Source of the DNA: a virus
IMG/VR virus record: IMGVR_UViG_3300031951_000003
Span: 124,001-188,000 of that record
DNA: 64,000 bases
Strand: one strand, 5' to 3'
Below the pieces are notes generated by a model that did not search any database, was not told where the DNA came from, and saw only the letters and a list, made by a program, of their open reading frames with translations. Positions within the stretch are counted from its first letter, which is position 1. Every line of letters begins with the position of its first letter. The translations under genes and the position numbers were made by a program. This document shows, piece after piece, positions 1 to 64,000 of the stretch.

Positions 1-302
1 TTATATGCCTTTAAAGATAATTTGAGTGCTCCTTGAGCATTTGGAAGATTTTCTTCAACAACGTTAATCGTGTCAAGTTTGTGTACAGTGTCTGTGTGAG
101 ATATTACACAAGGGAAATAAAAACCTTCAGGTAAATCCCCAACCGGTTTCTTTGTTGCATACACATTATTTTTTTCATCGAGATAATATTCGATTTGATT
201 TTCTTCCAACCATTTGGTTAGATAAAGAACCATTAAATCTTCTTTGTATGTGTGTGTTGGAACACTTAAAACTTCTTTGAGTAACTCTAAACTTTTTGTC
301 AT
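1..302 (-). CDS. M20-like metallopeptidase, N-terminal part (runs off the window)
   Basis: The reading frame starts at the ATG at 302 and is still open at base 1, giving 100 residues of N-terminus. The sequence contains CVISHTDTVHKL, which matches the first metal-binding His-x-Asp motif of M20 peptidases (PepT-like aminopeptidases). A host-type promoter (TATATTTG, 4 nt before the ATG, with TTTG 20 nt upstream) fixes the start. The remaining metal ligands lie outside the window, so the assignment rests on one motif. Confidence 0.6.
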   Translation of the reverse strand, partial: MTKSLELLKEVLSVPTHTYKEDLMVLYLTKWLEENQIEYYLDEKNNVYATKKPVGDLPEGFYFPCVISHTDTVHKLDTINVVEENLPNAQGALKLSLKAY

Positions 303-306
303 ACTG

Positions 307-338
307 CAAATATATGACAAAATTACAATTCAACCAAA
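307..338 (-). promoter_or_regulatory. Host-type promoter for the M20-like gene
   Basis: TTTG (335-338), 20-nt spacer, TATATTTG (307-314), then 4 nt to the ATG. Confidence 0.6.
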
Positions 339-1369
339 TTAAATAATTCTGGTTGATAAAGTAATTTGTTGAAACCGTCTTCAGAAATTTTGAATTTATT
401 TATACCCGACATCCCTTTCTTCTTTTTCAAAGATATGTCAATTTTTTTTGTTTCCCTATCAAAACCATCGATTCTAAAAATTAAATCCGACCCTTTTGGT
501 ATTTCATACCATATACCGATTTTATGTTTTTTTGTAACCCTATCAATCATATCCATAAAGGTGTTAGAATCACCTGATTCATAATCTTCTTCAATTCTCT
601 CCAAAATTTTTTCCAACGACCTATTTGCTTCTTTATTAAAACTTTCATTGTCGAATACATCATCATCTTGATATTCAAACCTATCTTCATCCCATCCACC
701 AATTGTTCTATTGGAATCTTGGAATATAGTTTTCAGTAATTTTTTGATTGACACGTGTGGAACATTATATTGAATGAAATTTGATATTAAATCACCCACA
801 GTTGTTTTGATTCCATCTCCATGTCTCTGAAAACCAAAATCCCCTAAAAAATTATTCAATTCCGAATTTACATGTTCAGATGCAACGTGTCTTATTTCAA
901 TATTTTTTTCGTGGGTCCAATCAATCACTATTGAGCCAATCTCTCGGGGATAATACTTTTCTAAAAACACTGCAAAACCAGCTCTGTCTTCTTCATCCTC
1001 GTAGTCAAATTTTTTACTATATATAAGTTTGGATATTCTTTGTAAAAGTTCTTTATTATCTGAATCGAAATTGTACCAAGGACCATACCCGTCTAAAAAA
1101 TCTTGTTCGGATGCACTTGAATCTTGAATATCGTAAGTATTGTACGGATTGTTAATTGCCTGTTCGAACCAAATATCATCATCATCCAAACCAATAATTT
1201 TTCCAAACTCATTCATGTCTGTGAATTCTATAATAACTTTTGACAAAGCAGGATTTTCCCTACTCGCAATAACTCTTCCAATGGACTTATCCGCCCCTTC
1301 CAATTCATACTGATTAATTTTTCCTTTTACAAATTTTCTTAAAGCAAAAAAACTATCTCCTGGTTCCAT
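323..1369 (-). CDS. Unknown acidic protein, 348 aa
   Basis: I do not recognise this protein. It is acidic with no signal peptide or membrane segment, and the C-terminal 60 residues are Lys-rich (ISLKKKKGM). The start at 1369 is supported by a TATTTATA element ending 4 nt upstream. It stands alone between the peptidase gene and the tmRNA. The promoter class suggests late expression and perhaps a virion or assembly role; that is inference only. Confidence 0.75.
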   Translation of the reverse strand: MEPGDSFFALRKFVKGKINQYELEGADKSIGRVIASRENPALSKVIIEFTDMNEFGKIIGLDDDDIWFEQAINNPYNTYDIQDSSASEQDFLDGYGPWYNFDSDNKELLQRISKLIYSKKFDYEDEEDRAGFAVFLEKYYPREIGSIVIDWTHEKNIEIRHVASEHVNSELNNFLGDFGFQRHGDGIKTTVGDLISNFIQYNVPHVSIKKLLKTIFQDSNRTIGGWDEDRFEYQDDDVFDNESFNKEANRSLEKILERIEEDYESGDSNTFMDMIDRVTKKHKIGIWYEIPKGSDLIFRIDGFDRETKKIDISLKKKKGMSGINKFKISEDGFNKLLYQPELFNLVEL

Positions 1370-1373
1370 ATCG

Positions 1374-1381
1374 TATAAATA
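1374..1381 (-). promoter_or_regulatory. TATTTATA late-type promoter element
   Basis: TATTTATA on the coding strand ends 4 nt before the ATG at 1369; no -33 TTTG is visible. Confidence 0.55.
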
Positions 1382-1441
1382 GACTTTTAATTTGGAAATT
1401 TAATATTTATGTATATCTTTGTTGTGTTCTTTGAAAATATT

Positions 1442-1834
1442 GGGGAAGTCATGGCAATTGATTGGCGTGTGTAGTTATAGGTGGCACGTAGGAGCTGAGT
1501 TAACTCCTTTATCAACTGATTTGAAAAAACAAATGGCAATACTTTTGCTAAGATGGCTGCTATCGGTTTAATCGCTGAAGAAGCTACTGTTGTTGCTTAA
1601 TTTAAGTCACGACACTCGGGTCGGTTAGGACATTAACCTAGGAACAGAAGTCCAATATACGGGTCACAGGTCAGAGCTCGTTTAAAATAATTCTGAGACC
1701 AAGTTGTTTGTAGGTGGGTTTCTCACATATATCAAACCTAATATTTCGGAACATTGAGAAACAATGTTGTAATAAACGTGTAGTCACTTATAGTTGTCGC
1801 GAACAAGACACGGGTTCGACTCCCGTCTTCTCCA
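1442..1834 (+). ncRNA. ssrA: tmRNA (ssrA) with unusually long tag
   Basis: The 5' GGGGAAG (1442-1448) pairs with CTTCTCC (1827-1833), with the G3-U70 wobble that specifies alanine, and the T arm is ACGGG-TTCGACT-CCCGT. A long P2 helix forms from TATAgGTGgCACGT near 1477 and ACGTG-tagt-CAC-t-TATA near 1777, and a GGAG/CTCC pseudoknot stem sits before the tag. The tag frame starts at GGC (1535) and stops at TAA (1598-1600): 21 residues, beginning GNTFAKMAA and ending EEATVVA. Bacteroidota tags are usually about nine residues ending in LAA. tmRNA rescues stalled ribosomes together with SmpB; no smpB is seen here. Confidence 0.9.
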
Positions 1835-1843
1835 CAGCAGATT

Positions 1844-1870
1844 AACCCCGAGAAACTCTCGGGGTTTTTT
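1844..1870 (+). terminator. Terminator of tmRNA
   Basis: AACCCCGAGA / TCTCGGGGTT hairpin with an AAC loop followed by T6. Confidence 0.85.
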
Positions 1871-1954
1871 ATTTGACTTGTTAAAGATTTATTAATATTA
1901 TTTAGACGACTTTGGAAATTAAGACCATACTTATTTTAGTCGGAGAGCAATTTT

Positions 1955-2014
1955 ATGAAATATTATTTACTGACGAACTTCAAAACTTGTAATATCGGAA
2001 TCCCGTTGGCTTAG
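1955..2014 (+). CDS. Possible 19-residue leader peptide
   Basis: A short frame starting MKYYLLTNF with an SD-like GGAGAG 7 nt before its ATG. Its TAG stop (2012-2014) lies in the loop of the following terminator hairpin, so a ribosome finishing it would cover the 5' arm. This is the arrangement of an attenuator in front of the TonB-dependent receptor gene. It may also be chance. Confidence 0.3.
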   Translation: MKYYLLTNFKTCNIGIPLA

Positions 2015-2033
2015 CGTCCTCGGGATTTTTTTA
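1999..2033 (+). terminator. Hairpin terminator or attenuator before the receptor gene
   Basis: AATCCCG, a 15-nt loop, CGGGATT and then T-rich DNA. It lies only about 30 nt upstream of the receptor start. Confidence 0.65.
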
Positions 2034-2039
2034 TTTATA
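2032..2039 (+). promoter_or_regulatory. TATTTATA element before the receptor gene
   Basis: It lies 20 nt before the ATG and is followed by an A-rich leader (ACAAAAAAGCA). Confidence 0.4.
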
Positions 2040-2059
2040 AACCAATAAACAAAAAAGCA

Positions 2060-5000
2060 ATGAAAAAAGCAATCTTGATGTCACTTTTAACCTTATTCGT
2101 GACAATCACATCTTTCGGGCAGATTACAACTTCTTCCCTGTCAGGTGTAGTTAAAAATGAAAAAGGTGAGACTTTGGTAGGTGCTACAGTTCATGCGGTA
2201 CACCAACCAACAGGTTCAGAATACCGTGCAACCACAAACAAAACGGGTGTCTACTCAATTCCGGCTGTACGTGTAGGAGGACCTTATCTTATTCACGTTA
2301 GTTACGTAGGCTACAGAAAAGCTGAACTAACTGACATCAACACTCTTCTTGGGGTTACAAGTAATGTTGACGTAACTCTTATTTCTGAATCAAAAGAGTT
2401 GAAAGAAGTTACTATTGTTGGAACGAGAAACAATTTATTCTCAAAAGACAAAACAGGGGCAGCTCAACAATTCGGACGTAGAGAACTAACTACAATTCCA
2501 ATTACGGGTGCAAGAACAATTGACGGAATTACCAAATACAATCCTTTTGGTGATGGTCGTTCTTTTGGAGCACAGGATTCTCGATTGAATAATTTTACAA
2601 TCGACGGTTCTCAGTTCAACAACAACTTCGGTTTGGGTTCATCAGCGGCTGCTGGTGGTAGAACAGGTGCTTCAGCAATTTCTTTGGATGCGATTGACCA
2701 ATTACAGGTGAACGTCGCTCCTTTTGACATTCGTCAAAGTGGTTTCGTGGGTGCAGGTATTAACGCTGTTACTCGTTCTGGAACTAACGAAATTGAAGGA
2801 AGTGTTTATCAAACACAAAGAAACAATTCAAAAACTTATGTGGGAGACAACGCTAGAGGAACTACAGTAACTGCTCAGAAATTTGATGAAAAAGTTTTCG
2901 GTTTTAGATTGGGTGCACCAATCATCAAAAATAAATTATTCATTTTTGGAAACTATGAAAGCATCGTTAGAACTGAACCAGGCACAACTTGGATTTCTAC
3001 CGGTTCTCCTTTGACAGGTTCACAAGTAAGTCGTGTTAAATACGATGACATGGTGAGACTTTCGAAGTTCATGAGAGATACTTTAGGTTATGAAACAGGT
3101 CCTTTTGAAGGTTATTCTAACACAAACGATTCAAGAAAATTCATGACTCGTTTGGATTGGAACATTAGTCCAAAACACAAGTTAATGGCACGTTTTGTTA
3201 ATCACAACTCATCCGCTGAGATTAACATTTCTAACTCTCAGTCAGCGGGTGCTGGAAACAGAACTACTCAATTCAACGCAATGAGTTTCCAAAACAGTGG
3301 ATACATTATTATGGATAATACTCGTTCAGGTGTATTAGAATTGAATTCTAAGTTTTCAAACACACTCCACAACAATTTGATTATCTCTTATGACAAACAA
3401 ATTGAAGACAGAGCTTACATGAGTCAAATGTTCCCAACAATTGACATCAGAGAAGGTTCAGCAACTTACACTTCTGTAGGTTTTGACCCATTCACACCAG
3501 GAAATAAATTGAACTATTGGACATTCAACGTTACTAACAACGTTACAAAATATTTGGAAAAACACACTTTGGTGGGTGGTTTCAACTATCAAATGTACCA
3601 ATCAAACAATTTATTCTTCCCAGCTTCGAACGGTGTATATATTTTCAACAGTTTGAATGACTTCTACACTGCAGCTAAACAATCAGTTGCTAATAATGGA
3701 GGACCTTCAGCTTTCGCACCAGCGAGATTTCAGTTTCGTTATTCTGCTTTACCTGGAGCGGTTGAACCAATGCAGGTATTGGAAGCTAATCGTTTAGACC
3801 TTTATGTTCAAGACGAGTATAACCTTACTAAGAATTTAAAATTAACAACGGGATTGAGAGCGAACGTAATTTCACTTGGAAATACAGCTCTTGAAAATCC
3901 TGCAATCACATCAATGACATTTGGTGGTGGTGAAAAATTAAACACGAGCGTGATGCCGAAAACACAATTGTTATTCGAACCACGTTTCGGTTTCAACTAT
4001 GATTTAAAAGGTGAAAAGAAAACTCAAATTAGAGGTGGTACAGGTATTTTCACAGGTAGACCTCCATTTGTTTTCTTATCAAACCAAATCGGAAATAACG
4101 GTGTATTAACAGGATTTATCGATGTATCAGGTGCTCAAGCATCACAATACGGATTTACTACAAATCCTAATCAATATTTTATTCCTCAAACACCAACATT
4201 ACCTTCAACTTTTGATTTAGCTTTCACTGACGCAAATTACAAGTTCCCTCAAGTATGGAGAAGTAATTTAGCAATCGACCAAAAACTACCTTGGTTGGGT
4301 TTAGTGGCAAGTGCTGAAGTTCTTTACAATAAGACAATAAACGCAGTTCATTACTACAACGCAAACCAAGATGTTCCTGTAGGAACTTTAGGTGGTCCTG
4401 ACAAAAGAGCATTGTTTGCAAATACTGACCCTGGTGTTAGAGTAAATGATAATGTTTCTATGGCAGCAGTTTTAACAAACAAACAAGGTGCTTACAACAA
4501 GTCTCTTACATTGAAATTAGAAAAACCAATTTCGAAAGGAGTTTGGGGTTATGCAGCTTGGACTACATCAAGAGCTGAAGATTACATGAGTGCTGGTTCA
4601 ATCGCGAGTGGTTCATGGCAATCAGCTCGTTCTATCAACGGAAACAACGATTTACAACTTTCTACTTCAGACTTTGTTGTTAGGAATAGAATCGTAGGTT
4701 TATTAGGTTATAGATTTGATTATGGTAAGAAATACGGTGGAGCAACTACAATCACTATTGGTTACGTAGGTGCTCAAAATAACCCATTCTCTTACACTGT
4801 AGCGGGTGACCTTAACGGTGATAGAGTTAGAGACAACGAACTTATGTTTGTACCTGTAAATGGTTCTGACATTCGTTTCTCAACTTTAACAGTAGGTACA
4901 AGAACTTATACAGAAGCTGAACAACAAGCGGCTTTCGAATCATTTATTTCTCAAGATGACTACCTTTCTACAAGAAGAGGTCAGTACGCTGAAAGAAACG

Positions 5001-5335
5001 CTTCTTTCCTTCCTTGGTTACACAGATTTGACCTTTCAGTGGCTCAAGATGTGTTCATAAAAATCAAAGGAAAAAGAAACACTTTCCAAATCAGAGCTGA
5101 CATCCTTAACTTCGGAAACATGGTTAATAACAAGTGGGGTGTTTCTCAAAGAGCGGCAGTTCCTCAGTTGTTAAACTTTGTAAGTAGAGACGCGAACAAT
5201 GTTCCTTCTTACAGACTTTCAACTCAAATTCTTGATGGACAAACAGTATTGGCAAAACAAACTTACCAATTCAACTCATCAGTATTTGACGTATGGAGTG
5301 CACAGTTAGGTATTAGATATACTTTCGGTAAGTAA
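2060..5335 (+). CDS. Oar-like TonB-dependent outer-membrane receptor
   Basis: At 1091 aa this is the normal size for Oar-type receptors. In order it shows a signal peptide (1-20, ending TSFGQ), a carboxypeptidase-D regulatory-like domain (about 25-110, SLSGVVKNEKGETLVGA), a plug (about 130-240, IDGITKYNPFGDGRSFG and INAVTRSGTNEIEGSVY) and a C-terminal beta-barrel ending in GIRYTFGK with an aromatic near the terminus. The family imports large ligands through the outer membrane using TonB energy. Such genes are host genes as a rule; by eye this one is richer in GC than its neighbours, suggesting recent capture. It could instead act as a decoy or replacement receptor; that is speculation. Confidence 0.88.
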   Translation: MKKAILMSLLTLFVTITSFGQITTSSLSGVVKNEKGETLVGATVHAVHQPTGSEYRATTNKTGVYSIPAVRVGGPYLIHVSYVGYRKAELTDINTLLGVTSNVDVTLISESKELKEVTIVGTRNNLFSKDKTGAAQQFGRRELTTIPITGARTIDGITKYNPFGDGRSFGAQDSRLNNFTIDGSQFNNNFGLGSSAAAGGRTGASAISLDAIDQLQVNVAPFDIRQSGFVGAGINAVTRSGTNEIEGSVYQTQRNNSKTYVGDNARGTTVTAQKFDEKVFGFRLGAPIIKNKLFIFGNYESIVRTEPGTTWISTGSPLTGSQVSRVKYDDMVRLSKFMRDTLGYETGPFEGYSNTNDSRKFMTRLDWNISPKHKLMARFVNHNSSAEINISNSQSAGAGNRTTQFNAMSFQNSGYIIMDNTRSGVLELNSKFSNTLHNNLIISYDKQIEDRAYMSQMFPTIDIREGSATYTSVGFDPFTPGNKLNYWTFNVTNNVTKYLEKHTLVGGFNYQMYQSNNLFFPASNGVYIFNSLNDFYTAAKQSVANNGGPSAFAPARFQFRYSALPGAVEPMQVLEANRLDLYVQDEYNLTKNLKLTTGLRANVISLGNTALENPAITSMTFGGGEKLNTSVMPKTQLLFEPRFGFNYDLKGEKKTQIRGGTGIFTGRPPFVFLSNQIGNNGVLTGFIDVSGAQASQYGFTTNPNQYFIPQTPTLPSTFDLAFTDANYKFPQVWRSNLAIDQKLPWLGLVASAEVLYNKTINAVHYYNANQDVPVGTLGGPDKRALFANTDPGVRVNDNVSMAAVLTNKQGAYNKSLTLKLEKPISKGVWGYAAWTTSRAEDYMSAGSIASGSWQSARSINGNNDLQLSTSDFVVRNRIVGLLGYRFDYGKKYGGATTITIGYVGAQNNPFSYTVAGDLNGDRVRDNELMFVPVNGSDIRFSTLTVGTRTYTEAEQQAAFESFISQDDYLSTRRGQYAERNASFLPWLHRFDLSVAQDVFIKIKGKRNTFQIRADILNFGNMVNNKWGVSQRAAVPQLLNFVSRDANNVPSYRLSTQILDGQTVLAKQTYQFNSSVFDVWSAQLGIRYTFGK

Positions 5336-5354
5336 TATCGAATATTAAAATTTT

Positions 5355-5386
5355 AAACCCTCATCTTCGGATGGGGGTTTTTTTTA
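5355..5386 (+). terminator. Terminator of receptor gene
   Basis: AAACCCTCATC-TTCG-GATGGGGGTTT followed by a T run. Confidence 0.85.
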
Positions 5387-5413
5387 TAACAAAAATTTCT
5401 TATCATTCTTTCA

Positions 5414-5764
5414 ATGAATAAGTTAGTTACAATTTTTTTTATTTTATCGGTTTACACCTTTTCACAAATTTTCACATTTTATCAACTACAAGGTCATCTT
5501 TGGAATAAATGGATTAAAGACCACCCTTTCCTGATGAGTTTAATGGGTGTCCCTGTTGGTTATTTTGTAATTCTTGCAAGTAGAGAAATGGTAAGTCTAT
5601 ATGGAGGACAAACTTGGCCAAACAGAATCATAGGATTTGTTTTCGGTGTGTTTGTCTTTAGTTTCATGGCATGGATAATGTTGAAAGAACCAATAACAAC
5701 CAAAACTATAGTTTGTCTCATTCTAAGTTTTGCAGTTCTTTGTATTCAATTGTTTTGGAAATAA
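5414..5764 (+). CDS. Small integral membrane protein, 116 aa
   Basis: Three to four hydrophobic segments are visible, at about 5-25, 38-55, 68-90 and 95-114, with a short polar stretch containing GGQTWPNR between them. No family was recognised. The small size and membrane topology leave open a holin-like or host-membrane role. Confidence 0.65.
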   Translation: MNKLVTIFFILSVYTFSQIFTFYQLQGHLWNKWIKDHPFLMSLMGVPVGYFVILASREMVSLYGGQTWPNRIIGFVFGVFVFSFMAWIMLKEPITTKTIVCLILSFAVLCIQLFWK

Positions 5765-5768
5765 TTGG

Positions 5769-5776
5769 TATTTATA
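5769..5776 (+). promoter_or_regulatory. TATTTATA late-type promoter element
   Basis: Ends 4 nt before the ATG at 5781 and so decides this start over the longer in-frame extension. Confidence 0.6.
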
Positions 5777-5780
5777 CCAT

Positions 5781-7262
5781 ATGAAGTTTATTTCCATTTT
5801 ACTTAAGGAAGGTCGTAAAGAAGATTTAAAGAAAAAATATGCCGAGAAGTTTGACGAAGAGACTTTGGATTGGATATTGAACATTGCAGATTTAAAAGAT
5901 TTCAATCACAAATACACGGACTTTGTTTTAAAACATGTACATCCTGATTATGTTGACGGAGATGTTGAAATTGGTATTGATTTAATCAAAAGTTTTGACA
6001 AATATCAATCCCAACTCGAAAAAAAAGATATTAATCAATACAGTGGTTTTGAGGAATTAGACAATGTTTTAGTCCCTATCCACCAAAAACAGAAAGACAG
6101 AGAATTAGAAAAACAGGTAGATAAGATTTACGAAGATGATAAATTTCTTGTAATCAAACCTAAAACACACCAAGCTTCGTGTAAATACGGTTCGAATACT
6201 AAGTGGTGTACAACCGCACAATCCCCTGACCATTTCGAAAGATATACCTCAGGTAGGCAAGGACTATATTACATAATTAACAAAGCCAATTCCACAAACA
6301 AAGATTACTCAAAAATTGCAATACATTTTGACAACTTAGGAACTGAGAGATATTGGGATTCGAAAGATTCTCCAATGAGTGAACGAGAAATTGCAATTTT
6401 TAACTACGCGTTTCCCGAAATAGTTGATGTAATAAAAGCCGATTATAACATGAATGTGGGGTCAATGACCGACAAGTTTTTAGCAGAATCATTCGATAAA
6501 GTTGGTGAGTCATCAGCAGATAAAAGAAACTACTTGAACTCAACTTATACTTTATCAACACTTGTTAGAGGATTTCAAAACATACCTGATTTAGGTTTTG
6601 GTCATACAGAAGGTGTTTTAACAATATCTTTAAGTTCAGATGAAGACAACAAATTAATTGATGAATATAATATTTTTATCACATACAAATCTAAAGATGA
6701 AAAAACCTTTACAGCTAGTATAGGTTTTGGGAGTACTGATGAAGTTTCAAGTGACGATTTTGTAGACCTTGGGCTTGAAGGGTGGGGAATTGATGCGACA
6801 TACTATCTTGGTAAAACCCCCGCAGAAACCGCTGAAGGTGTTAGAAGACACATTGCACATAGAGTTTTAGACCATATTGTAAACAATCAAAAACTTATAC
6901 AAATGGTTGCTGGAACAACAAAAGTATTCAGACCCACGTATGGATATAAATTTGGTAAAAATAAAGGTTGGGTTAAAAAACTTGTTGATTATTTGGACAA
7001 AGGAAAGATAGGAACAAAATTAGATTTTCTTATGGATATTGGATATATTGAACCTGTAATTAAAGATGGTCAAAAAGGTTATAAAAAATCTAAAGGGAAT
7101 CATTTTTACAAGCCACGTGATTTAAGAGGTCAACACTCGTCATTTTTTGCTGCGGCTAAAAATGCCGGTATTTTGGGATACAGAAAAGTTGGAAAGGATT
7201 TTTTCTTGATTAAAGGTCCTAATTTTGATGCATTCAAAAAAGGGGAACTCAAGGCACTTTAG
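5781..7262 (+). CDS. WCTT-motif phage protein, 493 aa, candidate packaged protein
   Basis: The N-terminus MKFISILLKE resembles a capsid-targeting leader with a possible cut after LKE. Residues about 150-185 hold KYGSNTKWCTT and then GRQGLYYIINK, a motif pair repeated in the protein at 38271. The C-terminal 110 residues are basic (GYKFGKNKGWVKK) and could bind nucleic acid. I know this motif from other large phages, but no function is assigned. The stop overlaps the convergent gene by 14 nt. Confidence 0.75.
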   Translation: MKFISILLKEGRKEDLKKKYAEKFDEETLDWILNIADLKDFNHKYTDFVLKHVHPDYVDGDVEIGIDLIKSFDKYQSQLEKKDINQYSGFEELDNVLVPIHQKQKDRELEKQVDKIYEDDKFLVIKPKTHQASCKYGSNTKWCTTAQSPDHFERYTSGRQGLYYIINKANSTNKDYSKIAIHFDNLGTERYWDSKDSPMSEREIAIFNYAFPEIVDVIKADYNMNVGSMTDKFLAESFDKVGESSADKRNYLNSTYTLSTLVRGFQNIPDLGFGHTEGVLTISLSSDEDNKLIDEYNIFITYKSKDEKTFTASIGFGSTDEVSSDDFVDLGLEGWGIDATYYLGKTPAETAEGVRRHIAHRVLDHIVNNQKLIQMVAGTTKVFRPTYGYKFGKNKGWVKKLVDYLDKGKIGTKLDFLMDIGYIEPVIKDGQKGYKKSKGNHFYKPRDLRGQHSSFFAAAKNAGILGYRKVGKDFFLIKGPNFDAFKKGELKAL

Positions 7263-7473
7263 ACAATCTTCGAAAATAGATATATAACCCAAAAAATAAT
7301 CCCGCAATACAATACAAAACGAAGTTCGCTTTCCATAAATCTCCTGTCAGTAATATTAGGGAATACTGAACGGCATCGAATCCAAAAGGATTGAAGAACA
7401 GAGCCAACATCAAAAAGATTTGTGATAGATTGTCTTGAAAAGTTTTTTTCCAAGTCTTTATTCTGTTTACCAT
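7249..7473 (-). CDS. Small membrane protein, 74 aa
   Basis: A basic N-terminus (MVNRIKTWKK) is followed by two hydrophobic segments at about 17-40 and 48-68. Another frame with a different ATG overlaps it, but this frame has the membrane-protein pattern. A TAAATTTG element 19 nt upstream could serve as promoter. No function recognised. Confidence 0.55.
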   Translation of the reverse strand: MVNRIKTWKKTFQDNLSQIFLMLALFFNPFGFDAVQYSLILLTGDLWKANFVLYCIAGLFFGLYIYFRRLSKVP

Positions 7474-7492
7474 CGTCCATATTATAGTATTA

Positions 7493-7500
7493 CAAATTTA
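7493..7500 (-). promoter_or_regulatory. Host-type -7 element TAAATTTG
   Basis: It lies 19 nt before the ATG at 7473; no convincing -33 box. Confidence 0.35.
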
Positions 7501-7532
7501 TTTCTAAGTCAGAATTTTTATAATAAATAGTA

Positions 7533-8153
7533 ATGTTCAAAAAAACTAAAAACTGGATGTATTCTAATACACACAATACGTGTGTGTTAATGCCAATGAA
7601 AACAGCTTCGACTCACGTATCTTGGGTTTTGAAATACTTTGACTTTGAATCTCATGTAAGAATTTTTTATGATGACGGAACACACAAAGATTTTACAAAC
7701 TCTCACGTTCAACCCCATGATTGTTTCATACCAGAAGAATTAGTAAACCCGAAAACAATTCTGACCGTAAGAAACCCTTACGAAAGAATTTTATCTTTTT
7801 TTTTATTCACGAGGAATTACTTACTAAACAAAAATGTTTCACCAAGTGATTTCAGTTATTTTCTCAATGGTTTGAATGATGAAAGTAATGATTTCAAACA
7901 ACTCAATTTTGTAATTGAAGTCCCCCCAACTTATATTATCAGAAAAGAGAATTTATATGAAGACTATTGTAAAATTAATTTCATCAATGAATCCGATTTG
8001 AATCATCTCGGTATTTTACAAAAAATGTGTGTTAAGAAAATTAACAAAACAAATTTGGAAATAGAAAAAGAAGATTTTTTGACTTCAGAAAACAAATCAA
8101 TAATTTACAAATTATTCAAACCACATTTCCATTTATTTGGATATGAAAAATAA
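7533..8153 (+). CDS. Sulfotransferase-like protein
   Basis: 206 aa. The 5'-phosphosulfate loop is recognisable as MPMKTASTHVSWVL near residue 25 and the 3'-phosphate motif as TVRNPYERILSFF near 85. These motifs bind PAPS in sulfotransferases of the Sulfotransfer_2/3 type, which move sulfate to carbohydrate or other hydroxyl groups. A second gene with the same two motifs lies at 15271-15870. The acceptor is unknown; host or virion surface glycans are plausible. Confidence 0.7.
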   Translation: MFKKTKNWMYSNTHNTCVLMPMKTASTHVSWVLKYFDFESHVRIFYDDGTHKDFTNSHVQPHDCFIPEELVNPKTILTVRNPYERILSFFLFTRNYLLNKNVSPSDFSYFLNGLNDESNDFKQLNFVIEVPPTYIIRKENLYEDYCKINFINESDLNHLGILQKMCVKKINKTNLEIEKEDFLTSENKSIIYKLFKPHFHLFGYEK

Positions 8154-8178
8154 TTGAAATATAATTGCAATAGAGAAA

Positions 8179-8370
8179 ATGATTGATATAAAAAAACTAA
8201 TTGATGAAGAGGGTCCTATCAGAAAATTTGATGGGATTGCACCTGAGGGATTTGTATTAGTTCATGAAAATACTCTGAGAGATTTAAAGAATTGGAAAAT
8301 TTGGGAAGATTGGAAAAATGATGAAATAACTATACATGATTTGAATAAAAAAAATTTTGACAATACTTAA
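8179..8370 (+). CDS. Unknown 63-aa protein
   Basis: A short charged protein starting MIDIKKLIDEEGPIRKFDG, with a Trp-rich stretch (NWKIWEDWKND) and no membrane segment. It follows the sulfotransferase gene by 25 nt and is probably co-transcribed. Not recognised. Confidence 0.6.
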   Translation: MIDIKKLIDEEGPIRKFDGIAPEGFVLVHENTLRDLKNWKIWEDWKNDEITIHDLNKKNFDNT

Positions 8371-8415
8371 TAATAAATTATATTTCTATCACAATAAATT
8401 ATAACGTTGTGGAAA

Positions 8416-8575
8416 GTCATCAGTTCGGAATATTGGTAGAACTTTATTTGATTGGTGATGATGACAAAATCTATCCGTAACGTGTGGTGGTCATACTGAT
8501 GAAACTATCTGCAGTAGTTTAAGGAAGTCGACTCCGAGGTATAACATCCCATCAGTCCCTGACCACTTTTTTTTT
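8416..8575 (+). ncRNA. Two-domain structured RNA with terminator
   Basis: Domain 1 is closed by GTCATCA (8416-8422) and TGATGAC (8459-8465) with an inner GTTC/GAAC pair. Domain 2 is closed by GTGGTCA (8487-8493) and TGACCAC (8560-8566), continues with CTGATG/CATCAG and holds the hairpin AAACTA-TCTGCAG-TAGTTT. A run of nine T follows at once (8567-8575). There is no credible reading frame. It matches no family I can name. Confidence 0.7.
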
Positions 8576-8580
8576 ACTTT

Positions 8581-8970
8581 ATGACAACAAAAAATCCAAC
8601 ATTCTTCGTAGACATTGACGGCACAATTGTCAAATACAGAAAGTTTAACGAATTATCCACAGCCGTATTAGAGCCAATTCAAGACGTAATTGACTATCTA
8701 AATCTTCAGTTTGATAAAGGTGCGGTTATAATTGTCACAACAGCTAGACCGAGTTCTTATGAATCTTATACGATAGGTGAGTTAAATAAAATAGGGTTGA
8801 AATACCACAAATTGGTTATGGACTGTGGAAGAGGAACTCGTGTGATATTTAACGATAAAGACCCCGAAAACCCAAATTTAGATAGGGCAGTAGGAATAAA
8901 CTTTACAAGAAATGGTGGATTTGATTCGGTTGGTGGGCCACCAAACATAGAAAATTATGAGTCAAATTAA
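8581..8970 (+). CDS. HAD-superfamily phosphatase-like protein
   Basis: 129 aa. The motif FFVDIDGTIV near residue 9 is the HAD DxDGT nucleophile motif, VTTARP near 58 is motif II, and NDKDPENPNLDRAVGINF provides the C-terminal acidic end. HAD proteins of this length in phages include nucleotide and polynucleotide phosphatases; the substrate cannot be read here. Its stop overlaps the next gene by 14 nt, implying translational coupling. Confidence 0.75.
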   Translation: MTTKNPTFFVDIDGTIVKYRKFNELSTAVLEPIQDVIDYLNLQFDKGAVIIVTTARPSSYESYTIGELNKIGLKYHKLVMDCGRGTRVIFNDKDPENPNLDRAVGINFTRNGGFDSVGGPPNIENYESN

Positions 8971-9322
8971 AGTTTCATATAAAAGACACTTAGCTAAAAC
9001 AATTAGTTATAGATTTCTAAGTACATCAATTGGTTTTTTAGCCATGTGGTGGGCATCAGGTAGTATCAAAGTCGGAGCTGCTTTTGGAATTGTTGAACTT
9101 ATCTACAAACCTCTACAATATTATATACATGAAAGAATTTGGTATAAATACATTAAATTCGGTCTTGTGGGTGATAAAAAAAGAAAGCAAAATTCAATTA
9201 CAGAAGGTAAAATAAAATCACAACCAAAAGTATACGAGTATGATTTACCTATCACTGAACCACCTCCTCCACCGAAACCATCATCAGGAAAAAAAGTTTT
9301 AAATTATTCTTCAAATAGATAA
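8957..9322 (+). CDS. DUF2061 membrane protein
   Basis: 121 aa. RHLAKTISYRFLST followed by a membrane segment and then KPLQYYIHERIWYKY matches the DUF2061 family of small predicted inner-membrane proteins. The last 45 residues are a Pro-rich tail (TEPPPPPKPSS) not normal for the family. Function unknown; in bacteria the domain is sometimes linked to sulfate metabolism genes, which fits the nearby sulfotransferase only loosely. Confidence 0.75.
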   Translation: MSQIKVSYKRHLAKTISYRFLSTSIGFLAMWWASGSIKVGAAFGIVELIYKPLQYYIHERIWYKYIKFGLVGDKKRKQNSITEGKIKSQPKVYEYDLPITEPPPPPKPSSGKKVLNYSSNR

Positions 9323-9346
9323 ACCGAGATATCTCGGTTTTTTTTA
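9322..9346 (+). terminator. Terminator
   Basis: AACCGAGATATCTCGGTT palindromic hairpin with a T8 tail; the next promoter starts 10 nt later. Confidence 0.85.
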
Positions 9347-9355
9347 TTTTAAATG

Positions 9356-9363
9356 TATTTATA
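9356..9363 (+). promoter_or_regulatory. TATTTATA late-type promoter element
   Basis: Ends 6 nt before the ATG at 9370. Confidence 0.6.
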
Positions 9364-9369
9364 GTATCT

Positions 9370-10665
9370 ATGTCGAACATACTAACTAACATACAAAAAC
9401 TTTATAATCAATTTGATAAGAATAAGGATATGGTCTCTGAGGTCTATATAAAACCTGATGAGTCTTTATATCCAAATTTGAAATTTGCTAAAAGAACTAG
9501 ACAAGATGAGATAAATAAAGCTTTATTGGACGACTTACAAAAAGCATCTCAAATGACAGGTTTGGACATCACGATTGATTTCGCAAAGACTGACCACGGC
9601 AAATATGCAAAAAGTGGTAATGTAAGTAGACACTGGTCTCAAAATGCCGTAGACATTGACTATATAGGAGGAAAAGTTGTAAGTCCAAAAAATAGAGACG
9701 TTGTTGACAAGTTTGTAAATGCTCTTCTAAGTATGGGTTACAATAAGAATGCTGAGGGTTCATCACATCCTAAAGCTGTTTTGACCTTCGGTTTTGCAGG
9801 CCACGATAATCACGTTCACGTTTCAAATACAACTGGTTCACCGTCTTCTGTAGACCCCAACTACCAACCAAGTTCAGACGATTCAACTGAAGATGGAACT
9901 TCAGACACAACCAAGGCAGGTGCCTATGGTGAAAAAATCAATATAGGTGGAACAAAATCAAAATCCAAAAGTGCGGAAGAACAAAACCCATTACTTTACT
10001 TAGTCGCTAAAGACATTGGTAGTAAGGTTTTTAATCTTAAAGAAGGTTTCGGAAAAAACATCCAAAGTAATATGGGAACTATTGTAATTCCTGGTTCGAG
10101 TAATCCAAGAGTGAAAAGTCCGATAGATGGTGTAGTAAACAACAAAAGATTTGTTCAAGGATGTAAAAATGAGGTGACAATTGAGTCATCAACACAACCT
10201 CAGTTTTTTTTACAGTATTGTGGAATGACAACCAAGAAAGTAAATAATGGTGACCCTGTTTCTCAAGGTCAAGATATTGGAACTATGGATAGTAAGGACA
10301 ATGCTGAGGTGTTGTTTCTCGACAAATCATATAATAGAAAAAATATAGACCCGCAAAAATTTGATTCTTTTGTTGATAAACAAAAAGAGAAAGAGCCTAA
10401 TAAGAAAGTATATATAAAAGGTAGTAATAGACAATATTCGGACCCTGCACTTGCTGGTTTGATTTTATTACCAAAAAAGATTTTTGGAAATGTATACGAC
10501 AAGGACACAGGTGAACTCAAAACAAAAAAGTGGAAAGATTGGGACTCAAAAAGAGATGTCGACCCATGGATTGCAAACGCCTTCAAAAAAGTTTTCAATA
10601 AGAAAAAACAACAAAACGAAGGTAAATTACAAGAAAATATAAAAAGAATAAAAGGACTATTATAA
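9370..10665 (+). CDS. Two-domain M15-like / M23-like cell-wall hydrolase
   Basis: 431 aa. The N-terminal half has SRHWSQNAVDID (His-x6-Asp) and GHDNHVHVS (His-x-His), the zinc ligands of M15 D-Ala carboxypeptidase-type peptidases. A Ser/Thr/Asp linker (about 155-185) leads to a region with SPIDGVV and NGDPVSQGQDIGTM, the barrel strands of M23/lysostaphin-like or LysM-type hybrid domains; the M23 HxxxD and HxH ligands are not evident, so this half may be inactive. It has its own promoter and terminator, and may cut the wall on entry or at lysis. Confidence 0.72.
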   Translation: MSNILTNIQKLYNQFDKNKDMVSEVYIKPDESLYPNLKFAKRTRQDEINKALLDDLQKASQMTGLDITIDFAKTDHGKYAKSGNVSRHWSQNAVDIDYIGGKVVSPKNRDVVDKFVNALLSMGYNKNAEGSSHPKAVLTFGFAGHDNHVHVSNTTGSPSSVDPNYQPSSDDSTEDGTSDTTKAGAYGEKINIGGTKSKSKSAEEQNPLLYLVAKDIGSKVFNLKEGFGKNIQSNMGTIVIPGSSNPRVKSPIDGVVNNKRFVQGCKNEVTIESSTQPQFFLQYCGMTTKKVNNGDPVSQGQDIGTMDSKDNAEVLFLDKSYNRKNIDPQKFDSFVDKQKEKEPNKKVYIKGSNRQYSDPALAGLILLPKKIFGNVYDKDTGELKTKKWKDWDSKRDVDPWIANAFKKVFNKKKQQNEGKLQENIKRIKGLL

Positions 10666-10694
10666 AAAAACCCCCTCAAATGAGGGGTTTTTTA
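10666..10694. terminator. Bidirectional terminator
   Basis: AAAAAACCCCCTC-AAA-TGAGGGGTTTTTT. It works for the hydrolase gene on + and the lipoprotein gene on -. Confidence 0.85.
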
Positions 10695-10717
10695 TTAGTT
10701 CGTTGTAGAAGAATATA

Positions 10718-10888
10718 TTATTTTACTTCTTCTGCTCTAACAGAATCTACAACTGGAGCTACTGTAGAGTCTACCAATGTTGAGTCTGCTACTACAGCAG
10801 TTGAATCGGTTTTTACTTCGTTTGATGTTGCTCCGTTTCCACATGATGCCAATGCTACGATTGACAAGATTGCAAGGATTTTTTTCAT
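10718..10888 (-). CDS. Small lipoprotein, 56 aa
   Basis: Begins MKKILAILSIVALASCGNG. LASC is a clear lipobox, so the mature protein would be about 41 residues, rich in Thr, Ser, Val and Asp and anchored by lipid. It resembles short lipoproteins common in Flavobacteriia. Phages sometimes use such proteins to block receptors (superinfection exclusion, as with phage T5 Llp); that role is inference. A TATTTATA element lies 45 nt upstream, followed by an A-rich leader. Confidence 0.8.
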   Translation of the reverse strand: MKKILAILSIVALASCGNGATSNEVKTDSTAVVADSTLVDSTVAPVVDSVRAEEVK

Positions 10889-10933
10889 TTTCTTTTTGTT
10901 TTTTTTGTTAATGTTTTAATAACGTCTTGAGTT

Positions 10934-10941
10934 TATAAATA
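10934..10941 (-). promoter_or_regulatory. TATTTATA element with long A-rich leader
   Basis: It lies 45 nt before the lipoprotein ATG. Confidence 0.35.
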
Positions 10942-10989
10942 TAGAAAAGTTTTTCAGAATCGTCAATTAGCAGTGTAAACTTTTTTTTG

Positions 10990-11074
10990 CGGAGAGTATT
11001 GGATTCGAACCAATAGGCCAATTGCTCGACCACAGTTTAGCAAACTGCTCCTTTAACCACTCAGGCAACTCTCC
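10990..11074 (-). tRNA. tRNA-Ser(GCT)
   Basis: Acceptor GGAGAGT with ACTCTCC, anticodon loop TTGCTAA, long variable arm and T loop TTCGAAT. Discriminator G; CCA not encoded in full. Confidence 0.93.
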
Positions 11075-11078
11075 TTTG

Positions 11079-11151
11079 TGTGAACGATGGGGTTCGAACC
11101 CACGACAACTAGCGCCACAAGCTAGTGCTCTTCCAACTGAGCTACGTTCAC
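11079..11151 (-). tRNA. tRNA-His(GTG)
   Basis: Acceptor GTGAACG/CGTTCAC, anticodon loop TTGTGGC. An extra G precedes the 5' end, as expected for tRNA-His. CCA not encoded. Confidence 0.93.
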
Positions 11152-11163
11152 CATATTACTTAC

Positions 11164-11238
11164 GAGGTCTTACTAGGATTCGAACCCAAATTTCTTCGTC
11201 CGTAGCGAAGTGTATTCATCCATTATACGATAAGACCT
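11164..11238 (-). tRNA. tRNA-Arg(ACG)
   Basis: Acceptor AGGTCTT/AAGACCT, anticodon loop CTACGGA. ACG needs A34-to-I editing (TadA) to read CGN. Confidence 0.92.
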
Positions 11239-11320
11239 ATCTGTTATTTTCTTCTAAACATTTCGGACAAAGTCCGTCTTTGTCTAAAAGTGTTCCGTGA
11301 ATTCCACAAATATTATTCAT
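11237..11320 (-). CDS. 27-residue zinc-finger-like microprotein
   Basis: The frame between two tRNA genes begins MNNICGIHGTLL and continues with LCPKCLEENNR. It has a C-x2-H and C-x2-C set of ligands 13 residues apart. It overlaps the start of tRNA-Arg by 2 nt. The four ligands argue against chance, but it is too short for certainty. Confidence 0.45.
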   Translation of the reverse strand: MNNICGIHGTLLDKDGLCPKCLEENNR

Positions 11321-11332
11321 AATAAAAATTTG

Positions 11333-11403
11333 TTATCCCCCAAGGATTCGAACCTTGAATAATTGGACCAAAACCAATTGTGTTACCGTTACACCAGAGG
11401 ATA
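11333..11403 (-). tRNA. tRNA-Gln(TTG)
   Basis: Acceptor TATCCTC/GGGGATA, anticodon loop TTTTGGT, T loop TTCGAAT. Confidence 0.92.
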
Positions 11404-11408
11404 TAATG

Positions 11409-11482
11409 TGGACCCTCACGGACTTGAACCGTGGACCTACTGATTATGAGTCAGCCGCTCTAACCAACTGAGCTAAGGGTCC
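11409..11482 (-). tRNA. tRNA-Met(CAT) (or Ile2)
   Basis: Acceptor GGACCCT/AGGGTCC, anticodon loop CTCATAA. The perfect first acceptor pair (G1-C72) argues against an initiator. Lysidine-modified tRNA-Ile cannot be excluded. Confidence 0.9.
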
Positions 11483-11484
11483 TT

Positions 11485-11546
11485 AAATGATTGTTACACT
11501 TGGTTGTGTTACTTCCTCCTGACACCACTCAGGACTTCAATCATTT
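11485..11546. ncRNA. Three-way-junction spacer RNA between tRNA-Met and tRNA-Tyr
   Basis: Closed by AAATGATTG (11485-11493) with CAATCATTT (11538-11546). Inside are ACAC-ttggtt-GTGT and CCTGA-caccac-TCAGG. It has no T loop or anticodon arm, so it is not a normal tRNA. Confidence 0.5.
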
Positions 11547-11549
11547 TTG

Positions 11550-11631
11550 TGGGAGTAGCTGGACTCGAACCAACGAACTCGAAAGAGGGAAGATTTACAG
11601 TCTTCTGCCATTGCCACTAGGCGATACTCCC
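11550..11631 (-). tRNA. tRNA-Tyr(GTA)
   Basis: Acceptor GGGAGTA/TACTCCC (by pairing), anticodon loop CTGTAAA, long variable arm. Confidence 0.93.
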
Positions 11632-11638
11632 ATTAAGG

Positions 11639-11763
11639 AAAGGAGAAGATGGTTGCGTGGACATCTCCTTTTACGATTGGCATTACTCAGGTGTATTTCT
11701 CCCAACTCCGATGATACAGACCGAAATACACTCTCGAGTCATTAGTATCACCATTCCCCAATC
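11639..11763. ncRNA. Structured spacer RNA between tRNA-Tyr and tRNA-Trp
   Basis: One hairpin: AAAGGA + GATG paired with CATC + TCCTTT. A second domain is closed by GATTGG (11675-11680) and CCAATC (11758-11763) and holds the 9-bp stem GTGTATTTC/GAAATACAC. Confidence 0.5.
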
Positions 11764-11773
11764 AACCTATTTG

Positions 11774-11846
11774 CACGCACGGTAGGACTCGAACCTACAA
11801 CACCTAGTTTTGGAGACTAGTACTCTACCAATTGAGCTACGCACGC
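11774..11846 (-). tRNA. tRNA-Trp(CCA)
   Basis: Anticodon loop CTCCAAA, T arm GTAGG-TTCGAGT-CCTAC. The acceptor GCGTGCG/CGTGCGT contains three G-U pairs; discriminator G. Confidence 0.9.
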
Positions 11847-11851
11847 GTGAC

Positions 11852-12400
11852 TTATTTTTTCGTCCATTTACTTTTAGAGAGTAAGTCATCCCAATCTTCA
11901 TATCCTTGTTCACGAGCATACTCATCGTTTTTTTTCCGAGTATATTCTTTCACTTTATCGGGGTCTCTCATTTCATCGGAATCTTTGAAACCTAATGATT
12001 TCGCACATTCCTCTTCACACCAGTTGTGAGAACCTATCTCTATGTTTATTGGTAAGTCAGTTTCCAAGGATTCGATAAAATCTTCGAATTGACTTGCCGA
12101 TTCATAAGGCATTGTGTAGATTCCTTCATGAACCTGATATCCACTTTCATTTTTACTGTCGAAAACCTCGATTCTACCCATTCTGTATTTTTCACCCATG
12201 AGTGAAAATACACCATATCCCACAGTTGAATAACTGAATCTACCACGAGTGCTTACACCTAACATATCAACACATCTTGGATTTGCCTCCATGTAATGCG
12301 CTAAGTGGTCAACAAGCATCTCATCACTTAGTTCTTTTCCTTCTTGTTTTCTTCGGATGTTATTCAGGAACCATAACAAATCCGCTCTATTGATTTTCAT
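11852..12400 (-). CDS. Unknown protein, 182 aa
   Basis: Soluble and acidic, starting MKINRADLLWFLNNIRRKQEG. The C-terminal half has the alternating charged pattern of a small helical domain (EYAREQGYEDWDDLL). No catalytic motif recognised. The TATCTTTG element 15 nt upstream suggests host-type transcription. It lies inside the tRNA array. Confidence 0.7.
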   Translation of the reverse strand: MKINRADLLWFLNNIRRKQEGKELSDEMLVDHLAHYMEANPRCVDMLGVSTRGRFSYSTVGYGVFSLMGEKYRMGRIEVFDSKNESGYQVHEGIYTMPYESASQFEDFIESLETDLPINIEIGSHNWCEEECAKSLGFKDSDEMRDPDKVKEYTRKKNDEYAREQGYEDWDDLLSKSKWTKK

Positions 12401-12415
12401 AATTTTTTATTTATA

Positions 12416-12423
12416 CAAAGATA
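12416..12423 (-). promoter_or_regulatory. Host-type -7 element TATCTTTG
   Basis: 15 nt before the ATG at 12400; -33 box unclear. Confidence 0.35.
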
Positions 12424-12428
12424 ACGAA

Positions 12429-12953
12429 TTATCTCTCAAGTTTTTTTATACATTCATCTATTTTATCTCTTAATCTACCACCATACCCGAAGTCACCATC
12501 TACCTGAACGTGTCTCCACATCGGAACTCTTGGTTTCATCCATTTATATTGACCATCAAGTTTCATGTCGTCGATTGAAATCCAATTTGAGATTTTATTA
12601 TCTTTTACCCACTTTGTGATTTCTGCTGCTCTTTCCCACTCAATTGAAGGTCTACTAAGTTTATTCCAAAGGTCCTGATGGGTTGTGATATCTACAATCG
12701 GAGCTGTTACACCATAGTATTGGAAAATACGTTTTAATTGTATAAAACTGAAATGTTTTCTCCAATCCGAACTCACAACTAAACTTGCGTTTGTTTCATC
12801 ACAAATTTTTTGAAGTGCTTGACAATCATCTTCAACCCATGGGTAAGGGATTGTAAAAGTTTTACTGTGTTCGTTCAGCGTAACTCTCCCATCACCCCAA
12901 GTTCCCCATGCCAGTGGTCCATCTACATCAATAAAAATAATTTTACGTCTCAT
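12429..12953 (-). CDS. HAD phosphatase of the RNA-repair (Swiss Army Knife) type
   Basis: 174 aa. IIFIDVDGPLAWG at residue 5 is the HAD nucleophile motif (DxDGxL), VVSSDWRKHF near 60 is motif II with the DWR typical of the HAD domain found in Swiss Army Knife RNA-repair proteins, and ISIDDMKLDG near 122 supplies the acidic motif. The family is predicted to process RNA ends during repair. Its place between tRNA-Trp and tRNA-Ile supports a role in repairing tRNAs cut by host anticodon nucleases; that link is inference. Confidence 0.75.
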   Translation of the reverse strand: MRRKIIFIDVDGPLAWGTWGDGRVTLNEHSKTFTIPYPWVEDDCQALQKICDETNASLVVSSDWRKHFSFIQLKRIFQYYGVTAPIVDITTHQDLWNKLSRPSIEWERAAEITKWVKDNKISNWISIDDMKLDGQYKWMKPRVPMWRHVQVDGDFGYGGRLRDKIDECIKKLER

Positions 12954-12967
12954 AACAATTTTATTTG

Positions 12968-13041
12968 TTGGAATGGGCGGATTCGAACCGCCGACATCTA
13001 ACGTATCAGATTAGCACTCTAACCAACTGAGTTACATTCCA
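12968..13041 (-). tRNA. tRNA-Ile(GAT)
   Basis: Acceptor TGGAATG/CATTCCA, anticodon loop CTGATAC. Confidence 0.93.
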
Positions 13042-13047
13042 TTATTG

Positions 13048-13119
13048 AGGTCAGGATAGGAATCGAACCTACGTAGAAAGTTTTGCAGACTTCCGCCTAA
13101 GCCACTCGGCCACCCGACC
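13048..13119 (-). tRNA. tRNA-Cys(GCA)
   Basis: Acceptor GGTCGGG/CCTGACC, anticodon loop CTGCAAA, discriminator U as usual for tRNA-Cys. Confidence 0.93.
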
Positions 13120-13126
13120 TTAATTG

Positions 13127-13198
13127 TGACCCCTGATGGATTCGAACCATCGACTTCTTCATTAAAAGTGAAGAGCTCTTCCACTGAGCTAAGAGGTC
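13127..13198 (-). tRNA. tRNA-Lys(TTT)
   Basis: Acceptor GACCTCT/AGGGGTC, anticodon loop CTTTTAA. Confidence 0.93.
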
Positions 13199-13202
13199 TT
13201 TG

Positions 13203-13275
13203 TGGTAACGGTCAGAATCGAACTGACCACACCTTGGTCTTCAGCCAAGTGCTCTACCAACTGAGCTACGTCACC
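13203..13275 (-). tRNA. tRNA-Phe(GAA)
   Basis: Acceptor GGTGACG/CGTTACC, anticodon loop CTGAAGA. Confidence 0.93.
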
Positions 13276-13280
13276 ATTTG

Positions 13281-13353
13281 TAGTCCCTGTAGGAATCGAA
13301 CCTACGACACCTTGCATGTAAGGCAAGTGCTCTTCCAACTGAGCTAAGAGACT
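13281..13353 (-). tRNA. tRNA-Val(TAC)
   Basis: Acceptor AGTCTCT/AGGGACT, anticodon loop CTTACAT. Confidence 0.93.
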
Positions 13354-13360
13354 GAATTTG

Positions 13361-13432
13361 TAGCCCCGCACGGACTCGAACCGAAATCTCCACCGTGAAA
13401 GGGTGGCGTCCTAACCTTTAGACGACGGGGCC
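13361..13432 (-). tRNA. tRNA-Glu(TTC)
   Basis: Acceptor GGCCCCG/CGGGGCT, anticodon loop CTTTCAC. Confidence 0.93.
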
Positions 13433-13695
13433 AAGAATTACAAACTTACAACCATTATTTCAAAGAACCAAAAACTCCTTAAATAAAAAAACCCCGAACT
13501 TCATTTCTGTAGTCCGAGGTTTGTATATATAACTCTTCAGGAATTATAGGCTATCTCATGAGACTACAGCGCGTGTCTTAAACCAACAAATCTCTTGTTG
13601 TTTACTATAGACTTTATTACGCACTATTGTTCTCATTATTATTATAATTACTACAAATATAGTAAATCTCTTTTAAAAATCAAATTATTTTTCTG
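13433..13695. other. Gene-free stretch inside the tRNA array
   Basis: It holds the reverse-strand terminator listed next and a small CAACAA-atctc-TTGTTG hairpin near 13589. No reading frame or tRNA is visible. Confidence 0.5.
13482..13522 (-). terminator. Reverse-strand terminator inside the tRNA array
   Basis: On the minus strand AAACCTCGGAC, a 16-nt loop, GTTCGGGGTTTTTTT. One mismatch in the stem. It would end a transcript that starts at tRNA-Leu(TAG) or further upstream. Confidence 0.6.
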
Positions 13696-13776
13696 TACCC
13701 CAAGAGAGACTCGAACTCTCACGACCGAAGTCATTGGTTCCTAAGACCAACGCGGCTACCATTACGCCATCGGGGT
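13696..13776 (-). tRNA. tRNA-Leu(TAG)
   Basis: Acceptor ACCCCGA/TTGGGGT, anticodon loop CTTAGGA, variable arm. Confidence 0.93.
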
Positions 13777-13779
13777 ATT

Positions 13780-13995
13780 TTAGTGAGTTCCGTTTGTTAG
13801 AGAAACTCCGTGTTCAAACCCTTTTATGAAATCATTTATTTCTTCTTGGGTCATACTATTATAAACTCTCCCAACAACAAATCCAATTTCATTACCTAAA
13901 TCAGAAATATCGCCGATATAATTAATTTCTTTTTTGTGGTTATCAAATTCATTTAGAATTTTTTCCAAGATTGTATATGTAAACGCTCTAGTCAT
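13780..13995 (-). CDS. Unknown 71-aa protein
   Basis: Starts MTRAFTYTILEKILNEF; soluble, predicted mostly helical. It ends with GFEHGVSLTNGTH. It sits between tRNA-Leu(TAG) and tRNA-Arg(TCT). Not recognised. Confidence 0.55.
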   Translation of the reverse strand: MTRAFTYTILEKILNEFDNHKKEINYIGDISDLGNEIGFVVGRVYNSMTQEEINDFIKGFEHGVSLTNGTH

Positions 13996-14007
13996 TTTTT
14001 TAAGTTG

Positions 14008-14079
14008 TAGTCCCGCCAAGAATCGAACTTGGAATTACTGCTTAGAAGGCAGTAGTTATATCCATTTAACTACAGGACC
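14008..14079 (-). tRNA. tRNA-Arg(TCT)
   Basis: Acceptor GGTCCTG/CGGGACT, anticodon loop CTTCTAA. Reads the AGA/AGG codons frequent in this AT-rich DNA. Confidence 0.93.
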
Positions 14080-14083
14080 AAAG

Positions 14084-14170
14084 TACCTCAGGTGGGACTT
14101 GAACCCACACGGACATTTTCTGTCCACAAGATTTTAAGTCTTGCGCGTATACCGATTTCGCCACCAAGGT
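14084..14170 (-). tRNA. tRNA-Leu(TAA)
   Basis: Acceptor ACCTTGG/CTGAGGT, anticodon loop CTTAAAA, variable arm GTGGACAGAAAATGTCC. Confidence 0.93.
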
Positions 14171-14212
14171 ATAAAACAAAAGTAAGGAATCAGTATTGAA
14201 AAAACAAATGAA

Positions 14213-14917
14213 TTAGAACTTTTCTTCCCAAACAGTATCTCTTTCTGTTTCTTCAATATTCATTGTGTGATTTAAGGTTATCTCTTTACGGTCCAAATCA
14301 ATTTCGAAATTACCTTGAGAACCTTCGTTGATTTCCCATCCACCAAAATTATTTTCAAGCATTCTGTATGCGTAGTCTGAAACCACCGCAGGAACAGAAT
14401 CACCATTTGTAAAATCGTCTTCCAAGTAACCAGAGTCACCACTTCCATTGTAGTCAAGTTGAAGGACTCTATCACTAATTTCCTCGTCGTTTTCTAACGT
14501 ATCAAAAAGCTCCATTAAATCCTCATTGTCGTCTTCTTCCAAAGAATGAGTAATAGATTCGGTATTCCCAACATCATAGTAGCTATAGTCATAGGAGATT
14601 GAAATTTCTCTAGTTTTACAATCAATCTCAATCATAACTCTTCCCCAATTGATATCGTCATATTCGGGTTGTTTAATTAGTTCATTTTCACAAACATAAT
14701 AAATGCTTTTCTGAAAAATTGGAATTAATCCTTCAGGAATTTCCGCAACGTAATTATTTGAAAAATGTGTTACATTTTTCCAATCGATATCGTCACAATC
14801 AAAATAAGAGGTATTCATTTCGAATTCGACAAATGCATCTTCCATTCCGATGGAACCTAAATAACGACAGATACGATTTAAATACTTTTTTTCGTCTTTA
14901 GTTAATAAATCTTTCAT
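14213..14917 (-). CDS. Unknown acidic protein, 234 aa
   Basis: Strongly acidic (HSLEEDDNEDLMELFD), with no Cys motif or membrane segment. The C-terminal WEINEGSQGNFEIDL has a beta-sheet pattern. A TATTTATA element 5 nt before the ATG fixes the start. Not recognised. Confidence 0.75.
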   Translation of the reverse strand: MKDLLTKDEKKYLNRICRYLGSIGMEDAFVEFEMNTSYFDCDDIDWKNVTHFSNNYVAEIPEGLIPIFQKSIYYVCENELIKQPEYDDINWGRVMIEIDCKTREISISYDYSYYDVGNTESITHSLEEDDNEDLMELFDTLENDEEISDRVLQLDYNGSGDSGYLEDDFTNGDSVPAVVSDYAYRMLENNFGGWEINEGSQGNFEIDLDRKEITLNHTMNIEETERDTVWEEKF

Positions 14918-14922
14918 GATAA

Positions 14923-14930
14923 TATAAATA
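14923..14930 (-). promoter_or_regulatory. TATTTATA late-type promoter element
   Basis: Ends 5 nt before the ATG at 14917. Confidence 0.6.
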
Positions 14931-15284
14931 TCAATCTTCGAACTCTAATTTTATTGTTTTCAACATCCAAGATGGCCTTGTGTTCGATACCATGTTGTTT
15001 ATCCATTCTTTTGCGGAAGGGATATAATTATTACAATCTTCCTTTACGTGTTGTTCACCAACATATCGGGTGTAGACTGTCTTACCATCACTGTTTTTGA
15101 ATTCAGGACCAAACCTCTTTTCCATTTCGAAAATCCCTTCCGAATGATGTCTAAACATTCTGTGTAAAGAATCCCCGAACCAACCTTTGGTCTCATCCAT
15201 CCACTCATGTAAATGAATATAATCCTCAGGTTTTCCACCAAACTTTTTAGCGGAACTTTTTGCATGTAAATTAGGGTGTGACAT
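14931..15284 (-). CDS. DUF6915-like protein
   Basis: 117 aa from MSHPNLHAKS. The His-rich sequence HEWMDETKGWFGDSLHR and RHHSEGIFEMEKRFG, and EQHVKEDCNNYIPSAKEW near the end, match a family of small phage and bacterial proteins (DUF6915) of unknown function; the conserved His residues suggest metal binding. The start overlaps the end of the sulfotransferase gene by 14 nt, so they are co-translated. Confidence 0.7.
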   Translation of the reverse strand: MSHPNLHAKSSAKKFGGKPEDYIHLHEWMDETKGWFGDSLHRMFRHHSEGIFEMEKRFGPEFKNSDGKTVYTRYVGEQHVKEDCNNYIPSAKEWINNMVSNTRPSWMLKTIKLEFED

Positions 15285-15870
15285 TTCTCCAAGATTCTTT
15301 TCGATAACCAAATAAATGAAATTGCTCCTCAAAAATTTTATAAACGTAGTTGGATACTTCTTCATCATAAAATTCCTTCCATGGTTTCCTTTTTTCATTC
15401 ATTTGTCCTTCAAATTCTGTTTTGAATTTGTTATTACTTATGAACTCATCAAAGGTTTTCTTGATATCGGAATTCTCCAAATCCAAAAATTTCAAAGACT
15501 TGAGGTCATTCTCCAAATTTTCCTGTTTTATGAATTTATCAAATGGTCTACCCAAAATTTCATAATTTTTATGATATTGTAATTGATAATCATTAATTAT
15601 TTTCGGGTTTTCGAGGGATTCGAAAACCCAAGTTTTGAAATGTTTTTGAAAATCATTCAAATGATGTGAATACAAATAAAACAGGGATACTAGTCTAGAG
15701 TAAGGGTTTCTAACGTTTGATACGAAGAAATAGTCTTTTTTGTTGGAATCAAATGTAAAATGATGGTCAAAAGTTTGAAAACCCATAACACGAAGAAGTT
15801 CTTTAGTTGAACGTGTTCCTGTTCTTTGTGGGGTAAACCAATAAACTTTGTGTTTCTCTGAGATATGCAT
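15271..15870 (-). CDS. Sulfotransferase-like protein (second copy)
   Basis: 199 aa. WFTPQRTGTRSTKELL near residue 11 is the PAPS 5'-phosphosulfate loop and VSNVRNPYSRLVSLF near 52 is the 3'-phosphate motif. Both motifs align with those of the protein at 7533, and both proteins end in HLFGY. A sulfated surface polymer is the likely product; the acceptor is unknown. Confidence 0.72.
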   Translation of the reverse strand: MHISEKHKVYWFTPQRTGTRSTKELLRVMGFQTFDHHFTFDSNKKDYFFVSNVRNPYSRLVSLFYLYSHHLNDFQKHFKTWVFESLENPKIINDYQLQYHKNYEILGRPFDKFIKQENLENDLKSLKFLDLENSDIKKTFDEFISNNKFKTEFEGQMNEKRKPWKEFYDEEVSNYVYKIFEEQFHLFGYRKESWRNVTP

Positions 15871-16103
15871 TAGTAAATTTTTGTGTTGTTTCTTCTTGCC
15901 TCTTCCGCTTCCTTATAGATACGTATCCAAGTTAGAGTAATATCAACAGGTGCTAACACCCAACACATGATAATCAAACCTAAAGTATCTAATCCAGGTG
16001 AGATACCAAGACCACCTGCCATAACATCTCTGTTCCATTTTCTTACTGACATGACAAGACAATAAGCCAAACAGATTAAATAATAAGACCAAAAAATTTC
16101 CAT
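15870..16103 (-). CDS. Small membrane protein, 77 aa
   Basis: Starts MEIFWSYYLICLAYC with two hydrophobic segments (about 3-20 and 37-57) and a charged tail (RIYKEAEEARRNN). Its stop overlaps the sulfotransferase start by one base (15870), so the two form an operon and it may anchor or partner that enzyme. Confidence 0.6.
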   Translation of the reverse strand: MEIFWSYYLICLAYCLVMSVRKWNRDVMAGGLGISPGLDTLGLIIMCWVLAPVDITLTWIRIYKEAEEARRNNTKIY

Positions 16104-16119
16104 AACTTTCAAATTTTAG

Positions 16120-16192
16120 TGGAGAATGAGGGAGTCGAACCCACGACAACTTGAATGCAAATCAAGTGCTCTACCAACTGAGCTAATTCCCC
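16120..16192 (-). tRNA. tRNA-Ala(TGC)
   Basis: Acceptor GGGGAAT/ATTCTCC with the G3-U70 alanine identity pair; anticodon loop TTTGCAT. Confidence 0.94.
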
Positions 16193-16198
16193 TATTTG

Positions 16199-16271
16199 AG
16201 CCTCCTGTCGGAATCGAACCAACGACCTACTGATTACAAATCAGTTGCTCTACCTGCTGAGCTAAGGAGGC
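16199..16271 (-). tRNA. tRNA-Thr(TGT)
   Basis: Acceptor GCCTCCT/AGGAGGC, anticodon loop TTTGTAA. Confidence 0.93.
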
Positions 16272-16277
16272 GATGTG

Positions 16278-16350
16278 AGCGGAAGACCAGGCTCGAACTG
16301 GCCACCCCGACCTTGGCAAGGTCGTGCTCTACCGAATGAGCTACTTCCGC
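16278..16350 (-). tRNA. tRNA-Gly(GCC)
   Basis: Acceptor GCGGAAG/CTTCCGC, anticodon loop TTGCCAA. Nearly identical arms to the next tRNA-Gly. Confidence 0.94.
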
Positions 16351-16359
16351 AATTTTCTG

Positions 16360-16432
16360 AGCGGGAGACCAGGCTCGAACTGGCCACCTATAGCTTGGAA
16401 GGCTATCGCTCTACCAAATGAGCTACTCCCGC
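16360..16432 (-). tRNA. tRNA-Gly(TCC)
   Basis: Acceptor GCGGGAG/CTCCCGC, anticodon loop CTTCCAA. Same T arm as tRNA-Gly(GCC), so the pair looks like a tandem duplication. Confidence 0.94.
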
Positions 16433-16459
16433 ATATTCCGTTTTTCCTTCACATTTAGC

Positions 16460-16518
16460 CCAATCACCAGTGAAACAATGATTGGATTTTGGATGGAGAA
16501 GTCTGCAAGGATTTCTCC
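16460..16518. ncRNA. Two-hairpin spacer RNA between tRNA-Gly and tRNA-Asp
   Basis: CCAATCA-ccagtgaaacaa-TGATTGG (16460-16485) and GGAGAA/TTCTCC (16495-16518). No reading frame. Confidence 0.45.
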
Positions 16519-16551
16519 CATTAGACCGTTACCACGGACAAACTCTACCAG

Positions 16552-16625
16552 CGGAACGGACGGGGCTCGAACCCGCGACCTCTTGCGTGACAGGCAAGCA
16601 TTCTAGCCAACTGAACTACCGCTCC
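16552..16625 (-). tRNA. tRNA-Asp(GTC)
   Basis: Acceptor GGAGCGG/CCGTTCC, anticodon loop CTGTCAC, discriminator G. Confidence 0.93.
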
Positions 16626-16630
16626 ATTTG

Positions 16631-16817
16631 AACAGGTTTTTTGTGTCCTTTTACACATCATGACCAACATATTACTACATTGGTGGTTACATTTTCGTCT
16701 TTGGTTAATTACTCCTGACTTATAGTAAACACTACCCTCACCGCTCTGATACCGCGAATCAAGACGGCGTCTTTGGGATTCATATACCGTGGGGTTCCAC
16801 CACAGTCTTCACCTGTT
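16631..16817. ncRNA. Large structured spacer RNA between tRNA-Asp and tRNA-Asn
   Basis: The ends AACAGGT (16631-16637) and ACCTGTT (16811-16817) can pair. Inside are TGTGT/ACACA, ACCAA/TTGGT and a self-complementary AAGACG-g-CGTCTT. Nearly 190 nt, no reading frame. Direction is probably minus, as for the flanking tRNAs. Confidence 0.5.
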
Positions 16818-16820
16818 TTG

Positions 16821-16892
16821 CGTCCTCTCATGGGCTCGAACCATGGACCCTCTCGTTAACAGCGAGATGCTCTACCGCTGAGCTAAGAAGAC
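16821..16892 (-). tRNA. tRNA-Asn(GTT)
   Basis: Acceptor GTCTTCT/AGAGGAC, anticodon loop CTGTTAA, discriminator G. Confidence 0.93.
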
Positions 16893-16898
16893 GTTTTG

Positions 16899-16972
16899 TT
16901 GGGAAGACAGGATTCGAACCTGCGGCCCCCTGGTCCCAAACCAGGTGCTCTACCGGGCTGAGCCACTTCCCA
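16899..16972 (-). tRNA. tRNA-Pro(TGG)
   Basis: Acceptor TGGGAAG/CTTCCCA, anticodon loop TTTGGGA. First gene of the array in the direction of transcription. Confidence 0.93.
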
Positions 16973-16989
16973 TTATTAAACAAAGGTAA

Positions 16990-17026
16990 TAAAAAAACCC
17001 CGAACTTTCAAGATTCAGGGTTTTAA
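16990..17026 (-). terminator. Reverse-strand terminator after the 33-aa gene
   Basis: Minus strand: AAACCCTGAA, loop TCTTGAAAG, TTCGGGGTTTTTTT. Confidence 0.65.
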
Positions 17027-17045
17027 TGTTTGGCTTTGTTTTTTA

Positions 17046-17147
17046 TTATCCTACATCTGTATCTGAATCTAAGCATAGATTACCCCCATCACCATTAGGT
17101 GTTGTAGGTCTGAACACTAAATTCGTATTAACAAAAAGTTGTTTCAT
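17046..17147 (-). CDS. 33-residue protein with its own promoter and terminator
   Basis: Begins MKQLFVNTNLVFRP and ends LCLDSDTDVG, with a Gly/Asp-rich middle (NGDGGN). A TATTTATT element 5 nt before the ATG and a terminator just past the stop frame a one-gene unit, which argues that it is real. Not recognised; a peptide with a single Cys and a Thr/Pro core. Confidence 0.55.
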   Translation of the reverse strand: MKQLFVNTNLVFRPTTPNGDGGNLCLDSDTDVG

Positions 17148-17152
17148 ATTCT

Positions 17153-17160
17153 AATAAATA
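17153..17160 (-). promoter_or_regulatory. TATTTATT late-type promoter element
   Basis: Ends 5 nt before the ATG at 17147. Confidence 0.55.
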
Positions 17161-17169
17161 CAAAGGATT

Positions 17170-17442
17170 TTATAAAAGTCTACTGAAGACTTTTTCAAAA
17201 TATTCTTCCTCTTCGTTGGTTAACGAATAATATTTTGATTTTAACTTATCGAGTTTTTCCTCAAATTCCCTTTCACCATACCCTGTAGGTTTGATGGACT
17301 TTTTAACATCACCTTTTTCATTATAGAGAGCCTGAGGTAGATGACCATCATCTACAAGTTCTTTAATCAATTCTTTGATGTCACTTTTGTTACAAGCTCG
17401 AACGAATTCGTATGGTTCGATATCAATATCTATGTATGGCAT
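17170..17442 (-). CDS. Unknown protein, 90 aa
   Basis: Starts MPYIDIDIEPYEFVRAC, then a charged helical region (SDIKELIKELVDDGHLP). It looks like a small soluble protein. A TAACTTTG element lies 15 nt upstream. Not recognised. Confidence 0.65.
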   Translation of the reverse strand: MPYIDIDIEPYEFVRACNKSDIKELIKELVDDGHLPQALYNEKGDVKKSIKPTGYGEREFEEKLDKLKSKYYSLTNEEEEYFEKVFSRLL

Positions 17443-17457
17443 TTTTAATAATTTTCA

Positions 17458-17465
17458 CAAAGTTA
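17458..17465 (-). promoter_or_regulatory. Host-type -7 element TAACTTTG
   Basis: 15 nt before the ATG at 17442. Confidence 0.35.
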
Positions 17466-17472
17466 TGAAAAA

Positions 17473-18141
17473 TTATTGAATACCAAAAAAGTTTTTTCTT
17501 TTTTCTATGTCTTGCATTATTTTCTTGATTCTCTGAACAGTTTGGTCAATCTCTGAATCAAGTTCTTTAACTTTCATTTCGAGGCTTTGGATTTTTTCAG
17601 GTCCCTCTTTTTTATATAGGTATCTTTCCATAGATGTTAAAGGACTTTCGAGAGGTTTTCGCCCTCTTTTCTTTGGTTCTGAAGGTTGAGGTATTTCCTG
17701 TTTTTTCGGAATAAAAGCAATGTCAGTTTTTATTTCGGGTTCAAATTGTTTTTCTTTATTTTTTGAACCTGCGGGTCTTCCTCTTTTTCCTGTTGGTTCA
17801 GGTTTTCCATATCTTAATATCTTGGATGCAATTTTGGGAAACGTTGAGCTTACTGATTTGATGAAAGTTTGTGATTCTTTGGGACTCAACATATTCAAGA
17901 AATCGCCAAGTCTATACAATGCACCGACCAACTCTGAATCTGTATTTGCCTTTTCAGTCGTTTTAAATTTTACGAATGTTCTGAATTGCTCCATATTTGG
18001 TAAGGAATTAATCAACTGGGGTTTCGAATATAATTCCTCGAATAACCATTCTCCGAGGTTCTTAACAATCCAATCGAATTTTTCATCCGACATCAATCTT
18101 GCTTCGGATAATAAGTCTTCGTAAAAAAGAAAAAATTTCAT
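17473..18141 (-). CDS. Candidate packaged protein with basic linker and coiled coil, 222 aa
   Basis: The N-terminus MKFFLFYEDLLSEARLM resembles a capsid-targeting leader with a cut after LSE. Residues about 118-132 (GKRGRPAGSKNKE) and 150-165 (KKRGRKPLESP) are AT-hook-like GRP cores, which bind the minor groove of AT-rich DNA. The C-terminal 50 residues form a likely coiled coil. TATTTATC 3 nt before the ATG fixes the start. A DNA-binding protein of the virion interior is an attractive but unproven reading. Confidence 0.7.
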   Translation of the reverse strand: MKFFLFYEDLLSEARLMSDEKFDWIVKNLGEWLFEELYSKPQLINSLPNMEQFRTFVKFKTTEKANTDSELVGALYRLGDFLNMLSPKESQTFIKSVSSTFPKIASKILRYGKPEPTGKRGRPAGSKNKEKQFEPEIKTDIAFIPKKQEIPQPSEPKKRGRKPLESPLTSMERYLYKKEGPEKIQSLEMKVKELDSEIDQTVQRIKKIMQDIEKRKNFFGIQ

Positions 18142-18144
18142 ATT

Positions 18145-18152
18145 GATAAATA
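18145..18152 (-). promoter_or_regulatory. TATTTATC late-type promoter element
   Basis: Ends 3 nt before the ATG at 18141; diverges from the + element at 18167. Confidence 0.5.
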
Positions 18153-18166
18153 CACCGTTTTTTTAA

Positions 18167-18174
18167 TATTTATG
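18167..18174 (+). promoter_or_regulatory. TATTTATG late-type promoter element
   Basis: Ends 3 nt before the ATG at 18178. Confidence 0.45.
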
Positions 18175-18177
18175 TAA

Positions 18178-18285
18178 ATGATGGATTTAGACAATAACAT
18201 TTCGTGTCTTTTGGGAACTACAAGTTCATATGAGAACCCTTGGGTGATGGAACGCAGGATACCCCGAACCATAAACTATTGCTAA
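18178..18285 (+). CDS. Possible 35-residue protein, or a small RNA
   Basis: A frame starting MMDLDNNISCLLG and ending INYC lies between a late-type promoter element and a strong terminator. The same stretch contains GTTC/GAAC and GGGT/ACCC stems, so the product might be a structured RNA of about 155 nt instead. Confidence 0.35.
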   Translation: MMDLDNNISCLLGTTSSYENPWVMERRIPRTINYC

Positions 18286-18300
18286 AAACGTTACATATCT

Positions 18301-18336
18301 AAGGGGTTCATTTTTTGGACCCCTTTTGTTTTTTAT
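18301..18336 (+). terminator. Strong terminator
   Basis: AAGGGGTTC-attttttt-GGACCCCTT with a T-rich tail; 9-bp stem. Confidence 0.85.
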
Positions 18337-18356
18337 TAGAAAATAAACTATTATTG
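18325..18356 (+). promoter_or_regulatory. Host-type promoter of the HNH/carbamoyltransferase operon
   Basis: TTTG (18325-18328), 20-nt spacer, TATTATTG (18349-18356, one mismatch to TAnnTTTG), 14 nt to the ATG. It overlaps the terminator tail. Confidence 0.5.
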
Positions 18357-18370
18357 CAAAAAATTACAAA

Positions 18371-18859
18371 ATGGGAAGTGTATTGGTTTTAAATTATGAT
18401 TACACCCCGTTGAATGTAACTACTATTCGACGAGGATTTGTTTTAGTGGATAAGGGTAAGGCAGAAATTGTCAAGTCTGATGAATCCCCTATTACTGCTG
18501 GATTCAAAACATATGTCCGACCTGTGATTATTAGATTACTGAAATACATCAAACATTTCACAAGGAATCTTCGCGCAAATAGGAATAGAATCTATAAGAG
18601 AGACAACTATCAATGTGTTTATTGTGGGTCAAGTAAGCACTTAACTTTGGACCACGTAATTCCAAAATCTAGGGGAGGTAAAAATGATTGGATGAATCTT
18701 GTAACATCTTGTTTCAAATGTAACTTGAAGAAATCTAATAAAACACCAGAAGAGGCTAAAATGCCAATGAGACATAAACCTTTTGCCCCAACATTAGTGG
18801 GGGAGAATGTAACCGTGAGCAAAGTTTGGGAGGATTTCCAAAAATCATTCATTTATTAA
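18371..18859 (+). CDS. HNH endonuclease
   Basis: 162 aa. The C-terminal half holds CVYCGSS, LTLDHVIPKSRGGKNDWMN and CFKCN: a zinc-bound HNH site with His-Asp-His pattern and two CxxC pairs. The N-terminal half (LNYDYTPLNVT) is that of the free-standing HNH proteins common in Bacteroidota and their phages. It would nick or cut DNA in packaging, homing or host degradation. First gene of a forward operon of six genes. Confidence 0.88.
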   Translation: MGSVLVLNYDYTPLNVTTIRRGFVLVDKGKAEIVKSDESPITAGFKTYVRPVIIRLLKYIKHFTRNLRANRNRIYKRDNYQCVYCGSSKHLTLDHVIPKSRGGKNDWMNLVTSCFKCNLKKSNKTPEEAKMPMRHKPFAPTLVGENVTVSKVWEDFQKSFIY

Positions 18860-18876
18860 AATAAAAAACTATAATT

Positions 18877-19176
18877 ATGGATACTATGTCAAACAAATCA
18901 CTCAAGATTGTAATCGTTTTTTTAAGTATTTGTCTCATTTGGACTAGCATTAGATTGTCTAACGAAAAACAAAATATTGAGCCGACGAAAATGGAACTAG
19001 TTCAAACAAAAAAAAGTTTGGATAGTTTAAAGATTGTTAGTGATTCACTTTATTATGAATTATTTCCTATACAAGTTGAACTTGGTAGATTCCAAGTGGC
19101 TTATGAAATATTCATGGAAAGGAATCCAAAAGCCGCGTCACAGTATGGTGACATAATCTCACAAGAAACCGAATAA
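18877..19176 (+). CDS. Membrane-anchored coiled-coil protein, 99 aa
   Basis: One N-terminal membrane segment (about 8-25, IVIVFLSICLIWTSIRL) is followed by a charged helical region (VQTKKSLDSLKIVSDSLYY). This could be an i-spanin-like or membrane-tether protein. Second gene of the operon, 17 nt after the HNH gene. Confidence 0.6.
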   Translation: MDTMSNKSLKIVIVFLSICLIWTSIRLSNEKQNIEPTKMELVQTKKSLDSLKIVSDSLYYELFPIQVELGRFQVAYEIFMERNPKAASQYGDIISQETE

Positions 19177-19177
19177 T

Positions 19178-19453
19178 ATGGAAAATAATAATGAACTAAA
19201 CGAATTACAAGATTCGAAAAACCCCCAAGACACACTAACATCATCCCTCATACTTGCTAGAGCACTTAGTCTCATACTTCAAGAAAACCAAGGGATTGTT
19301 GTTGACCTTTTAAATAATTTGGATTTAGGTGATGACACATCCAAAGTAATTGTTTTTAAATTTCAAGAACAAATTCACATCTATAAATGCGAAGAGGATT
19401 TGGCTGAGGGAACCGCTGTTATGATGGGTGAACCACCGATGGACTCTGAATAA
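19178..19453 (+). CDS. Unknown acidic protein, 91 aa
   Basis: Begins MENNNELNELQDSKN and ends GEPPMDSE; soluble and acidic. It starts one base after the previous stop. Not recognised. Confidence 0.6.
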   Translation: MENNNELNELQDSKNPQDTLTSSLILARALSLILQENQGIVVDLLNNLDLGDDTSKVIVFKFQEQIHIYKCEEDLAEGTAVMMGEPPMDSE

Positions 19454-19464
19454 AATTTAAATAC

Positions 19465-21135
19465 ATGAGGGTATTAGGATTTTCTGTCGGACACGACAAA
19501 GGTGCTGTTATTGTTGAAAATGGAAAAGTCTTGATTGGAATTACTCAAGAAAGAATTTCAAGAATCAAACATGATGGAGCACATCAAGGTGGATTAATTC
19601 CTGCCGAATCTATAAGATATTGTCTTGAAAATTCAGGATATACTTTTAGAGATATCGATTTATTTGTCTACAGCACAACTGAAATTGTTGATGACGTTCA
19701 AAAAAAGTTTATCGAAGAATTTCAGTTTGACCCTACGGGTAAATTCGAGTTTTTACCTCATCATTTGGCCCACGCATATTCTTCTTTTTTTAGTTCAGGA
19801 TTCGATGATGCCGTTGTGGTTGTTGCAGACGCATCGGGTAGTATTTTGAATGAAAAAAATAAATTACCTGAGTGGTATCCGAAAGTTAGTAGGAAAGGTC
19901 TCAATCACGAAGAAGATTGGACAGAAGCAATTTCAATTTATCATTTTAATAAAAATGATTACAAAGAGGTTTATAAGAAATGGATAAAATATCCTGTTCC
20001 GATTGATACTAACGAAGATGTTTCTGTCGGAACCGTTTACTCTGAAGGTTCACTTCAATTAATTTATGAACCCAATACCAATTCTTGGCCTGCAGGTAAA
20101 CTGATGGGACTTGCGTCATATGCTGACAAGGACATAGTCGAGGAAGCTCCACATTATATTGTTGAAACAGAAGATGGAGATATTTTCATTCCAAATAATA
20201 GAATATATCCCAAAGTGACATATGATTCAGATTTTTTCTCAAGAGCTTGTGTTGCTGGAATATATCAAAGGGAACAAGAAAGGGTATCTCTAATGTTAGC
20301 GAAGAAAGCAAAGGAATTGACCGATTCTGAAAATATTTGCGTGGCAGGTGGGTCTTTCCTTAATTGTAATTCTAACGAAAAAATCCTCAACTCAGGATTG
20401 TTTGAGGGTTGTTACTTCATACCTCCCTCTGACGATAGTGGAATCCCTTTAGGGTGCGCCTGGTATGGTTATCAACTTATGAGTCCGATTGAAAAAAATA
20501 ATTTTCTTTCTCCTTACATAGGTAAAAATTATTCTAACAATGATATTGTTTCAGCAATAAACCAATACCCAAATTTATATCATGAAAGATTTGATGATTT
20601 TGACGAACTTGTTGATAAAGTCTCACATTGGTTAACTCAAAATAGGGTCATAGGCTGGTTTCAAGACCAATCTGAAATTGGACCTAGAGCTCTTGGTAAT
20701 CGTTCAATCTTAGCATCACCTATCAACAAATGGATGACAGGTCACATTAATTCAGACATCAAAAAAAGAGAATGGTATAGACCGTTTGCACCCGCCGTGT
20801 TATTTGAACACCAAAGTGAAATTTTTGATTCTAATGTTTTTTCTCCATATATGTTGGTTACGACTAACGTAAAAGAATCTTGGAGAGATAAAATACCTGC
20901 AGTAACTCACATTGACGGTTCCGCTAGACATCAATCGGTTTCAGAAAAATCTAATTATAAATTTTATAAATTAATCGAGAGTTTTTATAACAAAACAGGA
21001 GTTCCAGTTTTACTCAACACGAGTTTCAATGGCCCTCATGAACCAATTGTTGAAACTCCAAAGAATGCAATTGACACCATGTTAAGTTGTAAACTCGATT
21101 ACTTAGTAATAGGAAATTATTTAATCAAAAGATAG
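19465..21135 (+). CDS. Carbamoyltransferase (NodU/CmcH/TobZ family), first copy
   Basis: 556 aa, full length for the family. The N-terminal Kae1-like domain has FSVGHDKGAV and LPHHLAHAYSS (the metal-binding HHxAHA); the C-terminal domain has GWFQDQSEIGPRALGNRSIL and VLLNTSFN near the end. These enzymes make carbamoyl-AMP from carbamoyl phosphate and pass the carbamoyl group to a hydroxyl on a sugar, antibiotic or nucleoside. In phages a relative carbamoylates 5-hydroxymethylcytosine in DNA. A second enzyme follows after one base. Confidence 0.88.
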   Translation: MRVLGFSVGHDKGAVIVENGKVLIGITQERISRIKHDGAHQGGLIPAESIRYCLENSGYTFRDIDLFVYSTTEIVDDVQKKFIEEFQFDPTGKFEFLPHHLAHAYSSFFSSGFDDAVVVVADASGSILNEKNKLPEWYPKVSRKGLNHEEDWTEAISIYHFNKNDYKEVYKKWIKYPVPIDTNEDVSVGTVYSEGSLQLIYEPNTNSWPAGKLMGLASYADKDIVEEAPHYIVETEDGDIFIPNNRIYPKVTYDSDFFSRACVAGIYQREQERVSLMLAKKAKELTDSENICVAGGSFLNCNSNEKILNSGLFEGCYFIPPSDDSGIPLGCAWYGYQLMSPIEKNNFLSPYIGKNYSNNDIVSAINQYPNLYHERFDDFDELVDKVSHWLTQNRVIGWFQDQSEIGPRALGNRSILASPINKWMTGHINSDIKKREWYRPFAPAVLFEHQSEIFDSNVFSPYMLVTTNVKESWRDKIPAVTHIDGSARHQSVSEKSNYKFYKLIESFYNKTGVPVLLNTSFNGPHEPIVETPKNAIDTMLSCKLDYLVIGNYLIKR

Positions 21136-21136
21136 T

Positions 21137-22729
21137 ATGAGCACGATTTATGGTTTTTTTGGTGGTTCTCATAGTCCATCCGCGTGTTTAATTAGAAATG
21201 GAAAGATTGTATCATGTATAGAAGAAGAAAGATTAACCAGAATTAAGGCTGGTGACAACTTCGACAGTTTTCCAGAATTATCCTCAGAAGAAATTCAAAA
21301 ATACACAGGTCTTAATGTTCACGATGCTGATTATAGGGTTTTTGTTGAGCCGGTAATCGATGCGTTCGCAAAAAAATTGACCAAGGATAATTTTGAGAGA
21401 GTTGGTCATCACGATGCTCATTGCTATGGTTCTTATTTTACAAGTGGTATGGATGGAAAAGTTTTAAGTATTTCATACGACGGTGGAGGAGACAAAACCG
21501 TAATGAAAGTCTACCTTTGTGAAGATGGTAAAATGAATTTGGCATATTCTTATGATTTTGCAACAACGGGAAGTATACCTCATCTTTGGGCATTCAGTGT
21601 GACCTCAATTAGAGGATATAACGAGAATGGAGAGAGCATTTGGAAAATGTGTAAAGACGAAGGGAAACTTATGGGAATGGCACCTGATGGGTTTTACGAT
21701 GAGAGGATATATAAAATTCTGAATTCAATAATCGATTACAAAGACTTCAAATTTTTCCCATCGAATACGGGTGCGAAAGCTAGATTTGTTGTAGACACAA
21801 TGTTCAGGAAAGGTTATTTCGACTCACAAGAGAAACTTCAGGTTTTTTCGTTTAACTTACAAAAATTAACTGAAGACCTTTTCCTTAATTTTTTAGACGA
21901 CCTTCACACTAGATTTCCCGATTATAAAAAATTATGTTTTTCTGGTGGTTTGTTTGCCAACGTAAAATTAAATCAAAAAATTAATCAACTACCTTGGGTT
22001 GAGGAAATATATATTGTTCCACCTATGGGAGACGAAGGGTTAAGCTTAGGTGCATGTATAAAGAAAGCAGTAGACTTGGGTGAAATCACAAAACCATTCA
22101 AATTGGATAATGTTTTTTTTGGTAAAGAGTATGATGATGACCAAATTTCATTGATTAGTCAAAAATATAATTTTGAGAAAAAGATATATAACCCTTCTGA
22201 AATCGCTAAGAATATTGATGAGGGTGAAATTATCGGTTGGTTTCAACACGGATTTGAATTTGGTCCACGAGCCTTGGGTGGTAGAAGTATTCTTATGAGA
22301 CCAACAAGCTCAGACACTCATAGTAAATTAAACAAAAGGTTGAAAAGACATGATTCGATGCCATTTGCACCTATTGTAATGTCAGAATATTTTGATGAAA
22401 TTTTCTTTGAAACAAAGTCAAAATACTCCGCAGAATTTATGACTATTTGTTATCAAACTAAAGAGAATTGGATTGAAAAAATACCTGCGGTAATCCAAAA
22501 ATCAGATAAGACTGCGAGACCTCAGATTGTAAAAAGAGAGAAGAACTACAAATTTTGGGAAATACTTGATGAATACTATAAAATTTCAAATATACCTGTT
22601 TTGTTAAATACTTCTTTCAACACTCACAATGAACCAATTGTAGATAACCCCGAACAAGCCTTTTCTAAATTACAAGATAAAACTTTAGATAAATTAGTTA
22701 TTGGAAATTATGTTTACACAAATAGGTGA
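21137..22729 (+). CDS. Carbamoyltransferase (NodU/CmcH/TobZ family), second copy
   Basis: 530 aa. It has FFGGSHSPSACLI at the start, VGHHDAHCYGS for the metal site, and GWFQHGFEFGPRALGGRSIL with PVLLNTSFN in the C-terminal domain. The divergence from the first copy suggests different acceptors or a two-step scheme rather than recent duplication. Substrate unknown. Confidence 0.87.
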   Translation: MSTIYGFFGGSHSPSACLIRNGKIVSCIEEERLTRIKAGDNFDSFPELSSEEIQKYTGLNVHDADYRVFVEPVIDAFAKKLTKDNFERVGHHDAHCYGSYFTSGMDGKVLSISYDGGGDKTVMKVYLCEDGKMNLAYSYDFATTGSIPHLWAFSVTSIRGYNENGESIWKMCKDEGKLMGMAPDGFYDERIYKILNSIIDYKDFKFFPSNTGAKARFVVDTMFRKGYFDSQEKLQVFSFNLQKLTEDLFLNFLDDLHTRFPDYKKLCFSGGLFANVKLNQKINQLPWVEEIYIVPPMGDEGLSLGACIKKAVDLGEITKPFKLDNVFFGKEYDDDQISLISQKYNFEKKIYNPSEIAKNIDEGEIIGWFQHGFEFGPRALGGRSILMRPTSSDTHSKLNKRLKRHDSMPFAPIVMSEYFDEIFFETKSKYSAEFMTICYQTKENWIEKIPAVIQKSDKTARPQIVKREKNYKFWEILDEYYKISNIPVLLNTSFNTHNEPIVDNPEQAFSKLQDKTLDKLVIGNYVYTNR

Positions 22730-23351
22730 TGAAAAAATTGTGATTGACTTTAACAAAGGAATTACAGTCAGAGTTGGTGGACCCGAACAATTATATTATG
22801 TTGAATTACATGAATTTAAAAAAGGGGACCAACAACCTTATATCGTTGAGGGAATTCATTTCACAACTATGAATGACTGGTATATGAAAGAGTTTCATCT
22901 ACCTATAGAGTTTTACATGGACTTCGAAATCATAATTTATAAGTTTGATGATACTTTTGGATTGAAAAGAATTTACTCTCACAGATATAATGACCGAGAC
23001 CAACTTGTTAGATTTATTTTGGATACGGATAATTTAGACGAAGCTTCAGTGTGGTTGAAAAGATGTATGACATACAAAAAAAGAAATGAATGTCACGTAG
23101 AAATTATTTCAAATTTTGATGAAATTAACTCATACTCAGAAACAAGATTCAAAGATAGAAATCTGACACCTTATAAGACATACAGGATAGGTAAATTTCC
23201 AAAGAACAGTAATGATTGGAAAACAGTAGACCCGAGAAAAGAGGGTGTCATTTGGTTCGGTAATTGGAAAACTTTTTGGTCTTACCAACATCCAAGATTA
23301 TGGAAATCTTTATCAAGCCAAGAAATTGTAGACGATATTTTGGGTTTGTAA
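22710..23351 (+). CDS. Unknown protein coupled to the carbamoyltransferases, 213 aa
   Basis: The ATG at 22710 lies inside the preceding gene (20-nt overlap), implying translational coupling; the 9-nt longer frame would need a TTG start. The protein is soluble and rich in aromatics (FGNWKTFWSYQHPRLW). Not recognised. Its position makes it a candidate acceptor-binding or glycosyl-type partner. Confidence 0.65.
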   Translation: MFTQIGDEKIVIDFNKGITVRVGGPEQLYYVELHEFKKGDQQPYIVEGIHFTTMNDWYMKEFHLPIEFYMDFEIIIYKFDDTFGLKRIYSHRYNDRDQLVRFILDTDNLDEASVWLKRCMTYKKRNECHVEIISNFDEINSYSETRFKDRNLTPYKTYRIGKFPKNSNDWKTVDPRKEGVIWFGNWKTFWSYQHPRLWKSLSSQEIVDDILGL

Positions 23352-23370
23352 CTTTTTTTATCTAATTTTG
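23339..23370 (+). promoter_or_regulatory. Host-type promoter of clpP
   Basis: TTTG (23339-23342), 20 nt, TAATTTTG (23363-23370), then 16 nt to the ATG at 23387. Confidence 0.65.
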
Positions 23371-23386
23371 TTACAAATAATAAATT

Positions 23387-24064
23387 ATGAATATCGGTAA
23401 CGAATTTACATCCTATTACACAAAACATTTAGGGAAAGGTTCACTTGACCTACACTACTTCAATCAACAAATTGAATCTTCAATGACTCCATATATTTTG
23501 GAAGAAAGGGAGATGAGAGCAACTCAGATTGACATATTCTCACGTTTGATGAGAGACAGAATAATTTGGGTGGCTGGTGGTGTTGATGATAGAATGTCGA
23601 CCGTAGTTCAAGCACAATTAATGTTCTTAGATAATAGTGATAAAACTGACATAACGATGCACATTGACTCACCAGGTGGCAGCGTGAAATCAGGACTCTC
23701 AATGGTTGATGTCATGCAATATGTCACTTGTGATATCCGAACTGTTAACACAGGTATGGCGGCTTCTATGGGTTCAGTTTTACTTGGTGCAGGAACCAAA
23801 GGCAAACGCTCCTCCCTCAAGTTCTCTAAAACGATGCTTCACCAGACATCAGGTGGTGCGGGCGGAAATATTCAAGATGCGAGAATCAATTTCATTGAGT
23901 GGGAAAAAACCAACAAAATATTGTTTGAATTATTAGGTGAGTTTTGTGGTAAAACTCCCGAACAAGTTATGGAAGACTCCTCTCGAGATTTTTGGTTATC
24001 TGCTGAAGAGTCCGTTGAATATGGTATTATTGACGAGATTGTTAAAACAAAAAAGAAGGGTTAA
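23387..24064 (+). CDS. clpP: ClpP-like serine protease
   Basis: 225 aa. The fold motifs are clear: MHIDSPGGSV, the nucleophile Ser in GMAASMGSVLL, the His in TMLHQTSGG and the Asp in DSSRDFWLSAEES, so the Ser-His-Asp triad is intact. About 30 residues longer at the N-terminus than E. coli ClpP. ClpP forms a 14-mer that degrades unfolded proteins with a ClpX/ClpA ATPase. A phage copy may redirect host proteolysis or act on virion proteins; tmRNA-tagged proteins are natural substrates. Confidence 0.88.
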   Translation: MNIGNEFTSYYTKHLGKGSLDLHYFNQQIESSMTPYILEEREMRATQIDIFSRLMRDRIIWVAGGVDDRMSTVVQAQLMFLDNSDKTDITMHIDSPGGSVKSGLSMVDVMQYVTCDIRTVNTGMAASMGSVLLGAGTKGKRSSLKFSKTMLHQTSGGAGGNIQDARINFIEWEKTNKILFELLGEFCGKTPEQVMEDSSRDFWLSAEESVEYGIIDEIVKTKKKG

Positions 24065-24080
24065 CCCCTTCTTTTCGTTT
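24053..24080 (+). terminator. Terminator of clpP
   Basis: AAGAAGGG-TTAA-CCCCTTCTT followed by TTCGTTTTTTT. Confidence 0.7.
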
Positions 24081-24130
24081 TTTTGAACACCCCCCTTTTT
24101 GTTTTTTACCACTTTATGGTGGTTTCATTA

Positions 24131-24784
24131 TTAAGCCACCGCAGGTTTTGCCTGAACTTTATTTAAAACATTTTCAGCTTTGTCCGTGAAACTTCCAAAG
24201 AGCTTGCATACACCATCTGACATTTGTTTTTCGAGGCCCTTGATGAATTCAGTATCTTTGATTGCTCCACCCAATAAGTTTCTTATTATACCGTAACCTG
24301 TCCCGTCCATACCTTTCGATTGCATCATAGTTCTGACCAAAGCCTCTGCTAAACTCTCAGCAACCAATTTTGTTAATTCTCTACAGTCGGATAATGCATT
24401 TGCTAATCTTCTTGGGTCTGATGCAATGAATGATGATACAAATTTTGCGAAAGGACCTTTCATATTGAACCAACCAAAAATAGAATCAATCATAGGTTCT
24501 ACAATTGCCTGTCCTAATACGCTCCATCCTTGTCCAAATAGTTTATCTAATATATCTGTGAATTTGAATTCCTCATTAATTAGACCTTGTGATTCAAGAA
24601 CATTAATCTCTTTCAATACTTGAATGAAAACCTTTTTTTGTTTTTCCTCAGATAAAGACCTGAATTTTGATTTAGATTCAACAATAACTTTCAATCTACT
24701 TTCAACTAATGTTGTTTCAACAAGTCTATTATCTCTTTTCTTTTTTTCCTCGAGTAATTTTTTTCTTACAATTTTATTTACCAT
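24131..24784 (-). CDS. Candidate internal virion protein, 217 aa
   Basis: N-terminus MVNKIVRKKLLEEKKKR suits a capsid-targeting leader (LLEE). The rest is predicted helical with amphipathic stretches near residues 80-120 (SVLGQAIVEPMIDSIFG) and an AKPAVA tail. No enzyme motif. Last gene of a reverse operon of four genes (26953 to 24131). Confidence 0.6.
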   Translation of the reverse strand: MVNKIVRKKLLEEKKKRDNRLVETTLVESRLKVIVESKSKFRSLSEEKQKKVFIQVLKEINVLESQGLINEEFKFTDILDKLFGQGWSVLGQAIVEPMIDSIFGWFNMKGPFAKFVSSFIASDPRRLANALSDCRELTKLVAESLAEALVRTMMQSKGMDGTGYGIIRNLLGGAIKDTEFIKGLEKQMSDGVCKLFGSFTDKAENVLNKVQAKPAVA

Positions 24785-24793
24785 AAAAATTTT

Positions 24794-25756
24794 TTAAACT
24801 TTTAAATCTTTTAATTTTTTCTTCAATTCGAATCTGAAGTTGAACATTCCTTTGTTTGCCCTTTCTTTACAAATTCTAACAACACTTTTCAGATTAGCTC
24901 TTTCTGCATCACCCAAAGGATATGTTCTAGAACCTAACTCTTGATTATTCCAAAGTGTTTCGATAGCCGTCTTACAATTTTGTGAATTTACCTCAAGTTT
25001 TGTTCCTTGTTTAGCATCTGCAACTTTTTGTATCTTTCTGTATACGTAGAATTTGTCTTTCAATTTTTCGAAATAAGGATAATACTGACTATAGTCTCCG
25101 CTTATCTTACCATTATTTTCAGCATCTTTACCTGTTAAATCTAATTTCTCATACTCACCGCCGTCCCTTAATTGATATTCTGATGGGGGTTGTGCCATTT
25201 CGAACCAATTTTCCGTTCTGAGTTGTTTAATTATATCTTTTTGACTATTATCTAAACTTGGTTTTCCTGCGGTCTGTCCTGCCTGATTAGTTTGACCAGT
25301 GTTTTGAGAAGATACGGTAGAAACATTTGCTTCAGGACAGTAAAATTTATCGTAAACTTTACCTTGTTGATTCAGAATGTTCATATCACTTGTAAAATAA
25401 TATGTTAGTCCCTGTCTTGATTTTCTTGACACAAAATATATCCCATCTTTTAATTTCCTTATCTCACTCCTTTTACCACCGAGACATTTTGACTCAACCA
25501 CTTTTATGAAGTTGTTTAGAACATCCGCATCAGTTTTGGTTAATGTATTAGTTTCTACTTTCGAGTCTGTTTTTGTTGTCTCAACAGTTGAAATAGTGGG
25601 CGTTGTTGTTTTAGTCGTTCCGTCAGCGTTGTATGGTGATGCAGGGTCTCCTGGTGCAACATCATCAGGTCCTAAACCACTTGCCTGTTCTTTAATGAAA
25701 CCATGCATTTTCAAGATTTCAATTTTGTAACTTTCGTCTATTCTTAAACTTTTCAT
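24794..25756 (-). CDS. Candidate internal virion protein, 320 aa
   Basis: Starts MKSLRIDESYKIEILKMHGF followed by IKEQASG, a possible leader with a cut after IKE. A Thr-rich low-complexity linker (residues about 48-75) and a Gln/Asn-rich one (145-165) separate two small domains. Not recognised. Starts 1 nt after the stop of its upstream neighbour. Confidence 0.65.
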   Translation of the reverse strand: MKSLRIDESYKIEILKMHGFIKEQASGLGPDDVAPGDPASPYNADGTTKTTTPTISTVETTKTDSKVETNTLTKTDADVLNNFIKVVESKCLGGKRSEIRKLKDGIYFVSRKSRQGLTYYFTSDMNILNQQGKVYDKFYCPEANVSTVSSQNTGQTNQAGQTAGKPSLDNSQKDIIKQLRTENWFEMAQPPSEYQLRDGGEYEKLDLTGKDAENNGKISGDYSQYYPYFEKLKDKFYVYRKIQKVADAKQGTKLEVNSQNCKTAIETLWNNQELGSRTYPLGDAERANLKSVVRICKERANKGMFNFRFELKKKLKDLKV

Positions 25757-25757
25757 A

Positions 25758-26609
25758 TTAATTATTTTGTAGAAATTCGTCAGGAGTTAAGCCGAAGACT
25801 GATTCGGATTCTTTAGCAAAATCATTTGTTGTTTTAGTAGTTGTTCCACCTTTCAAATAATTTTCATATTCTTTTCTGACATCTTGATTATTCCATTGTT
25901 TTTGTGTTCTCGGTCCAAACCTTCCATATCCACCTCCGTTCTGACCTTGGTTTAAAATTCCATCTTTATAACCTGTTGCCCATCCTGCCTTATTTTTATC
26001 GAGCCAATCTTGAAACTTTTTCACGTCAAGTCCAGCTGGGGCTGAAGGATTTGTAACAGTAGTTTGTTTCTTTTTTGCTACACCAGTTTCTATTGCTTTT
26101 TTAGTAGCATCTAGTCCCGCAGTAATCCCTTTGGCCACGTCACCAACAGCAGTGTTGGCTGTAGATGTTGTTGTTGGGATATTTGTAATTTTAAAAGTAT
26201 TTTCTTTAAACTTACCGAGGCTGTTGAACTCCGCAGTTGCGTCAACACCTATAGATTTTAGATGATTGATTATTTGATTCACTGAATCAGTATTGTCACT
26301 TCCGAAGTCATTATTGACCCATTCATCAATAGCCAAATTACTATTAAAATAAGCAACTTGAGAATTTACTCTCTGAAATTGGGCCGGCGTTTTAATTTTT
26401 TTTAGACCTGACAAAAACATATTTTCATTAGTTCCAGCACCACCAACTCCATTCCAAATTTCACTCGCAATTTTGTAATCTGGGTCTGTCCTTGGTAATG
26501 ACGCTTCGGTCATTTCAAGGTTTTCATTGAGAGTTTTTTTGGAATCGTATTTCATCCTCAATAAAATTGCATCTAGTGATTCTTGTGGATTTAGTTTTTT
26601 CCTATACAT
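25758..26609 (-). CDS. Candidate internal protein with PG-binding-like segment, 283 aa
   Basis: Residues about 195-235 (KKFQDWLDKNKAGW, GGGYGRFGPRTQKQW) resemble the FGxxTxxAV repeat of peptidoglycan-binding domain 1. The N-terminus MYRKKLNPQESLDAILLRMK with LNENLEM after it is leader-like. A Thr/Ala linker sits at 140-180. TATTTATA lies 12 nt upstream. A role at the cell wall during entry is plausible. Confidence 0.6.
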   Translation of the reverse strand: MYRKKLNPQESLDAILLRMKYDSKKTLNENLEMTEASLPRTDPDYKIASEIWNGVGGAGTNENMFLSGLKKIKTPAQFQRVNSQVAYFNSNLAIDEWVNNDFGSDNTDSVNQIINHLKSIGVDATAEFNSLGKFKENTFKITNIPTTTSTANTAVGDVAKGITAGLDATKKAIETGVAKKKQTTVTNPSAPAGLDVKKFQDWLDKNKAGWATGYKDGILNQGQNGGGYGRFGPRTQKQWNNQDVRKEYENYLKGGTTTKTTNDFAKESESVFGLTPDEFLQNN

Positions 26610-26621
26610 AAGATTTTTCTT

Positions 26622-26629
26622 TATAAATA
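26622..26629 (-). promoter_or_regulatory. TATTTATA late-type promoter element
   Basis: 12 nt before the ATG at 26609. Confidence 0.45.
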
Positions 26630-26647
26630 TTACGATATTCCCTATTT

Positions 26648-26953
26648 TTATACAAAATCAGTTCCGCCAGTTTTTCCCATAACTCTATCCGACTTCCAAA
26701 CGTATTTTGGGTCATTCATGTAAGTTTTTCCAAACTTTCTCCCTGATTCCCATTTGGTAATTGCAGTTTGATTTGACTTTCCACGAGCGAGACCAGTTTC
26801 CCATTTTTTTATCGCCTTACCTGTTGATGCACCTCCGGCTGAACCAGACTCACCTGAAGGTGGAGGAGTATCCTGTTCATCAAGTTCCTTTCCTTTTCCT
26901 TTAGAGGAATGTTTCTCAAAAAAATTAATTAAAAAATCTACGTCTAATATCAT
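26648..26953 (-). CDS. Unknown 101-aa protein with repeated KWE(T/S)G units
   Basis: The C-terminal half has a 16-17-residue repeat: AIKKWETGLARGKSN, AITKWESGRKFGKTY, and KYVWKSDRVMGKTGG. The middle is Gly/Ser/Pro-rich. The repeat is basic and could bind a polymer. Its N-terminus MILDVDFLINFFEKH is hydrophobic. Confidence 0.6.
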   Translation of the reverse strand: MILDVDFLINFFEKHSSKGKGKELDEQDTPPPSGESGSAGGASTGKAIKKWETGLARGKSNQTAITKWESGRKFGKTYMNDPKYVWKSDRVMGKTGGTDFV

Positions 26954-26966
26954 TCAAATAAATATT

Positions 26967-26996
26967 TTTGTATTCGATAAAAAAACTCTACTTTTG
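26967..26996 (+). promoter_or_regulatory. Host-type promoter
   Basis: TTTG (26967-26970), 18 nt, TACTTTTG (26989-26996), 5 nt to the ATG at 27002. Confidence 0.55.
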
Positions 26997-27001
26997 CAAA
27001 C

Positions 27002-27532
27002 ATGAAAAAATATATTCTGATTCTCTCGCTTTTCTTAATTTCTTGTGAAAGATATGTGACTGAGGTCTCTGACCTTACAATGAGTGGAAAGTATGTTGTC
27101 TCTAAATTACAGGTTATTCAAATAGTTAATCCTGTTAGTAAAGATTCTACATACCTATCAAATCAAATTTTTATCGAAAAAAGTCTCCCCGACCCATTTG
27201 ACACAATCAAAATAAACGATTTTTATATCCATTTTACTTATTCAAATGTTATGATTGGGTGGGAACGATATTATGAACGTTGGGAATACGGAAATCCTCA
27301 GACTGAGCCAATTTTTTATAATAGAATACCTTGGACATTCGATGCTTATGCTCTCGGCAAGATACAATTCAATTATATTCCTAAAAATAAAGGGGTAGTC
27401 TTTCCAGTAATATTACAGGTTGATAGTGATAGATTCGAAACACTTCAACTTTCAGGTTTGGAATACACTCCCCTTGGAGCTAATGGTCCAAGATATCGAT
27501 TAATATTTTCTCTCACAAGAGTTGGACCCTAA
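27002..27532 (+). CDS. Lipoprotein, 176 aa
   Basis: MKKYILILSLFLISCERYV shows a signal peptide and lipobox (LISC). The mature part is beta-rich with YNRIPWTFDAYALGK and no known domain. A host-type promoter 5 nt upstream suggests early expression. Early phage lipoproteins can block superinfection; inference. Confidence 0.75.
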   Translation: MKKYILILSLFLISCERYVTEVSDLTMSGKYVVSKLQVIQIVNPVSKDSTYLSNQIFIEKSLPDPFDTIKINDFYIHFTYSNVMIGWERYYERWEYGNPQTEPIFYNRIPWTFDAYALGKIQFNYIPKNKGVVFPVILQVDSDRFETLQLSGLEYTPLGANGPRYRLIFSLTRVGP

Positions 27533-27831
27533 TACGATTGTGATTTCGGAAGAAATTTAGGGTTAATTGTGTAATATTCATTCAAAAATATTATTAACTC
27601 TTCTTCGTCCAACTCAATTTTTTCTTCACCTGCCACAACGTCATCTTCGAATTCATCTTCAAAAAAATTAAATGATTCTGTAATCAAATCAAATCCATAT
27701 TCTTCTATAATTCTATAGTCAATATTATCCGTTCTTATTTCCTCATCACTGTCACTTATTGTTCTAAATACAACTTCTACGATGTTACTCTCGTTGTTAA
27801 AGAAATAAGAAATAATTTCTTTTACTTCCAT
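27529..27831 (-). CDS. Unknown highly acidic protein, 100 aa
   Basis: Asp/Glu make up a large share, for example FFEDEFEDDVVAGEEKIELDEE. Such charge suggests DNA mimicry or chaperone-like binding, but nothing else supports it. Convergent with the lipoprotein gene (4-nt overlap). Confidence 0.6.
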   Translation of the reverse strand: MEVKEIISYFFNNESNIVEVVFRTISDSDEEIRTDNIDYRIIEEYGFDLITESFNFFEDEFEDDVVAGEEKIELDEEELIIFLNEYYTINPKFLPKSQSY

Positions 27832-27910
27832 AATTTGTTTTTATAAGAAATATTATAAAATCACATAAAAGTCATTCCTTGAAATTTTATTTTACCATTT
27901 TTTTTAACTG

Positions 27911-27918
27911 TATTTATT
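27911..27918 (+). promoter_or_regulatory. TATTTATT element
   Basis: 27 nt before the ATG at 27946. Confidence 0.3.
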
Positions 27919-27945
27919 GTTATAATTTATTATAAAAACTTTAAG

Positions 27946-28542
27946 ATGAGATTTAATTCACTTACAATAGATGATTTTTACGCTAACCCAATGGATGTAA
28001 GAAATTTTGCTTTGAGTCAAGAATTCAAAGTGAGAGGAAATTATCCAGGACAAAGAACAAGGTCCTTTCTGAATGAACCGTTAAAAAAGAAACTCAGGGA
28101 CATTTTATACCCATTCGCGGGTGAAATTACTTATTGGGGAAGTGATGACCCTGAAAATAACTACACGGGTTCTTTTCAATACACATTAGCATCCGATAGG
28201 TCTTGGATTCATGCAGACTCTACAACCGATTGGGCGGCAGTTTGTTATTTAACTCCTAATGCACCATTGAGTTCTGGAACAGGCATTTTCAGACACAAAT
28301 CGACAGGGTGGATGCGTTATGATTACAAAAGAGAAAATGAGGTAGGATATAAAGAATCTGCTCCTCCCGGTTACGACATGCAAGATTACACTAAATGGGA
28401 AATTGTTGATAGAATTGGAAATGTTTTCAACAGATTAATAATGTATCGTGCCGACAACTATCATGTTTCTTTAGATTATTTTGGTAAAGACATGAATGAT
28501 GGAAGATTGTTTCAAGTTTTTTTCTTCAATACTGAACGTTAA
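27946..28542 (+). CDS. 2-oxoglutarate/Fe(II) oxygenase-like protein (DUF6445-like)
   Basis: 198 aa. WIHADSTTDWAAVCYLTPNAP supplies the His-x-Asp of the iron site; a distal His in ADNYHVSLDYFGKD and an Arg in DGRLFQVFFF complete the expected HxD...H...R order. The start MRFNSLTIDDFYANPMDVR is typical of phage oxygenase-like proteins of this group. Substrate unknown. One of three such proteins in the window. Confidence 0.65.
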   Translation: MRFNSLTIDDFYANPMDVRNFALSQEFKVRGNYPGQRTRSFLNEPLKKKLRDILYPFAGEITYWGSDDPENNYTGSFQYTLASDRSWIHADSTTDWAAVCYLTPNAPLSSGTGIFRHKSTGWMRYDYKRENEVGYKESAPPGYDMQDYTKWEIVDRIGNVFNRLIMYRADNYHVSLDYFGKDMNDGRLFQVFFFNTER

Positions 28543-28949
28543 TCTAACTCAAATTTTAACAATAACTCGGGATTTAGTTTTGCTATAACCTCCATTATCC
28601 CCTCAGAACAATAACATAAATGTGAGGTGCTCCAAACGAACCTTCCATAATTAAATCCTAAAACAGATGCACCAATATCCTTTCCCTCCGATATTGGTTT
28701 CAAGAAAAAATCATCCAAATTTACTAAAAAATCTAATGCATCACTGATTCTTGTTTCGTAAACGGGAATTTGGACTTGCTGAATTATTTCTTTGAAAGTG
28801 TGATAATCAGTTTTTTCACATGGCGGTTCCGAAATTGGTTGAATGTCTAAAAGTTCATTCCTTGTATTAGGGGTAAGATGCCATAACCAATATTGGTTAG
28901 ATACACTTATTTTCCTGAAGTCTTTAACTTCAATTTTATTATTAATCAT
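28539..28949 (-). CDS. Unknown protein, 136 aa
   Basis: Soluble; starts MINNKIEVKDFRKISVS. Its ATG overlaps the stop of the oxygenase gene upstream (28949), so the two are translationally coupled. It contains HLTPNTRNELLDIQP and a C-terminal helix. Not recognised. Confidence 0.6.
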   Translation of the reverse strand: MINNKIEVKDFRKISVSNQYWLWHLTPNTRNELLDIQPISEPPCEKTDYHTFKEIIQQVQIPVYETRISDALDFLVNLDDFFLKPISEGKDIGASVLGFNYGRFVWSTSHLCYCSEGIMEVIAKLNPELLLKFELD

Positions 28950-29551
28950 TATCTCAAATTAGCTCCACACAGCCAAGTTACAAGTGACCTTCTCAAACCA
29001 GAAGAAAGAGGTGTTACTCTGTGTAAAACAAATGAAGGGAAAAAACATATTAACCCCTTTTCTCTTGGAACTGAAAGAATGCTACCACCCAAATTCATTT
29101 GTAAATCGCCTCCTTCATACTCAGTGGGTTCTGATAGTTGTAAAACAACAGACAACTTTCTGTTGGAGATGCCAACACCCAAATCAGCATGCCAATCATA
29201 ATGACCACCATTACCATAATATGTTGTATATTGTAAATCATCCTGAAAATCCCAAATGTCAAAATTCCACATTTCAGCATTTGCCTTAATTGCTAAATCT
29301 GAAATTCTATCAAATATCCATTGAGATTCTGTGTTTTTTCCCATCCAAGAAATATCACTTACTCTATAGTCAGATGTGCTTTCAGAGTTTCCGTCATCAC
29401 CAACGACAGTCCCCTTGATTTTGTTAAGAGAGTCACCGTATTTGATTATAGAATCAAGTTCCTCAGAACTGAAAGCGTTTGTGAAATAATAATAATTGAA
29501 GTGATTTACATTGTTTCTTTGGTTAGACACAAATTTATTTTCGTTGGCCAT
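28949..29551 (-). CDS. 2-oxoglutarate/Fe(II) dioxygenase (prolyl-4-hydroxylase type)
   Basis: 200 aa. GHYDWHADLGVG (His-x-Asp), VLHRVTPL (distal His) and GLRRSLVTWLCG (Arg for 2-oxoglutarate) form the complete PKHD-like active site. The class hydroxylates protein side chains or small molecules using 2-oxoglutarate and oxygen. Phage members are common in photosynthetic and marine hosts; target unknown. Confidence 0.85.
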   Translation of the reverse strand: MANENKFVSNQRNNVNHFNYYYFTNAFSSEELDSIIKYGDSLNKIKGTVVGDDGNSESTSDYRVSDISWMGKNTESQWIFDRISDLAIKANAEMWNFDIWDFQDDLQYTTYYGNGGHYDWHADLGVGISNRKLSVVLQLSEPTEYEGGDLQMNLGGSILSVPREKGLICFFPSFVLHRVTPLSSGLRRSLVTWLCGANLR

Positions 29552-29597
29552 GTTTTTTTCTTTAATTTTAGGTTTAATCCGATACTATTTCAATAGT

Positions 29598-30518
29598 ATG
29601 TTTCAAAAAAAAATAATTTTTGATGTAGTAATCCTGAAAGAAAATTCGAGCCTAATAGATATACGGATACAAGAAAATAAAGATTACATCGACCATTTTA
29701 TTATCATCGGTAAAGAAAATTTAATTGATGAAATACAAGATTTGATTAAGACGTATCCCAATATAATTTTTAAAACTACAAATGAGTTTGATAATTTAAA
29801 ATTATCTAAATTAATAAAAGAAACTATAAAACCGTTGTTCAAAAATTTTGAGGATTTGATACTAATTTCCGATGAATTTTCAATCCCCTATATCAAAAAT
29901 TTTAAAGACGAAGACCTTGATTTTTATGCATATAAATTCAATTCTCATAAAGTAATCGATTCGACTTTTGAAAAAAGACGTAAATTTTTGGAGTTGGGCA
30001 CTGCAATTATGGATTACAGTTTCATAGTATACCAAAAAGATTTTCTCACAATTTTGGAAAAAAATAAAAACAAAGTTTTTGATTTTCTACAAACAGAACC
30101 GAAGGGAATAAAAATTGAAAAAACTTCCTCAACCTATCTTTGTCCGATTTCGAATATTGATGTCTTATGGATTCATGAAAAAAATAGTGAAACAGACTCA
30201 AAAAAAATTCTAATCAATTTTGATGATAATTTCGAATATGAATTTGATTCATACGATAAAATAATTGAAATAGAACCTGTCCATACGTTTCCTGAATCGA
30301 CCTACTATGACCCACAACATAAAGTTAATCGTTTGAAGATATTTGTTCCAAATAACGAGATGTATGAATCACCAAATTTTTTGAAAAGTTATTTGAAAAA
30401 TGAAATTTTGAGAATTTTAAATTTTCTACCAACACAGGATAATGATGAAATATTTTTAAAATATGAAGACGAAAAAATGACCATTCATATTTCAATGGAA
30501 TTAAAAAACCCCTCATGA
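29598..30518 (+). CDS. GT17-like glycosyltransferase-related protein
   Basis: 306 aa from the ATG at 29598. FDVVILKENSSLIDIRI followed by DHFIIIGKE, and LILISDEFSIP near residue 97, follow the order of family-17 glycosyltransferases (NExxLLxIRL, FVIVE, LISDxDEIP). The metal-binding DxD equivalent is SDE-F, so the site is altered and activity is doubtful. The second half (about 180-306) is not recognised. Confidence 0.45.
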   Translation: MFQKKIIFDVVILKENSSLIDIRIQENKDYIDHFIIIGKENLIDEIQDLIKTYPNIIFKTTNEFDNLKLSKLIKETIKPLFKNFEDLILISDEFSIPYIKNFKDEDLDFYAYKFNSHKVIDSTFEKRRKFLELGTAIMDYSFIVYQKDFLTILEKNKNKVFDFLQTEPKGIKIEKTSSTYLCPISNIDVLWIHEKNSETDSKKILINFDDNFEYEFDSYDKIIEIEPVHTFPESTYYDPQHKVNRLKIFVPNNEMYESPNFLKSYLKNEILRILNFLPTQDNDEIFLKYEDEKMTIHISMELKNPS

Positions 30519-30529
30519 GAGGGGTTTTA
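30503..30529. terminator. Bidirectional terminator
   Basis: AAAAAACCCCTC-ATG-AGAGGGGTTTT between two convergent genes. Confidence 0.8.
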
Positions 30530-30531
30530 AA

Positions 30532-31764
30532 TTATTTGATAACTTTCATTCTTAACATCATTTCCATTATTCTATTTTTCTTATTGATGAAATTCTCTCT
30601 GAGGTCCTCATCAATTTCATCCCAATTTCCTGTATGAGCTTTGATTTCTTCCCATGATTTATCTTCAGGATTAAATTTTGTCAAATCTAAATCAAGTTCA
30701 TCTTTAGCCAAATCTTTTTTCCAATATACATCATCTTCTGCAGTATCATCACTATTTGTTTCACCGTAACTTGACGTTTGGTATGGTCCTGCACTTCCTG
30801 GCCCTTCACTATCGAAATCATATGCTGGTTCCATATCACCATATATTCCTTGAACTCCTGAGATATCATTTGCTTCTTCGAGCTCATCGTCTTCAAAAGC
30901 AGATTCCATAAATTCAAAGTCATCTTCTTCATCCAATTCACTTTCAGTTGGATAAACTGAATCAGGTCCGTTGCTTTGGAATTCGTATGCCTTTCCTTCC
31001 TCACTTTTATCCAAATCCATATCATCCGCTTCTATATCGAATGGACCATCTCCAATTTTAGGTCCCTCTGATTCAAAATCATATGCTGGGTCAATATTAC
31101 TTATATCCATGTCGGGTGCATTTCCACCACCTGTATATCCTTGTTCATACATCTCACCACCATCCGCTTGCAAATCTTCAAAACCATCATCTTCATTATC
31201 AGGGTCCTCGTAATCATCTTCTACTTGTTCATTTTTGATTCCCTTCATATGATGCATTTTTTCAAATGTTCCGTATTTGTTTCCACCACCTTCAACATAA
31301 TCAAATTCATCATCACCCAAATCTTCTACGTTGTAGATATCATCTAAGTGTCCAACTTCTTCGATTTCTTCCATTTTGTATCCACACTCCATACATTCTC
31401 CTTCCGTCATGGCACCTCCACATTCTGAACACATTAATTCTTTAGACTCTTCCATTGCACCCACTTCACCTTTCCAACCACACTCCATACATTCTCCTTC
31501 CATCATCATTGAACCACATTTATCGCAAACTTCTTTTTGTTCCTTTTGTTCGTTGATTCCAACGTTTGTATATGGTTTTACGACTCCTTTGTTATTAAGA
31601 ACCGCACCTTCTTTATCTTTAGCAAAATCCTGAACATAAAGTGGTTGTTCGTTATTAACATGTGGTTGCATAGTTCTATAACCATCATATAAAGTTCTGT
31701 GTTGTTTTAGAATGTCTTCTTTCTCGTTTGGAGACAATCTATTTGCGGCAAAAAATGCGTTCAT
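30532..31764 (-). CDS. Acidic protein with two zinc-ribbon repeats, 410 aa
   Basis: Residues about 80-100 (CDKCGSMMMEGECMECGW) and 113-133 (CSECGGAMTEGECMECGY) are a tandem duplicated C4 zinc ribbon. The remaining 270 residues are extremely acidic, with repeats of YDFESEGP, YEFQSNGP and YDFDSEGP. The end (ENFINKKNRIMEMMLRMKVIK) is basic. The acidic, repetitive body suggests a scaffold or internal protein; inference. TATTTATT lies 14 nt upstream. Confidence 0.7.
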   Translation of the reverse strand: MNAFFAANRLSPNEKEDILKQHRTLYDGYRTMQPHVNNEQPLYVQDFAKDKEGAVLNNKGVVKPYTNVGINEQKEQKEVCDKCGSMMMEGECMECGWKGEVGAMEESKELMCSECGGAMTEGECMECGYKMEEIEEVGHLDDIYNVEDLGDDEFDYVEGGGNKYGTFEKMHHMKGIKNEQVEDDYEDPDNEDDGFEDLQADGGEMYEQGYTGGGNAPDMDISNIDPAYDFESEGPKIGDGPFDIEADDMDLDKSEEGKAYEFQSNGPDSVYPTESELDEEDDFEFMESAFEDDELEEANDISGVQGIYGDMEPAYDFDSEGPGSAGPYQTSSYGETNSDDTAEDDVYWKKDLAKDELDLDLTKFNPEDKSWEEIKAHTGNWDEIDEDLRENFINKKNRIMEMMLRMKVIK

Positions 31765-31778
31765 AAAAAGATATTTTC

Positions 31779-31786
31779 AATAAATA
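31779..31786 (-). promoter_or_regulatory. TATTTATT late-type promoter element
   Basis: 14 nt before the ATG at 31764. Confidence 0.45.
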
Positions 31787-31845
31787 CCACAGAATTTTTA
31801 AATTTTAGATTTTACTTGATAAACTCCTTCTATTAATATTGTTTG

Positions 31846-31919
31846 ACAGGTTGGTCTACAAAATGATAGTATCTTGGTAATTTACTTATCGCCCTTTAGA
31901 TTGACCTGTTTTTTTTTTT
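31846..31919 (+). ncRNA. Small RNA or extended terminator
   Basis: ACAGGT-t-GGTCTA (31846-31858) pairs with TAGATT-g-ACCTGT (31897-31909), then a T run. No gene lies directly upstream on this strand, so a short stand-alone RNA is likely. Confidence 0.5.
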
Positions 31920-31948
31920 GGAAAATACTTTCAATTTCTATATATTTG
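31917..31948 (+). promoter_or_regulatory. Host-type promoter
   Basis: TTTG (31917-31920), 20 nt, TATATTTG (31941-31948), 8 nt to the ATG at 31957. Confidence 0.65.
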
Positions 31949-31956
31949 TATTCAGA

Positions 31957-32145
31957 ATGAAAAATTGGTTCATTACACATAATAGGTTTATAAAAACAAA
32001 AAATAGCTTACATCTATTACCCGAACTATGTTTTTGGTATGATAGAAACTATTTTTTAGAAACCGGTGTTGGTTCTCCCGCTTTTGGGTTTCAAATTGGT
32101 TGGATAAAATGGAAATGGTATTTCGGATTACAAAAAGGTTATTAA
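31957..32145 (+). CDS. Unknown 62-aa protein
   Basis: Starts MKNWFITHNRFIKTKN and ends IGWIKWKWYFGLQKGY; rich in Trp, Phe and Lys. A full host-type promoter precedes it. First of a run of seven forward genes ending with thymidylate synthase, spaced 1-14 nt apart or overlapping. Confidence 0.65.
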   Translation: MKNWFITHNRFIKTKNSLHLLPELCFWYDRNYFLETGVGSPAFGFQIGWIKWKWYFGLQKGY

Positions 32146-32146
32146 A

Positions 32147-32380
32147 ATGATAAATCCATTCTGTTTTATAGGTGCTCATAATTGGGAGTATAGAAAAGAA
32201 AAACATAAAGTTGAAGGTCATCCTCAAAATCGTGAATACATCCGCGTAGTTGTTAGAGAATGTGTTTGGTGTGGACACAGAGAACACCACCCTCTCCCAA
32301 GAGTTGAACGTAAATTCACTAACTGGAAACCCTTTGACGATATTCAGAAAGATGATACAATAAATTTTGAAAGATTATAA
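32147..32380 (+). CDS. Small zinc-binding protein, 77 aa
   Basis: FIGAHNWEYRKEKH and ECVWCGHREHHPLP provide a possible C-x2-C plus His site. This pattern recurs in small phage proteins. Not assigned further. Confidence 0.6.
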   Translation: MINPFCFIGAHNWEYRKEKHKVEGHPQNREYIRVVVRECVWCGHREHHPLPRVERKFTNWKPFDDIQKDDTINFERL

Positions 32381-32393
32381 AAAACAAAAAAAA

Positions 32394-32606
32394 ATGCAAA
32401 CATTAGTTTTCAACACAACAACAAAAACTGTAAAATTACTCGATTCCAAAACAGCAACTGGTTCCCTCCTTTTAGAATATTCAAATATTCCAACAGTAAA
32501 AGTTTTGGAGGGTTATTATGAGGTTATCCAAAGTGACGAATTTGAAAAAAAATACCCCGTTCTCAGAGTTCCAATTGCGAATACTAATATGATTATAAGC
32601 AAATGA
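32394..32606 (+). CDS. Unknown 70-aa protein
   Basis: Starts MQTLVFNTTTKTVKLLD at the ATG after a poly-A leader; the longer frame would need a TTG start. Beta-rich (SLLLEYSNIPTVKVLEGYYEV). Not recognised. Confidence 0.65.
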   Translation: MQTLVFNTTTKTVKLLDSKTATGSLLLEYSNIPTVKVLEGYYEVIQSDEFEKKYPVLRVPIANTNMIISK

Positions 32607-32806
32607 TAAAAGACTCCCGATTTACAGAGATTTTTGAGAATACAATTCCTCATGGTTCCTTCTTAAGTGAAAGTGCGATAAAGAGCTGCATGTATCAATC
32701 ATATAAATTGGGAAATGAAGATGTTATAAAATGGTTATTAGAAAATAAACACCTTTCTGACAACATTCAATATATTGTTGACGAATGGAATAATCAAAAC
32801 CGATAG
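32603..32806 (+). CDS. Unknown 67-aa protein
   Basis: Starts MIKDSRFTEIFEN, helical, ends IVDEWNNQNR. Overlaps the preceding stop by 4 nt. Not recognised. Confidence 0.65.
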   Translation: MIKDSRFTEIFENTIPHGSFLSESAIKSCMYQSYKLGNEDVIKWLLENKHLSDNIQYIVDEWNNQNR

Positions 32807-32808
32807 AA

Positions 32809-32967
32809 ATGACTAGCGAAGACATTGTTCAAGAAATATTATTCGAAGCACACTCGTTCGGTCTTATGGATGAAGTTCGTGAGACCGCAAGACTAATCAT
32901 ATTGGAAGACCCCAAAATTGATAGGGTTGTCGCATATCAAATGGCATTTGAAGAATGGGTAAAATAA
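32809..32967 (+). CDS. Unknown 52-aa protein
   Basis: Starts MTSEDIVQEILFEAHS and ends MAFEEWVK; acidic, one or two helices. It resembles the preceding protein in ending with a Glu-Trp segment. The ATG lies 2 nt past the preceding stop and the stop overlaps the Smr gene by 13 nt. Confidence 0.6.
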   Translation: MTSEDIVQEILFEAHSFGLMDEVRETARLIILEDPKIDRVVAYQMAFEEWVK

Positions 32968-33176
32968 AAGAACTTGATTTACATGGTCTCACAAATCTTG
33001 AGGCTCGAGACAAAGTTGAAAATTTTGTTTTACTTTATTCTACTGAATTACCAATTAGAATTATTACAGGAGGTTCGGAAAGAATGAGAAACATGACCGT
33101 AAACATTCTCCAAAAACATAAATTTACTTATGACATACCCGCACATAACACAGGTGAAATAATCGTTTTATCATGA
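32955..33176 (+). CDS. Smr-domain protein
   Basis: 73 aa, a bare Smr domain: LDLHGLTNLEARDKVENF is the LDLHG motif and IRIITGGSERMRNMTV stands for the TGxG motif (here TGGS). Smr domains bind or nick branched DNA or RNA. Overlaps both neighbours, so it is translationally coupled with thymidylate synthase. Confidence 0.8.
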   Translation: MGKIKELDLHGLTNLEARDKVENFVLLYSTELPIRIITGGSERMRNMTVNILQKHKFTYDIPAHNTGEIIVLS

Positions 33177-34267
33177 ACAATTTGGACAAACAATATCAAC
33201 AACTTTTACAAGACATAATTGATTATGGCGTAGAAAAAACTGATAGGACCGGCACAGGTACCAAATCAATCTTTGGTTATACCATTCGACATAACATGAA
33301 GGATGGTTTTCCACTCCTGACCACAAAAAAAATGGCTTGGAAAACAATGGTTACGGAGTTACTATGGTTTTTAAGGGGAGACACCAATATCAAATTTCTT
33401 GTAGATAACAATTGTCATATTTGGGATGGAGATGCATATAAAAACTATTTGAAGGTCACCAAACGTGAATTCGAATTGAATTCGTCGATGTCGAGTCATC
33501 CTCATTTCAATTTGAAAACCAAAGAGGATTTCATTGATAAAATTAAAACCGATAAGAAGTTTGCAAAAGAATATGGTGAACTAGGACCAATCTACGGTAA
33601 GCAATGGAGACAATGGCAAGGATGGATGACTTATGATGAGAATAAAAAGGGCTCGTTGTGGTTTGACCAAATTTCAAGAGCAATTCAACTTTTGAAAACC
33701 GACCCCGACAGTAGGAGAATAATGGTTTCTGCGTGGAACGTGGCAGAAATTGATGAAATGGTTCTACCCCCATGTCATTATGGATTTCAAGTTTATACGA
33801 GAGAGTTGAGTCATCAAGAAAGAAGTGATTTAAAAAATTCTCCACCTTTTAATTATGGCAAACCAGCAAATGGTAAATTAATTGATAAGAGATTATTAGA
33901 TAGTTGTAATGTACCAACCCGAGCAATCTCTTTAATGTGGAATCAACGCTCAGTTGATACTTTCTTAGGCTTGCCCTTCAATATTGCATCTTACGGTTTA
34001 CTACTGACTTTGTTCGGCAAACTTTTAAACATGGTCCCAGAACAGTTAATTGGAAATTTGGGTGATACACATCTTTATATGAATCATTTAGACCAAGCAA
34101 TAGAGCAAAAGTCGAGACAATCCTACGAGCTTCCTTGGGTTAATTTAAATTTCGAGTTCCAATATAGAGATGGTTATTTAGTGGACTGGAACAAAATACG
34201 TGTAACTGATATCGAATTGATGAATTACCTTTCAGCTCCACCAATCAAAGCCCCTCTGAGTAATTAA
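33173..34267 (+). CDS. thyA: Thymidylate synthase
   Basis: 364 aa. LPPCHYGFQ carries the catalytic Cys, DSRRIMVSAWN the phosphate-binding Arg pair, and LGLPFNIASYG the Asn that selects uracil over cytosine, so dUMP rather than dCMP is the expected substrate. LGDTHLYMNHLDQ completes the site. It is about 100 residues longer than the E. coli enzyme because of two inserts (about residues 90-130 and 215-245). It makes dTMP for AT-rich phage DNA; a dUMP hydroxymethylase cannot be ruled out. Confidence 0.9.
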   Translation: MNNLDKQYQQLLQDIIDYGVEKTDRTGTGTKSIFGYTIRHNMKDGFPLLTTKKMAWKTMVTELLWFLRGDTNIKFLVDNNCHIWDGDAYKNYLKVTKREFELNSSMSSHPHFNLKTKEDFIDKIKTDKKFAKEYGELGPIYGKQWRQWQGWMTYDENKKGSLWFDQISRAIQLLKTDPDSRRIMVSAWNVAEIDEMVLPPCHYGFQVYTRELSHQERSDLKNSPPFNYGKPANGKLIDKRLLDSCNVPTRAISLMWNQRSVDTFLGLPFNIASYGLLLTLFGKLLNMVPEQLIGNLGDTHLYMNHLDQAIEQKSRQSYELPWVNLNFEFQYRDGYLVDWNKIRVTDIELMNYLSAPPIKAPLSN

Positions 34268-34881
34268 TTGTTTCTAAGACCCGATAATACAATGTAAAGT
34301 TCCAAAATATCTTTTGAGAATTTTCTTGCATAAAAATTTACTTGGTCCATGTTTTCCAAATCTTTGTTGTGCTTTACCATGTAATTTACAACTCCCTGAA
34401 TAATCTTATCTTTCGCAATGTCGGCTTCTTTCAAAAATTCTTGAAAATCTTCGTCATCCTCTCTACCTTCACCATAGTATCTGTCGATATGTTCACTTCC
34501 CGAATATAACAATGGAAATGAGCCCATCATGTTTACAATTCCTGTATCTCTCAACTTATACAAAAATTTTTCTAACCATCTCCAATCGAAATTTTCAAAA
34601 ATATCTTCTTTTTTTGTAATTGTGTTCCAAACTGTGTCACCCTTTTGCTCTTGAATATTTTTTGCTTCGACTATTCTCCAAGCATCGGAGGAAGTCACTA
34701 AAGATAATGAACTCCCGTTATCCCAATTAACTTCAATTAAAAAATCGTTTTCTTCAAACGGGTCTCTAACCACTTTTTTAACTATTCCGACGGTTCCAGG
34801 TGGAACTCCCGTTTCCCCTTCCATGTGAAGACACATAACCTTATCTCCTAAACCAGGAATGACGTTTATTTTTTTGTCCAT
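34264..34881 (-). CDS. Unknown protein with DUF4314-like N-terminus, 205 aa
   Basis: VPPGTVGIVKKVVRDPFEEN and IEVNWDNGSSLSLVTSSDAW match the beta-barrel core of DUF4314-type domains. The C-terminal 130 residues are helical (WRWLEKFLYKLRDTG). TATTTATT ends 3 nt before the ATG. Convergent with thymidylate synthase, 4-nt overlap. Confidence 0.6.
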   Translation of the reverse strand: MDKKINVIPGLGDKVMCLHMEGETGVPPGTVGIVKKVVRDPFEENDFLIEVNWDNGSSLSLVTSSDAWRIVEAKNIQEQKGDTVWNTITKKEDIFENFDWRWLEKFLYKLRDTGIVNMMGSFPLLYSGSEHIDRYYGEGREDDEDFQEFLKEADIAKDKIIQGVVNYMVKHNKDLENMDQVNFYARKFSKDILELYIVLSGLRNN

Positions 34882-34884
34882 AAC

Positions 34885-34892
34885 AATAAATA
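34885..34892 (-). promoter_or_regulatory. TATTTATT late-type promoter element
   Basis: Ends 3 nt before the ATG at 34881; forms a divergent pair with the + element 10 nt away. Confidence 0.6.
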
Positions 34893-34901
34893 TAACACGA
34901 G

Positions 34902-34909
34902 TATTTATA
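34902..34909 (+). promoter_or_regulatory. TATTTATA late-type promoter element
   Basis: Ends 5 nt before the ATG at 34915. Confidence 0.6.
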
Positions 34910-34914
34910 ATTGT

Positions 34915-35538
34915 ATGGAGTTTATTTTAACAGAATCACAATTGTTGAGAATTATCAAAGAGAATAAATCCGAAGGTGATTTAACCAATTCACTTAAGAG
35001 GATGTCTTCCTTTATGAACAATTTCGTTAATAGAATTGGAAAAAGTTATGGTTTGAATTTGAGAATGTTCCTTACGTGGGGAACTTCAATTGCGGGTTTA
35101 GTTATGCCCTTGGATGAATTTTTGAAAACAGGTAACTTTGGATTGACAGAAAGTCAGAGATATTTGGTTTTAGCTGGTGTGGCATTTCTTATATTTTTTG
35201 AAGGAAAAAGAGGAATGATTAAACTTTTAAATAAAATCAAAGAGCAGGGGTTGGAGGAAGTTTTTGATACCACTCTAATGAAAGGTTATGAACTTAAAGA
35301 TTCATTCGTTGGATTCCTACGTTCTTTTAGAATTATATCGAGTCAGGTATTAGAAATCATTTCATATGCCTTTCTTATTCCAATAATTGTGGATATTCAA
35401 AATTATTCTACTGACTCTGTAAATTTATCTGAAACAGCATTAATGATTGCTGAAAGACTTGTTGCCTCAGGTGCAATTCTACTTTCCAAAGAATTTTTAT
35501 TCGAACTTATTCGAAAATTAATTAAGAAATTTCAATAA
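34915..35538 (+). CDS. Candidate packaged membrane protein, 207 aa
   Basis: The N-terminus MEFILTESQLLRIIKENKSE is one of the clearest capsid-targeting-like leaders. Hydrophobic segments lie at about 48-65, 78-95, 140-160 and 175-195. A membrane protein carried in the virion could help DNA cross the host inner membrane; that is inference. Confidence 0.65.
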   Translation: MEFILTESQLLRIIKENKSEGDLTNSLKRMSSFMNNFVNRIGKSYGLNLRMFLTWGTSIAGLVMPLDEFLKTGNFGLTESQRYLVLAGVAFLIFFEGKRGMIKLLNKIKEQGLEEVFDTTLMKGYELKDSFVGFLRSFRIISSQVLEIISYAFLIPIIVDIQNYSTDSVNLSETALMIAERLVASGAILLSKEFLFELIRKLIKKFQ

Positions 35539-36283
35539 AAAAGTCGGGTTGTATTTTCCAATAACTCTCTTTTTGCTTTACAAGTTCACCATTTAATCTG
35601 TTTACACGAATCATCACCTGAGCATAAACATCATTTACTTTATCAATTTTTGTTTCAGGTATAATTTCAGTGTAAATGATATCTTCGATTACAGGAACAA
35701 ACCAATCTCTGTCAGATAAAATTGTATATAAAGTTCCCGCAACATCCTCTTTGATTTCGGGATTGGGAACAACTTTCACACCATCCAATACAAAATCTGA
35801 TAACTCCAATTTGATATGAAAATTAACGTTGTCATCATGAGAATTATAGGGAAATTTTTCCCAACTCATTCTACAATTCATATCGAGTGGTTTATCCCCT
35901 TCACCAAAGTCAACTGAAATACCAATTCTTGAAAACTTTTCATTACAAACTTGCATTATATTGATAAGGGAATCTTTTCTGATGTGTGTATAAGTTGATG
36001 GAAACAATTCCTGACCATTTATTGTAATTGTAATTGAGTAGGAATAAGTCTGCCCTAAAAATTTGAAAGATTCATATATTTGACTTTGGATTATATCATT
36101 CAGCACCGCAGCAATATAGGATTGTTTTGGTTCAGGAAGAAGAACATCAACCTTAAAGCTAAATGCGTTGGCAAAATCTTTTTCTATGTTGATATCAAAA
36201 TATTGAAAAATTAAACCGTATTCTTTGATTGGTTCTTTGAAAAATTTTTTCAAAAAATTTAACACCTTATAATTTTCACTCAT
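35522..36283 (-). CDS. Unknown protein, 253 aa
   Basis: Soluble with alternating beta strands (SYSITITINGQELF, VNFHIKLELSDFVLDG). No motif recognised. Its ATG overlaps the stop of the metalloprotease gene, so they share a message driven from 36869. Confidence 0.65.
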   Translation of the reverse strand: MSENYKVLNFLKKFFKEPIKEYGLIFQYFDINIEKDFANAFSFKVDVLLPEPKQSYIAAVLNDIIQSQIYESFKFLGQTYSYSITITINGQELFPSTYTHIRKDSLINIMQVCNEKFSRIGISVDFGEGDKPLDMNCRMSWEKFPYNSHDDNVNFHIKLELSDFVLDGVKVVPNPEIKEDVAGTLYTILSDRDWFVPVIEDIIYTEIIPETKIDKVNDVYAQVMIRVNRLNGELVKQKESYWKIQPDFFIEIS

Positions 36284-36864
36284 TTTTCACTAAGAATTTT
36301 TTGAATTACCTTTTCTGCCTCGTTTGGACTCAAGTTATGTTTATGTTTATTCTCTTCAAACCATCTCCTAACTAAACTTTCATAATCATTTTTGGCTATT
36401 TTTGACCTTCTTTTAAATCCTTTTCTTTGGGCATCTAACTCATGTTGTTGAGTATAGTATTTTAAAGGTTTTTTAGGTTCACGTTTTGGGAACTCATAAC
36501 CACTTTCATGTTGTTTAACATGTTCTAACTCATGAGCAATCAATTCGTTTAACTCACCTATCAAATCATAAATTACACTTGTGTGGAATTTTGGATTGGA
36601 AACAATAGTAACGTGGATTAGGTCTTCATCTCTATAATAATCCGCATCCGCATCGAAACCCTCAACATTCTCATCGTCCTCTATTTCCAAAAAAACCTGG
36701 ATTGGATTTTGTAATTGTTTGAATTCGTATGCATGAAGATTTGAATTTAAGTCTTCGGGTAAACCAAACTCCCCTGTTTTGTTTGTTCTATAAATTGTGA
36801 TAATATCTCTTACAATCTGTCTTGTAACGCTATCCAATTTACCTTCATTAATATTATCTTTCAT
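36280..36864 (-). CDS. Zinc metalloprotease (HExxH)
   Basis: 194 aa from the second ATG, MKDNINEGKLDS, chosen because TATTTATT lies 4 nt before it and only 1 nt before the first ATG. LIAHELEHVKQHESG is the HExxH zinc motif. QQHELDAQRKGF further on could supply the third ligand. The short leader ending INEGKL might be a packaging signal. Substrate unknown. Confidence 0.75.
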   Translation of the reverse strand: MKDNINEGKLDSVTRQIVRDIITIYRTNKTGEFGLPEDLNSNLHAYEFKQLQNPIQVFLEIEDDENVEGFDADADYYRDEDLIHVTIVSNPKFHTSVIYDLIGELNELIAHELEHVKQHESGYEFPKREPKKPLKYYTQQHELDAQRKGFKRRSKIAKNDYESLVRRWFEENKHKHNLSPNEAEKVIQKILSEK

Positions 36865-36866
36865 CA

Positions 36867-37301
36867 TTAATAAATACCACGGAAAGGGATTGATAAACCA
36901 ACACCATATCTCACACCTTTCATGTAATTAACACCCAAAGACAAGTCAATTCCTTTATTGGTCTTGGTAAGGATTCTTATGGGGTGAATTTTGAGCCAAA
37001 TATCAGGTTTGATTGATACACTATCGTAATAAGATTCACCGAAAATACCACCCATAATTGATATCTGATGATTTGTTAAACTTAGACCCACACGATTAAT
37101 TCGAGACATTGGGGTTGTATATATGTATGGTGCGGGGAAGGTCGCAACAAGATAACCACCAACATAGAATCCGACTCCGTTGAAATTATTGTGATAGGTC
37201 ACAACCAATGTTTTTTGGTCGGGAACATACATAACATCACTCGTTTGTCCTTTACATAGAATCGTGATAAATAAAAATATAGAAGTAATTATTGTTTTCA
37301 T
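36867..37301 (-). CDS. Exported beta-barrel-like protein, 144 aa
   Basis: Signal peptide MKTIITSIFLFITILCKGQ with a cut after KGQ or GQT. The mature part alternates polar and aromatic residues (GVGFYVGGYLVATF) and ends GVGLSIPFRGIY with an aromatic terminus, like small outer-membrane barrels. No family recognised. Confidence 0.65.
   Translation of the reverse strand: MKTIITSIFLFITILCKGQTSDVMYVPDQKTLVVTYHNNFNGVGFYVGGYLVATFPAPYIYTTPMSRINRVGLSLTNHQISIMGGIFGESYYDSVSIKPDIWLKIHPIRILTKTNKGIDLSLGVNYMKGVRYGVGLSIPFRGIY
36869..36876 (-). promoter_or_regulatory. TATTTATT late-type promoter element
   Basis: 4 nt before the ATG at 36864. Confidence 0.55.
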
Positions 37302-37394
37302 ACAACAAATATAATATCTTTGTAGAACATAACAAAATGTATTAGTTTTCCTAACTACTACATATAAAAATCGTAGGGGTAAAAAAAATTAAAT

Positions 37395-37482
37395 GGAAAG
37401 ATGGCAGAGCTGGTCGATTGCACCTGACTTGAAATCAGGAGAACGGGGAACTGTTCCGTGGGTTCGAATCCTACTCTTTCCG
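37395..37482 (+). tRNA. tRNA-Ser(TGA)
   Basis: Acceptor GGAAAGA-type stem with CTTTCC, anticodon loop CTTGAAA, long variable arm, discriminator G. The only canonical tRNA on the + strand. Confidence 0.93.
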
Positions 37483-37487
37483 CACTT

Positions 37488-37645
37488 TGTAAGGTGGTGA
37501 AACGTCCCGCGGACTTGGCATACACACCCCCTCGTCTCGGGGGCGCTGAATTTGAGATAGGTGTTGGATATGGGTTGACCACAAAGCGCGCTAAATGTGT
37601 CCACCACCGAATCACAGCATGAAGGTTCGAATCCTTCCCTTACAG
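37488..37645 (+). ncRNA. 158-nt tRNA-like RNA
   Basis: The ends form a perfect 7-bp acceptor TGTAAGG (37488-37494) / CCTTACA (37638-37644) and a perfect T arm GAAGG-TTCGAAT-CCTTC. The inner helix TGGTG (37495-37499) / CACCA (37602-37606) and hairpins GTCC-CGC-GGAC and CCCCC-TCGTCTC-GGGGG replace the normal D and anticodon arms, with about 75 extra nt after the second hairpin. It could be a tRNA with a very large insertion or a short tmRNA-like molecule without an obvious tag. It ends 2 nt before the next ATG. Confidence 0.7.
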
Positions 37646-37647
37646 CA

Positions 37648-38220
37648 ATGGTTCATATAAAAAATAATTTTATCGATGAAACAGAAAATAACTTCCTGTT
37701 TTCCTTTCTTAATGAAAAAACCAACAAATCTTTTTCCACTGAGGAAAATTTTTATGAATGGTATGAAATTTCTAAAGATGATGATATTTTCAACTCTCCA
37801 CTTTTTTTGAGAATCTTCAACAGAAATCTTTTTTTTGTAAGAAATTCATATGGCACAAATTTAAAATTACATTACTGTGGATTTGCGAATCAAACAAGAG
37901 GTTTCGATTATCACGCAGATTCAGTTTGGCCAGAAATCCCTGAAAATAGAGTCATGGGTCTTCCATCCAAAGAAAATAACACATATTCAAACTATCAAGG
38001 AAATTGGATACCGAATTATGTTCCGAATAGAAAATACACTACTGTCTTATATCTGAACGAAGGTTTTGATGGTGGTGAAACTCATTTCCCTGTTTTAGAC
38101 ATTTTAGTTAAACCTGAAAAAAATAAAATTCTTGGATTTGGTTGCGATGAGAAATTTGTTCATGGTGTTATGCCAACCACAAATGGGGTGAGAAAAGCGT
38201 TTATCTGCTGGTTTGAATAA
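37648..38220 (+). CDS. 2-oxoglutarate/Fe(II) oxygenase-like protein
   Basis: 190 aa starting MVHIKNNFIDETENN. FDYHADSVWP gives the His-x-Asp, FDGGETHFPVL is the usual strand after it, and KFVHGVMPTTNGVRKAFICWF holds the distal His and Arg. It begins 2 nt after the tRNA-like RNA, so processing of that RNA would leave a leaderless message. Confidence 0.75.
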   Translation: MVHIKNNFIDETENNFLFSFLNEKTNKSFSTEENFYEWYEISKDDDIFNSPLFLRIFNRNLFFVRNSYGTNLKLHYCGFANQTRGFDYHADSVWPEIPENRVMGLPSKENNTYSNYQGNWIPNYVPNRKYTTVLYLNEGFDGGETHFPVLDILVKPEKNKILGFGCDEKFVHGVMPTTNGVRKAFICWFE

Positions 38221-38270
38221 TTCATTTGACATCAAGTTTTATTTTTCATAATTTTTACAAAAAAGAAGTC

Positions 38271-39260
38271 ATGTCTCGATTAGATGAATTAAAAAAACAA
38301 TACCCTGAACTCAACGTTAGTTTATTCGATGTCTTAATTAAATTGGACTCGTCAAAGTCATACAAATACCTACCCCTCCTTTGTAAAATTTTCGGGAAAA
38401 GGTTCAATATGAAAAAAGAATTTAGTGAAAATTTTTCAGAAATTAAACTTGAGGCTGAAATTTCTTTAATTAATAAAGGAATTTCGACCAACAATTTGTC
38501 GGACAATGAACTATACGTTTTTCATACTTTGAGTGAATTTTTTTCTCAAGATTATTTTTTCACCATGAAAGAATTCATTCATTACATGGATAAAAATCAG
38601 ATTGAAAATAACGATGTAACATCTTATTCCACAATTGATGAATTGAGGGGTGCTATTACCTTGGCTTCTATTAAAGAATGGAATAAAGAACTCGAGGGTC
38701 AGGTCATATCCGAATATGAGGATAATATTTGGGTATGTGTGAGGCCATTAACATTCTCATCATCAACAAAATATGGTGCAGGGACAAGATGGTGCACAAC
38801 TTATCAAAAAGAAAAAAATTATTTTGAAAAGTATTGGAGACAAGGTATTCTTGTTTATTTTATCAACAAAAAAACGGGATATAAGTTTGCAGGATATAGA
38901 GATTTACAAAATAAAGAAATGAGTTTTTGGAATGCCGCAGACAATCGTGTTGATTACTTAGATTTAGAAATCGATGATTATATGTTTTCTCATGTTAGGA
39001 AAATATTTTCATCCGATATGAGTAATAAGAATCTATCTTCAGATGAAATCCAAGAGCAAGTTCACAAAGAATGTATTGATGAATATGCCAAAGTAATGCC
39101 AATTTCAATTGAGGAACCTGAACCAGCTTACGTTGAAGATGTTCCAAGACTTGAAAGATTAATTTCACAGGAAACGGATGTAATGGTTATGGCAAGATTA
39201 CGAGAAGCCGCTCGGGAATATGAACAAATGATAATCCCTAATGAAATTGGAATAGCTTAA
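38271..39260 (+). CDS. WCTT-motif phage protein, 329 aa
   Basis: KYGAGTRWCTTYQKE and then GILVYFINKKTG repeat the motif pair of the protein at 5781 (KYGSNTKWCTT ... GLYYIINK). The ATG at 38271 follows a Lys-rich leader. The last 60 residues are a charged helix. Function unknown. Confidence 0.7.
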   Translation: MSRLDELKKQYPELNVSLFDVLIKLDSSKSYKYLPLLCKIFGKRFNMKKEFSENFSEIKLEAEISLINKGISTNNLSDNELYVFHTLSEFFSQDYFFTMKEFIHYMDKNQIENNDVTSYSTIDELRGAITLASIKEWNKELEGQVISEYEDNIWVCVRPLTFSSSTKYGAGTRWCTTYQKEKNYFEKYWRQGILVYFINKKTGYKFAGYRDLQNKEMSFWNAADNRVDYLDLEIDDYMFSHVRKIFSSDMSNKNLSSDEIQEQVHKECIDEYAKVMPISIEEPEPAYVEDVPRLERLISQETDVMVMARLREAAREYEQMIIPNEIGIA

Positions 39261-39267
39261 AATTAAG

Positions 39268-39291
39268 ACCCACATAACTGTGGGTTTTTTA
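39268..39291 (+). terminator. Terminator
   Basis: ACCCACA-TAAC-TGTGGGT followed by T5. Confidence 0.85.
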
Positions 39292-39306
39292 ATACTCCAT
39301 TCATGG

Positions 39307-39314
39307 TATTTATA
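39307..39314 (+). promoter_or_regulatory. TATTTATA late-type promoter element
   Basis: Ends 4 nt before the ATG at 39319, just after a terminator. Confidence 0.6.
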
Positions 39315-39318
39315 ACAT

Positions 39319-40086
39319 ATGTCATTACTCAACGAAATATTGGACAAATACAACGTAAGTGAAAAAAATGGTTCGCTTGGTAATTTAAAAGCGTTGGAAA
39401 AAACAATCGATGAACTTTCAAAATTGGATAAAGTTCTACTATTACCTTGTTCGAATCGTTATAATTGGGATTTAAATAAAATGGATATACCCAAATCTAC
39501 AATCTTAGCAATGGTGATTGATGAATACTTGGGTGAAAAGTCTGTTTTGATTGATGTTCCTGAATTGAAAATTTATCCCTGTGAAGGGAATGTTTCGAGA
39601 GCCGAGGGAAACTCATGTGGACTTAAGAAAGCCAAATTGAACGACAAAACAAAAAATCCTTCAGGAGAGCACAGATGTTGGGCTAGTTTGAATAACAAAG
39701 ACGATGAACTTTGGAAAATATCTAAAGAACTCCTTGAATCTGATGCTGTAATATTTTTCTCATCTGTGAGGTGGGGTCAGGCAAATATGTTTTATCAAAA
39801 ACTTATTGAGAGATTGACTTGGTTAGAAAATAGACATACAACATTAGGAGAATCAAATATAATAAAAGATATTCAGAGCGGTTTCATATGTGTTGGTCAA
39901 AACTGGAAAGGTATTGATGTTGTCGACACTCAAAAAAGAGTTCACTTCTATTACGGATTCAGACCGAACGACACTTTCTATTGGAATTGGCAATTTACGA
40001 ACAAGATTTCGGATGAGACACAAACATCTTATAAGGAGGCTTTCCCTAAGTTTGTTGAAAAATTCGATATAAGAGATTTAATTTAG
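39319..40086 (+). CDS. Flavodoxin-like NAD(P)H reductase-type protein
   Basis: 255 aa. DKVLLLPCSNRYNWD at about 37 resembles the first phosphate-binding strand of FMN reductases, and DAVIFFSSVRWGQANMFYQKLIERL at about 140 the middle strand and helix of that fold. A cluster of Cys (CEGN, SCGL, HRCWA) sits between them. FMN binding is likely but not certain. Acts alone between terminator and convergent genes. Confidence 0.55.
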   Translation: MSLLNEILDKYNVSEKNGSLGNLKALEKTIDELSKLDKVLLLPCSNRYNWDLNKMDIPKSTILAMVIDEYLGEKSVLIDVPELKIYPCEGNVSRAEGNSCGLKKAKLNDKTKNPSGEHRCWASLNNKDDELWKISKELLESDAVIFFSSVRWGQANMFYQKLIERLTWLENRHTTLGESNIIKDIQSGFICVGQNWKGIDVVDTQKRVHFYYGFRPNDTFYWNWQFTNKISDETQTSYKEAFPKFVEKFDIRDLI

Positions 40087-40653
40087 TCCCTTAATAATTT
40101 TTTCTATATTTTTCCAGTTTCTCGAGATTTGATTTTGGGTTTTACCTTCAGTCATTATCAGTGTGACATCATCATACCTGTCAACCGGTATTTCATGTTT
40201 TAACTTGTGATATAAATTTTGGTTATCAACAAAACCTAACACCCCTTTTCTTTGGTATTTTCTTAATTCTTCTAAAAAATCATTTTTCTTCAAAGGGAGT
40301 TTGTAAGTCGGGTTATGATAGAAGAATTTCTTATTTGTTTCAGGATTCATCAATTCTACACCACTTCCCCTGATTTCTTTAGAGGTTTTAGCTAATTTGT
40401 CGTAAACATCACTGTAGTGGTTGTCATCTTTGATGTGTCCTGAACACGATGGAGTTGTCGGAATATTTTTCGAATGTAGATGAATGACAAGATTTTTTAA
40501 ATCATCGTCCAACGTGGAATAAAAGTTTTTGTTTTTCGGTATTTTGTATTCTCTTGGTGCCTCATAGAAAAAAAACCAAGGACATTGTTCTGTTTTTAAC
40601 CAAAATCCTTTGTGAAACTTTTCATGGGGTATCAAATCGGATTGTAATTTCAT
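40078..40653 (-). CDS. Unknown protein, 191 aa
   Basis: Begins MKLQSDLIPHEKFHKGFW; has IPTTPSCSGHIKDDNH, a Cys/His-rich loop, and a basic C-terminus. Not recognised. Its start overlaps the cupin-like gene by 4 nt. Confidence 0.6.
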   Translation of the reverse strand: MKLQSDLIPHEKFHKGFWLKTEQCPWFFFYEAPREYKIPKNKNFYSTLDDDLKNLVIHLHSKNIPTTPSCSGHIKDDNHYSDVYDKLAKTSKEIRGSGVELMNPETNKKFFYHNPTYKLPLKKNDFLEELRKYQRKGVLGFVDNQNLYHKLKHEIPVDRYDDVTLIMTEGKTQNQISRNWKNIEKIIKGLN

Positions 40654-40946
40654 GATTCAATTTCTTCTATTTCCACCACTAAAGGTCTGTTACCTTTTAT
40701 AACTCTATGCCAAACTAATTTAGGGATGTAAAATTGTTTGGCATCCTCTAACTTAGTTGGCAAACAATCTTCAATTTGAAATTCCCATCCACCTCCTTCA
40801 ACAACAGTAACTTTTCTATCCTTAAGGTCTTGATGCCATTTTAGTTCTTCTGAATCAACATCAATATTGAAAACCCTTCGAATTTTACCATCGATAAATT
40901 CTTGTTCAAATGGAAAATTTGTTATTTCCTCTGACTTAATTACCAT
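40650..40946 (-). CDS. Cupin-like protein, 98 aa
   Basis: DSEELKWHQDLKDRKVTVVEGGGWEFQ and the closing KLVWHRVIKGNRPLVVEIEE follow the strand order of a small cupin barrel (H..D and a late H). Overlaps both neighbours, so it is one message from 41557 or 42666 to 40078. Confidence 0.55.
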   Translation of the reverse strand: MVIKSEEITNFPFEQEFIDGKIRRVFNIDVDSEELKWHQDLKDRKVTVVEGGGWEFQIEDCLPTKLEDAKQFYIPKLVWHRVIKGNRPLVVEIEEIES

Positions 40947-41557
40947 GAGTTTGAAGATGAAAGTCCGAGTTGTTTAGCATATCTCCCCACATTACAGGAC
41001 CAATATCCTGCTGTAGTTCTATCTTTCTTTTGGTCACATCTGTGTCTGGCTCTAAAAGATTTAGCCGCCCCTTTATTTCTATTTCTAACTTTCAAATTAG
41101 GGTCACCAAAAGTAACCTTTTTTACTCCACCACCTTTAGATTTTACATATACTGCAAACTTCTTTGGTCCACCTGGTGTTCGGAATGGTTTACCTAATTT
41201 AACGTTTTTTCCTCTATGTTTAGCCTCTCCCAAAACTTCCTCATCATCTAACTCAAATGGGGCATCTAAATAAACAATCTGTTCACCAATCTGAACTCTC
41301 TTACCCAAATCAGATTCAACCATCATAGTATCTTCTTCATTTAATCTAATCTTACCTTGTTTCCATAAATTTCTCACTTCATTTACCAAATCAAAATATC
41401 CCTCCGAATAAACTCTAAAAATATTGTTGGTAAGGGATAATTTATTTTCTATATGATATTTTAGTGCTTCTGAAATTTTAACTTCTTCCCTTAGGATTAG
41501 TGTTTTTTCTAATTCTGCATTCAATGTTTCAGAAATTATTTTTCTTAGGTTTTTCAT
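40940..41557 (-). CDS. Candidate packaged protein with DUF5872-like C-terminus, 205 aa
   Basis: The N-terminus MKNLRKIISETLNAELEK is leader-like (ISE or NAE). The last 85 residues (KHRGKNVKLGKPFRTPGG, AAKSFRARHRCDQKKDRTT, GYWSCNVGRY) match a small basic Cys-containing domain frequent in phage structural proteins, which I believe is DUF5872. Probably binds nucleic acid. Starts 2 nt after the PPK2 stop. Confidence 0.65.
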   Translation of the reverse strand: MKNLRKIISETLNAELEKTLILREEVKISEALKYHIENKLSLTNNIFRVYSEGYFDLVNEVRNLWKQGKIRLNEEDTMMVESDLGKRVQIGEQIVYLDAPFELDDEEVLGEAKHRGKNVKLGKPFRTPGGPKKFAVYVKSKGGGVKKVTFGDPNLKVRNRNKGAAKSFRARHRCDQKKDRTTAGYWSCNVGRYAKQLGLSSSNSW

Positions 41558-41559
41558 AA

Positions 41560-42666
41560 TTAAGAATTTGGTTTTAGAACTGCCAACACTTCAGGAAATT
41601 CTTTATCAAGAACTTTTTCATTTTTCCCTTCGTATGGTATGTTTTGTAGAACATATCTAATGGCATTTAATCCAGACACTCTTTTGTCTTCAGCATCAAT
41701 TATAACCCAAGGGTGATTAAGTGTGGATGTTTTATCGAACAATTTTTCTTTGAACTCTGTGAATCTATCCCACAAGTCTTGCATTTTTGAGTCGTTAGGT
41801 GAGTATTTCCAATATTTGAGAGGAGATTGTTGTCTCATTTTGAATCTTCTTGCTTGAGTGTCTTTGTCGATTGAAAACCAAAGTTTGAATAAATAATCTC
41901 CGTCTTTTACCAAATCATTCTCAAAATCGGCTACATTCTCCATAAAATCTTCATACTCTTCAGGGTTTCCATATCCCATAACAGGTTCTATTAATCCTCT
42001 ATTATACCAACTTCTGTCAAACAAGTTAATCATTCCTGGTCTGATTTGTTTTCTGTAACGATTCCACCAATCCTTTCTATCTTCAGGTGTCGGAACTCCT
42101 AAAGCAATTACATTATAGTATCTTGGATTTAAATTTTCGACAAATTTTTTGATTGTTGCACCTTTACCTGCGGAATCTCTACCTTCGAAAACTATAATCA
42201 CTGTCTTTCCTGTGTGTTTCAACCATTCCTGTAGTTTCAATAATTCAACTTGTAATTCATAAAGCTCCTTCCTGAAAACCTTTTTTGGTATAATTGAAGG
42301 CTCTTCAATTTCGAACTCATAGTCTTCACTTTCAGGTTCTATGCCATATCCACTTCTATCTCTGTATCTGAGAGATGAGATTATTTTACCGAGGTAGTCC
42401 TCAACATTTTTTTTCTTGTCCCCTTTTTTCAACAAAACTTTTCTTAGTCCACGATTCATCATATCAAAATCAATAATTTGTTTGGTCGCAAATTTTGATA
42501 TATCAATTAACATTCTTACAACTTTCGGGCTAAATAATTTCAAAAATTGGAGTGTCTCCACGAATGATTTCAGGTTCACATTCATCTTTGCTCCCTCCAA
42601 TGAATTTTCTTCATTTACAACACCCATCAAAGATTTAAACCTATCTATTTCTGACAATAATTTCAT
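41560..42666 (-). CDS. ppk2: Polyphosphate kinase 2 with phage N-terminal extension
   Basis: 368 aa. FEGRDSAGKGATIKKF is the Walker A loop and NLFDRSWYNRGLIEP the Walker B/lid region of PPK2; KYWKYSPNDSKMQDLWDRF completes the family core. PPK2 moves phosphate between polyphosphate and nucleotides. The first 100 residues are extra and begin MKLLSEIDRFKSLMGVVNEE, like a capsid-targeting leader (VNE), so the enzyme may enter the host with the DNA. The last point is inference. Confidence 0.88.
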   Translation of the reverse strand: MKLLSEIDRFKSLMGVVNEENSLEGAKMNVNLKSFVETLQFLKLFSPKVVRMLIDISKFATKQIIDFDMMNRGLRKVLLKKGDKKKNVEDYLGKIISSLRYRDRSGYGIEPESEDYEFEIEEPSIIPKKVFRKELYELQVELLKLQEWLKHTGKTVIIVFEGRDSAGKGATIKKFVENLNPRYYNVIALGVPTPEDRKDWWNRYRKQIRPGMINLFDRSWYNRGLIEPVMGYGNPEEYEDFMENVADFENDLVKDGDYLFKLWFSIDKDTQARRFKMRQQSPLKYWKYSPNDSKMQDLWDRFTEFKEKLFDKTSTLNHPWVIIDAEDKRVSGLNAIRYVLQNIPYEGKNEKVLDKEFPEVLAVLKPNS

Positions 42667-42677
42667 GTAAAGTTTAT

Positions 42678-42685
42678 TATAAATA
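42678..42685 (-). promoter_or_regulatory. TATTTATA late-type promoter element
   Basis: 11 nt before the ATG at 42666; divergent from the + element at 42709. Confidence 0.5.
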
Positions 42686-42708
42686 CTCCATAAGATGTAG
42701 TTTGAAAG

Positions 42709-42716
42709 TATTTATT
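42709..42716 (+). promoter_or_regulatory. TATTTATT element of the surface-protein operon
   Basis: 20 nt before the ATG at 42737. Confidence 0.45.
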
Positions 42717-42736
42717 GATACCAAGATACTATCGAT

Positions 42737-43237
42737 ATGAAATTATTATTCTCTTTCATATTAGCAACATTTTTGCTAATCCCTGGCCACCACAAAATTC
42801 AAGAACCTAAAAAGGTATTTTTATTACCAATCGAAAATAAAATTGTCATAGGTCCGATGGCAAAAAATCGTAACCTGACGTTTGGTGTTAAAAATATAGT
42901 CTTAGAAAATCTCCAAGAATTAAATTACACCCTCTCAGATTCATTACATAAATCAGACTTTTCTTTGAAGATAGAAATTGTTTATTTCGACATTATGCAA
43001 ACAAATACGGGAATATCTGTGTTCCATAAAAACGATAATGAAACAATCCTTAGAATTAAAGGAACATTGTATAATCAATCAGGTAAAAAATTAAACGATT
43101 ACCTATCTACAGGAAAATCCTCGGAAATCTCTATGTCTACACTGATAATTTCAGAAGGGGGTTCAATAAATCAGCAGTCCGTTTCGAATGTTATAAAAAA
43201 GTCCTCAGAGACATTAATTTTAAATCTTTTCAAGTAA
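42737..43237 (+). CDS. Exported CsgG-like protein (short), 166 aa
   Basis: Signal peptide MKLLFSFILATFLLIPGHH. The segment FGVKNIVLENLQELNY aligns with LGVANIVLEYLSDLNRF of the protein at 46031, so the two are paralogues; strands DFSLKIEIVYFDI and LRIKGTLYN follow the CsgG order. CsgG forms outer-membrane channels for curli. First gene of the surface operon. Confidence 0.55.
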   Translation: MKLLFSFILATFLLIPGHHKIQEPKKVFLLPIENKIVIGPMAKNRNLTFGVKNIVLENLQELNYTLSDSLHKSDFSLKIEIVYFDIMQTNTGISVFHKNDNETILRIKGTLYNQSGKKLNDYLSTGKSSEISMSTLIISEGGSINQQSVSNVIKKSSETLILNLFK

Positions 43238-43238
43238 A

Positions 43239-45146
43239 ATGAAAAAAACCCTTTTGGGGTTGTTACTATTAATAAGTGGTATTAATGGTTACGCACAAAC
43301 CCCAGAAATAGGGCATTTTCAACAACTCGCTACAGTGCGAAGAGGAGACACATTGGATGTTGCATGGTATTACAAACCAGCACAAGGTGTAGACATCCGT
43401 GGTTTCCAAGTCGATTGGCAGTTTAAGAAAACCCTATTTACCCACATTTCAACCACGGTGGATGCTTCAGTGAATAGCAATACACCTGTTGTTGATTATA
43501 AATCATGGGAAAGCTTCAAGTTCGATTCCTACTCCAATGGGAATTACAACTATACAGCTGACGCAGATTGGACCATCGGAAGAAACTATTTGATTTTATC
43601 AAATGGTAATTCCGTAAGTTCAAATGGTTATATAATTCACAACAAATACAAAATTAATAACGTAGGTCCGAACTACGTTTCAGATTCCATAACCTTAAAT
43701 TGGGCTAGGATGATAAAATTAGATGGGACATCAATAGGTGATAACGTAGCAACACTATCATATAAAAAATTAGCAGTTAAACTTCTTGGTAACTTAACAA
43801 TCTCTGGAAAAGTCTTTTTACCTAGCTCAGTGACTTCATCAGGTTTATTACCAACAATCAATTGTTATGATTTCAATACAAATCAACTAATTTCCTCTAC
43901 AGTTCCTAATTCATCTACAGGTAATTACACTTTAACAAATATTGATGAAAATAAGAAATACAAGATTGAGTTGAAATTCCCACAAGATAGTTTGGCTTCT
44001 TTGAGAGATAGAGCTGTTACAATTTCAGATGCGGTAAAAACATATAATGAATTCACTTCAACAGATGTAAATCAAGTTTATGGTCGACAGTTTTTAAGAC
44101 ATCCTCTTTCATATTTGATAGCAGATTTGAATTTGACAGGAACTTTGGATGCTGGAGACCCATATGGAATTTACGCATCAGTATCAGGTCTTAGACCAAT
44201 TGATTTAACAAAATTGATTAATGTTTTCAAAAAGAGTGAGTATGATAGTTTAGTTACAGTATCCTCTACATGGTCAACTTGGAGCTCATACTCTAATCGA
44301 GGTATAATAGTTACAGATTCTGTTGGACTGACAAATCTTACGTTAGATTTGAAATACTTCATACTAGGAGACGTTGATAGAACTCACTCTTCTCCAGTGT
44401 TTGATGCACAAGGTGGTGAAATTATGGCTGCAAATTTCTCAGGAAATTTCAATATTGATATACCAAATCAATATGTTGTTGGTCAACCAATGTATGTTCC
44501 ATTCAATATTCAAACAAATGGATTACAAAACACAGGTCTACAGTTCGAAATGTCTTACGATATCAACAAGGTTAAATTTGAAGAAATACAATCCAATTTG
44601 GGTGGCCCGTGGTTACAATATGTGAATCACGACCCTCAAAAAGGAATAATCCGTTTCGGTGGAATGAATAATCAAAAAACGGGGGCACTGATTGGAGCGG
44701 TGACCCCGTTTAAATTAAAATTTACCGCTGTCAATCCAAGTGAGGATATCGCCACATCAGTTTATGTAAGAAAATTAATGGATGCGTCGCATTCGAATGG
44801 TGACCACTTCAACATAACACTAAATTCAAGTGTAACAGTCCTTACATATAGAGCCATGATGGTTGTAACACCGTCAGAAACAGACAAAATCACGTTTAGA
44901 CTTTTTCCAAATCCAACAGAGAGTTCGATTAACTTAGAAATAAATTTACCAAAACAAACAGTGGTCAATGCATCTATTTATGATATAGGTGGTAAAGAAA
45001 TACTTAATTTAGGTAAAATCCAATCTAATGATGTTGACGTGAAAATAATTAAAAGATTGAACGTTCAAGGTTTAGCCAATGGAGTTTATCAATTAGTAAT
45101 TTTTGACTCCAAGAATAAAACAACTAAACAATTTATAAAAATTTAA
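43239..45146 (+). CDS. Exported cohesin-like protein with type IX sorting domain
   Basis: 635 aa. Signal peptide to about 20 (INGYAQ), a carboxypeptidase-regulatory-like and dockerin-like middle (LNLTGTLDAGDPYG, near 300), a cohesin-like domain about 395-530 (PFNIQTNGLQNTGLQFEMSY) and a C-terminal domain from about 550: FRLFPNPTESSINLEI, IYDIGGKEI, LANGVYQLVI and KQFIKI. The last matches the T9SS type A sorting domain, used to anchor or release proteins at the surface of Bacteroidota. Its presence in viral DNA is unusual. Confidence 0.8.
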   Translation: MKKTLLGLLLLISGINGYAQTPEIGHFQQLATVRRGDTLDVAWYYKPAQGVDIRGFQVDWQFKKTLFTHISTTVDASVNSNTPVVDYKSWESFKFDSYSNGNYNYTADADWTIGRNYLILSNGNSVSSNGYIIHNKYKINNVGPNYVSDSITLNWARMIKLDGTSIGDNVATLSYKKLAVKLLGNLTISGKVFLPSSVTSSGLLPTINCYDFNTNQLISSTVPNSSTGNYTLTNIDENKKYKIELKFPQDSLASLRDRAVTISDAVKTYNEFTSTDVNQVYGRQFLRHPLSYLIADLNLTGTLDAGDPYGIYASVSGLRPIDLTKLINVFKKSEYDSLVTVSSTWSTWSSYSNRGIIVTDSVGLTNLTLDLKYFILGDVDRTHSSPVFDAQGGEIMAANFSGNFNIDIPNQYVVGQPMYVPFNIQTNGLQNTGLQFEMSYDINKVKFEEIQSNLGGPWLQYVNHDPQKGIIRFGGMNNQKTGALIGAVTPFKLKFTAVNPSEDIATSVYVRKLMDASHSNGDHFNITLNSSVTVLTYRAMMVVTPSETDKITFRLFPNPTESSINLEINLPKQTVVNASIYDIGGKEILNLGKIQSNDVDVKIIKRLNVQGLANGVYQLVIFDSKNKTTKQFIKI

Positions 45147-45150
45147 AAAA

Positions 45151-45480
45151 ATGTCAGAAGAACAAACACAAGAGCATAATGACGGAACATGGTCAGGTCT
45201 TAAAAAAACAATCGTAGGAACATTAGGAACAGTAGTTGCTGGGGGAGGTGTGTGGTTAAGCACATTATTATTTGGTGGAAATTCGGATGAGGGCTCTCAA
45301 CAACCTCAACCTGCAACACCAAACATTATCATCAACAACACTCAACAACAGCAACAAGCACCAGCTGGTAAGACAGTAGTCATAAAAGAAGTAAGTCCTT
45401 CATCTTCACCTGCTCAACCAAAAAAGGAAGAGCCGAAACCAAAAAAAGATGACTGGACTAAAGAAGACCCAAAATGGTAA
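45151..45480 (+). CDS. Membrane protein with Gln/Pro-rich tail, 109 aa
   Basis: One Gly-rich membrane segment (about 22-42, TLGTVVAGGGVWLSTLLF), then low complexity (NNTQQQQQAP, PKKEEPKPKKDDW). Small size, single membrane segment and charged tail would suit a holin, antiholin or anchor. Fourth nt after the previous stop. Confidence 0.6.
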   Translation: MSEEQTQEHNDGTWSGLKKTIVGTLGTVVAGGGVWLSTLLFGGNSDEGSQQPQPATPNIIINNTQQQQQAPAGKTVVIKEVSPSSSPAQPKKEEPKPKKDDWTKEDPKW

Positions 45481-45483
45481 TTT

Positions 45484-46029
45484 ATGCAACCTAATAATGG
45501 ATTTAGAGAACTCTTGAGTTCCATGATGAAAAGAAGATGGTGGATTACCGCATTAGTCCTTGGTGGATTTGTGGTGATAATCGGGGCCATTTTCATGGCA
45601 ATTTTTGAACAAAGTGCAATTAGCGGCGAATGGAAAGAATTATTACTTTTATTACTCGGGGCATTTATCGGGTCATATGGTAAAATCATCGACTATTGGT
45701 TTAGTGATACGGATAAAGACAAAATGTTAGTTCAGAAAATGGATGAGGAAGATGGTATCTCATTTTCAAACACTCAAGACGGGACCGTAAAACCAAAAGA
45801 AGAATCAGTAGCAATACTACCAAAATCTGAGGAATACCAAACCACACCATCAAAAACGGGTGTAGAGATAGACGAGGATGGTGATGGTATAATGGATGGT
45901 ATAGATGAAGATGGTGATGGTATAATCGACATGTATTTCGAACATCGTCAGTGTGAACACGTATGGGGAGACATGGACGGTGATGGGGATGAAGAATGTC
46001 TAAAATGTGGTCTAATTAAAAATATTTAA
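45484..46029 (+). CDS. Membrane protein with calcium-binding-type repeats, 181 aa
   Basis: Two membrane segments (about 20-40 and 52-68). Then DEDGDGIMDGIDEDGDGIID, two DxDxDG units of the thrombospondin type-3 or dockerin calcium type, and a C4-like end (CEHVWGD, EECLKCG). The repeat echoes the dockerin-like pieces of the neighbouring surface proteins. Confidence 0.65.
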   Translation: MQPNNGFRELLSSMMKRRWWITALVLGGFVVIIGAIFMAIFEQSAISGEWKELLLLLLGAFIGSYGKIIDYWFSDTDKDKMLVQKMDEEDGISFSNTQDGTVKPKEESVAILPKSEEYQTTPSKTGVEIDEDGDGIMDGIDEDGDGIIDMYFEHRQCEHVWGDMDGDGDEECLKCGLIKNI

Positions 46030-46030
46030 A

Positions 46031-46783
46031 ATGAAAAACTTTTTCAAAAGAAATCAGTATGCAATCATTACAATAATCTGGTTTCTGTTAATGTTTTTGA
46101 TTGCAATTAATTTACCTGCCCAGACTGTTGGAACAACAAAGACTGAACAATATAAAGCAAGTTTTGAAACAAAAATCAATATTGACTCATTGATAGACTA
46201 TGATGGTCCTCAAGTTCCTATTCAAATATTAACAATTGGAATAAGTGATGAGGTATATGAACAATACCCTGAACTTAAAGAGAAGAAAGTTGGTTTGGGA
46301 GTTGCGAATATTGTTTTGGAATACTTGTCCGACTTGAATAGATTTACATTCACTGAAGATAAAACTGAAATTAAAAACAGAATGGTTAAACAATTTCAGG
46401 CTTCTCAGAGTGGAATTTCTCAAGACAAATTAGATGGCAGGGGAAAAATAAGATTAGCACATTATTTTGTCACTGTAGAGGTCTATGATTTTTCTGTGTC
46501 GGAAGATGAAACGGTAAATTTAAAGGATGGTGTCAAGAATACTGTCAATACGAGACTTGGTCTTCAAGTTAGATTTACAGATGCAGAAACAGGTGAAATA
46601 GTTGCTGCAAGTGGTCTTGGTGAAGCAAAAACAGTGAGAGAGCTAACATTACTTAACGATGACAATCTAAGTGATGTAAAGTTCAATCAATCAACTATAG
46701 GAATTACCACGAAAAAAGCATTAGATATTGCTTGTAGTAGAATTCTTGTGAGATTAATTAAAAAGGGTAAATTCCCAAGATAA
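46031..46783 (+). CDS. CsgG-like exported protein, 250 aa
   Basis: N-terminal signal or anchor (about 8-32, ending LPAQTVG) with no lipobox Cys, unlike E. coli CsgG. The body has FTFTEDKTEI, HYFVTVEVYDFSVSE, LGLQVRFTDAETGEIVAASGLGEAK and SRILVRLIKKGKF, following CsgG domain order. A channel or adaptor in the outer membrane is the natural reading. Confidence 0.6.
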   Translation: MKNFFKRNQYAIITIIWFLLMFLIAINLPAQTVGTTKTEQYKASFETKINIDSLIDYDGPQVPIQILTIGISDEVYEQYPELKEKKVGLGVANIVLEYLSDLNRFTFTEDKTEIKNRMVKQFQASQSGISQDKLDGRGKIRLAHYFVTVEVYDFSVSEDETVNLKDGVKNTVNTRLGLQVRFTDAETGEIVAASGLGEAKTVRELTLLNDDNLSDVKFNQSTIGITTKKALDIACSRILVRLIKKGKFPR

Positions 46784-48159
46784 TGTGCAAAAGATTAAGA
46801 ACTTTTTTAAGTATATTCTTTATCTTATTTCTCAGCTCGAAAGTTGAGGGTCAAGTTATGACCACATCATTTACTGACCCGTGTACCAAAGCTGTCACTA
46901 ATTTTACAATACCTCTCCAAGGAGGGACTGTGATATATTTTTATGGTCAATCAAGAACATTCACCGCAGCAGATGTTGCCAGCGGTGAATTTACCAATTG
47001 GACCAACCAAGTTTATGGGGAATACAGAAAAGTTTCCCCATGTTCGGTTCAATCTACGAATGTAATAAGAAATCAAATAACTTCGCAAGTTATCGGGAAC
47101 GTAATCTCAAGTGTTGTTGGGGCTTTGGCATCCGAAACATCAGGAAACTTAGTAACGGACAATTCAAAATCATCAGATAGTAAAAAAACAAAAAAGAACA
47201 ATGAAAATAGTAATAATTCTAATATCTCTCCCTCTTCTAATAGTGGTAATTCTGGGAATGTTGGGTCTACTGGCGGACTTGGCGGTAGCAGTTCGAACAA
47301 TAGTTCGGGGGATAAAAACAGCAATAGTTCTAATGGTGGCGGTGGGAATAGCACATCTTCAACTTCTCAAGGAGGGAATCAAAATAATCAAGGTGAAAAT
47401 TCTTCAACTAATTCAAAAAATCAAAATGAAGAAGTAGCTGTTACTACTCAGATGAACGTTGACTCAAAGAACGAAAAGGGTGGTAGTAATGGGGGTTCGA
47501 AGGCAACAAGGAATAATCCTGTTGTAGTATCCTCCGATTTAACAAGTGCACAAAATTTAGATAAATCATTTACGGGTATCATTAATGTTGGAATGTCACA
47601 GTCCTCGATGACTGGAGCATCGAGTTGGGGGATAACTTCCATGGTTTGGTTTAATTTTAAACAATTCGCTTTGAATGGGAGATACACCAAAATTCATTTC
47701 AGTAATAATGGAAAACTGAAATGGATTCACAACATCAATCTGACTGGCTTGTATACCTATGGTAATTACATGGGATTTGTTGGTTATAGTGCAATTTTGA
47801 ATGCTGGAAAATATGGAGTAACGGGTATGAACGTGAGTGGTATGATAACAAAAGTCACCGACGATAATAATCTTTTCATAAGTCCATCCATTACCGCCTT
47901 TTATACAAGACCTTTCAAATCGGGAAAAAGATTAATTATTTCACCCGAATTATACATAATATCAACACCCCTTGTTTATTCATCGGTCGATAAAGTCACT
48001 GTAAGTGATAGAACGTTTAGTGGATTTTTGGGTTCGGGTTTTGATTATCAACTTACAAGAAGATTTAAAATAAACGTTAATTATAAAGCAAACCTTAGCA
48101 CAAACCCTGAATTTCCAATCTTGTCGTTCTTTTTAATCGGAAGTAAAATAAATCTATGA
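46783..48159 (+). CDS. Exported protein with Ser/Asn/Gly-rich middle and barrel-like end, 458 aa
   Basis: Signal peptide MCKRLRTFLSIFFILFLSS ending KVEGQ. Residues about 125-235 are low complexity (NSSGDKNSNSSNGGGG). The C-terminal 200 residues alternate (NLTGLYTYGNYMGFVGY, FLGSGFDYQLTRRFKINVNYKA) like a beta-barrel ending in KINL. Its ATG overlaps the previous stop by one base. Confidence 0.65.
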   Translation: MCKRLRTFLSIFFILFLSSKVEGQVMTTSFTDPCTKAVTNFTIPLQGGTVIYFYGQSRTFTAADVASGEFTNWTNQVYGEYRKVSPCSVQSTNVIRNQITSQVIGNVISSVVGALASETSGNLVTDNSKSSDSKKTKKNNENSNNSNISPSSNSGNSGNVGSTGGLGGSSSNNSSGDKNSNSSNGGGGNSTSSTSQGGNQNNQGENSSTNSKNQNEEVAVTTQMNVDSKNEKGGSNGGSKATRNNPVVVSSDLTSAQNLDKSFTGIINVGMSQSSMTGASSWGITSMVWFNFKQFALNGRYTKIHFSNNGKLKWIHNINLTGLYTYGNYMGFVGYSAILNAGKYGVTGMNVSGMITKVTDDNNLFISPSITAFYTRPFKSGKRLIISPELYIISTPLVYSSVDKVTVSDRTFSGFLGSGFDYQLTRRFKINVNYKANLSTNPEFPILSFFLIGSKINL

Positions 48160-49589
48160 GAAAATTAATTCTATTATTTCTTCTACTATCATGTTTGGTT
48201 GGATTTTCTCAATCAATAACGGCCCCTGTATCGAGAACATATCAAGTTAATACTTCGAGTCAGGACGCTAGTGGATTTGTTATTAACGGATTTGGTTCTG
48301 AAACGCTTCTAACTTCTATCGGTTTGGTAAATCCACCTGCGGGGGTTACATTTTCAATAACCACAACATTAGGTCTCTCATTTACCACGGGATATAACTC
48401 ATGGAATAATTTGACAAGGATAAGTTTCACGGGAACCATGACAAGTATCAATAATGCACTTGCATCACTTAAAATTAATACGGGTTCATCGACTGGTAAT
48501 GTTCAAATATCGGTTTCAACAACAATAAATCCTGTAGGTTATTATTATAACCCAACCAACGGACACTTTTACAGACCAATTTCTTCACCCGCCACATATG
48601 ACAATTCGAAGGTCTTATCAAATCAACAAACATTTAAAGGTCAAACAGGGTATCTCGTCACAATTACCTCTTCTACAGAGGAGAACTTCATTTTTGCTAA
48701 CGTCCCTCAGAGTAACATTTGGTTTGCACTCAGCGATAGATTACAAGAGGGTTATTGGAGAGTAGATGCTGGTCCTGAGAATGGAACACTTATCAATATT
48801 GGAAATTACAACGGGAATCCACAATCAGGGACTTACCAAAATTGGTGTGGTGGTGAACCTAATGATGCGGGTGGGGAGGATTATGCGGTAACTAAATGGG
48901 GTAGTGGAGGTTGTTGGAACGACTTACCTGGAAGTTGGTCGAACCCCTATATCGTAGAATTTGGAACATGGTCCAATCCTCAAGATGCGACTTTCACCGA
49001 TTTTTATGTTGCAAACACAACTAATAATGTCGCAATAACTAACACTCTTTCAGGAACTGTCTCAATTCCATCTTTATCCCCACTACCAACGTTATCACTA
49101 TATAGGGTTGTGAGCAATTCTGACGTGTTTGTAGAGACGAAAACAGTTAATTCCAATGGAACATACTCATTTACTCTGCCGTCTCAAAATTCGACCTATA
49201 AATTAGTCCCTTCATTAACGACTCAAGGTATATCTAATGTAGATTTCAATTTAGTTTTTGATGAAATCAAAAATGTTAATACACCTCCAATCACACAGTC
49301 AGGTTTGATTATGACAGGGACTAAACAATGGAAAGCTGCAGATGTCAACGAAGATGGTTTAGTTAATTTAGCCGACGCTTATCTAGTTGCCGCACACATA
49401 ACTAATTTTAGACCGATAACGAAGGTATTGTGGTTTCAACCTTCATCATATGACTCAATCACCAAGAACAATTTTGGTTCTGTGAGCCCCGTTACTTTTT
49501 TTTCAGTCACAGTTACAACTTCGAATGTAACTCAAAACATAAAATATTGTATTTTGGGTGATGTCAATCTTTCTCATTCTTCACAATAA
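48156..49589 (+). CDS. Exported C-type-lectin-like and dockerin-like protein, 477 aa
   Basis: Signal peptide ending GFSQ. Residues about 130-270 form a C-type lectin fold: GHFYRPIS, YLVTITSSTEENF, WFALSDR, WCGGEPNDAGGEDYAV (EPN carbohydrate motif) and GGCWNDLP. AADVNEDGLVNLADAYLVAAH near 390 is dockerin-like. The end YCILGDVNLSHSS matches YFILGDVDRTHSS of the protein at 43239, but there the cohesin and sorting domains follow; here the protein stops. Confidence 0.75.
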   Translation: MRKLILLFLLLSCLVGFSQSITAPVSRTYQVNTSSQDASGFVINGFGSETLLTSIGLVNPPAGVTFSITTTLGLSFTTGYNSWNNLTRISFTGTMTSINNALASLKINTGSSTGNVQISVSTTINPVGYYYNPTNGHFYRPISSPATYDNSKVLSNQQTFKGQTGYLVTITSSTEENFIFANVPQSNIWFALSDRLQEGYWRVDAGPENGTLINIGNYNGNPQSGTYQNWCGGEPNDAGGEDYAVTKWGSGGCWNDLPGSWSNPYIVEFGTWSNPQDATFTDFYVANTTNNVAITNTLSGTVSIPSLSPLPTLSLYRVVSNSDVFVETKTVNSNGTYSFTLPSQNSTYKLVPSLTTQGISNVDFNLVFDEIKNVNTPPITQSGLIMTGTKQWKAADVNEDGLVNLADAYLVAAHITNFRPITKVLWFQPSSYDSITKNNFGSVSPVTFFSVTVTTSNVTQNIKYCILGDVNLSHSSQ

Positions 49590-49594
49590 AATAA

Positions 49595-49602
49595 TATTTA
49601 TT
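49595..49602 (+). promoter_or_regulatory. TATTTATT late-type promoter element
   Basis: 15 nt before the endolysin ATG at 49618. Confidence 0.45.
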
Positions 49603-49617
49603 GTAAAGTAAATTACT

Positions 49618-50457
49618 ATGATACTAAAAGTTGGGTCTAAAGGAGAGGACGTAAAACAACTCCAACAGAAATTAGGGTTGGGCGCCGATGGTATATTCGG
49701 AAGGGGAACCGAAGAAGCGGTTAAAGCTTTTCAATTAAAAAATGGTTTGAACCCTGATGGGATTGTTGGTCCGAATACTTGGCAAAAGATTATGGGACAA
49801 GGTATTACCACCCCTCAAGTTGCCCCTCAAGTTGCTTCTCAAGTTGCCCCTCAAGTCGGAGGATTAAAATTAGAAAAATTGAAAGGTCATATACCTGACA
49901 ATGTAATTGCACAAATACCTGATACAGCATCTAAATTCGGAATCGACACTCCCTTGAAACTTGCTCACTTCTTGGCACAATGTGGTCATGAGAGTGCGGG
50001 TTTCAAAGTTGTAAACGAAAATTTGAACTATTCCGCGAGTGGTTTGAAAGGTATTTTCGGAAAATATTTTAAGGAATCAGGATTGGCTGAGTCATATCAA
50101 AGAAATCCTCAGAAGATTGCAAGTAGAGTTTATGGGGGAAGAATGGGAAATGGACCTGAGTCAACAGGAGAAGGTTTTAAATTTAGAGGTAGAGGATATA
50201 TTCAGTTGACAGGTAAAGACAACTACACTGCTTTTGGAAAAGCAATAAATGAAGATGTTGTATCTAACCCTGATTTGGTATCGACGAAATATCCATTATT
50301 GTCTGCAGCTTGGTTCTTCAGTAAAAATTGCTTGAAAAAATGTGTTGACGCTTCTGATGCAACGGTAACCTCTGTCACAAAGTGTGTCAATGGAGGAACT
50401 ATCGGACTACCCGATAGATTAAAACACTTCAAAGAATATTACAAACTTCTGTCTTAG
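49618..50457 (+). CDS. GH19 endolysin with peptidoglycan-binding domain
   Basis: 279 aa, no signal peptide. Residues 1-62 are peptidoglycan-binding domain 1 (GADGIFGRGTEEAVKAFQ). A linker of repeated PQVA units (about 63-80) leads to a GH19 chitinase/lysozyme domain: LAQCGHESAGF with the catalytic Glu and GEGFKFRGRGYIQLTG with the second acid. GH19 phage enzymes cut the glycan strand of peptidoglycan. Export would need a holin. Confidence 0.9.
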   Translation: MILKVGSKGEDVKQLQQKLGLGADGIFGRGTEEAVKAFQLKNGLNPDGIVGPNTWQKIMGQGITTPQVAPQVASQVAPQVGGLKLEKLKGHIPDNVIAQIPDTASKFGIDTPLKLAHFLAQCGHESAGFKVVNENLNYSASGLKGIFGKYFKESGLAESYQRNPQKIASRVYGGRMGNGPESTGEGFKFRGRGYIQLTGKDNYTAFGKAINEDVVSNPDLVSTKYPLLSAAWFFSKNCLKKCVDASDATVTSVTKCVNGGTIGLPDRLKHFKEYYKLLS

Positions 50458-50461
50458 TTTT

Positions 50462-50492
50462 TTTGTAAAGACAGTTTTTGTTTGTAATTTTG
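50462..50492 (+). promoter_or_regulatory. Host-type promoter
   Basis: TTTG (50462-50465), 19 nt, TAATTTTG (50485-50492). It abuts an ATG at 50493, so translation more likely begins at 50511. Confidence 0.6.
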
Positions 50493-50510
50493 ATGAAATC
50501 TAAAAAAAAA

Positions 50511-50747
50511 ATGACACTCATCGTGGATATCAACAAAGCAAACAAAGAGATTTCTTGGGTTATCAAAATGATTGAGTCAGTTCAGACTAAACAACAATTA
50601 GAAGTTGTTCTCAAATGTTTTTTATTGTGGGATTTGAAACATGATGCTACTCACAATTACAACCCTCTGAAATCTACCTTGAAAAGTAAGTTTTGGGCTG
50701 TATATAAAACTAAAGAAACTCAGTTTTTGTCTTCACAGACTATGTAA
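50511..50747 (+). CDS. Unknown 78-aa protein
   Basis: Starts MTLIVDINKANKEISWV; an earlier in-frame ATG (50493) touches the promoter. Helical, with KCFLLWDLKHDATHNYN. Not recognised. Confidence 0.6.
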   Translation: MTLIVDINKANKEISWVIKMIESVQTKQQLEVVLKCFLLWDLKHDATHNYNPLKSTLKSKFWAVYKTKETQFLSSQTM

Positions 50748-50769
50748 AATTGATTTTTTTTCAATTCTT

Positions 50770-50867
50770 GGATATATTTATTCTTACATCACTCTTAAGG
50801 AGTGTTCTCATATATCCCTTTCTCAAAAGACCCGTCAAATTTATTTGTCGGGTCTTATTTTTTTATT
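50770..50867 (+). ncRNA. Structured small RNA with terminator
   Basis: GGATATA (50770-50776) pairs with TATATCC (50811-50817) around the hairpin CACTC-ttaag-GAGTG. A terminator AAGACCCG/CGGGTCTT with a T-rich tail follows (50827-50867). No gene lies within it. Confidence 0.55.
50827..50867 (+). terminator. Terminator
   Basis: 8-bp AAGACCCG/CGGGTCTT stem then ATTTTTTTATT. Confidence 0.85.
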
Positions 50868-50874
50868 ACATTTG
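50844..50874 (+). promoter_or_regulatory. Host-type promoter, overlapping the terminator
   Basis: TTTG (50844-50847), 19 nt, TACATTTG (50867-50874), 6 nt to the ATG at 50881. Confidence 0.65.
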
Positions 50875-50880
50875 TAATCT

Positions 50881-51120
50881 ATGAGTTATAATTGTCCAAA
50901 TTGTGGAAACAAAGAAAATTTTCATTTCAACTACGATTGGTCCAAACAGAACAGACCGATAATTGACGTTATGTGTAATGAGTGTGGTGAAATTTTTGAT
51001 GACCCAGAAGAAATTTATAGAAAGATAGAACAACTCATAATTTCTTGGTCAAACGATGGGACAAAAACTGCAGGAACATTGACTAGACAAATTATTGAAA
51101 TTATAAAAAATTCAAAATGA
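50881..51120 (+). CDS. Small zinc-ribbon protein, 79 aa
   Basis: YNCPNCGNKENFHF and DVMCNECGEIFDDPEE form a C4 zinc ribbon, followed by a helix. First gene of a forward operon running to 53608. May bind DNA or RNA. Confidence 0.7.
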   Translation: MSYNCPNCGNKENFHFNYDWSKQNRPIIDVMCNECGEIFDDPEEIYRKIEQLIISWSNDGTKTAGTLTRQIIEIIKNSK

Positions 51121-51719
51121 AAATTACATTCTCAGATAGTTTTTGGAAATCCTTGAAAAGGCTTTCCATGCACCAAACTTGGTGGTATAAAACCTACGAA
51201 GTTTTTAGATATAAAATACCAATGTTTTTTGAAAATCTATGGTATTTTAGAAAAGAACTGTGGTATTTTAGGTCTTGGGATTACACATTCAATCTAAGCA
51301 TCTTTGCTCGTTCTTTGGAAAAAAGTGCCCATACCCTTGAATTTCATGGAAACGAGGTAGAAATCACTAGAATGAAAAAGGTTTCCAAAATGAAAAGAGT
51401 AATAGAAATTATTAAAAATTTAGATGAGAGTAATTACATTACATTGGCTGAGAATGAATTGGGTGAACTTAAAAATGTTTGGGGATGGATTGATGACCGT
51501 GAAGATACACCTGAGGAAGAAGAACACAATCGACGAATATACGATAGGTCAACTGAACTCGAAAAACAGGAATTCGAAGAACTTTGGCAAATTCTTAAGG
51601 GACAAAATAAAGATGAATTTATTGAAATTTATAAAAATTTATCGGATGATGAAAAATCAAATCACTCTCATTGGGAAAAATGGTTTGATGGTTCAGGTAT
51701 AAAAAATTGGTGGGATTAG
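51117..51719 (+). CDS. Unknown protein, 200 aa
   Basis: The N-terminal third is rich in aromatics (NLWYFRKELWYFRSWDYTF) and the C-terminal two-thirds are acidic helices. Proteins with this layout recur in large phages, without a function. Overlaps the zinc-ribbon gene by 4 nt. Confidence 0.65.
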   Translation: MKITFSDSFWKSLKRLSMHQTWWYKTYEVFRYKIPMFFENLWYFRKELWYFRSWDYTFNLSIFARSLEKSAHTLEFHGNEVEITRMKKVSKMKRVIEIIKNLDESNYITLAENELGELKNVWGWIDDREDTPEEEEHNRRIYDRSTELEKQEFEELWQILKGQNKDEFIEIYKNLSDDEKSNHSHWEKWFDGSGIKNWWD

Positions 51720-51747
51720 AAAATTTATAAACAAATAGTTAAATAAT

Positions 51748-51948
51748 ATGGCAGCAATACTAATAACACTTATCTTCGTGGTTCCAATATCGGTTTATTG
51801 GGCTCATCTAATTCACAATATGAAAGAAAATTTTCCTGATTATAAAGGCGAAGATTTTCTAAATTGGGGTGAGAACGAAATGAAAAAAGAAACTGAAACT
51901 AACGAATGGGATGACAATCAAGTTCATACTGAAGGTGGGTTTCACTAA
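51748..51948 (+). CDS. Small membrane protein, 66 aa
   Basis: One membrane segment (about 3-22, AILITLIFVVPISVYW), then a charged tail with ETETNEWDDNQ. Single-pass topology; possible holin partner or membrane modulator. Confidence 0.6.
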   Translation: MAAILITLIFVVPISVYWAHLIHNMKENFPDYKGEDFLNWGENEMKKETETNEWDDNQVHTEGGFH

Positions 51949-51957
51949 ACATATTTT

Positions 51958-52632
51958 ATGAAAATAACATTCATCAGCGACACACACAACAAACATAATC
52001 ACTTGACAAGTAATGCCTACAATAACATTCTTGGTGGTGGAGACGTTCTTGTTCATGCTGGTGACTGCACTAGCATGGGAAAGAGTCATGAGATTACAAA
52101 TTTCCTGAATTGGTTCAGTATGACTGATTTTAAACATAAAATCTTCATTGCTGGTAATCACGATTTCGGTTTTGAAACTCACACTGACATTGCTGAAGAA
52201 TTCAAAGATAGAGGTGTCATATATCTTTTTGATAGTGAAGTTGTAATCGATGGTGTAAAATTCTATGGTAGCCCTTGGCAACCCGAGTTTTACGATTGGG
52301 CTTTCAATTTGCCTAGAGGGGAAAAACTTGCGGAAAAATGGGCTAAAATCCCTGGTAATACCGATATCTTAATCACTCACGGACCTGCTCATGGAATGCT
52401 CGATTGGACTCCATCAGGTCAAAGAGTTGGTTGTGAGGATTTATTCAAAAGGATTATGGAAGTTCAACCAAAAATTCATGTTTGTGGACACATCCACTGT
52501 GCATACGGACAAAAAAATTTCAATGGTGTTGAGTTCTTGAACGCATCTGTTCTCAATGAAAGATACGAATATGAAAACAAACCAATTGTTGTAGATTTTG
52601 ATATTGAAACAAAACAAATAGATTATCCATGA
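51958..52632 (+). CDS. Calcineurin-like metallophosphoesterase
   Basis: 224 aa with all signature motifs: ISDTHNKH, VHAGDCT, AGNHDFGF, ITHGPAHG and CGHIHCAYG. The two-metal phosphoesterase could act on nucleotides, cyclic nucleotides or RNA ends. It is close to the cPPR gene, which favours RNA end processing or nucleotide signals; inference. Confidence 0.88.
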   Translation: MKITFISDTHNKHNHLTSNAYNNILGGGDVLVHAGDCTSMGKSHEITNFLNWFSMTDFKHKIFIAGNHDFGFETHTDIAEEFKDRGVIYLFDSEVVIDGVKFYGSPWQPEFYDWAFNLPRGEKLAEKWAKIPGNTDILITHGPAHGMLDWTPSGQRVGCEDLFKRIMEVQPKIHVCGHIHCAYGQKNFNGVEFLNASVLNERYEYENKPIVVDFDIETKQIDYP

Positions 52633-53111
52633 AAAATCAAAATGCAATCGAGGAATTAAAAAAACTAAATTCCGATGATTACGTAAAAGTTACAATTGAC
52701 CTTTATAGAAAGTCATTACTCGAAATTTGTTACCACACAGGTTCCAAATTTGATAAAACATTTACCTGTGATACTGAAACCACTTGGAGAGGTGCCAGCC
52801 TTGTTTGTGAACAATTTGTTGTTTCTGAACTTTTAGAACTTTTGGAATCAAAAGACCTAATCGAAATGCAAGATGTGGACTTTCCTGATTTGTCAATAGA
52901 GACATCTACGGACGGCGACGTTGACGTAACAAATATTGAGTGGGAAGAACCATTGACTGAAGAGGAAGAGTCAGAATTTAGTCCTATGGACTTATATTGG
53001 GATTCCGAAATTACAGACTCTGAACTAAACTTTGGAACCGGAAGTATTCACACAATGGTTATAGAAAACTCTGATTCAATAATTACTAAAATCACTGAAG
53101 ATGAAAAATAA
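52629..53111 (+). CDS. Unknown acidic protein, 160 aa
   Basis: Starts MKNQNAIEELKKLNSDD; very acidic C-terminal half (WEEPLTEEEESEFSP). Overlaps both neighbours by 4 and 11 nt. Not recognised. Confidence 0.65.
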   Translation: MKNQNAIEELKKLNSDDYVKVTIDLYRKSLLEICYHTGSKFDKTFTCDTETTWRGASLVCEQFVVSELLELLESKDLIEMQDVDFPDLSIETSTDGDVDVTNIEWEEPLTEEEESEFSPMDLYWDSEITDSELNFGTGSIHTMVIENSDSIITKITEDEK

Positions 53112-53352
53112 AATCAACAATGGTCATTATTTGGAATTGATGGATAGACTTCACGTTCAATCTTCGATGATTGAGGAGCATTTAGTAAATCATCCCTTAA
53201 CAAAAAAAATAAAAAAAGTAAAAAAGTTGATTGACAATGCAAGTTGGACCTTGATTGAGGCATACCAAATTGTTGGTCAGAAATCATATGAAAAAGAAAA
53301 TAACCCAATTGAAAAAGTTATACTTAGACGACGTAAGAAACCCAAAAACTGA
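53101..53352 (+). CDS. Unknown basic protein, 83 aa
   Basis: Helical and Lys-rich (TKKIKKVKKLIDNASW), ending LRRRKKPKN. The 3' end overlaps the cPPR gene by 65 nt in another frame. Confidence 0.6.
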   Translation: MKNKINNGHYLELMDRLHVQSSMIEEHLVNHPLTKKIKKVKKLIDNASWTLIEAYQIVGQKSYEKENNPIEKVILRRRKKPKN

Positions 53353-53608
53353 AGGGTGGACAATTGTCAGAAATTATGATGAATTTGTCAAATATATTAA
53401 TGAAAATGGATTACCTGATGAAATTTCATTTGACCACGATTTAGGGGAAAATACAAAAACAGGATACGATTGCGCTAAGTGGTTTTGTGAATATTGTTGG
53501 GGAAATGGATTACCAATCCCAAATTATAATGTCCACTCCGCAAATCCCGTGGGTCGAGATAATATAATTCAAATTCTCAAAAGTTTTGAACGTAAACTTA
53601 ATGATTAA
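53288..53608 (+). CDS. cPPR (cyclic-phosphate processing receiver) domain protein
   Basis: 106 aa from MKKKITQLKKLYLDD. LYLDDVRNPKTEGWTIVRN, EISFDHDLGENTKTGYD and YNVHSANPVGRDNI match the cPPR family, a receiver-like fold predicted to process cyclic phosphates in RNA repair. Together with the HAD RNA-repair phosphatase at 12429 it suggests tRNA repair. The start lies inside the preceding gene. Confidence 0.78.
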   Translation: MKKKITQLKKLYLDDVRNPKTEGWTIVRNYDEFVKYINENGLPDEISFDHDLGENTKTGYDCAKWFCEYCWGNGLPIPNYNVHSANPVGRDNIIQILKSFERKLND

Positions 53609-53609
53609 A

Positions 53610-53636
53610 GAGGTGAGATAATTCTCACCTTTTTTT
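53610..53636 (+). terminator. Terminator
   Basis: AGGTGAGA-TAAT-TCTCACCT with T7, directly before the next promoter. Confidence 0.87.
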
Positions 53637-53637
53637 G

Positions 53638-53645
53638 TATTTATA
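53638..53645 (+). promoter_or_regulatory. TATTTATA late-type promoter element
   Basis: Ends 3 nt before the ATG at 53649; 1 nt after the terminator tail. Confidence 0.6.
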
Positions 53646-53648
53646 TGT

Positions 53649-54269
53649 ATGAGTTATTTTACCCTTCAACCATTAAAAATTCTTGTAACTATTGCGGAAT
53701 CGCTTTACTCAACGGATTTTGACTTTTCAAGACCTTGGGATGATGCTGATGAAAATTACAAAATATTGAAAGAGAAATCTTCTTGGACGGGGGTAAATTC
53801 TGAGATTGAGGACATGGAATTTATGGCGGCATTAATCAATATAAATGAACCTATTTTTCAACAACTGAAAGAGGGTTCTATATCTATAAAAGAAGCAATC
53901 GCAAATTTAACTTTACCTGAACTTCAGAAATACAAAATTTACTATGAAATTTGGGGTCCAGCAACTTTGACTGAAAAATATTCTACAACTTGGCAAAGTT
54001 ATGATAGAAAATGGGTAAGTGCAAATATCAGACACTCATATAATGAAGGGACATTCGATTATTATGATGGAAATTACGAAGAATACGAAACAGATAATTT
54101 CGAACCCGATAATTTTGATATAACGGATGTTAGAACACTTAGCGAATCCAAAAAACCAATTTTATCCAAATTGGTTGTCGAAAATACGAAAGAAATATTG
54201 AATAATTTGGATAAAGAGACTTTGATAGAATTAAGAAATCTAATTAATCAGAAACTTTCTTCTTCTTAG
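53649..54269 (+). CDS. Unknown protein, 206 aa
   Basis: Starts MSYFTLQPLKILVTIAE; contains FDYYDGNYEEYETDNFEPDNFD and a C-terminal helix (LDKETLIELRNLINQ). Not recognised. Convergent with the next gene, 26-nt overlap. Confidence 0.7.
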   Translation: MSYFTLQPLKILVTIAESLYSTDFDFSRPWDDADENYKILKEKSSWTGVNSEIEDMEFMAALININEPIFQQLKEGSISIKEAIANLTLPELQKYKIYYEIWGPATLTEKYSTTWQSYDRKWVSANIRHSYNEGTFDYYDGNYEEYETDNFEPDNFDITDVRTLSESKKPILSKLVVENTKEILNNLDKETLIELRNLINQKLSSS

Positions 54270-54465
54270 ATTCTTTTGCCAATTCACCCAATGTTTTTTT
54301 CTTAGTTCCAGGGTGAACATAACCTCTTTTATATTTATACTCAACTTCTACAGGACCGTTAGTAGTAATTTTAGAATTATATCTCCAAATTGAAATGCAA
54401 TCCTCATCTTCAAACACATATTCGTATTTCGTGGGTTTCGGTTCTGGTTTTTTTTCAAAAGGCAT
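54244..54465 (-). CDS. Unknown basic protein, 73 aa
   Basis: Starts MPFEKKPEPKPTKYEYVF; Lys-rich end (AKESKKKKVSD). The ATG at 54465 is chosen because a TATTTTTG element ends 3 nt before it and the longer frame would need TTG. Confidence 0.6.
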   Translation of the reverse strand: MPFEKKPEPKPTKYEYVFEDEDCISIWRYNSKITTNGPVEVEYKYKRGYVHPGTKKKTLGELAKESKKKKVSD

Positions 54466-54468
54466 ACA

Positions 54469-54476
54469 CAAAAATA
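54469..54476 (-). promoter_or_regulatory. Host-type -7 element TATTTTTG
   Basis: 3 nt before the ATG at 54465; no clear -33 box. Confidence 0.4.
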
Positions 54477-54480
54477 AAGA

Positions 54481-55848
54481 TTATTTGTTCATAGCAAAAT
54501 AATCGTCGGGTAAAGTTTTTCCTAAAACTTTTTCCAAAGCCCTTATTTCTTTTTCTGAATACTTAGCTTTTTTTTCTTCATCCGACAAAGGTAAATCAAC
54601 TTCTTTGTCTGTTCTTAGATAATTCTGATTGAAACTTTTGGATTCTTTGTTATTTTGTTCGGAAAAATATAAAAATTCATAAGGGTTTTTTCTTCTTCTA
54701 ACACCTGGCTCAGGAAGTCTTCCTGGAAATACAGAGAGATAAGGGATTTTCAGACTCTTAACAAAAGCACTTTTGGCTTTACCTTCTCCATTTTTAACTT
54801 GAACTAATCTGAATCCGTCAATAAATTTTGCTGTCATATCAACACCAAATACCATATCAATTACATTACCCCATGTAGAATATTTCTTTATTTCAGTAAC
54901 TTTAGTTGGAGCATTTTGGATTAAATCAACAAAGTTTTTTTCAGCCGTCTCACCAAGTGTTGTAGTAAATTTCAGTTTTCTTTTCATATCCTGAAAATCT
55001 TTCTCTTTTTCTTCATGAAATTTTTCCAATAAATCCACATGAGCCATACTGATTGACTTTATGTCGACATTTTTTTCTTTCATCATTCTATCCAAAATAG
55101 GTTGCCATTTTTTAGGTAGAGCAGATTCGAGTCTTTTTGGGGTGAAATATAATTCGATAACTTTAATGTCCGAACCCATAGGTAAGTCTCCACCTTCTTG
55201 TCTTTTTGTTATTTCGTCCGCCCAAAATGTGTAGTTTGTATCTACATGGTTCAGAATACTCCAATCATCCTCTTCGATGAGTCCAAACCAATTTTCATTT
55301 TCCAACTTATTTTTTAGTTCGGTTATTTTCTCACCGATGGTCATAGCAGGGCCTTCTACCCATTTTACAAAATTATTTTTCCAAGGTTCAACATCTTTTT
55401 CGAAACGATTTAATAAAATTAGATTTTGTTTGAACCATCCTTTCCCTGGCTTTCCTATTCTCATATTAAATTTGGGATTAAAAGCTTGGTTAAAGAAAAC
55501 TGAGAGATTTGTTTGTATTAAATCTAAATAAGCCTTTCTTCCTAATTCTGTAATTTTGTTTTGTTGGTCTTTTGGTGGATTGAAAAAATTCTGCTTTGTC
55601 CTCATCATTTTTCCAGACATTGTATTTGTAGAAGTTTTTCTCCTCTGTATTTCATTTTTCAAAAAATCTTCGAAAAAAACATACTCGTCATCTTCAATTG
55701 GTATTTTGAGTTGTAACTTTGCTTGAATATTCTTCAATCTATTACCTACCTCGGGGTCATCTGTATCACCAACCCATCTTCGGATTTTTGTTTCGAGTTC
55801 TTTCCTGTCAACTTCTTCCCTTAGTAATTTTTTAATCAAATCTCTCAT
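54481..55848 (-). CDS. Candidate packaged nuclease-like protein, 455 aa
   Basis: The leader MRDLIKKLLREEVDRKE suits a cut after LRE. Residues about 325-365 (NVIDMVFGVDMTAKF and RLVQVKNGEGKA) resemble a PD-(D/E)xK nuclease core with D, then Q-x-K in the next strand. The N-terminal 300 residues are helical and unassigned. A nuclease injected with the DNA could attack the host chromosome. TATTTATT ends 5 nt upstream. Confidence 0.55.
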   Translation of the reverse strand: MRDLIKKLLREEVDRKELETKIRRWVGDTDDPEVGNRLKNIQAKLQLKIPIEDDEYVFFEDFLKNEIQRRKTSTNTMSGKMMRTKQNFFNPPKDQQNKITELGRKAYLDLIQTNLSVFFNQAFNPKFNMRIGKPGKGWFKQNLILLNRFEKDVEPWKNNFVKWVEGPAMTIGEKITELKNKLENENWFGLIEEDDWSILNHVDTNYTFWADEITKRQEGGDLPMGSDIKVIELYFTPKRLESALPKKWQPILDRMMKEKNVDIKSISMAHVDLLEKFHEEKEKDFQDMKRKLKFTTTLGETAEKNFVDLIQNAPTKVTEIKKYSTWGNVIDMVFGVDMTAKFIDGFRLVQVKNGEGKAKSAFVKSLKIPYLSVFPGRLPEPGVRRRKNPYEFLYFSEQNNKESKSFNQNYLRTDKEVDLPLSDEEKKAKYSEKEIRALEKVLGKTLPDDYFAMNK

Positions 55849-55853
55849 ATATG

Positions 55854-55861
55854 AATAAATA
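55854..55861 (-). promoter_or_regulatory. TATTTATT late-type promoter element
   Basis: Ends 5 nt before the ATG at 55848. Confidence 0.6.
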
Positions 55862-55871
55862 GTAAATAAAA

Positions 55872-56879
55872 TTAGAAACCAAATCTTGTTTTGGTTGCGT
55901 CAAAATTTTGTACTACTTCTGAGGCTGTCAAAACATCGTAGTATATCATAACCTCAGACACATTACCTGTGAATTGATAACTTCCACCCAAATATGCAGA
56001 TTTTCCAATCCAAGCAGTTTGGTTATTAGTAATTGAACCAACTAAAGTATTTGCAACACTACTGATTTCCACACCATTCACATACAATTTCATAGTTGAA
56101 CTATTTCTAGTAAAAACTACATTATACCAATTACCATTGTTGTATGAAGAAAGTGGTGAGTTTATTGATTGACTTATTCCACTACTCTGCCTAATGTCCC
56201 CTATAATTTGACCACCATTTAGCCAAATTCTGTAATTCCATGGGTATCCACCATTAGTTTCTTTGGAAATAATCATTTGTATCCCACCTTGTGATGTTTT
56301 ATACCAAACAGAAACGCTAAAAGTTTCAGCGTTGAGGAAGTTATTTGTATCAACATATTGAGTTCCCGCAAAAGTTAAAGTTCCTCCATTTATCGCAGAA
56401 TATCCAACCCCATTTGTTAGTGTTGCGGTATAAGCGTTTGGAGATAAATCATACCAATTTATCCCTGAACCAGGATATGAGGCTACATTACCAGCAGTCA
56501 AATAAAGTTGTAAGTCAGATGTCACTATACCTGAACCTGTGAATGTTGTATAGTATCCGTTGGCACTAATCCAATTCAGAGCTTGGGTAGACCCTGTAAA
56601 GGTCTGACCAGCAACACTACTCGCCAATTCAATGAATTTATTTTCAGTTTTACCATCAGTTCTAAAAAACCCCAAATAGGCGGGTATACCAACTGGATTT
56701 GGTTGGTTACCTGCTGGTACTGGTTGAGCAATGATGTATCCCAAATCTTCATCAGGTCCATTCCAAAATTGTGGAGAGTTTGTATATCCTGATGTTGGAG
56801 TTCCGATAGCGAAATCTCCTGATTGAGTTGTTCCAGGGATTACTATTTGACTTGGATTGTATGCGTAGGGTGTTGCCAT
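55872..56879 (-). CDS. Fibre-like protein with LamG/concanavalin fold
   Basis: 335 aa. The first 130 residues are a Pro/Gly-rich stalk (TPYAYNPSQIVIPG, TSGYTNSPQFWNGP). The C-terminal 190 form a LamG-type domain: LSPNAYTATLTNG, FSVSVWYKTSQGG, WYNVVFTRNSSTMKLYVNGVEI and VSEVMIYYDVLTASEV. This architecture is common in tail fibres or neck decorations of Bacteroidota phages, where it binds sugars at the host surface. Confidence 0.78.
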   Translation of the reverse strand: MATPYAYNPSQIVIPGTTQSGDFAIGTPTSGYTNSPQFWNGPDEDLGYIIAQPVPAGNQPNPVGIPAYLGFFRTDGKTENKFIELASSVAGQTFTGSTQALNWISANGYYTTFTGSGIVTSDLQLYLTAGNVASYPGSGINWYDLSPNAYTATLTNGVGYSAINGGTLTFAGTQYVDTNNFLNAETFSVSVWYKTSQGGIQMIISKETNGGYPWNYRIWLNGGQIIGDIRQSSGISQSINSPLSSYNNGNWYNVVFTRNSSTMKLYVNGVEISSVANTLVGSITNNQTAWIGKSAYLGGSYQFTGNVSEVMIYYDVLTASEVVQNFDATKTRFGF

Positions 56880-56883
56880 CCTT

Positions 56884-56891
56884 TATAAATA
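56884..56891 (-). promoter_or_regulatory. TATTTATA late-type promoter element
   Basis: Ends 4 nt before the ATG at 56879. Confidence 0.6.
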
Positions 56892-56913
56892 TTCTATCAA
56901 ACTAAAATTATTT

Positions 56914-57480
56914 TTAATAACATTGTCCCCAATTCACAATGTTCGTTCCTACCACTTGAATGAATGTGGCCCCATCTGTGATTGTAAATTCCGCACCTAT
57001 CGGGGGGATTGTTAGTTCTTTATTTCCGAAAACTTGGTCTCCTTGTCTAAGTTCTGTAAATGGTTTGTATGAATAAATTGTAACATTACTTGGAGTTCCA
57101 AAATGAATAGAATTACAAACATCTTGATACCAACCACCCGTGATTAACCTTTCCATGAATATGGGTGTTGGGGTGAGTGTTGGTGTCGGGGTGTTTGTGG
57201 CTGTCGGGGTTGGGCTATGTTGTGTTGGTGTAACTGTCGGAGTAGGTGTCATTGATGATGTCATCGTGGGCGTAGGTGTTGATGAAGGACAAAGTCCTGT
57301 ATTAATAATTGTGAGTGGTGCACCATAATCTTCCTGAATCAAATCTTCAGCACAAACTAAGACCCTATCTAACGGACTTAATGAATTGACACTGATGATT
57401 CCACCTGTACATCCTGTCCATCTGTAATACCCATCCTCAACACTGTTAAAATTGGTAATTTCGTAATAGTTACACGCCAT
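56914..57480 (-). CDS. Fibre-like protein with Thr/Pro repeat, 188 aa
   Basis: Starts at MACNYYEITN, 3 nt after TATTTATT. A TPTPT repeat tract (residues about 72-108, SSTPTPTMTSS ... TLTPTPIF) joins two small Cys-containing domains. Such Thr/Pro spacers are typical of surface fibres and may be glycosylated. Confidence 0.7.
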   Translation of the reverse strand: MACNYYEITNFNSVEDGYYRWTGCTGGIISVNSLSPLDRVLVCAEDLIQEDYGAPLTIINTGLCPSSTPTPTMTSSMTPTPTVTPTQHSPTPTATNTPTPTLTPTPIFMERLITGGWYQDVCNSIHFGTPSNVTIYSYKPFTELRQGDQVFGNKELTIPPIGAEFTITDGATFIQVVGTNIVNWGQCY

Positions 57481-57483
57481 GTA

Positions 57484-57491
57484 AATAAATA
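57484..57491 (-). promoter_or_regulatory. TATTTATT late-type promoter element
   Basis: Ends 3 nt before the ATG at 57480. Confidence 0.6.
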
Positions 57492-57503
57492 GAACAAGAG
57501 TAT

Positions 57504-57531
57504 AAAAAAAGGGGACACCGTCGTGTCCCCT
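57504..57531 (-). terminator. Terminator of the 57.5-57.8 kb RNA
   Basis: Minus strand GGGGACAC-GACG-GTGTCCCC then T7. Confidence 0.9.
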
Positions 57532-57815
57532 CGATTCTCCGTCGAGAAAATTTTGGTCGGATTTTTTTTGAACTGAGGGGCTAAAGACCAATAAACCCGT
57601 GGGAGTGGACAACTCCTGTTTTGGATACATGTCTCAAAACATTCAAAAAAAGACGTGGTTGTTAGTTTATTAAGGATGAAACTAGAATGACCTTTCTTCG
57701 TAAACCTCCCGTGTTTTGATAAACCTTTTTTTTCTAATTTATAGAGCGGAGAAGAAAATAGGTCGGGTGAGTATGGGGAACCACCACATGAAAAACCATT
57801 CCGCTGTCCATTTGT
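57504..57815 (-). ncRNA. Independent RNA of about 310 nt, family unknown
   Basis: A complete host-type promoter starts it and a strong terminator ends it, with no credible reading frame between. Local stems include AGCGGA/TCCGCT and GGAGT-tgtcc-ACTCC. It is not tmRNA, and I see no RNase P or 6S signature. Confidence 0.65.
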
Positions 57816-57819
57816 TTTA

Positions 57820-57851
57820 CAAAGATAAGAAAGATAAAATTAAATTCCAAA
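57820..57851 (-). promoter_or_regulatory. Host-type promoter of the 57.5-57.8 kb RNA
   Basis: TTTG (57848-57851), 20 nt, TATCTTTG (57820-57827). Confidence 0.65.
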
Positions 57852-57888
57852 TCTTTTCAAAAGATTCAGATAAAATCTGAAAATTTCG

Positions 57889-57978
57889 TGGTTGGGAGTG
57901 GAGTCGAACCACTGGCACACGGCTTTCATACCGCTGCTCTACCTTAAACCCCGAAGAGTTACTGAGCTACCTCAACCA
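57889..57978 (-). tRNA. Atypical tRNA or tRNA-like RNA, anticodon uncertain
   Basis: T arm GTGG-TTCGACT-CCAC and D stem GCTC/GAGC are normal, and ends TGGTTG/CAACCA pair. The D loop carries an inserted hairpin AACTC-TTCG-GGGTT. The anticodon stem GCGG(T)/(G)CCGT leaves a 6- or 8-nt loop (TATGAAAG), so no anticodon can be assigned safely. Confidence 0.55.
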
Positions 57979-58129
57979 ATTGTCTTACAAAAATAATAAA
58001 TCTTTATTAGACCACCAACATTTGTAAGAACTTTTTTTTTGAATTTGAATACCGAGTGTCTTTCATCGCCTATAAGTTTCAAACTCATTACAAAATTAAA
58101 GAATCTTTTTCAATCGGTCAAATTTTTGA

Positions 58130-58137
58130 TATTTATT
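58130..58137 (+). promoter_or_regulatory. TATTTATT late-type promoter element
   Basis: Ends 3 nt before the ATG at 58141; picks the start that yields a signal peptide. Confidence 0.6.
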
Positions 58138-58140
58138 TTT

Positions 58141-58779
58141 ATGAAAAATTTGATATTATTTCCGATTCTTTGTTTGAGTTTTATTTTCTCAAACGCTCAA
58201 GACACTGTAAGAATAAAACACACAAACTATACTACAGTATTTTCTAAATCTAAAAAATATCCGGTTCTTGTTGAATGGTGGGTTACAAAAAAAATGGTTG
58301 ATTGCCCGACACCACTCAAAAGGAAGGATAATTTCAAACCTGACCCAAAGTTAGTTGTTGATACTGACATTTCCAAAGATTATGTTGGTAGTGGTTTTGA
58401 CAGGGGTCATATGATGCCAGCTGCGGACAATTTATGTCAAACTCAACAAGTCCAAGATGAATGTTTTTATTTTTCCAACATGTCCGCACAATATCACAGC
58501 CTTAATGCTGGAGATTGGAAATCTCTTGAAACCTTGGTTCGTGACGAGGCAAAAACTCAGGATTCAATAAAGGTGTGGTGTGGTAATATCGGTGAAATTC
58601 AAAAAATTGGAAAGGTTTCGGTTCCTAAACAATGCTGGAAGGTCATTTACATTAAAAAGCAGAACGTTTGGAAGTCTTACCTGTTCGAAAACGATAAGTC
58701 AAAACCTGATGGAATCAAAAATAATGAAGTAACTTTATCTGTGATAGAAAAATTAACAGGGCTCAAGTTCAAATTATAG
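58141..58779 (+). CDS. Exported DNA/RNA non-specific endonuclease
   Basis: 212 aa. Signal peptide MKNLILFPILCLSFIFSNAQ. GFDRGHMMPAADN is the DRGH active-site motif of NUC1-type nucleases; YFSNMSAQYHSLNAGDWKSLE continues the family with its metal-binding Asn. It would act in the periplasm or outside the cell, degrading incoming rival DNA or free DNA. Convergent with the GH25 gene, 6-nt overlap. Confidence 0.88.
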   Translation: MKNLILFPILCLSFIFSNAQDTVRIKHTNYTTVFSKSKKYPVLVEWWVTKKMVDCPTPLKRKDNFKPDPKLVVDTDISKDYVGSGFDRGHMMPAADNLCQTQQVQDECFYFSNMSAQYHSLNAGDWKSLETLVRDEAKTQDSIKVWCGNIGEIQKIGKVSVPKQCWKVIYIKKQNVWKSYLFENDKSKPDGIKNNEVTLSVIEKLTGLKFKL

Positions 58780-59463
58780 ATTCTGTAAATCTTGAACAGT
58801 ACCTTTAAAATAATTCATATCAACGTTTCCATTAATTCCCTTAATCCTTCCTGTAGTTGAGTGTTGCCAAAATTGATTTTCTTGGTTTTGAAAAATGTAT
58901 GGTTCAGAGTTTCCATGTTTTAATAACCAAAAAGTATTGTCGTTAAAATTATCTTTTATGAAATCATATTGTATTTTTCCATTCAAGTAGAATATAGGAC
59001 TTTTACCATATCTCTTTTTTAACAAATCAGTGAAAACCTTCAATTCTCGAATAACATGAACTTTTCTTTCTTCAGGACACACACTGAGATTTAATAAATC
59101 AATAGAGGGAGGCAACATCCCTTTTAAAACTGGTACAATTTCACTGTAGTTTTTAAATTGTTGGGTGCCAGAGCTTGAAATAGAGAATCTGTGATATGCA
59201 CTTGTCCTTATCTTTCTTGAAAGGGCTCCGTTCAGATTTTTTCTGAACATTCGGTCTTTATGACTACTACCTTCAGATGACTTTATGAAGACGAATTTTA
59301 CTTTAGTTGTATCAATTGAACTCCAATCTATATTACCTTGATATTTGGAAATGTCGATGCCTGAGAGATAGGTTACATTGGTTTGTTTTTTGGTTTCACA
59401 TACATTTTTACCGAAAAACATAGATAGTACCAAAACCGAAGAAAGAATTAAATATTTTATCAT
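58774..59463 (-). CDS. GH25 muramidase-like protein, catalytic Glu apparently missing
   Basis: 229 aa with N-terminal signal or anchor (about 1-22). SGIDISKYQGNIDW is the GH25 start with the first Asp, FVFIKSSEGSSHKD follows. The usual DxE acid motif appears as PPSIDLLNLS, with Leu where Glu is expected. FWQHSTTGRIKGINGNVDMNYF is the normal end. It may be a binding or inactive relative. Confidence 0.75.
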   Translation of the reverse strand: MIKYLILSSVLVLSMFFGKNVCETKKQTNVTYLSGIDISKYQGNIDWSSIDTTKVKFVFIKSSEGSSHKDRMFRKNLNGALSRKIRTSAYHRFSISSSGTQQFKNYSEIVPVLKGMLPPSIDLLNLSVCPEERKVHVIRELKVFTDLLKKRYGKSPIFYLNGKIQYDFIKDNFNDNTFWLLKHGNSEPYIFQNQENQFWQHSTTGRIKGINGNVDMNYFKGTVQDLQNL

Positions 59464-59468
59464 AAAAA

Positions 59469-59476
59469 CAAAATTA
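59469..59476 (-). promoter_or_regulatory. Host-type -7 element TAATTTTG
   Basis: 5 nt before the ATG at 59463; -33 box weak. Confidence 0.4.
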
Positions 59477-59507
59477 CGAATAAAAGTTGAACTACGAACA
59501 TTTATGA

Positions 59508-59515
59508 TATTTATT
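59508..59515 (+). promoter_or_regulatory. TATTTATT late-type promoter element
   Basis: Ends 4 nt before the ATG at 59520. Confidence 0.6.
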
Positions 59516-59519
59516 TTTT

Positions 59520-60704
59520 ATGGGAAGAATTGTCAAATTGAAAGAATCAGACTTAGTTAATATCATTAATAAAATAATGAACGAACAAAAAGTCACTTCA
59601 CAAATCATCAAACCGAGATATGGTGTTGACCCATCTACAGCACCCTCGGATTATTTAGGGAAAGGCAGACAATTTGAAAAAGAATCTAAGTTCAAAAAAC
59701 TAACGGATTTTTCAAATTATGAAAATATGGTGAGTAAAATACCTAATATGGAATGCTTACCAAACAATCAAATGAGATATTTCGTTTTATTCGTTACAGC
59801 AAAGAAAAAAGACTTAATGAAAGATTTAGGAGTCGATGAAAAAACACTGAGTTATTTAACCAAAATTGCCATCGCAATTATGGGTTGGCAGTCTGATTTT
59901 GGTAAAACGGACAAACTCTATGATATTAAGCCTATTGCAAAATACATAAACCCTTGGGATGTTTATAACACAGTAGACGGAATTCTAAAAAATATTGTTG
60001 GTAGTGGGACAGCAGCAAAAGGGACTGAATGGCTTGCTAAAAAATTTGGTGTTGATGAGCCATCTTTTGGTCCTGCGGAATTCATGCCATCAACATTTGC
60101 CAAAACGGGTGTTGAAAAAAAATATGGTAAGGGTATGGAAACTGTTATTGGGTCAGGTCTTGCAGTGATATACAACATGTTGTCAAAATACAGACAAGCA
60201 GAAAAAAATGGGTTGAGTAGTCAACCCTCAGTAAATCAAATTGCAAAAACTAAGGGTATTTATGGGTGGGTAGGTAATATTGGGACAGGAAATCATTTAT
60301 GGGATGTGGCAATAGCATCTCACACTTATCCAGATGAAAAAATTTTAGTAAAATATTGTGCAACTAACAGACCCGATTTCATGGCGCCTTGTTCAAATAG
60401 TACTTATGAACCATTCAGTTCTGATTCAGCTTGGCAATCTTTCAGAAAACATAAGTGGAACCAAATTTATTATGGTAAAAATAAAAATTTGGATGTTTTT
60501 CCAGGTAAATTGACTGTAAATCGCGGACAACAAATTCCCAACTATTTACCTTACCTAACAGGAACTCATGGAACAATATCGGGTCAAGAAGAAGGGATAA
60601 TGGACAATTTGCGTTTAATTAGTAGAACTAACGACCGTATAAATCAATTCAAGTGTGTGGACGATGCAATTAGAACTAACGTTTCCTATCCTAAATTTTC
60701 TTAA
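59520..60704 (+). CDS. Transglycosylase-like protein with leader, Glu-to-Gln at the active site
   Basis: 394 aa. Leader MGRIVKLKESDLVNIINKIM then NEQ. Residues about 117-205 follow the lysozyme fold of the protein at 62891: AIMGWQSDFGK here against GIIGRETLFR there, and FGPAEFMPSTF against LGSAQFTEKTW. The catalytic Glu position is Gln. Both share PSVNxIAxTKGI and VAIASHTYP/LAIVAHNMP. Perhaps a virion wall-binding paralogue. Confidence 0.7.
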   Translation: MGRIVKLKESDLVNIINKIMNEQKVTSQIIKPRYGVDPSTAPSDYLGKGRQFEKESKFKKLTDFSNYENMVSKIPNMECLPNNQMRYFVLFVTAKKKDLMKDLGVDEKTLSYLTKIAIAIMGWQSDFGKTDKLYDIKPIAKYINPWDVYNTVDGILKNIVGSGTAAKGTEWLAKKFGVDEPSFGPAEFMPSTFAKTGVEKKYGKGMETVIGSGLAVIYNMLSKYRQAEKNGLSSQPSVNQIAKTKGIYGWVGNIGTGNHLWDVAIASHTYPDEKILVKYCATNRPDFMAPCSNSTYEPFSSDSAWQSFRKHKWNQIYYGKNKNLDVFPGKLTVNRGQQIPNYLPYLTGTHGTISGQEEGIMDNLRLISRTNDRINQFKCVDDAIRTNVSYPKFS

Positions 60705-60994
60705 GAATTCATTACTCCATCCAAATATTTCTTGATTGTTCTCCTAATTTTTTTCTCACCTAAAGCAACCCAATCGTTAACAATTGAATTATAAATTACT
60801 GACACCAAATATTTTTTATTGGACAAAAGTGGTTTTGATTTATCATCCACTTTGATAAATTTGAATTTCCCACCGAATGTAGTCTCAACTTCTGTGACAG
60901 GAAAATGTCTTTTCAAGTGAGTCAGTAACTCATCCGAGGTATCATCAATATATTTCGATAAAATTTGTTTTCTTTCTTCTTCTGAGATACGCAT
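60701..60994 (-). CDS. Unknown 97-aa protein
   Basis: Start MRISEEERKQILSKYI set by TATTTATG 3 nt upstream, although two longer in-frame ATGs exist. Contains TEVETTFGGKFKFIKVDD. The short helical beginning is leader-like. Convergent overlap of 4 nt with the lysozyme-like gene. Confidence 0.6.
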   Translation of the reverse strand: MRISEEERKQILSKYIDDTSDELLTHLKRHFPVTEVETTFGGKFKFIKVDDKSKPLLSNKKYLVSVIYNSIVNDWVALGEKKIRRTIKKYLDGVMNS

Positions 60995-60997
60995 ATT

Positions 60998-61005
60998 CAT
61001 AAATA
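60998..61005 (-). promoter_or_regulatory. TATTTATG late-type promoter element
   Basis: Ends 3 nt before the ATG at 60994; divergent partner of the + element at 61012. Confidence 0.45.
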
Positions 61006-61011
61006 TACGTC

Positions 61012-61019
61012 TATTTATT
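61012..61019 (+). promoter_or_regulatory. TATTTATT late-type promoter element
   Basis: 15 nt before the ATG at 61035. Confidence 0.4.
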
Positions 61020-61034
61020 TGTAAAATCAAAGAC

Positions 61035-61169
61035 ATGGCAAAAGCAAAAGGTGGAGCGAGAGCTGAATCAAGAAAAGTAACTTTTGGTAAGAGAAAAACT
61101 GGAGCAGCAAAAAAATCTTACAACAAACACAATCCAAGACCAAAAGCATATAGAGGTCAAGGACGCTGA
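61035..61169 (+). CDS. Very basic 44-residue protein
   Basis: Starts MAKAKGGARAESRKVTFGK and ends PRPKAYRGQGR; nearly a third Lys and Arg, one Glu. RKVTFG and GAAKKSY recall KKVTFG and GAAKSF in the protein at 40940. A DNA- or RNA-condensing peptide is likely. A promoter element precedes it. Confidence 0.6.
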   Translation: MAKAKGGARAESRKVTFGKRKTGAAKKSYNKHNPRPKAYRGQGR

Positions 61170-61204
61170 CTTTAATTTCAATAATACGTTATTATATTTT
61201 TATC

Positions 61205-61492
61205 ATGCCAGATAAAAAACAGAGACTCTTTCGCCTCATTGAATCTTATTTGAACGACTATCAGAAAGAATCTGTAGAACAAGTCTATGGTAAGGGAACA
61301 AAAATAAAGATTCACACAATATCTGAATCTGTCACACAGAATAGTCTTCTAATCGAAGCGGTAATTGTTTTAGGTGAAACAATATCCGAGGAAGTTATGG
61401 ATAGAAAGTTAGCTGATGTATTGATACAAGACGCATTGGTCTATTTTTTTCCCGACCAACACATTAAAACATATGTTAGATGGGACGTTTAA
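61205..61492 (+). CDS. Unknown protein, 95 aa
   Basis: Starts MPDKKQRLFRLIESYLNDY; alpha/beta pattern with SLLIEAVIVLGETISEEVM and a DALVYFFPDQHIKTYVRWDV end. Not recognised. Confidence 0.65.
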   Translation: MPDKKQRLFRLIESYLNDYQKESVEQVYGKGTKIKIHTISESVTQNSLLIEAVIVLGETISEEVMDRKLADVLIQDALVYFFPDQHIKTYVRWDV

Positions 61493-61794
61493 ATTCCCTT
61501 ATTCAATCTTAGAATGAGTTCTGAATTTTCTTTCTGTAGATAATCAACTTTCACTGCAAGTGCTGAAACTTGTTCTGTCAATTTTAAGATTGTTGCTCTC
61601 ATCTCATCTTTTTCCTTGGAGGAATTTTCCAACAAAACTTCTAACTTTGCAATTCTATCTTTACAATCATGACGAATAAATTCTTCATCTCTTTCTTTCC
61701 TCATGGCTCTTTTCTCATAGAATCTCCATGCACTTGCTGAACCTAATACGGTTACAACCGTAATTAATACTGTATATAATGATTGTGTTTCCAT
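61489..61794 (-). CDS. Membrane-anchored coiled-coil protein (spanin- or holin-like), 101 aa
   Basis: One N-terminal membrane segment (about 5-24, LYTVLITVVTVLGSAS) followed by a long coiled coil (AKLEVLLENSSKEKDEM, LTEQVSALAVKVDYLQKEN). The layout is that of an i-spanin or pinholin accessory protein. It starts 1 nt after the amidase-like gene stop, supporting a lysis role. Confidence 0.65.
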   Translation of the reverse strand: METQSLYTVLITVVTVLGSASAWRFYEKRAMRKERDEEFIRHDCKDRIAKLEVLLENSSKEKDEMRATILKLTEQVSALAVKVDYLQKENSELILRLNKGI

Positions 61795-61795
61795 T

Positions 61796-62845
61796 TTACG
61801 CTTTTGCTGGTCTTGCCCAAACTATGTTAAATTCACCTCCCATTTGGGATAAAGGTGTTGCTTTTAATGTGTCGGTCACGTAGTGATAAATGATTGGTTC
61901 TCCTGATGGTGTTTTTCCCCCAACAAAACCTAAGTGAGTGTTGAAACCAAAACGTTCTCCCTTCTTTGTTAAAGTATCACCTGGAACAAATTTCAATTTT
62001 TTTCCCATATCACTTGGCTGCCAAGCTCTTATTTTTCCACCTTCCAAAACACCAAAGAAAGGACCATTGGTTGCTCTTTCTCCTTTTGATGTTAATCCCG
62101 TTGCCCCATAAAAGAAAGCTTCTCCTGTGTGTGATGAACCAGGATAATAAATTCCAACAACATCTCCCAAATCTAAGTCGCTAAAAGAAGACTGAGATGG
62201 AACAGCTTGTGAAATTAAGGACTTAATTCTACCGAATTGACCTGATGAATTAATTTGATTTTCACTTAAGCCTTTCGAATTTTGGTTGATTTGTGAAAAA
62301 ATGTCAGCCATTTCATTGAGATTACCTCCTTTGAATATTTTACTAAACCCATCTCCTTTGTTTGGAAATGAATTAGACAATCTGTATGCATGCCACGCAT
62401 TACCCTGTCTTACACCCGTCTGACTTGCAACATATTGAGAGCATCCTATTGGACCTTTTTTTGCAACATTTTCCTTTCCTTTACAAACATCGTTCAAAGT
62501 ATCTTTAACGGTGGGGTATAATACATATCTACCACAACGTTTGGTCAACCCACTATCACTAGGAACAGTTCCTTCTTGATTTCCCTCAAAATATGGTATT
62601 CCTAATTTTTTTGACGTATAAGGACCTAATACCCCCTTACCGTTACCTCCATTTTTTAATTGGAAATCCTTTATTGCAATTTTTGTCAATTTTCCTATAA
62701 TCCCATCAACTCCATCCCTATTTGGACCAGATTTCCCTAAGTTGTATCCTAATTCCTTAAGTTTTGTTTGAGCGGCTTTAACGAAATCAGTGTAAGATTC
62801 GTATTGTTCGAGAATGACTCTCATTTTATTTCTTAAATTTTTCAT
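61796..62845 (-). CDS. Peptidoglycan-binding, NlpC/P60- or CHAP-like hydrolase with leader
   Basis: 349 aa. Leader MKNLRNKMRVILEQ (ILE). Peptidoglycan-binding domain 1 at about 18-80 (GVDGIIGKLTKIAIKDFQ). A cysteine-peptidase-like domain follows: GCSQYVASQTGV with the Cys, LDLGDVVGIYYPG, and NTHLGFVGG with a His. Enzymes of this type cut the peptide part of peptidoglycan. The leader implies virion packaging. Confidence 0.72.
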   Translation of the reverse strand: MKNLRNKMRVILEQYESYTDFVKAAQTKLKELGYNLGKSGPNRDGVDGIIGKLTKIAIKDFQLKNGGNGKGVLGPYTSKKLGIPYFEGNQEGTVPSDSGLTKRCGRYVLYPTVKDTLNDVCKGKENVAKKGPIGCSQYVASQTGVRQGNAWHAYRLSNSFPNKGDGFSKIFKGGNLNEMADIFSQINQNSKGLSENQINSSGQFGRIKSLISQAVPSQSSFSDLDLGDVVGIYYPGSSHTGEAFFYGATGLTSKGERATNGPFFGVLEGGKIRAWQPSDMGKKLKFVPGDTLTKKGERFGFNTHLGFVGGKTPSGEPIIYHYVTDTLKATPLSQMGGEFNIVWARPAKA

Positions 62846-62850
62846 ACTTT

Positions 62851-62858
62851 AATAAATA
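62851..62858 (-). promoter_or_regulatory. TATTTATT late-type promoter element
   Basis: Ends 5 nt before the ATG at 62845. Confidence 0.6.
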
Positions 62859-62890
62859 TGTTTTTATTTCTATTCTACCATCAGTTTTAT

Positions 62891-63835
62891 TTAAAACTTC
62901 AAACAACCAAAACTATTCATGTATCTTACTACTTTTTCCAAGTAACCAATACTTGTTTGTTGACCCGAACCTTTGTTTGGAAAATAATTGGCAATTGGTT
63001 TGTTTTGTAAAACCATAATTTTCAGTTCAGGTTTAGATTGTGGAAAGGGTTGATATAACGTTTTGTCACACGGTGCAGCATAATTCGGGTCTTTTGTTTC
63101 ACACCATCTAGTGATTAGACCTGGCATGTTGTGTGCAACTATTGCTAAATCCATTGCGTTGTTACCTGTCCCATCAATTCCCTTGATACCCTTAGTTCTA
63201 ACTGCAATCGGATTAACGGATGGACCTGTTCCATTACCTACTTTTAAGGCTCTTTTGTAATCATCATTGATTCTGTGTAATGTCCCTATTCCTTGTTTCA
63301 AAGAACTGAAAGAATCTGAATAGGAACCAACTTTTTTATCTAAACCATAATCATTCCAAGTTTTTTCGGTAAATTGTGCTGAACCCAAACTCATTTGTTT
63401 CTGAGGTTTACCTGAAATTTTATTCACCAAATTTAACCCACCCACAGCGGATTTTGGGAGAAATCCAAACCCTATCGAATGTAAAAATTCTGCCGCGTCA
63501 TCACTCCATTCACTATAAGTACGGAATAAAGTTTCCCTTCCAATAATTCCGATTGCGGCTTTGGCCATGAAAAGCAGTGTATTAGCATCAACCCCAAGTT
63601 CACTCATCAATTTTTGTTTGTTTTGAACTACGTATTCTGCAAATGGTCTTACGTCCTCGGGAATACACGGGTATTTCTTCTCTAAACTGATATTTTCATT
63701 TTGTTTACTGACTCTTGCGTTTTCACGTGAATTATCTAGCCCAAATGAAGTTATTCCTGGTCCTGTTTGTTCTTTAAGAATTCGTAAGATAATATTCTCT
63801 AAATCCGTCTCAGTTAATTTGATACTTTTTTTCAT
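62891..63835 (-). CDS. Transglycosylase-like lysozyme with leader
   Basis: 314 aa from MKKSIKLTETDLENIILRIL then KEQ, the clearest leader in the window. The start is set by TATTTATT 5 nt upstream, which lies inside the longer frame. GIIGRETLFR holds the likely catalytic Glu and LGSAQFTEKTW the second lysozyme motif. Paralogue of the protein at 59520. Likely a virion enzyme that opens the wall. Confidence 0.7.
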   Translation of the reverse strand: MKKSIKLTETDLENIILRILKEQTGPGITSFGLDNSRENARVSKQNENISLEKKYPCIPEDVRPFAEYVVQNKQKLMSELGVDANTLLFMAKAAIGIIGRETLFRTYSEWSDDAAEFLHSIGFGFLPKSAVGGLNLVNKISGKPQKQMSLGSAQFTEKTWNDYGLDKKVGSYSDSFSSLKQGIGTLHRINDDYKRALKVGNGTGPSVNPIAVRTKGIKGIDGTGNNAMDLAIVAHNMPGLITRWCETKDPNYAAPCDKTLYQPFPQSKPELKIMVLQNKPIANYFPNKGSGQQTSIGYLEKVVRYMNSFGCLKF

Positions 63836-63840
63836 TATGA

Positions 63841-63848
63841 AATAAATA
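63841..63848 (-). promoter_or_regulatory. TATTTATT late-type promoter element
   Basis: Ends 5 nt before the ATG at 63835. Confidence 0.6.
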
Positions 63849-63856
63849 TCCACCAA

Positions 63857-64000
63857 AAATGACTTTTAGTGATGAGGGAAATAATTATTATTCTTTCAGA
63901 ATAATAATAAGAATTAATAAAAATAAAAAAAAAAGAAAAAAAACTAGTAATACTAGTTCTAGGGATTTTAGCAAACCGCCACACAAGAATCGAAACCTAA
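63857..64000. other. AT-rich end of window without gene
   Basis: Poly-A and a small CTAGTAATACTAG palindrome (near 63942). No frame or RNA could be supported. Confidence 0.5.

Follow-up and report, generated by a model that had tools for sequence, protein, structure and literature searches.

A conserved seven-gene phage module with CsgG-fold, cohesin-like and lectin proteins and a possible role at the host cell surface

Introduction

Curli (T8SS) clusters that include CsgG are known from pelagiphages (PMC9599517, PMC7029224, PMC9004378), and Cryophage carries cargo proteins of the type IX secretion system (T9SS; PMC7468147). The curli clusters of pelagiphages and of phage Melnitz are the closest described kind to the locus analysed here, and Cryophage sets the precedent for T9SS cargo in phages; the original prediction, which was aware of nothing comparable among described phage systems, was thus too strong. 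The gene set of the locus was not found as such in open-licence papers, the literature covered.

The window, meaning the whole 64,000-nucleotide stretch of DNA that was analysed, spans bases 124001–188000 of a 321,139-base virus record (IMG/VR IMGVR_UViG_3300031951_000003). Its source is a giant phage of Bacteroidota, kin to hundreds of related phages.

Results

Layout of the module

The module consists of seven forward ORFs, named here A–G, that occupy positions 42737–49589 of the window with intergenic gaps of −4 to +4 nt. All seven lie where adjacent genes for exported or membrane proteins had been predicted, and they are followed on the same strand by an endolysin gene:

42709..42715, + strand: TATTTAT late-type promoter motif, 28 nt 5' of the ATG of A, the sole copy before A–G
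42737..43237, + strand: A, 166 aa, with a signal peptide, short paralogue of E with a CsgG fold
43239..45146, + strand: B, 635 aa, exported, cohesin-like domains and a T9SS C-terminal domain
45151..45480, + strand: C, 109 aa, single transmembrane (TM) helix, N-in (from the alignment)
45484..46029, + strand: D, 181 aa, two TM helices, holin-like (from alignments)
46031..46783, + strand: E, 250 aa, with a signal peptide and a CsgG fold
46783..48159, + strand: F, 458 aa, signal peptide, outer-membrane barrel
48156..49589, + strand: G, 477 aa, exported C-type lectin
49595..49601, + strand: TATTTAT again, 23 nt 5' of the endolysin
49618..50457, + strand: endolysin (PG_binding_1 and GH19), the gene after G, with a 28-nt gap

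The endolysin matches phrog_181 (1e-65), PF01471 and PF00182. Read by eye, the record contains T4-type structural genes, such as a sheath-like gene at 50.7 kb of the contig; most of them are minus-strand genes at about 3–56 and 103–118 kb.

A predicted CsgG-like fold in A and E

A and E are homologous (hhalign probability 94.6%, E-value 7e-8) and share the motif G-V-x-N-I-V-L-E-x-L. A monomeric AlphaFold2 model of E (pLDDT 74) retrieves CsgG structures as its first 15 matches in the PDB, headed by 4uv2 and 6l7a (E-value 1e-6, probability 1.00), with a global TM score of just 0.33–0.41, and its best match in BFVD is a phage CsgG. An intermediate sequence adds to this kinship: an E homologue on the chromosome of an Ignavibacteriales MAG (locus L085), 38% identical to E and adjoining an A-like gene, clears the CsgG model PF03783 (28.6 against a cut-off of 20.8). 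A and E themselves have no match to that model, and a direct hhalign comparison of E with a profile of the E. coli and HTVC008M CsgG proteins, a two-sequence template of low power, was not significant (0.9%). Since the direct comparison is not significant, E is to be described as having a CsgG-like fold, on the grounds of structure and intermediate sequence, and not as a filed member of the family. Of the two CsgG-like paralogues originally predicted, the homology, the motif and the predicted fold of E therefore stand, whereas assignment to the CsgG Pfam model does not. No pore residues were found in E. The lipobox, with Cys at +1, is absent from A and E of the window, and a lipobox-like string occurs in 8 of 53 E homologues, at least one of them doubtful.

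Surface proteins B and G

B carries a Sec signal peptide readable in the sequence, followed by a cohesin-like domain, a CNA/fn3-like domain, a dockerin-like element, a second cohesin-like domain and a T9SS C-terminal domain (44901–45137), an order that is also the commonest B-type architecture among the 54 proteins of the first locus set. The T9SS domain clears the Pfam cut-off for Por_Secre_tail (PF18962; 37.4 bits against 27, E-value 3e-9; 1.7e-11 in a second scan), bearing out the predicted type IX sorting domain. The predicted cohesin-like domain is supported at the level of the family: B of the window gives no match to Pfam Cohesin (PF00963), and its relatives in the distant phage contig L084 (5e-9) and in phage immuto (6e-9) exceed that cut-off. 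B's own dockerin-like element, which has no match to Pfam Dockerin I (PF00404), and its additional, N-terminal cohesin-like domain were both beyond the features first listed.

In G, the lectin domain (48639–48953) exceeds the Pfam cut-off for Lectin_C (PF00059; 26.5 against 22.6, E-value 1.1e-5), in agreement with the predicted C-type lectin, and precedes a CNA-like and dockerin-like C-terminus (about 49281–49586) that stays below threshold for Dockerin_1 (PF00404; 18.6 against 22.9, E-value 2e-3). The lectin domain is conserved (0.76) and not hypervariable, whereas the T9SS tail drifts (0.45). We considered G as the target of a diversity-generating retroelement and rejected this, given the conserved lectin and a search of the 321-kb record that found no reverse transcriptase.

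Every complete locus retains a surface-anchoring element. Among the first 83 loci, a fused T9SS tail is present in 57 and never together with the small lipoproteins c24 and c91, and 18 loci without the tail each carry either one or two such lipoproteins directly after B/G; the lone exception, L072, is truncated by the end of its contig. Counted by lineage, 45 have the tail only, 5 the lipoprotein only and none both, with four changes on the E tree. Phage immuto is tail-less by our in-house model, but Pfam detects its T9SS tail. The strict exclusivity of tail and lipoprotein suggests that surface anchoring itself is under selection. Because the small lipoproteins match the T9SS tail model weakly, we infer, rather than observe, that they replace the tail as anchor.

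Membrane proteins F, C and D

F comprises a signal peptide, an N-terminal domain with a Cys pair, a low-complexity linker and a 12-stranded barrel (47518–48156). The AlphaFold2 model of the barrel (pLDDT 88) shows 12 long strands, and its PDB neighbours PcoB, FapF and NanC probably indicate a fold class and not a family assignment. Identification of F as CsgF was rejected; the N-domains look alike by eye (FxDPC; QxxxSQxIxxxxxSVV), with an hhalign probability of only 1.5% against a two-sequence template.

Neither C nor D has a signal peptide. C has a Q/P/K-rich tail, probably periplasmic, that ends in a conserved W, and its topology is compatible with that of an i-spanin; A, E and F of the window are devoid of a lipobox. 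D has a very conserved core (YWFSDTDKDKMLVQKMDEEDG) and an optional tail with acidic Ca-type loops and a CxH..CxxC zinc-ribbon-like motif. Against PHROG its holin match is sub-threshold only (0.36); like D, the proteins c7 and c26 have two hydrophobic segments each and no significant holin match. The DxDGDG loops of D lie beside CxH...CxxC on an inner-membrane protein with two TM helices and are missing in many homologues, so that D, which has no match to Pfam Dockerin I (PF00404), was rejected as a dockerin. Two dockerin-like segments had been predicted, in D and in G; the former is not a dockerin and the latter is the sub-threshold one described above.

Distribution in phages and bacteria

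Relatives of E are encoded in 499 IMG/VR stretches. With E of the window and E of L084 as queries, 163 loci with E were collected and grouped at 90% identity into 53 lineages, in which gene order is largely intact and the members all lie on the strand of E. Cohesin and dockerin-like domains are present in 52 of these lineages, C in 50, A in 49, F in 47, D in 42 and the lectin in 37. Mean identity is highest for E (0.77), followed by D (0.71) and by B, C and F (about 0.57), with G and A lower. Such recurrence of gene order is far above chance. Use of the chromosomal L085 homologue as a query gave no additional viral loci, and a terminase-based estimate of prevalence was set aside, its contigs being mostly short.

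Among cultured phages the module occurs only in Immutovirus. Flavobacterium phage immuto (NC_055915), the host of which is Flavobacterium sp. LMO8, encodes the lectin (gp013), the cohesin/T9SS protein (gp014–015), C (gp016), E (gp017), F (gp018) and A (gp019), and its lectin, cohesin and T9SS domains are all above Pfam cut-offs. It differs from the window in that B is split over two genes and the endolysin lies about 8 kb downstream; D was not found near its module. No paper was found that treats gp013–gp019 as a unit.

The module was not found in 395 Bacteroidia and 198 further genomes of the same phylum. Strong matches to E came only from G001 and G003, the two genomes that L083 and L085 had already revealed, with one further weak match (E-value 3e-4). 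Genome contigs yielded three relatives only, the phage-like L083 and L084 and one Ignavibacteriales chromosome, in which an E/A-like pair was found without B, C, D, F or G. A bacterial operon was thus rejected as the identity of A–G, none being present in the approximately 590 sampled genomes and the lone chromosomal relative being that pair. Judged by this distribution of sequences, A–G is a phage module. Searching other phages for the same gene order had been put forward as a check on the original prediction, and its recurrence in 53 lineages contradicts the idea of an operon confined to bacterial chromosomes.

Timing and neighbouring lysis genes

The TATTTAT motif precedes 15 of 31 structural-block genes and 0 of 12 replication and nucleotide genes (Fisher p = 0.003), the two gene sets having been assigned by reading the sequences; the motif is strand- and position-specific, with a chance background of about 1.6%. 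It precedes A and the endolysin and none of B–G, so that A–G reads as one late operon, and elsewhere 20 of 53 lineages have it ahead of the opening gene of the module, with internal genes at background. TATTTAT could act in translation; its class specificity is the relevant point. Promoter matches in a generic sigma-70 and terminator scan were no better than chance.

In the window, the arrangement resembles a phage lysis cassette in that the endolysin adjoins the module with the same promoter motif in front. Within 8 kb of E, an endolysin is found in 21 of the 39 lineages with full flanks and a 2-TM holin-like gene likewise in 21, one or the other flanking the module in 33; the endolysin immediately precedes B in L106, L119, L122, L127, L146 and L159. 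A secreted non-specific nuclease is encoded near the module (58141–58779), and one also adjoins the module of immuto. In other phages, accessory genes in or beside the module encode a secreted nuclease, a class-3 lipase, a TonB-type receptor, an exported HExxH protein or a second barrel; they fit an envelope or egress theme without deciding it.

Discussion

Our preferred reading, held tentatively and at somewhat short of even chances, is that A–G is a phage-dedicated late operon that builds a trans-envelope surface-display assembly acting around egress. The presence of parts for each envelope layer, the late timing and the conserved surface anchoring favour such display, and the timing, with its endolysin and holin-like genes, suggests action around egress. 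The inner membrane would hold C and D; A and E, exported CsgG-fold proteins, would be located on the periplasmic or outer-membrane side and probably form a ring; and F would span the outer membrane as a 12-stranded barrel whose N-domain lies in the periplasm. B would reach the outer surface via the host T9SS and present cohesin-type domains, to which G would be attached or with which it would be co-assembled; where host or route differs, surface lipoproteins would stand in for the T9SS tail. A more specific version, in which the CsgG-fold ring, the barrel and the inner-membrane parts assemble, with the host T9SS, an egress cohesin–lectin polymer on the dying host, is possible if rather doubtful. 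Our analysis itself establishes gene content, conservation, restriction to phages, the late-type motif, the signals for export and the predicted folds of E and F; the assembly, its cohesin–dockerin contacts and its role in egress are what we infer. Display might aid egress by masking glycans on the host surface, which would keep progeny from being caught on the dying cell or its debris, or by keeping cells and progeny together. Phage T5 Llp keeps progeny off receptors on debris. Debris-receptor avoidance, cell cohesion and rival exclusion are candidate benefits that the evidence does not tell apart.

A serious rival is primarily a lysis module: C and D would be holin- or i-spanin-like, the outer membrane would be opened or destabilised at lysis by E, A and F, and B and G would have accessory roles. 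We judge it unlikely as a whole, even though a role in lysis is nearly as compatible with the neighbouring genes as surface display: the late-type promoter motif is common to A and the endolysin, which lies directly upstream of B in the lineages named above, 2-TM holin-like genes occur inside the module, the accessory genes include the class-3 lipase, the secreted nuclease and the exported HExxH protein, and the CsgG/CsgF of Melnitz have been proposed as a lysis pore (PMC9004378). However, lysis leaves T9SS targeting, the cohesins and the lectin unexplained, with a whole-protein conservation (0.54–0.58) that matches C and F; the lipobox of an o-spanin is absent from A, F and most E proteins; and in about half of the lineages the endolysin is non-adjacent.

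The remaining alternatives give the surface proteins other tasks. A layer that conceals receptors from rival phages as long as the cell is still productive is improbable, despite the outer-surface lectin and cohesin proteins, the barrel, the secreted nuclease nearby and the same role having been proposed for pelagiphage curli (PMC9599517), since the promoter motif is late-type. Exclusion factors are usually early. The original prediction of a structure built on infected cells, for example an anti-phage coat, accordingly holds up as to origin in phages, targeting to the surface and status as a module, while the coat is weakened: the late-type promoter and the endolysin and holin-like neighbours point to egress over early exclusion, making an early coat less likely than late egress display. 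That a surface polymer sticks infected cells to their kin or to particles is quite improbable; cohesin and dockerin-like elements in one chain could polymerise, a lectin is present and an analogous proposal exists for pelagiphage curli (PMC7029224), but Melnitz, a phage with a curli pore, gave no clumping (PMC9004378). Least probable of all is that B, F and G belong to the virion, whether as fibres or as decorations, as the late-type promoter motif, common to structural genes, might indicate; Sec signal peptides and the T9SS tail make a virion role unlikely, the N-terminus is not like that of a capsid leader, and the module is encoded on the opposite strand, well away from the main structural blocks.

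To our knowledge, little is understood of how phages of Bacteroidota pass or handle the outer membrane at lysis. If late surface display is the correct reading, a widespread group of phages infecting this phylum reserves a conserved late operon for the outside of infected cells and borrows the host T9SS for the purpose. For studies of outer-membrane handling at lysis, A–G provides conserved genes that can be named, and immuto provides a phage in culture.

Comparison with known systems

With the cohesin–dockerin systems of cellulosomes, A–G shares a cohesin-like domain and dockerin-like segments with Ca loops; it differs in that its putative pairing has dockerin scores below the cut-off and no enzymes are attached. 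FapF, the secretion pore of Pseudomonas functional amyloid, resembles F in placing an N-terminal domain and a linker before a 12-stranded outer-membrane barrel. However, the match is weak (E-value about 6e-4) and shared with PcoB and NanC, the sequences are unrelated and the likeness is probably one of fold class alone. Like A–G, Cryophage encodes proteins with T9SS tails that exploit the secretion system of the host, but its cargo consists of variable enzymes, in contrast to one fixed cohesin protein in a seven-gene module. The curli clusters of pelagiphages and the methylophage Melnitz similarly combine a CsgG-fold protein of the phage with other envelope genes in a conserved cluster, for which the same roles have been proposed (aggregation, exclusion and lysis timing). 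A–G is without their FecR, kinase and cyclase genes, no curlin (CsgA/B) match was found among the eight proteins scanned, E and A give neither a CsgG Pfam match nor a significant match to the classic CsgG profile, and the cohesin, lectin and T9SS parts are new. A–G is a distinct variant that differs from the curli clusters in every part other than CsgG.

A late-type motif and shared N-terminal peptides

Across the whole contig (321,139 bases), the position of TATTTAT shows sharp peaks 11-13 and 20-24 nt 5' of start codons, and these peaks are restricted to the coding strand, as exemplified at window positions 42709, before module gene A, and 49595, before the endolysin gene. This distribution makes TATTTAT a candidate late promoter, whose transcripts would perhaps be leaderless. 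The motif also lies 28 nt upstream of the gene for a TonB-receptor-like barrel, and 11-13 nt ahead of the start of many of the genes whose products carry leader-like N-terminal peptides.

Window features:
1442-1835 (+), phage tmRNA, tag AEEATVVA (Rfam RF00023, 76 bits)
2060-5335 (+), 1091-aa phage-encoded outer-membrane barrel, TonB-receptor-like (OMP_b-brl_4 6e-53, CarboxypepD_reg domains)
10989-16972 (-), large tRNA array (tRNA genes number 24 across the window)
19465-22729 (+), two neighbouring Nol-like carbamoyltransferase genes (phrog_1601, 2e-105 and 2e-87)
40940-41557 (-), 41560-42666 (-) and 59520-60704 (+), proteins with leader-like N-terminal peptides (others at contig 100-225 kb)
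58141-58779 (+), secreted non-specific nuclease (Endonuclease_NS 5e-37)
58774-59463 (-), GH25 lysozyme with signal peptide

At least 16 contig proteins share N-terminal peptide types, either (K/R)xxKLTESDLxxLVxKVxxE / MKYIITESQ or MNLxENIxRVKELMG, which resemble the capsid-targeting leaders of T4. Such peptides may mark dozens of capsid-packaged proteins.

Genes associated with the surface module

Several lineages, among them the cultured Flavobacterium phage immuto, have the secreted nuclease adjoining the seven-gene surface module. In some phages the module encloses another TonB-receptor/lipoprotein pair (c33/c39). An exported protein of ~150 aa with an HExxH motif (HESLHLYLRH; locus L140, 3537-3995), which has no Pfam match, has homologues at 56 of the 80 loci L105-L184, its gene frequently lying directly after A. 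It is possibly a secreted metallopeptidase linked to the module in this lineage.

Two CsgG-like genes are chromosomal in an Ignavibacteriales MAG (L085, 9995-16034). Close to this pair lies a CHASE2-adenylate cyclase gene, and a cyclase gene is likewise present in the curli clusters of pelagiphages (PMC9599517).
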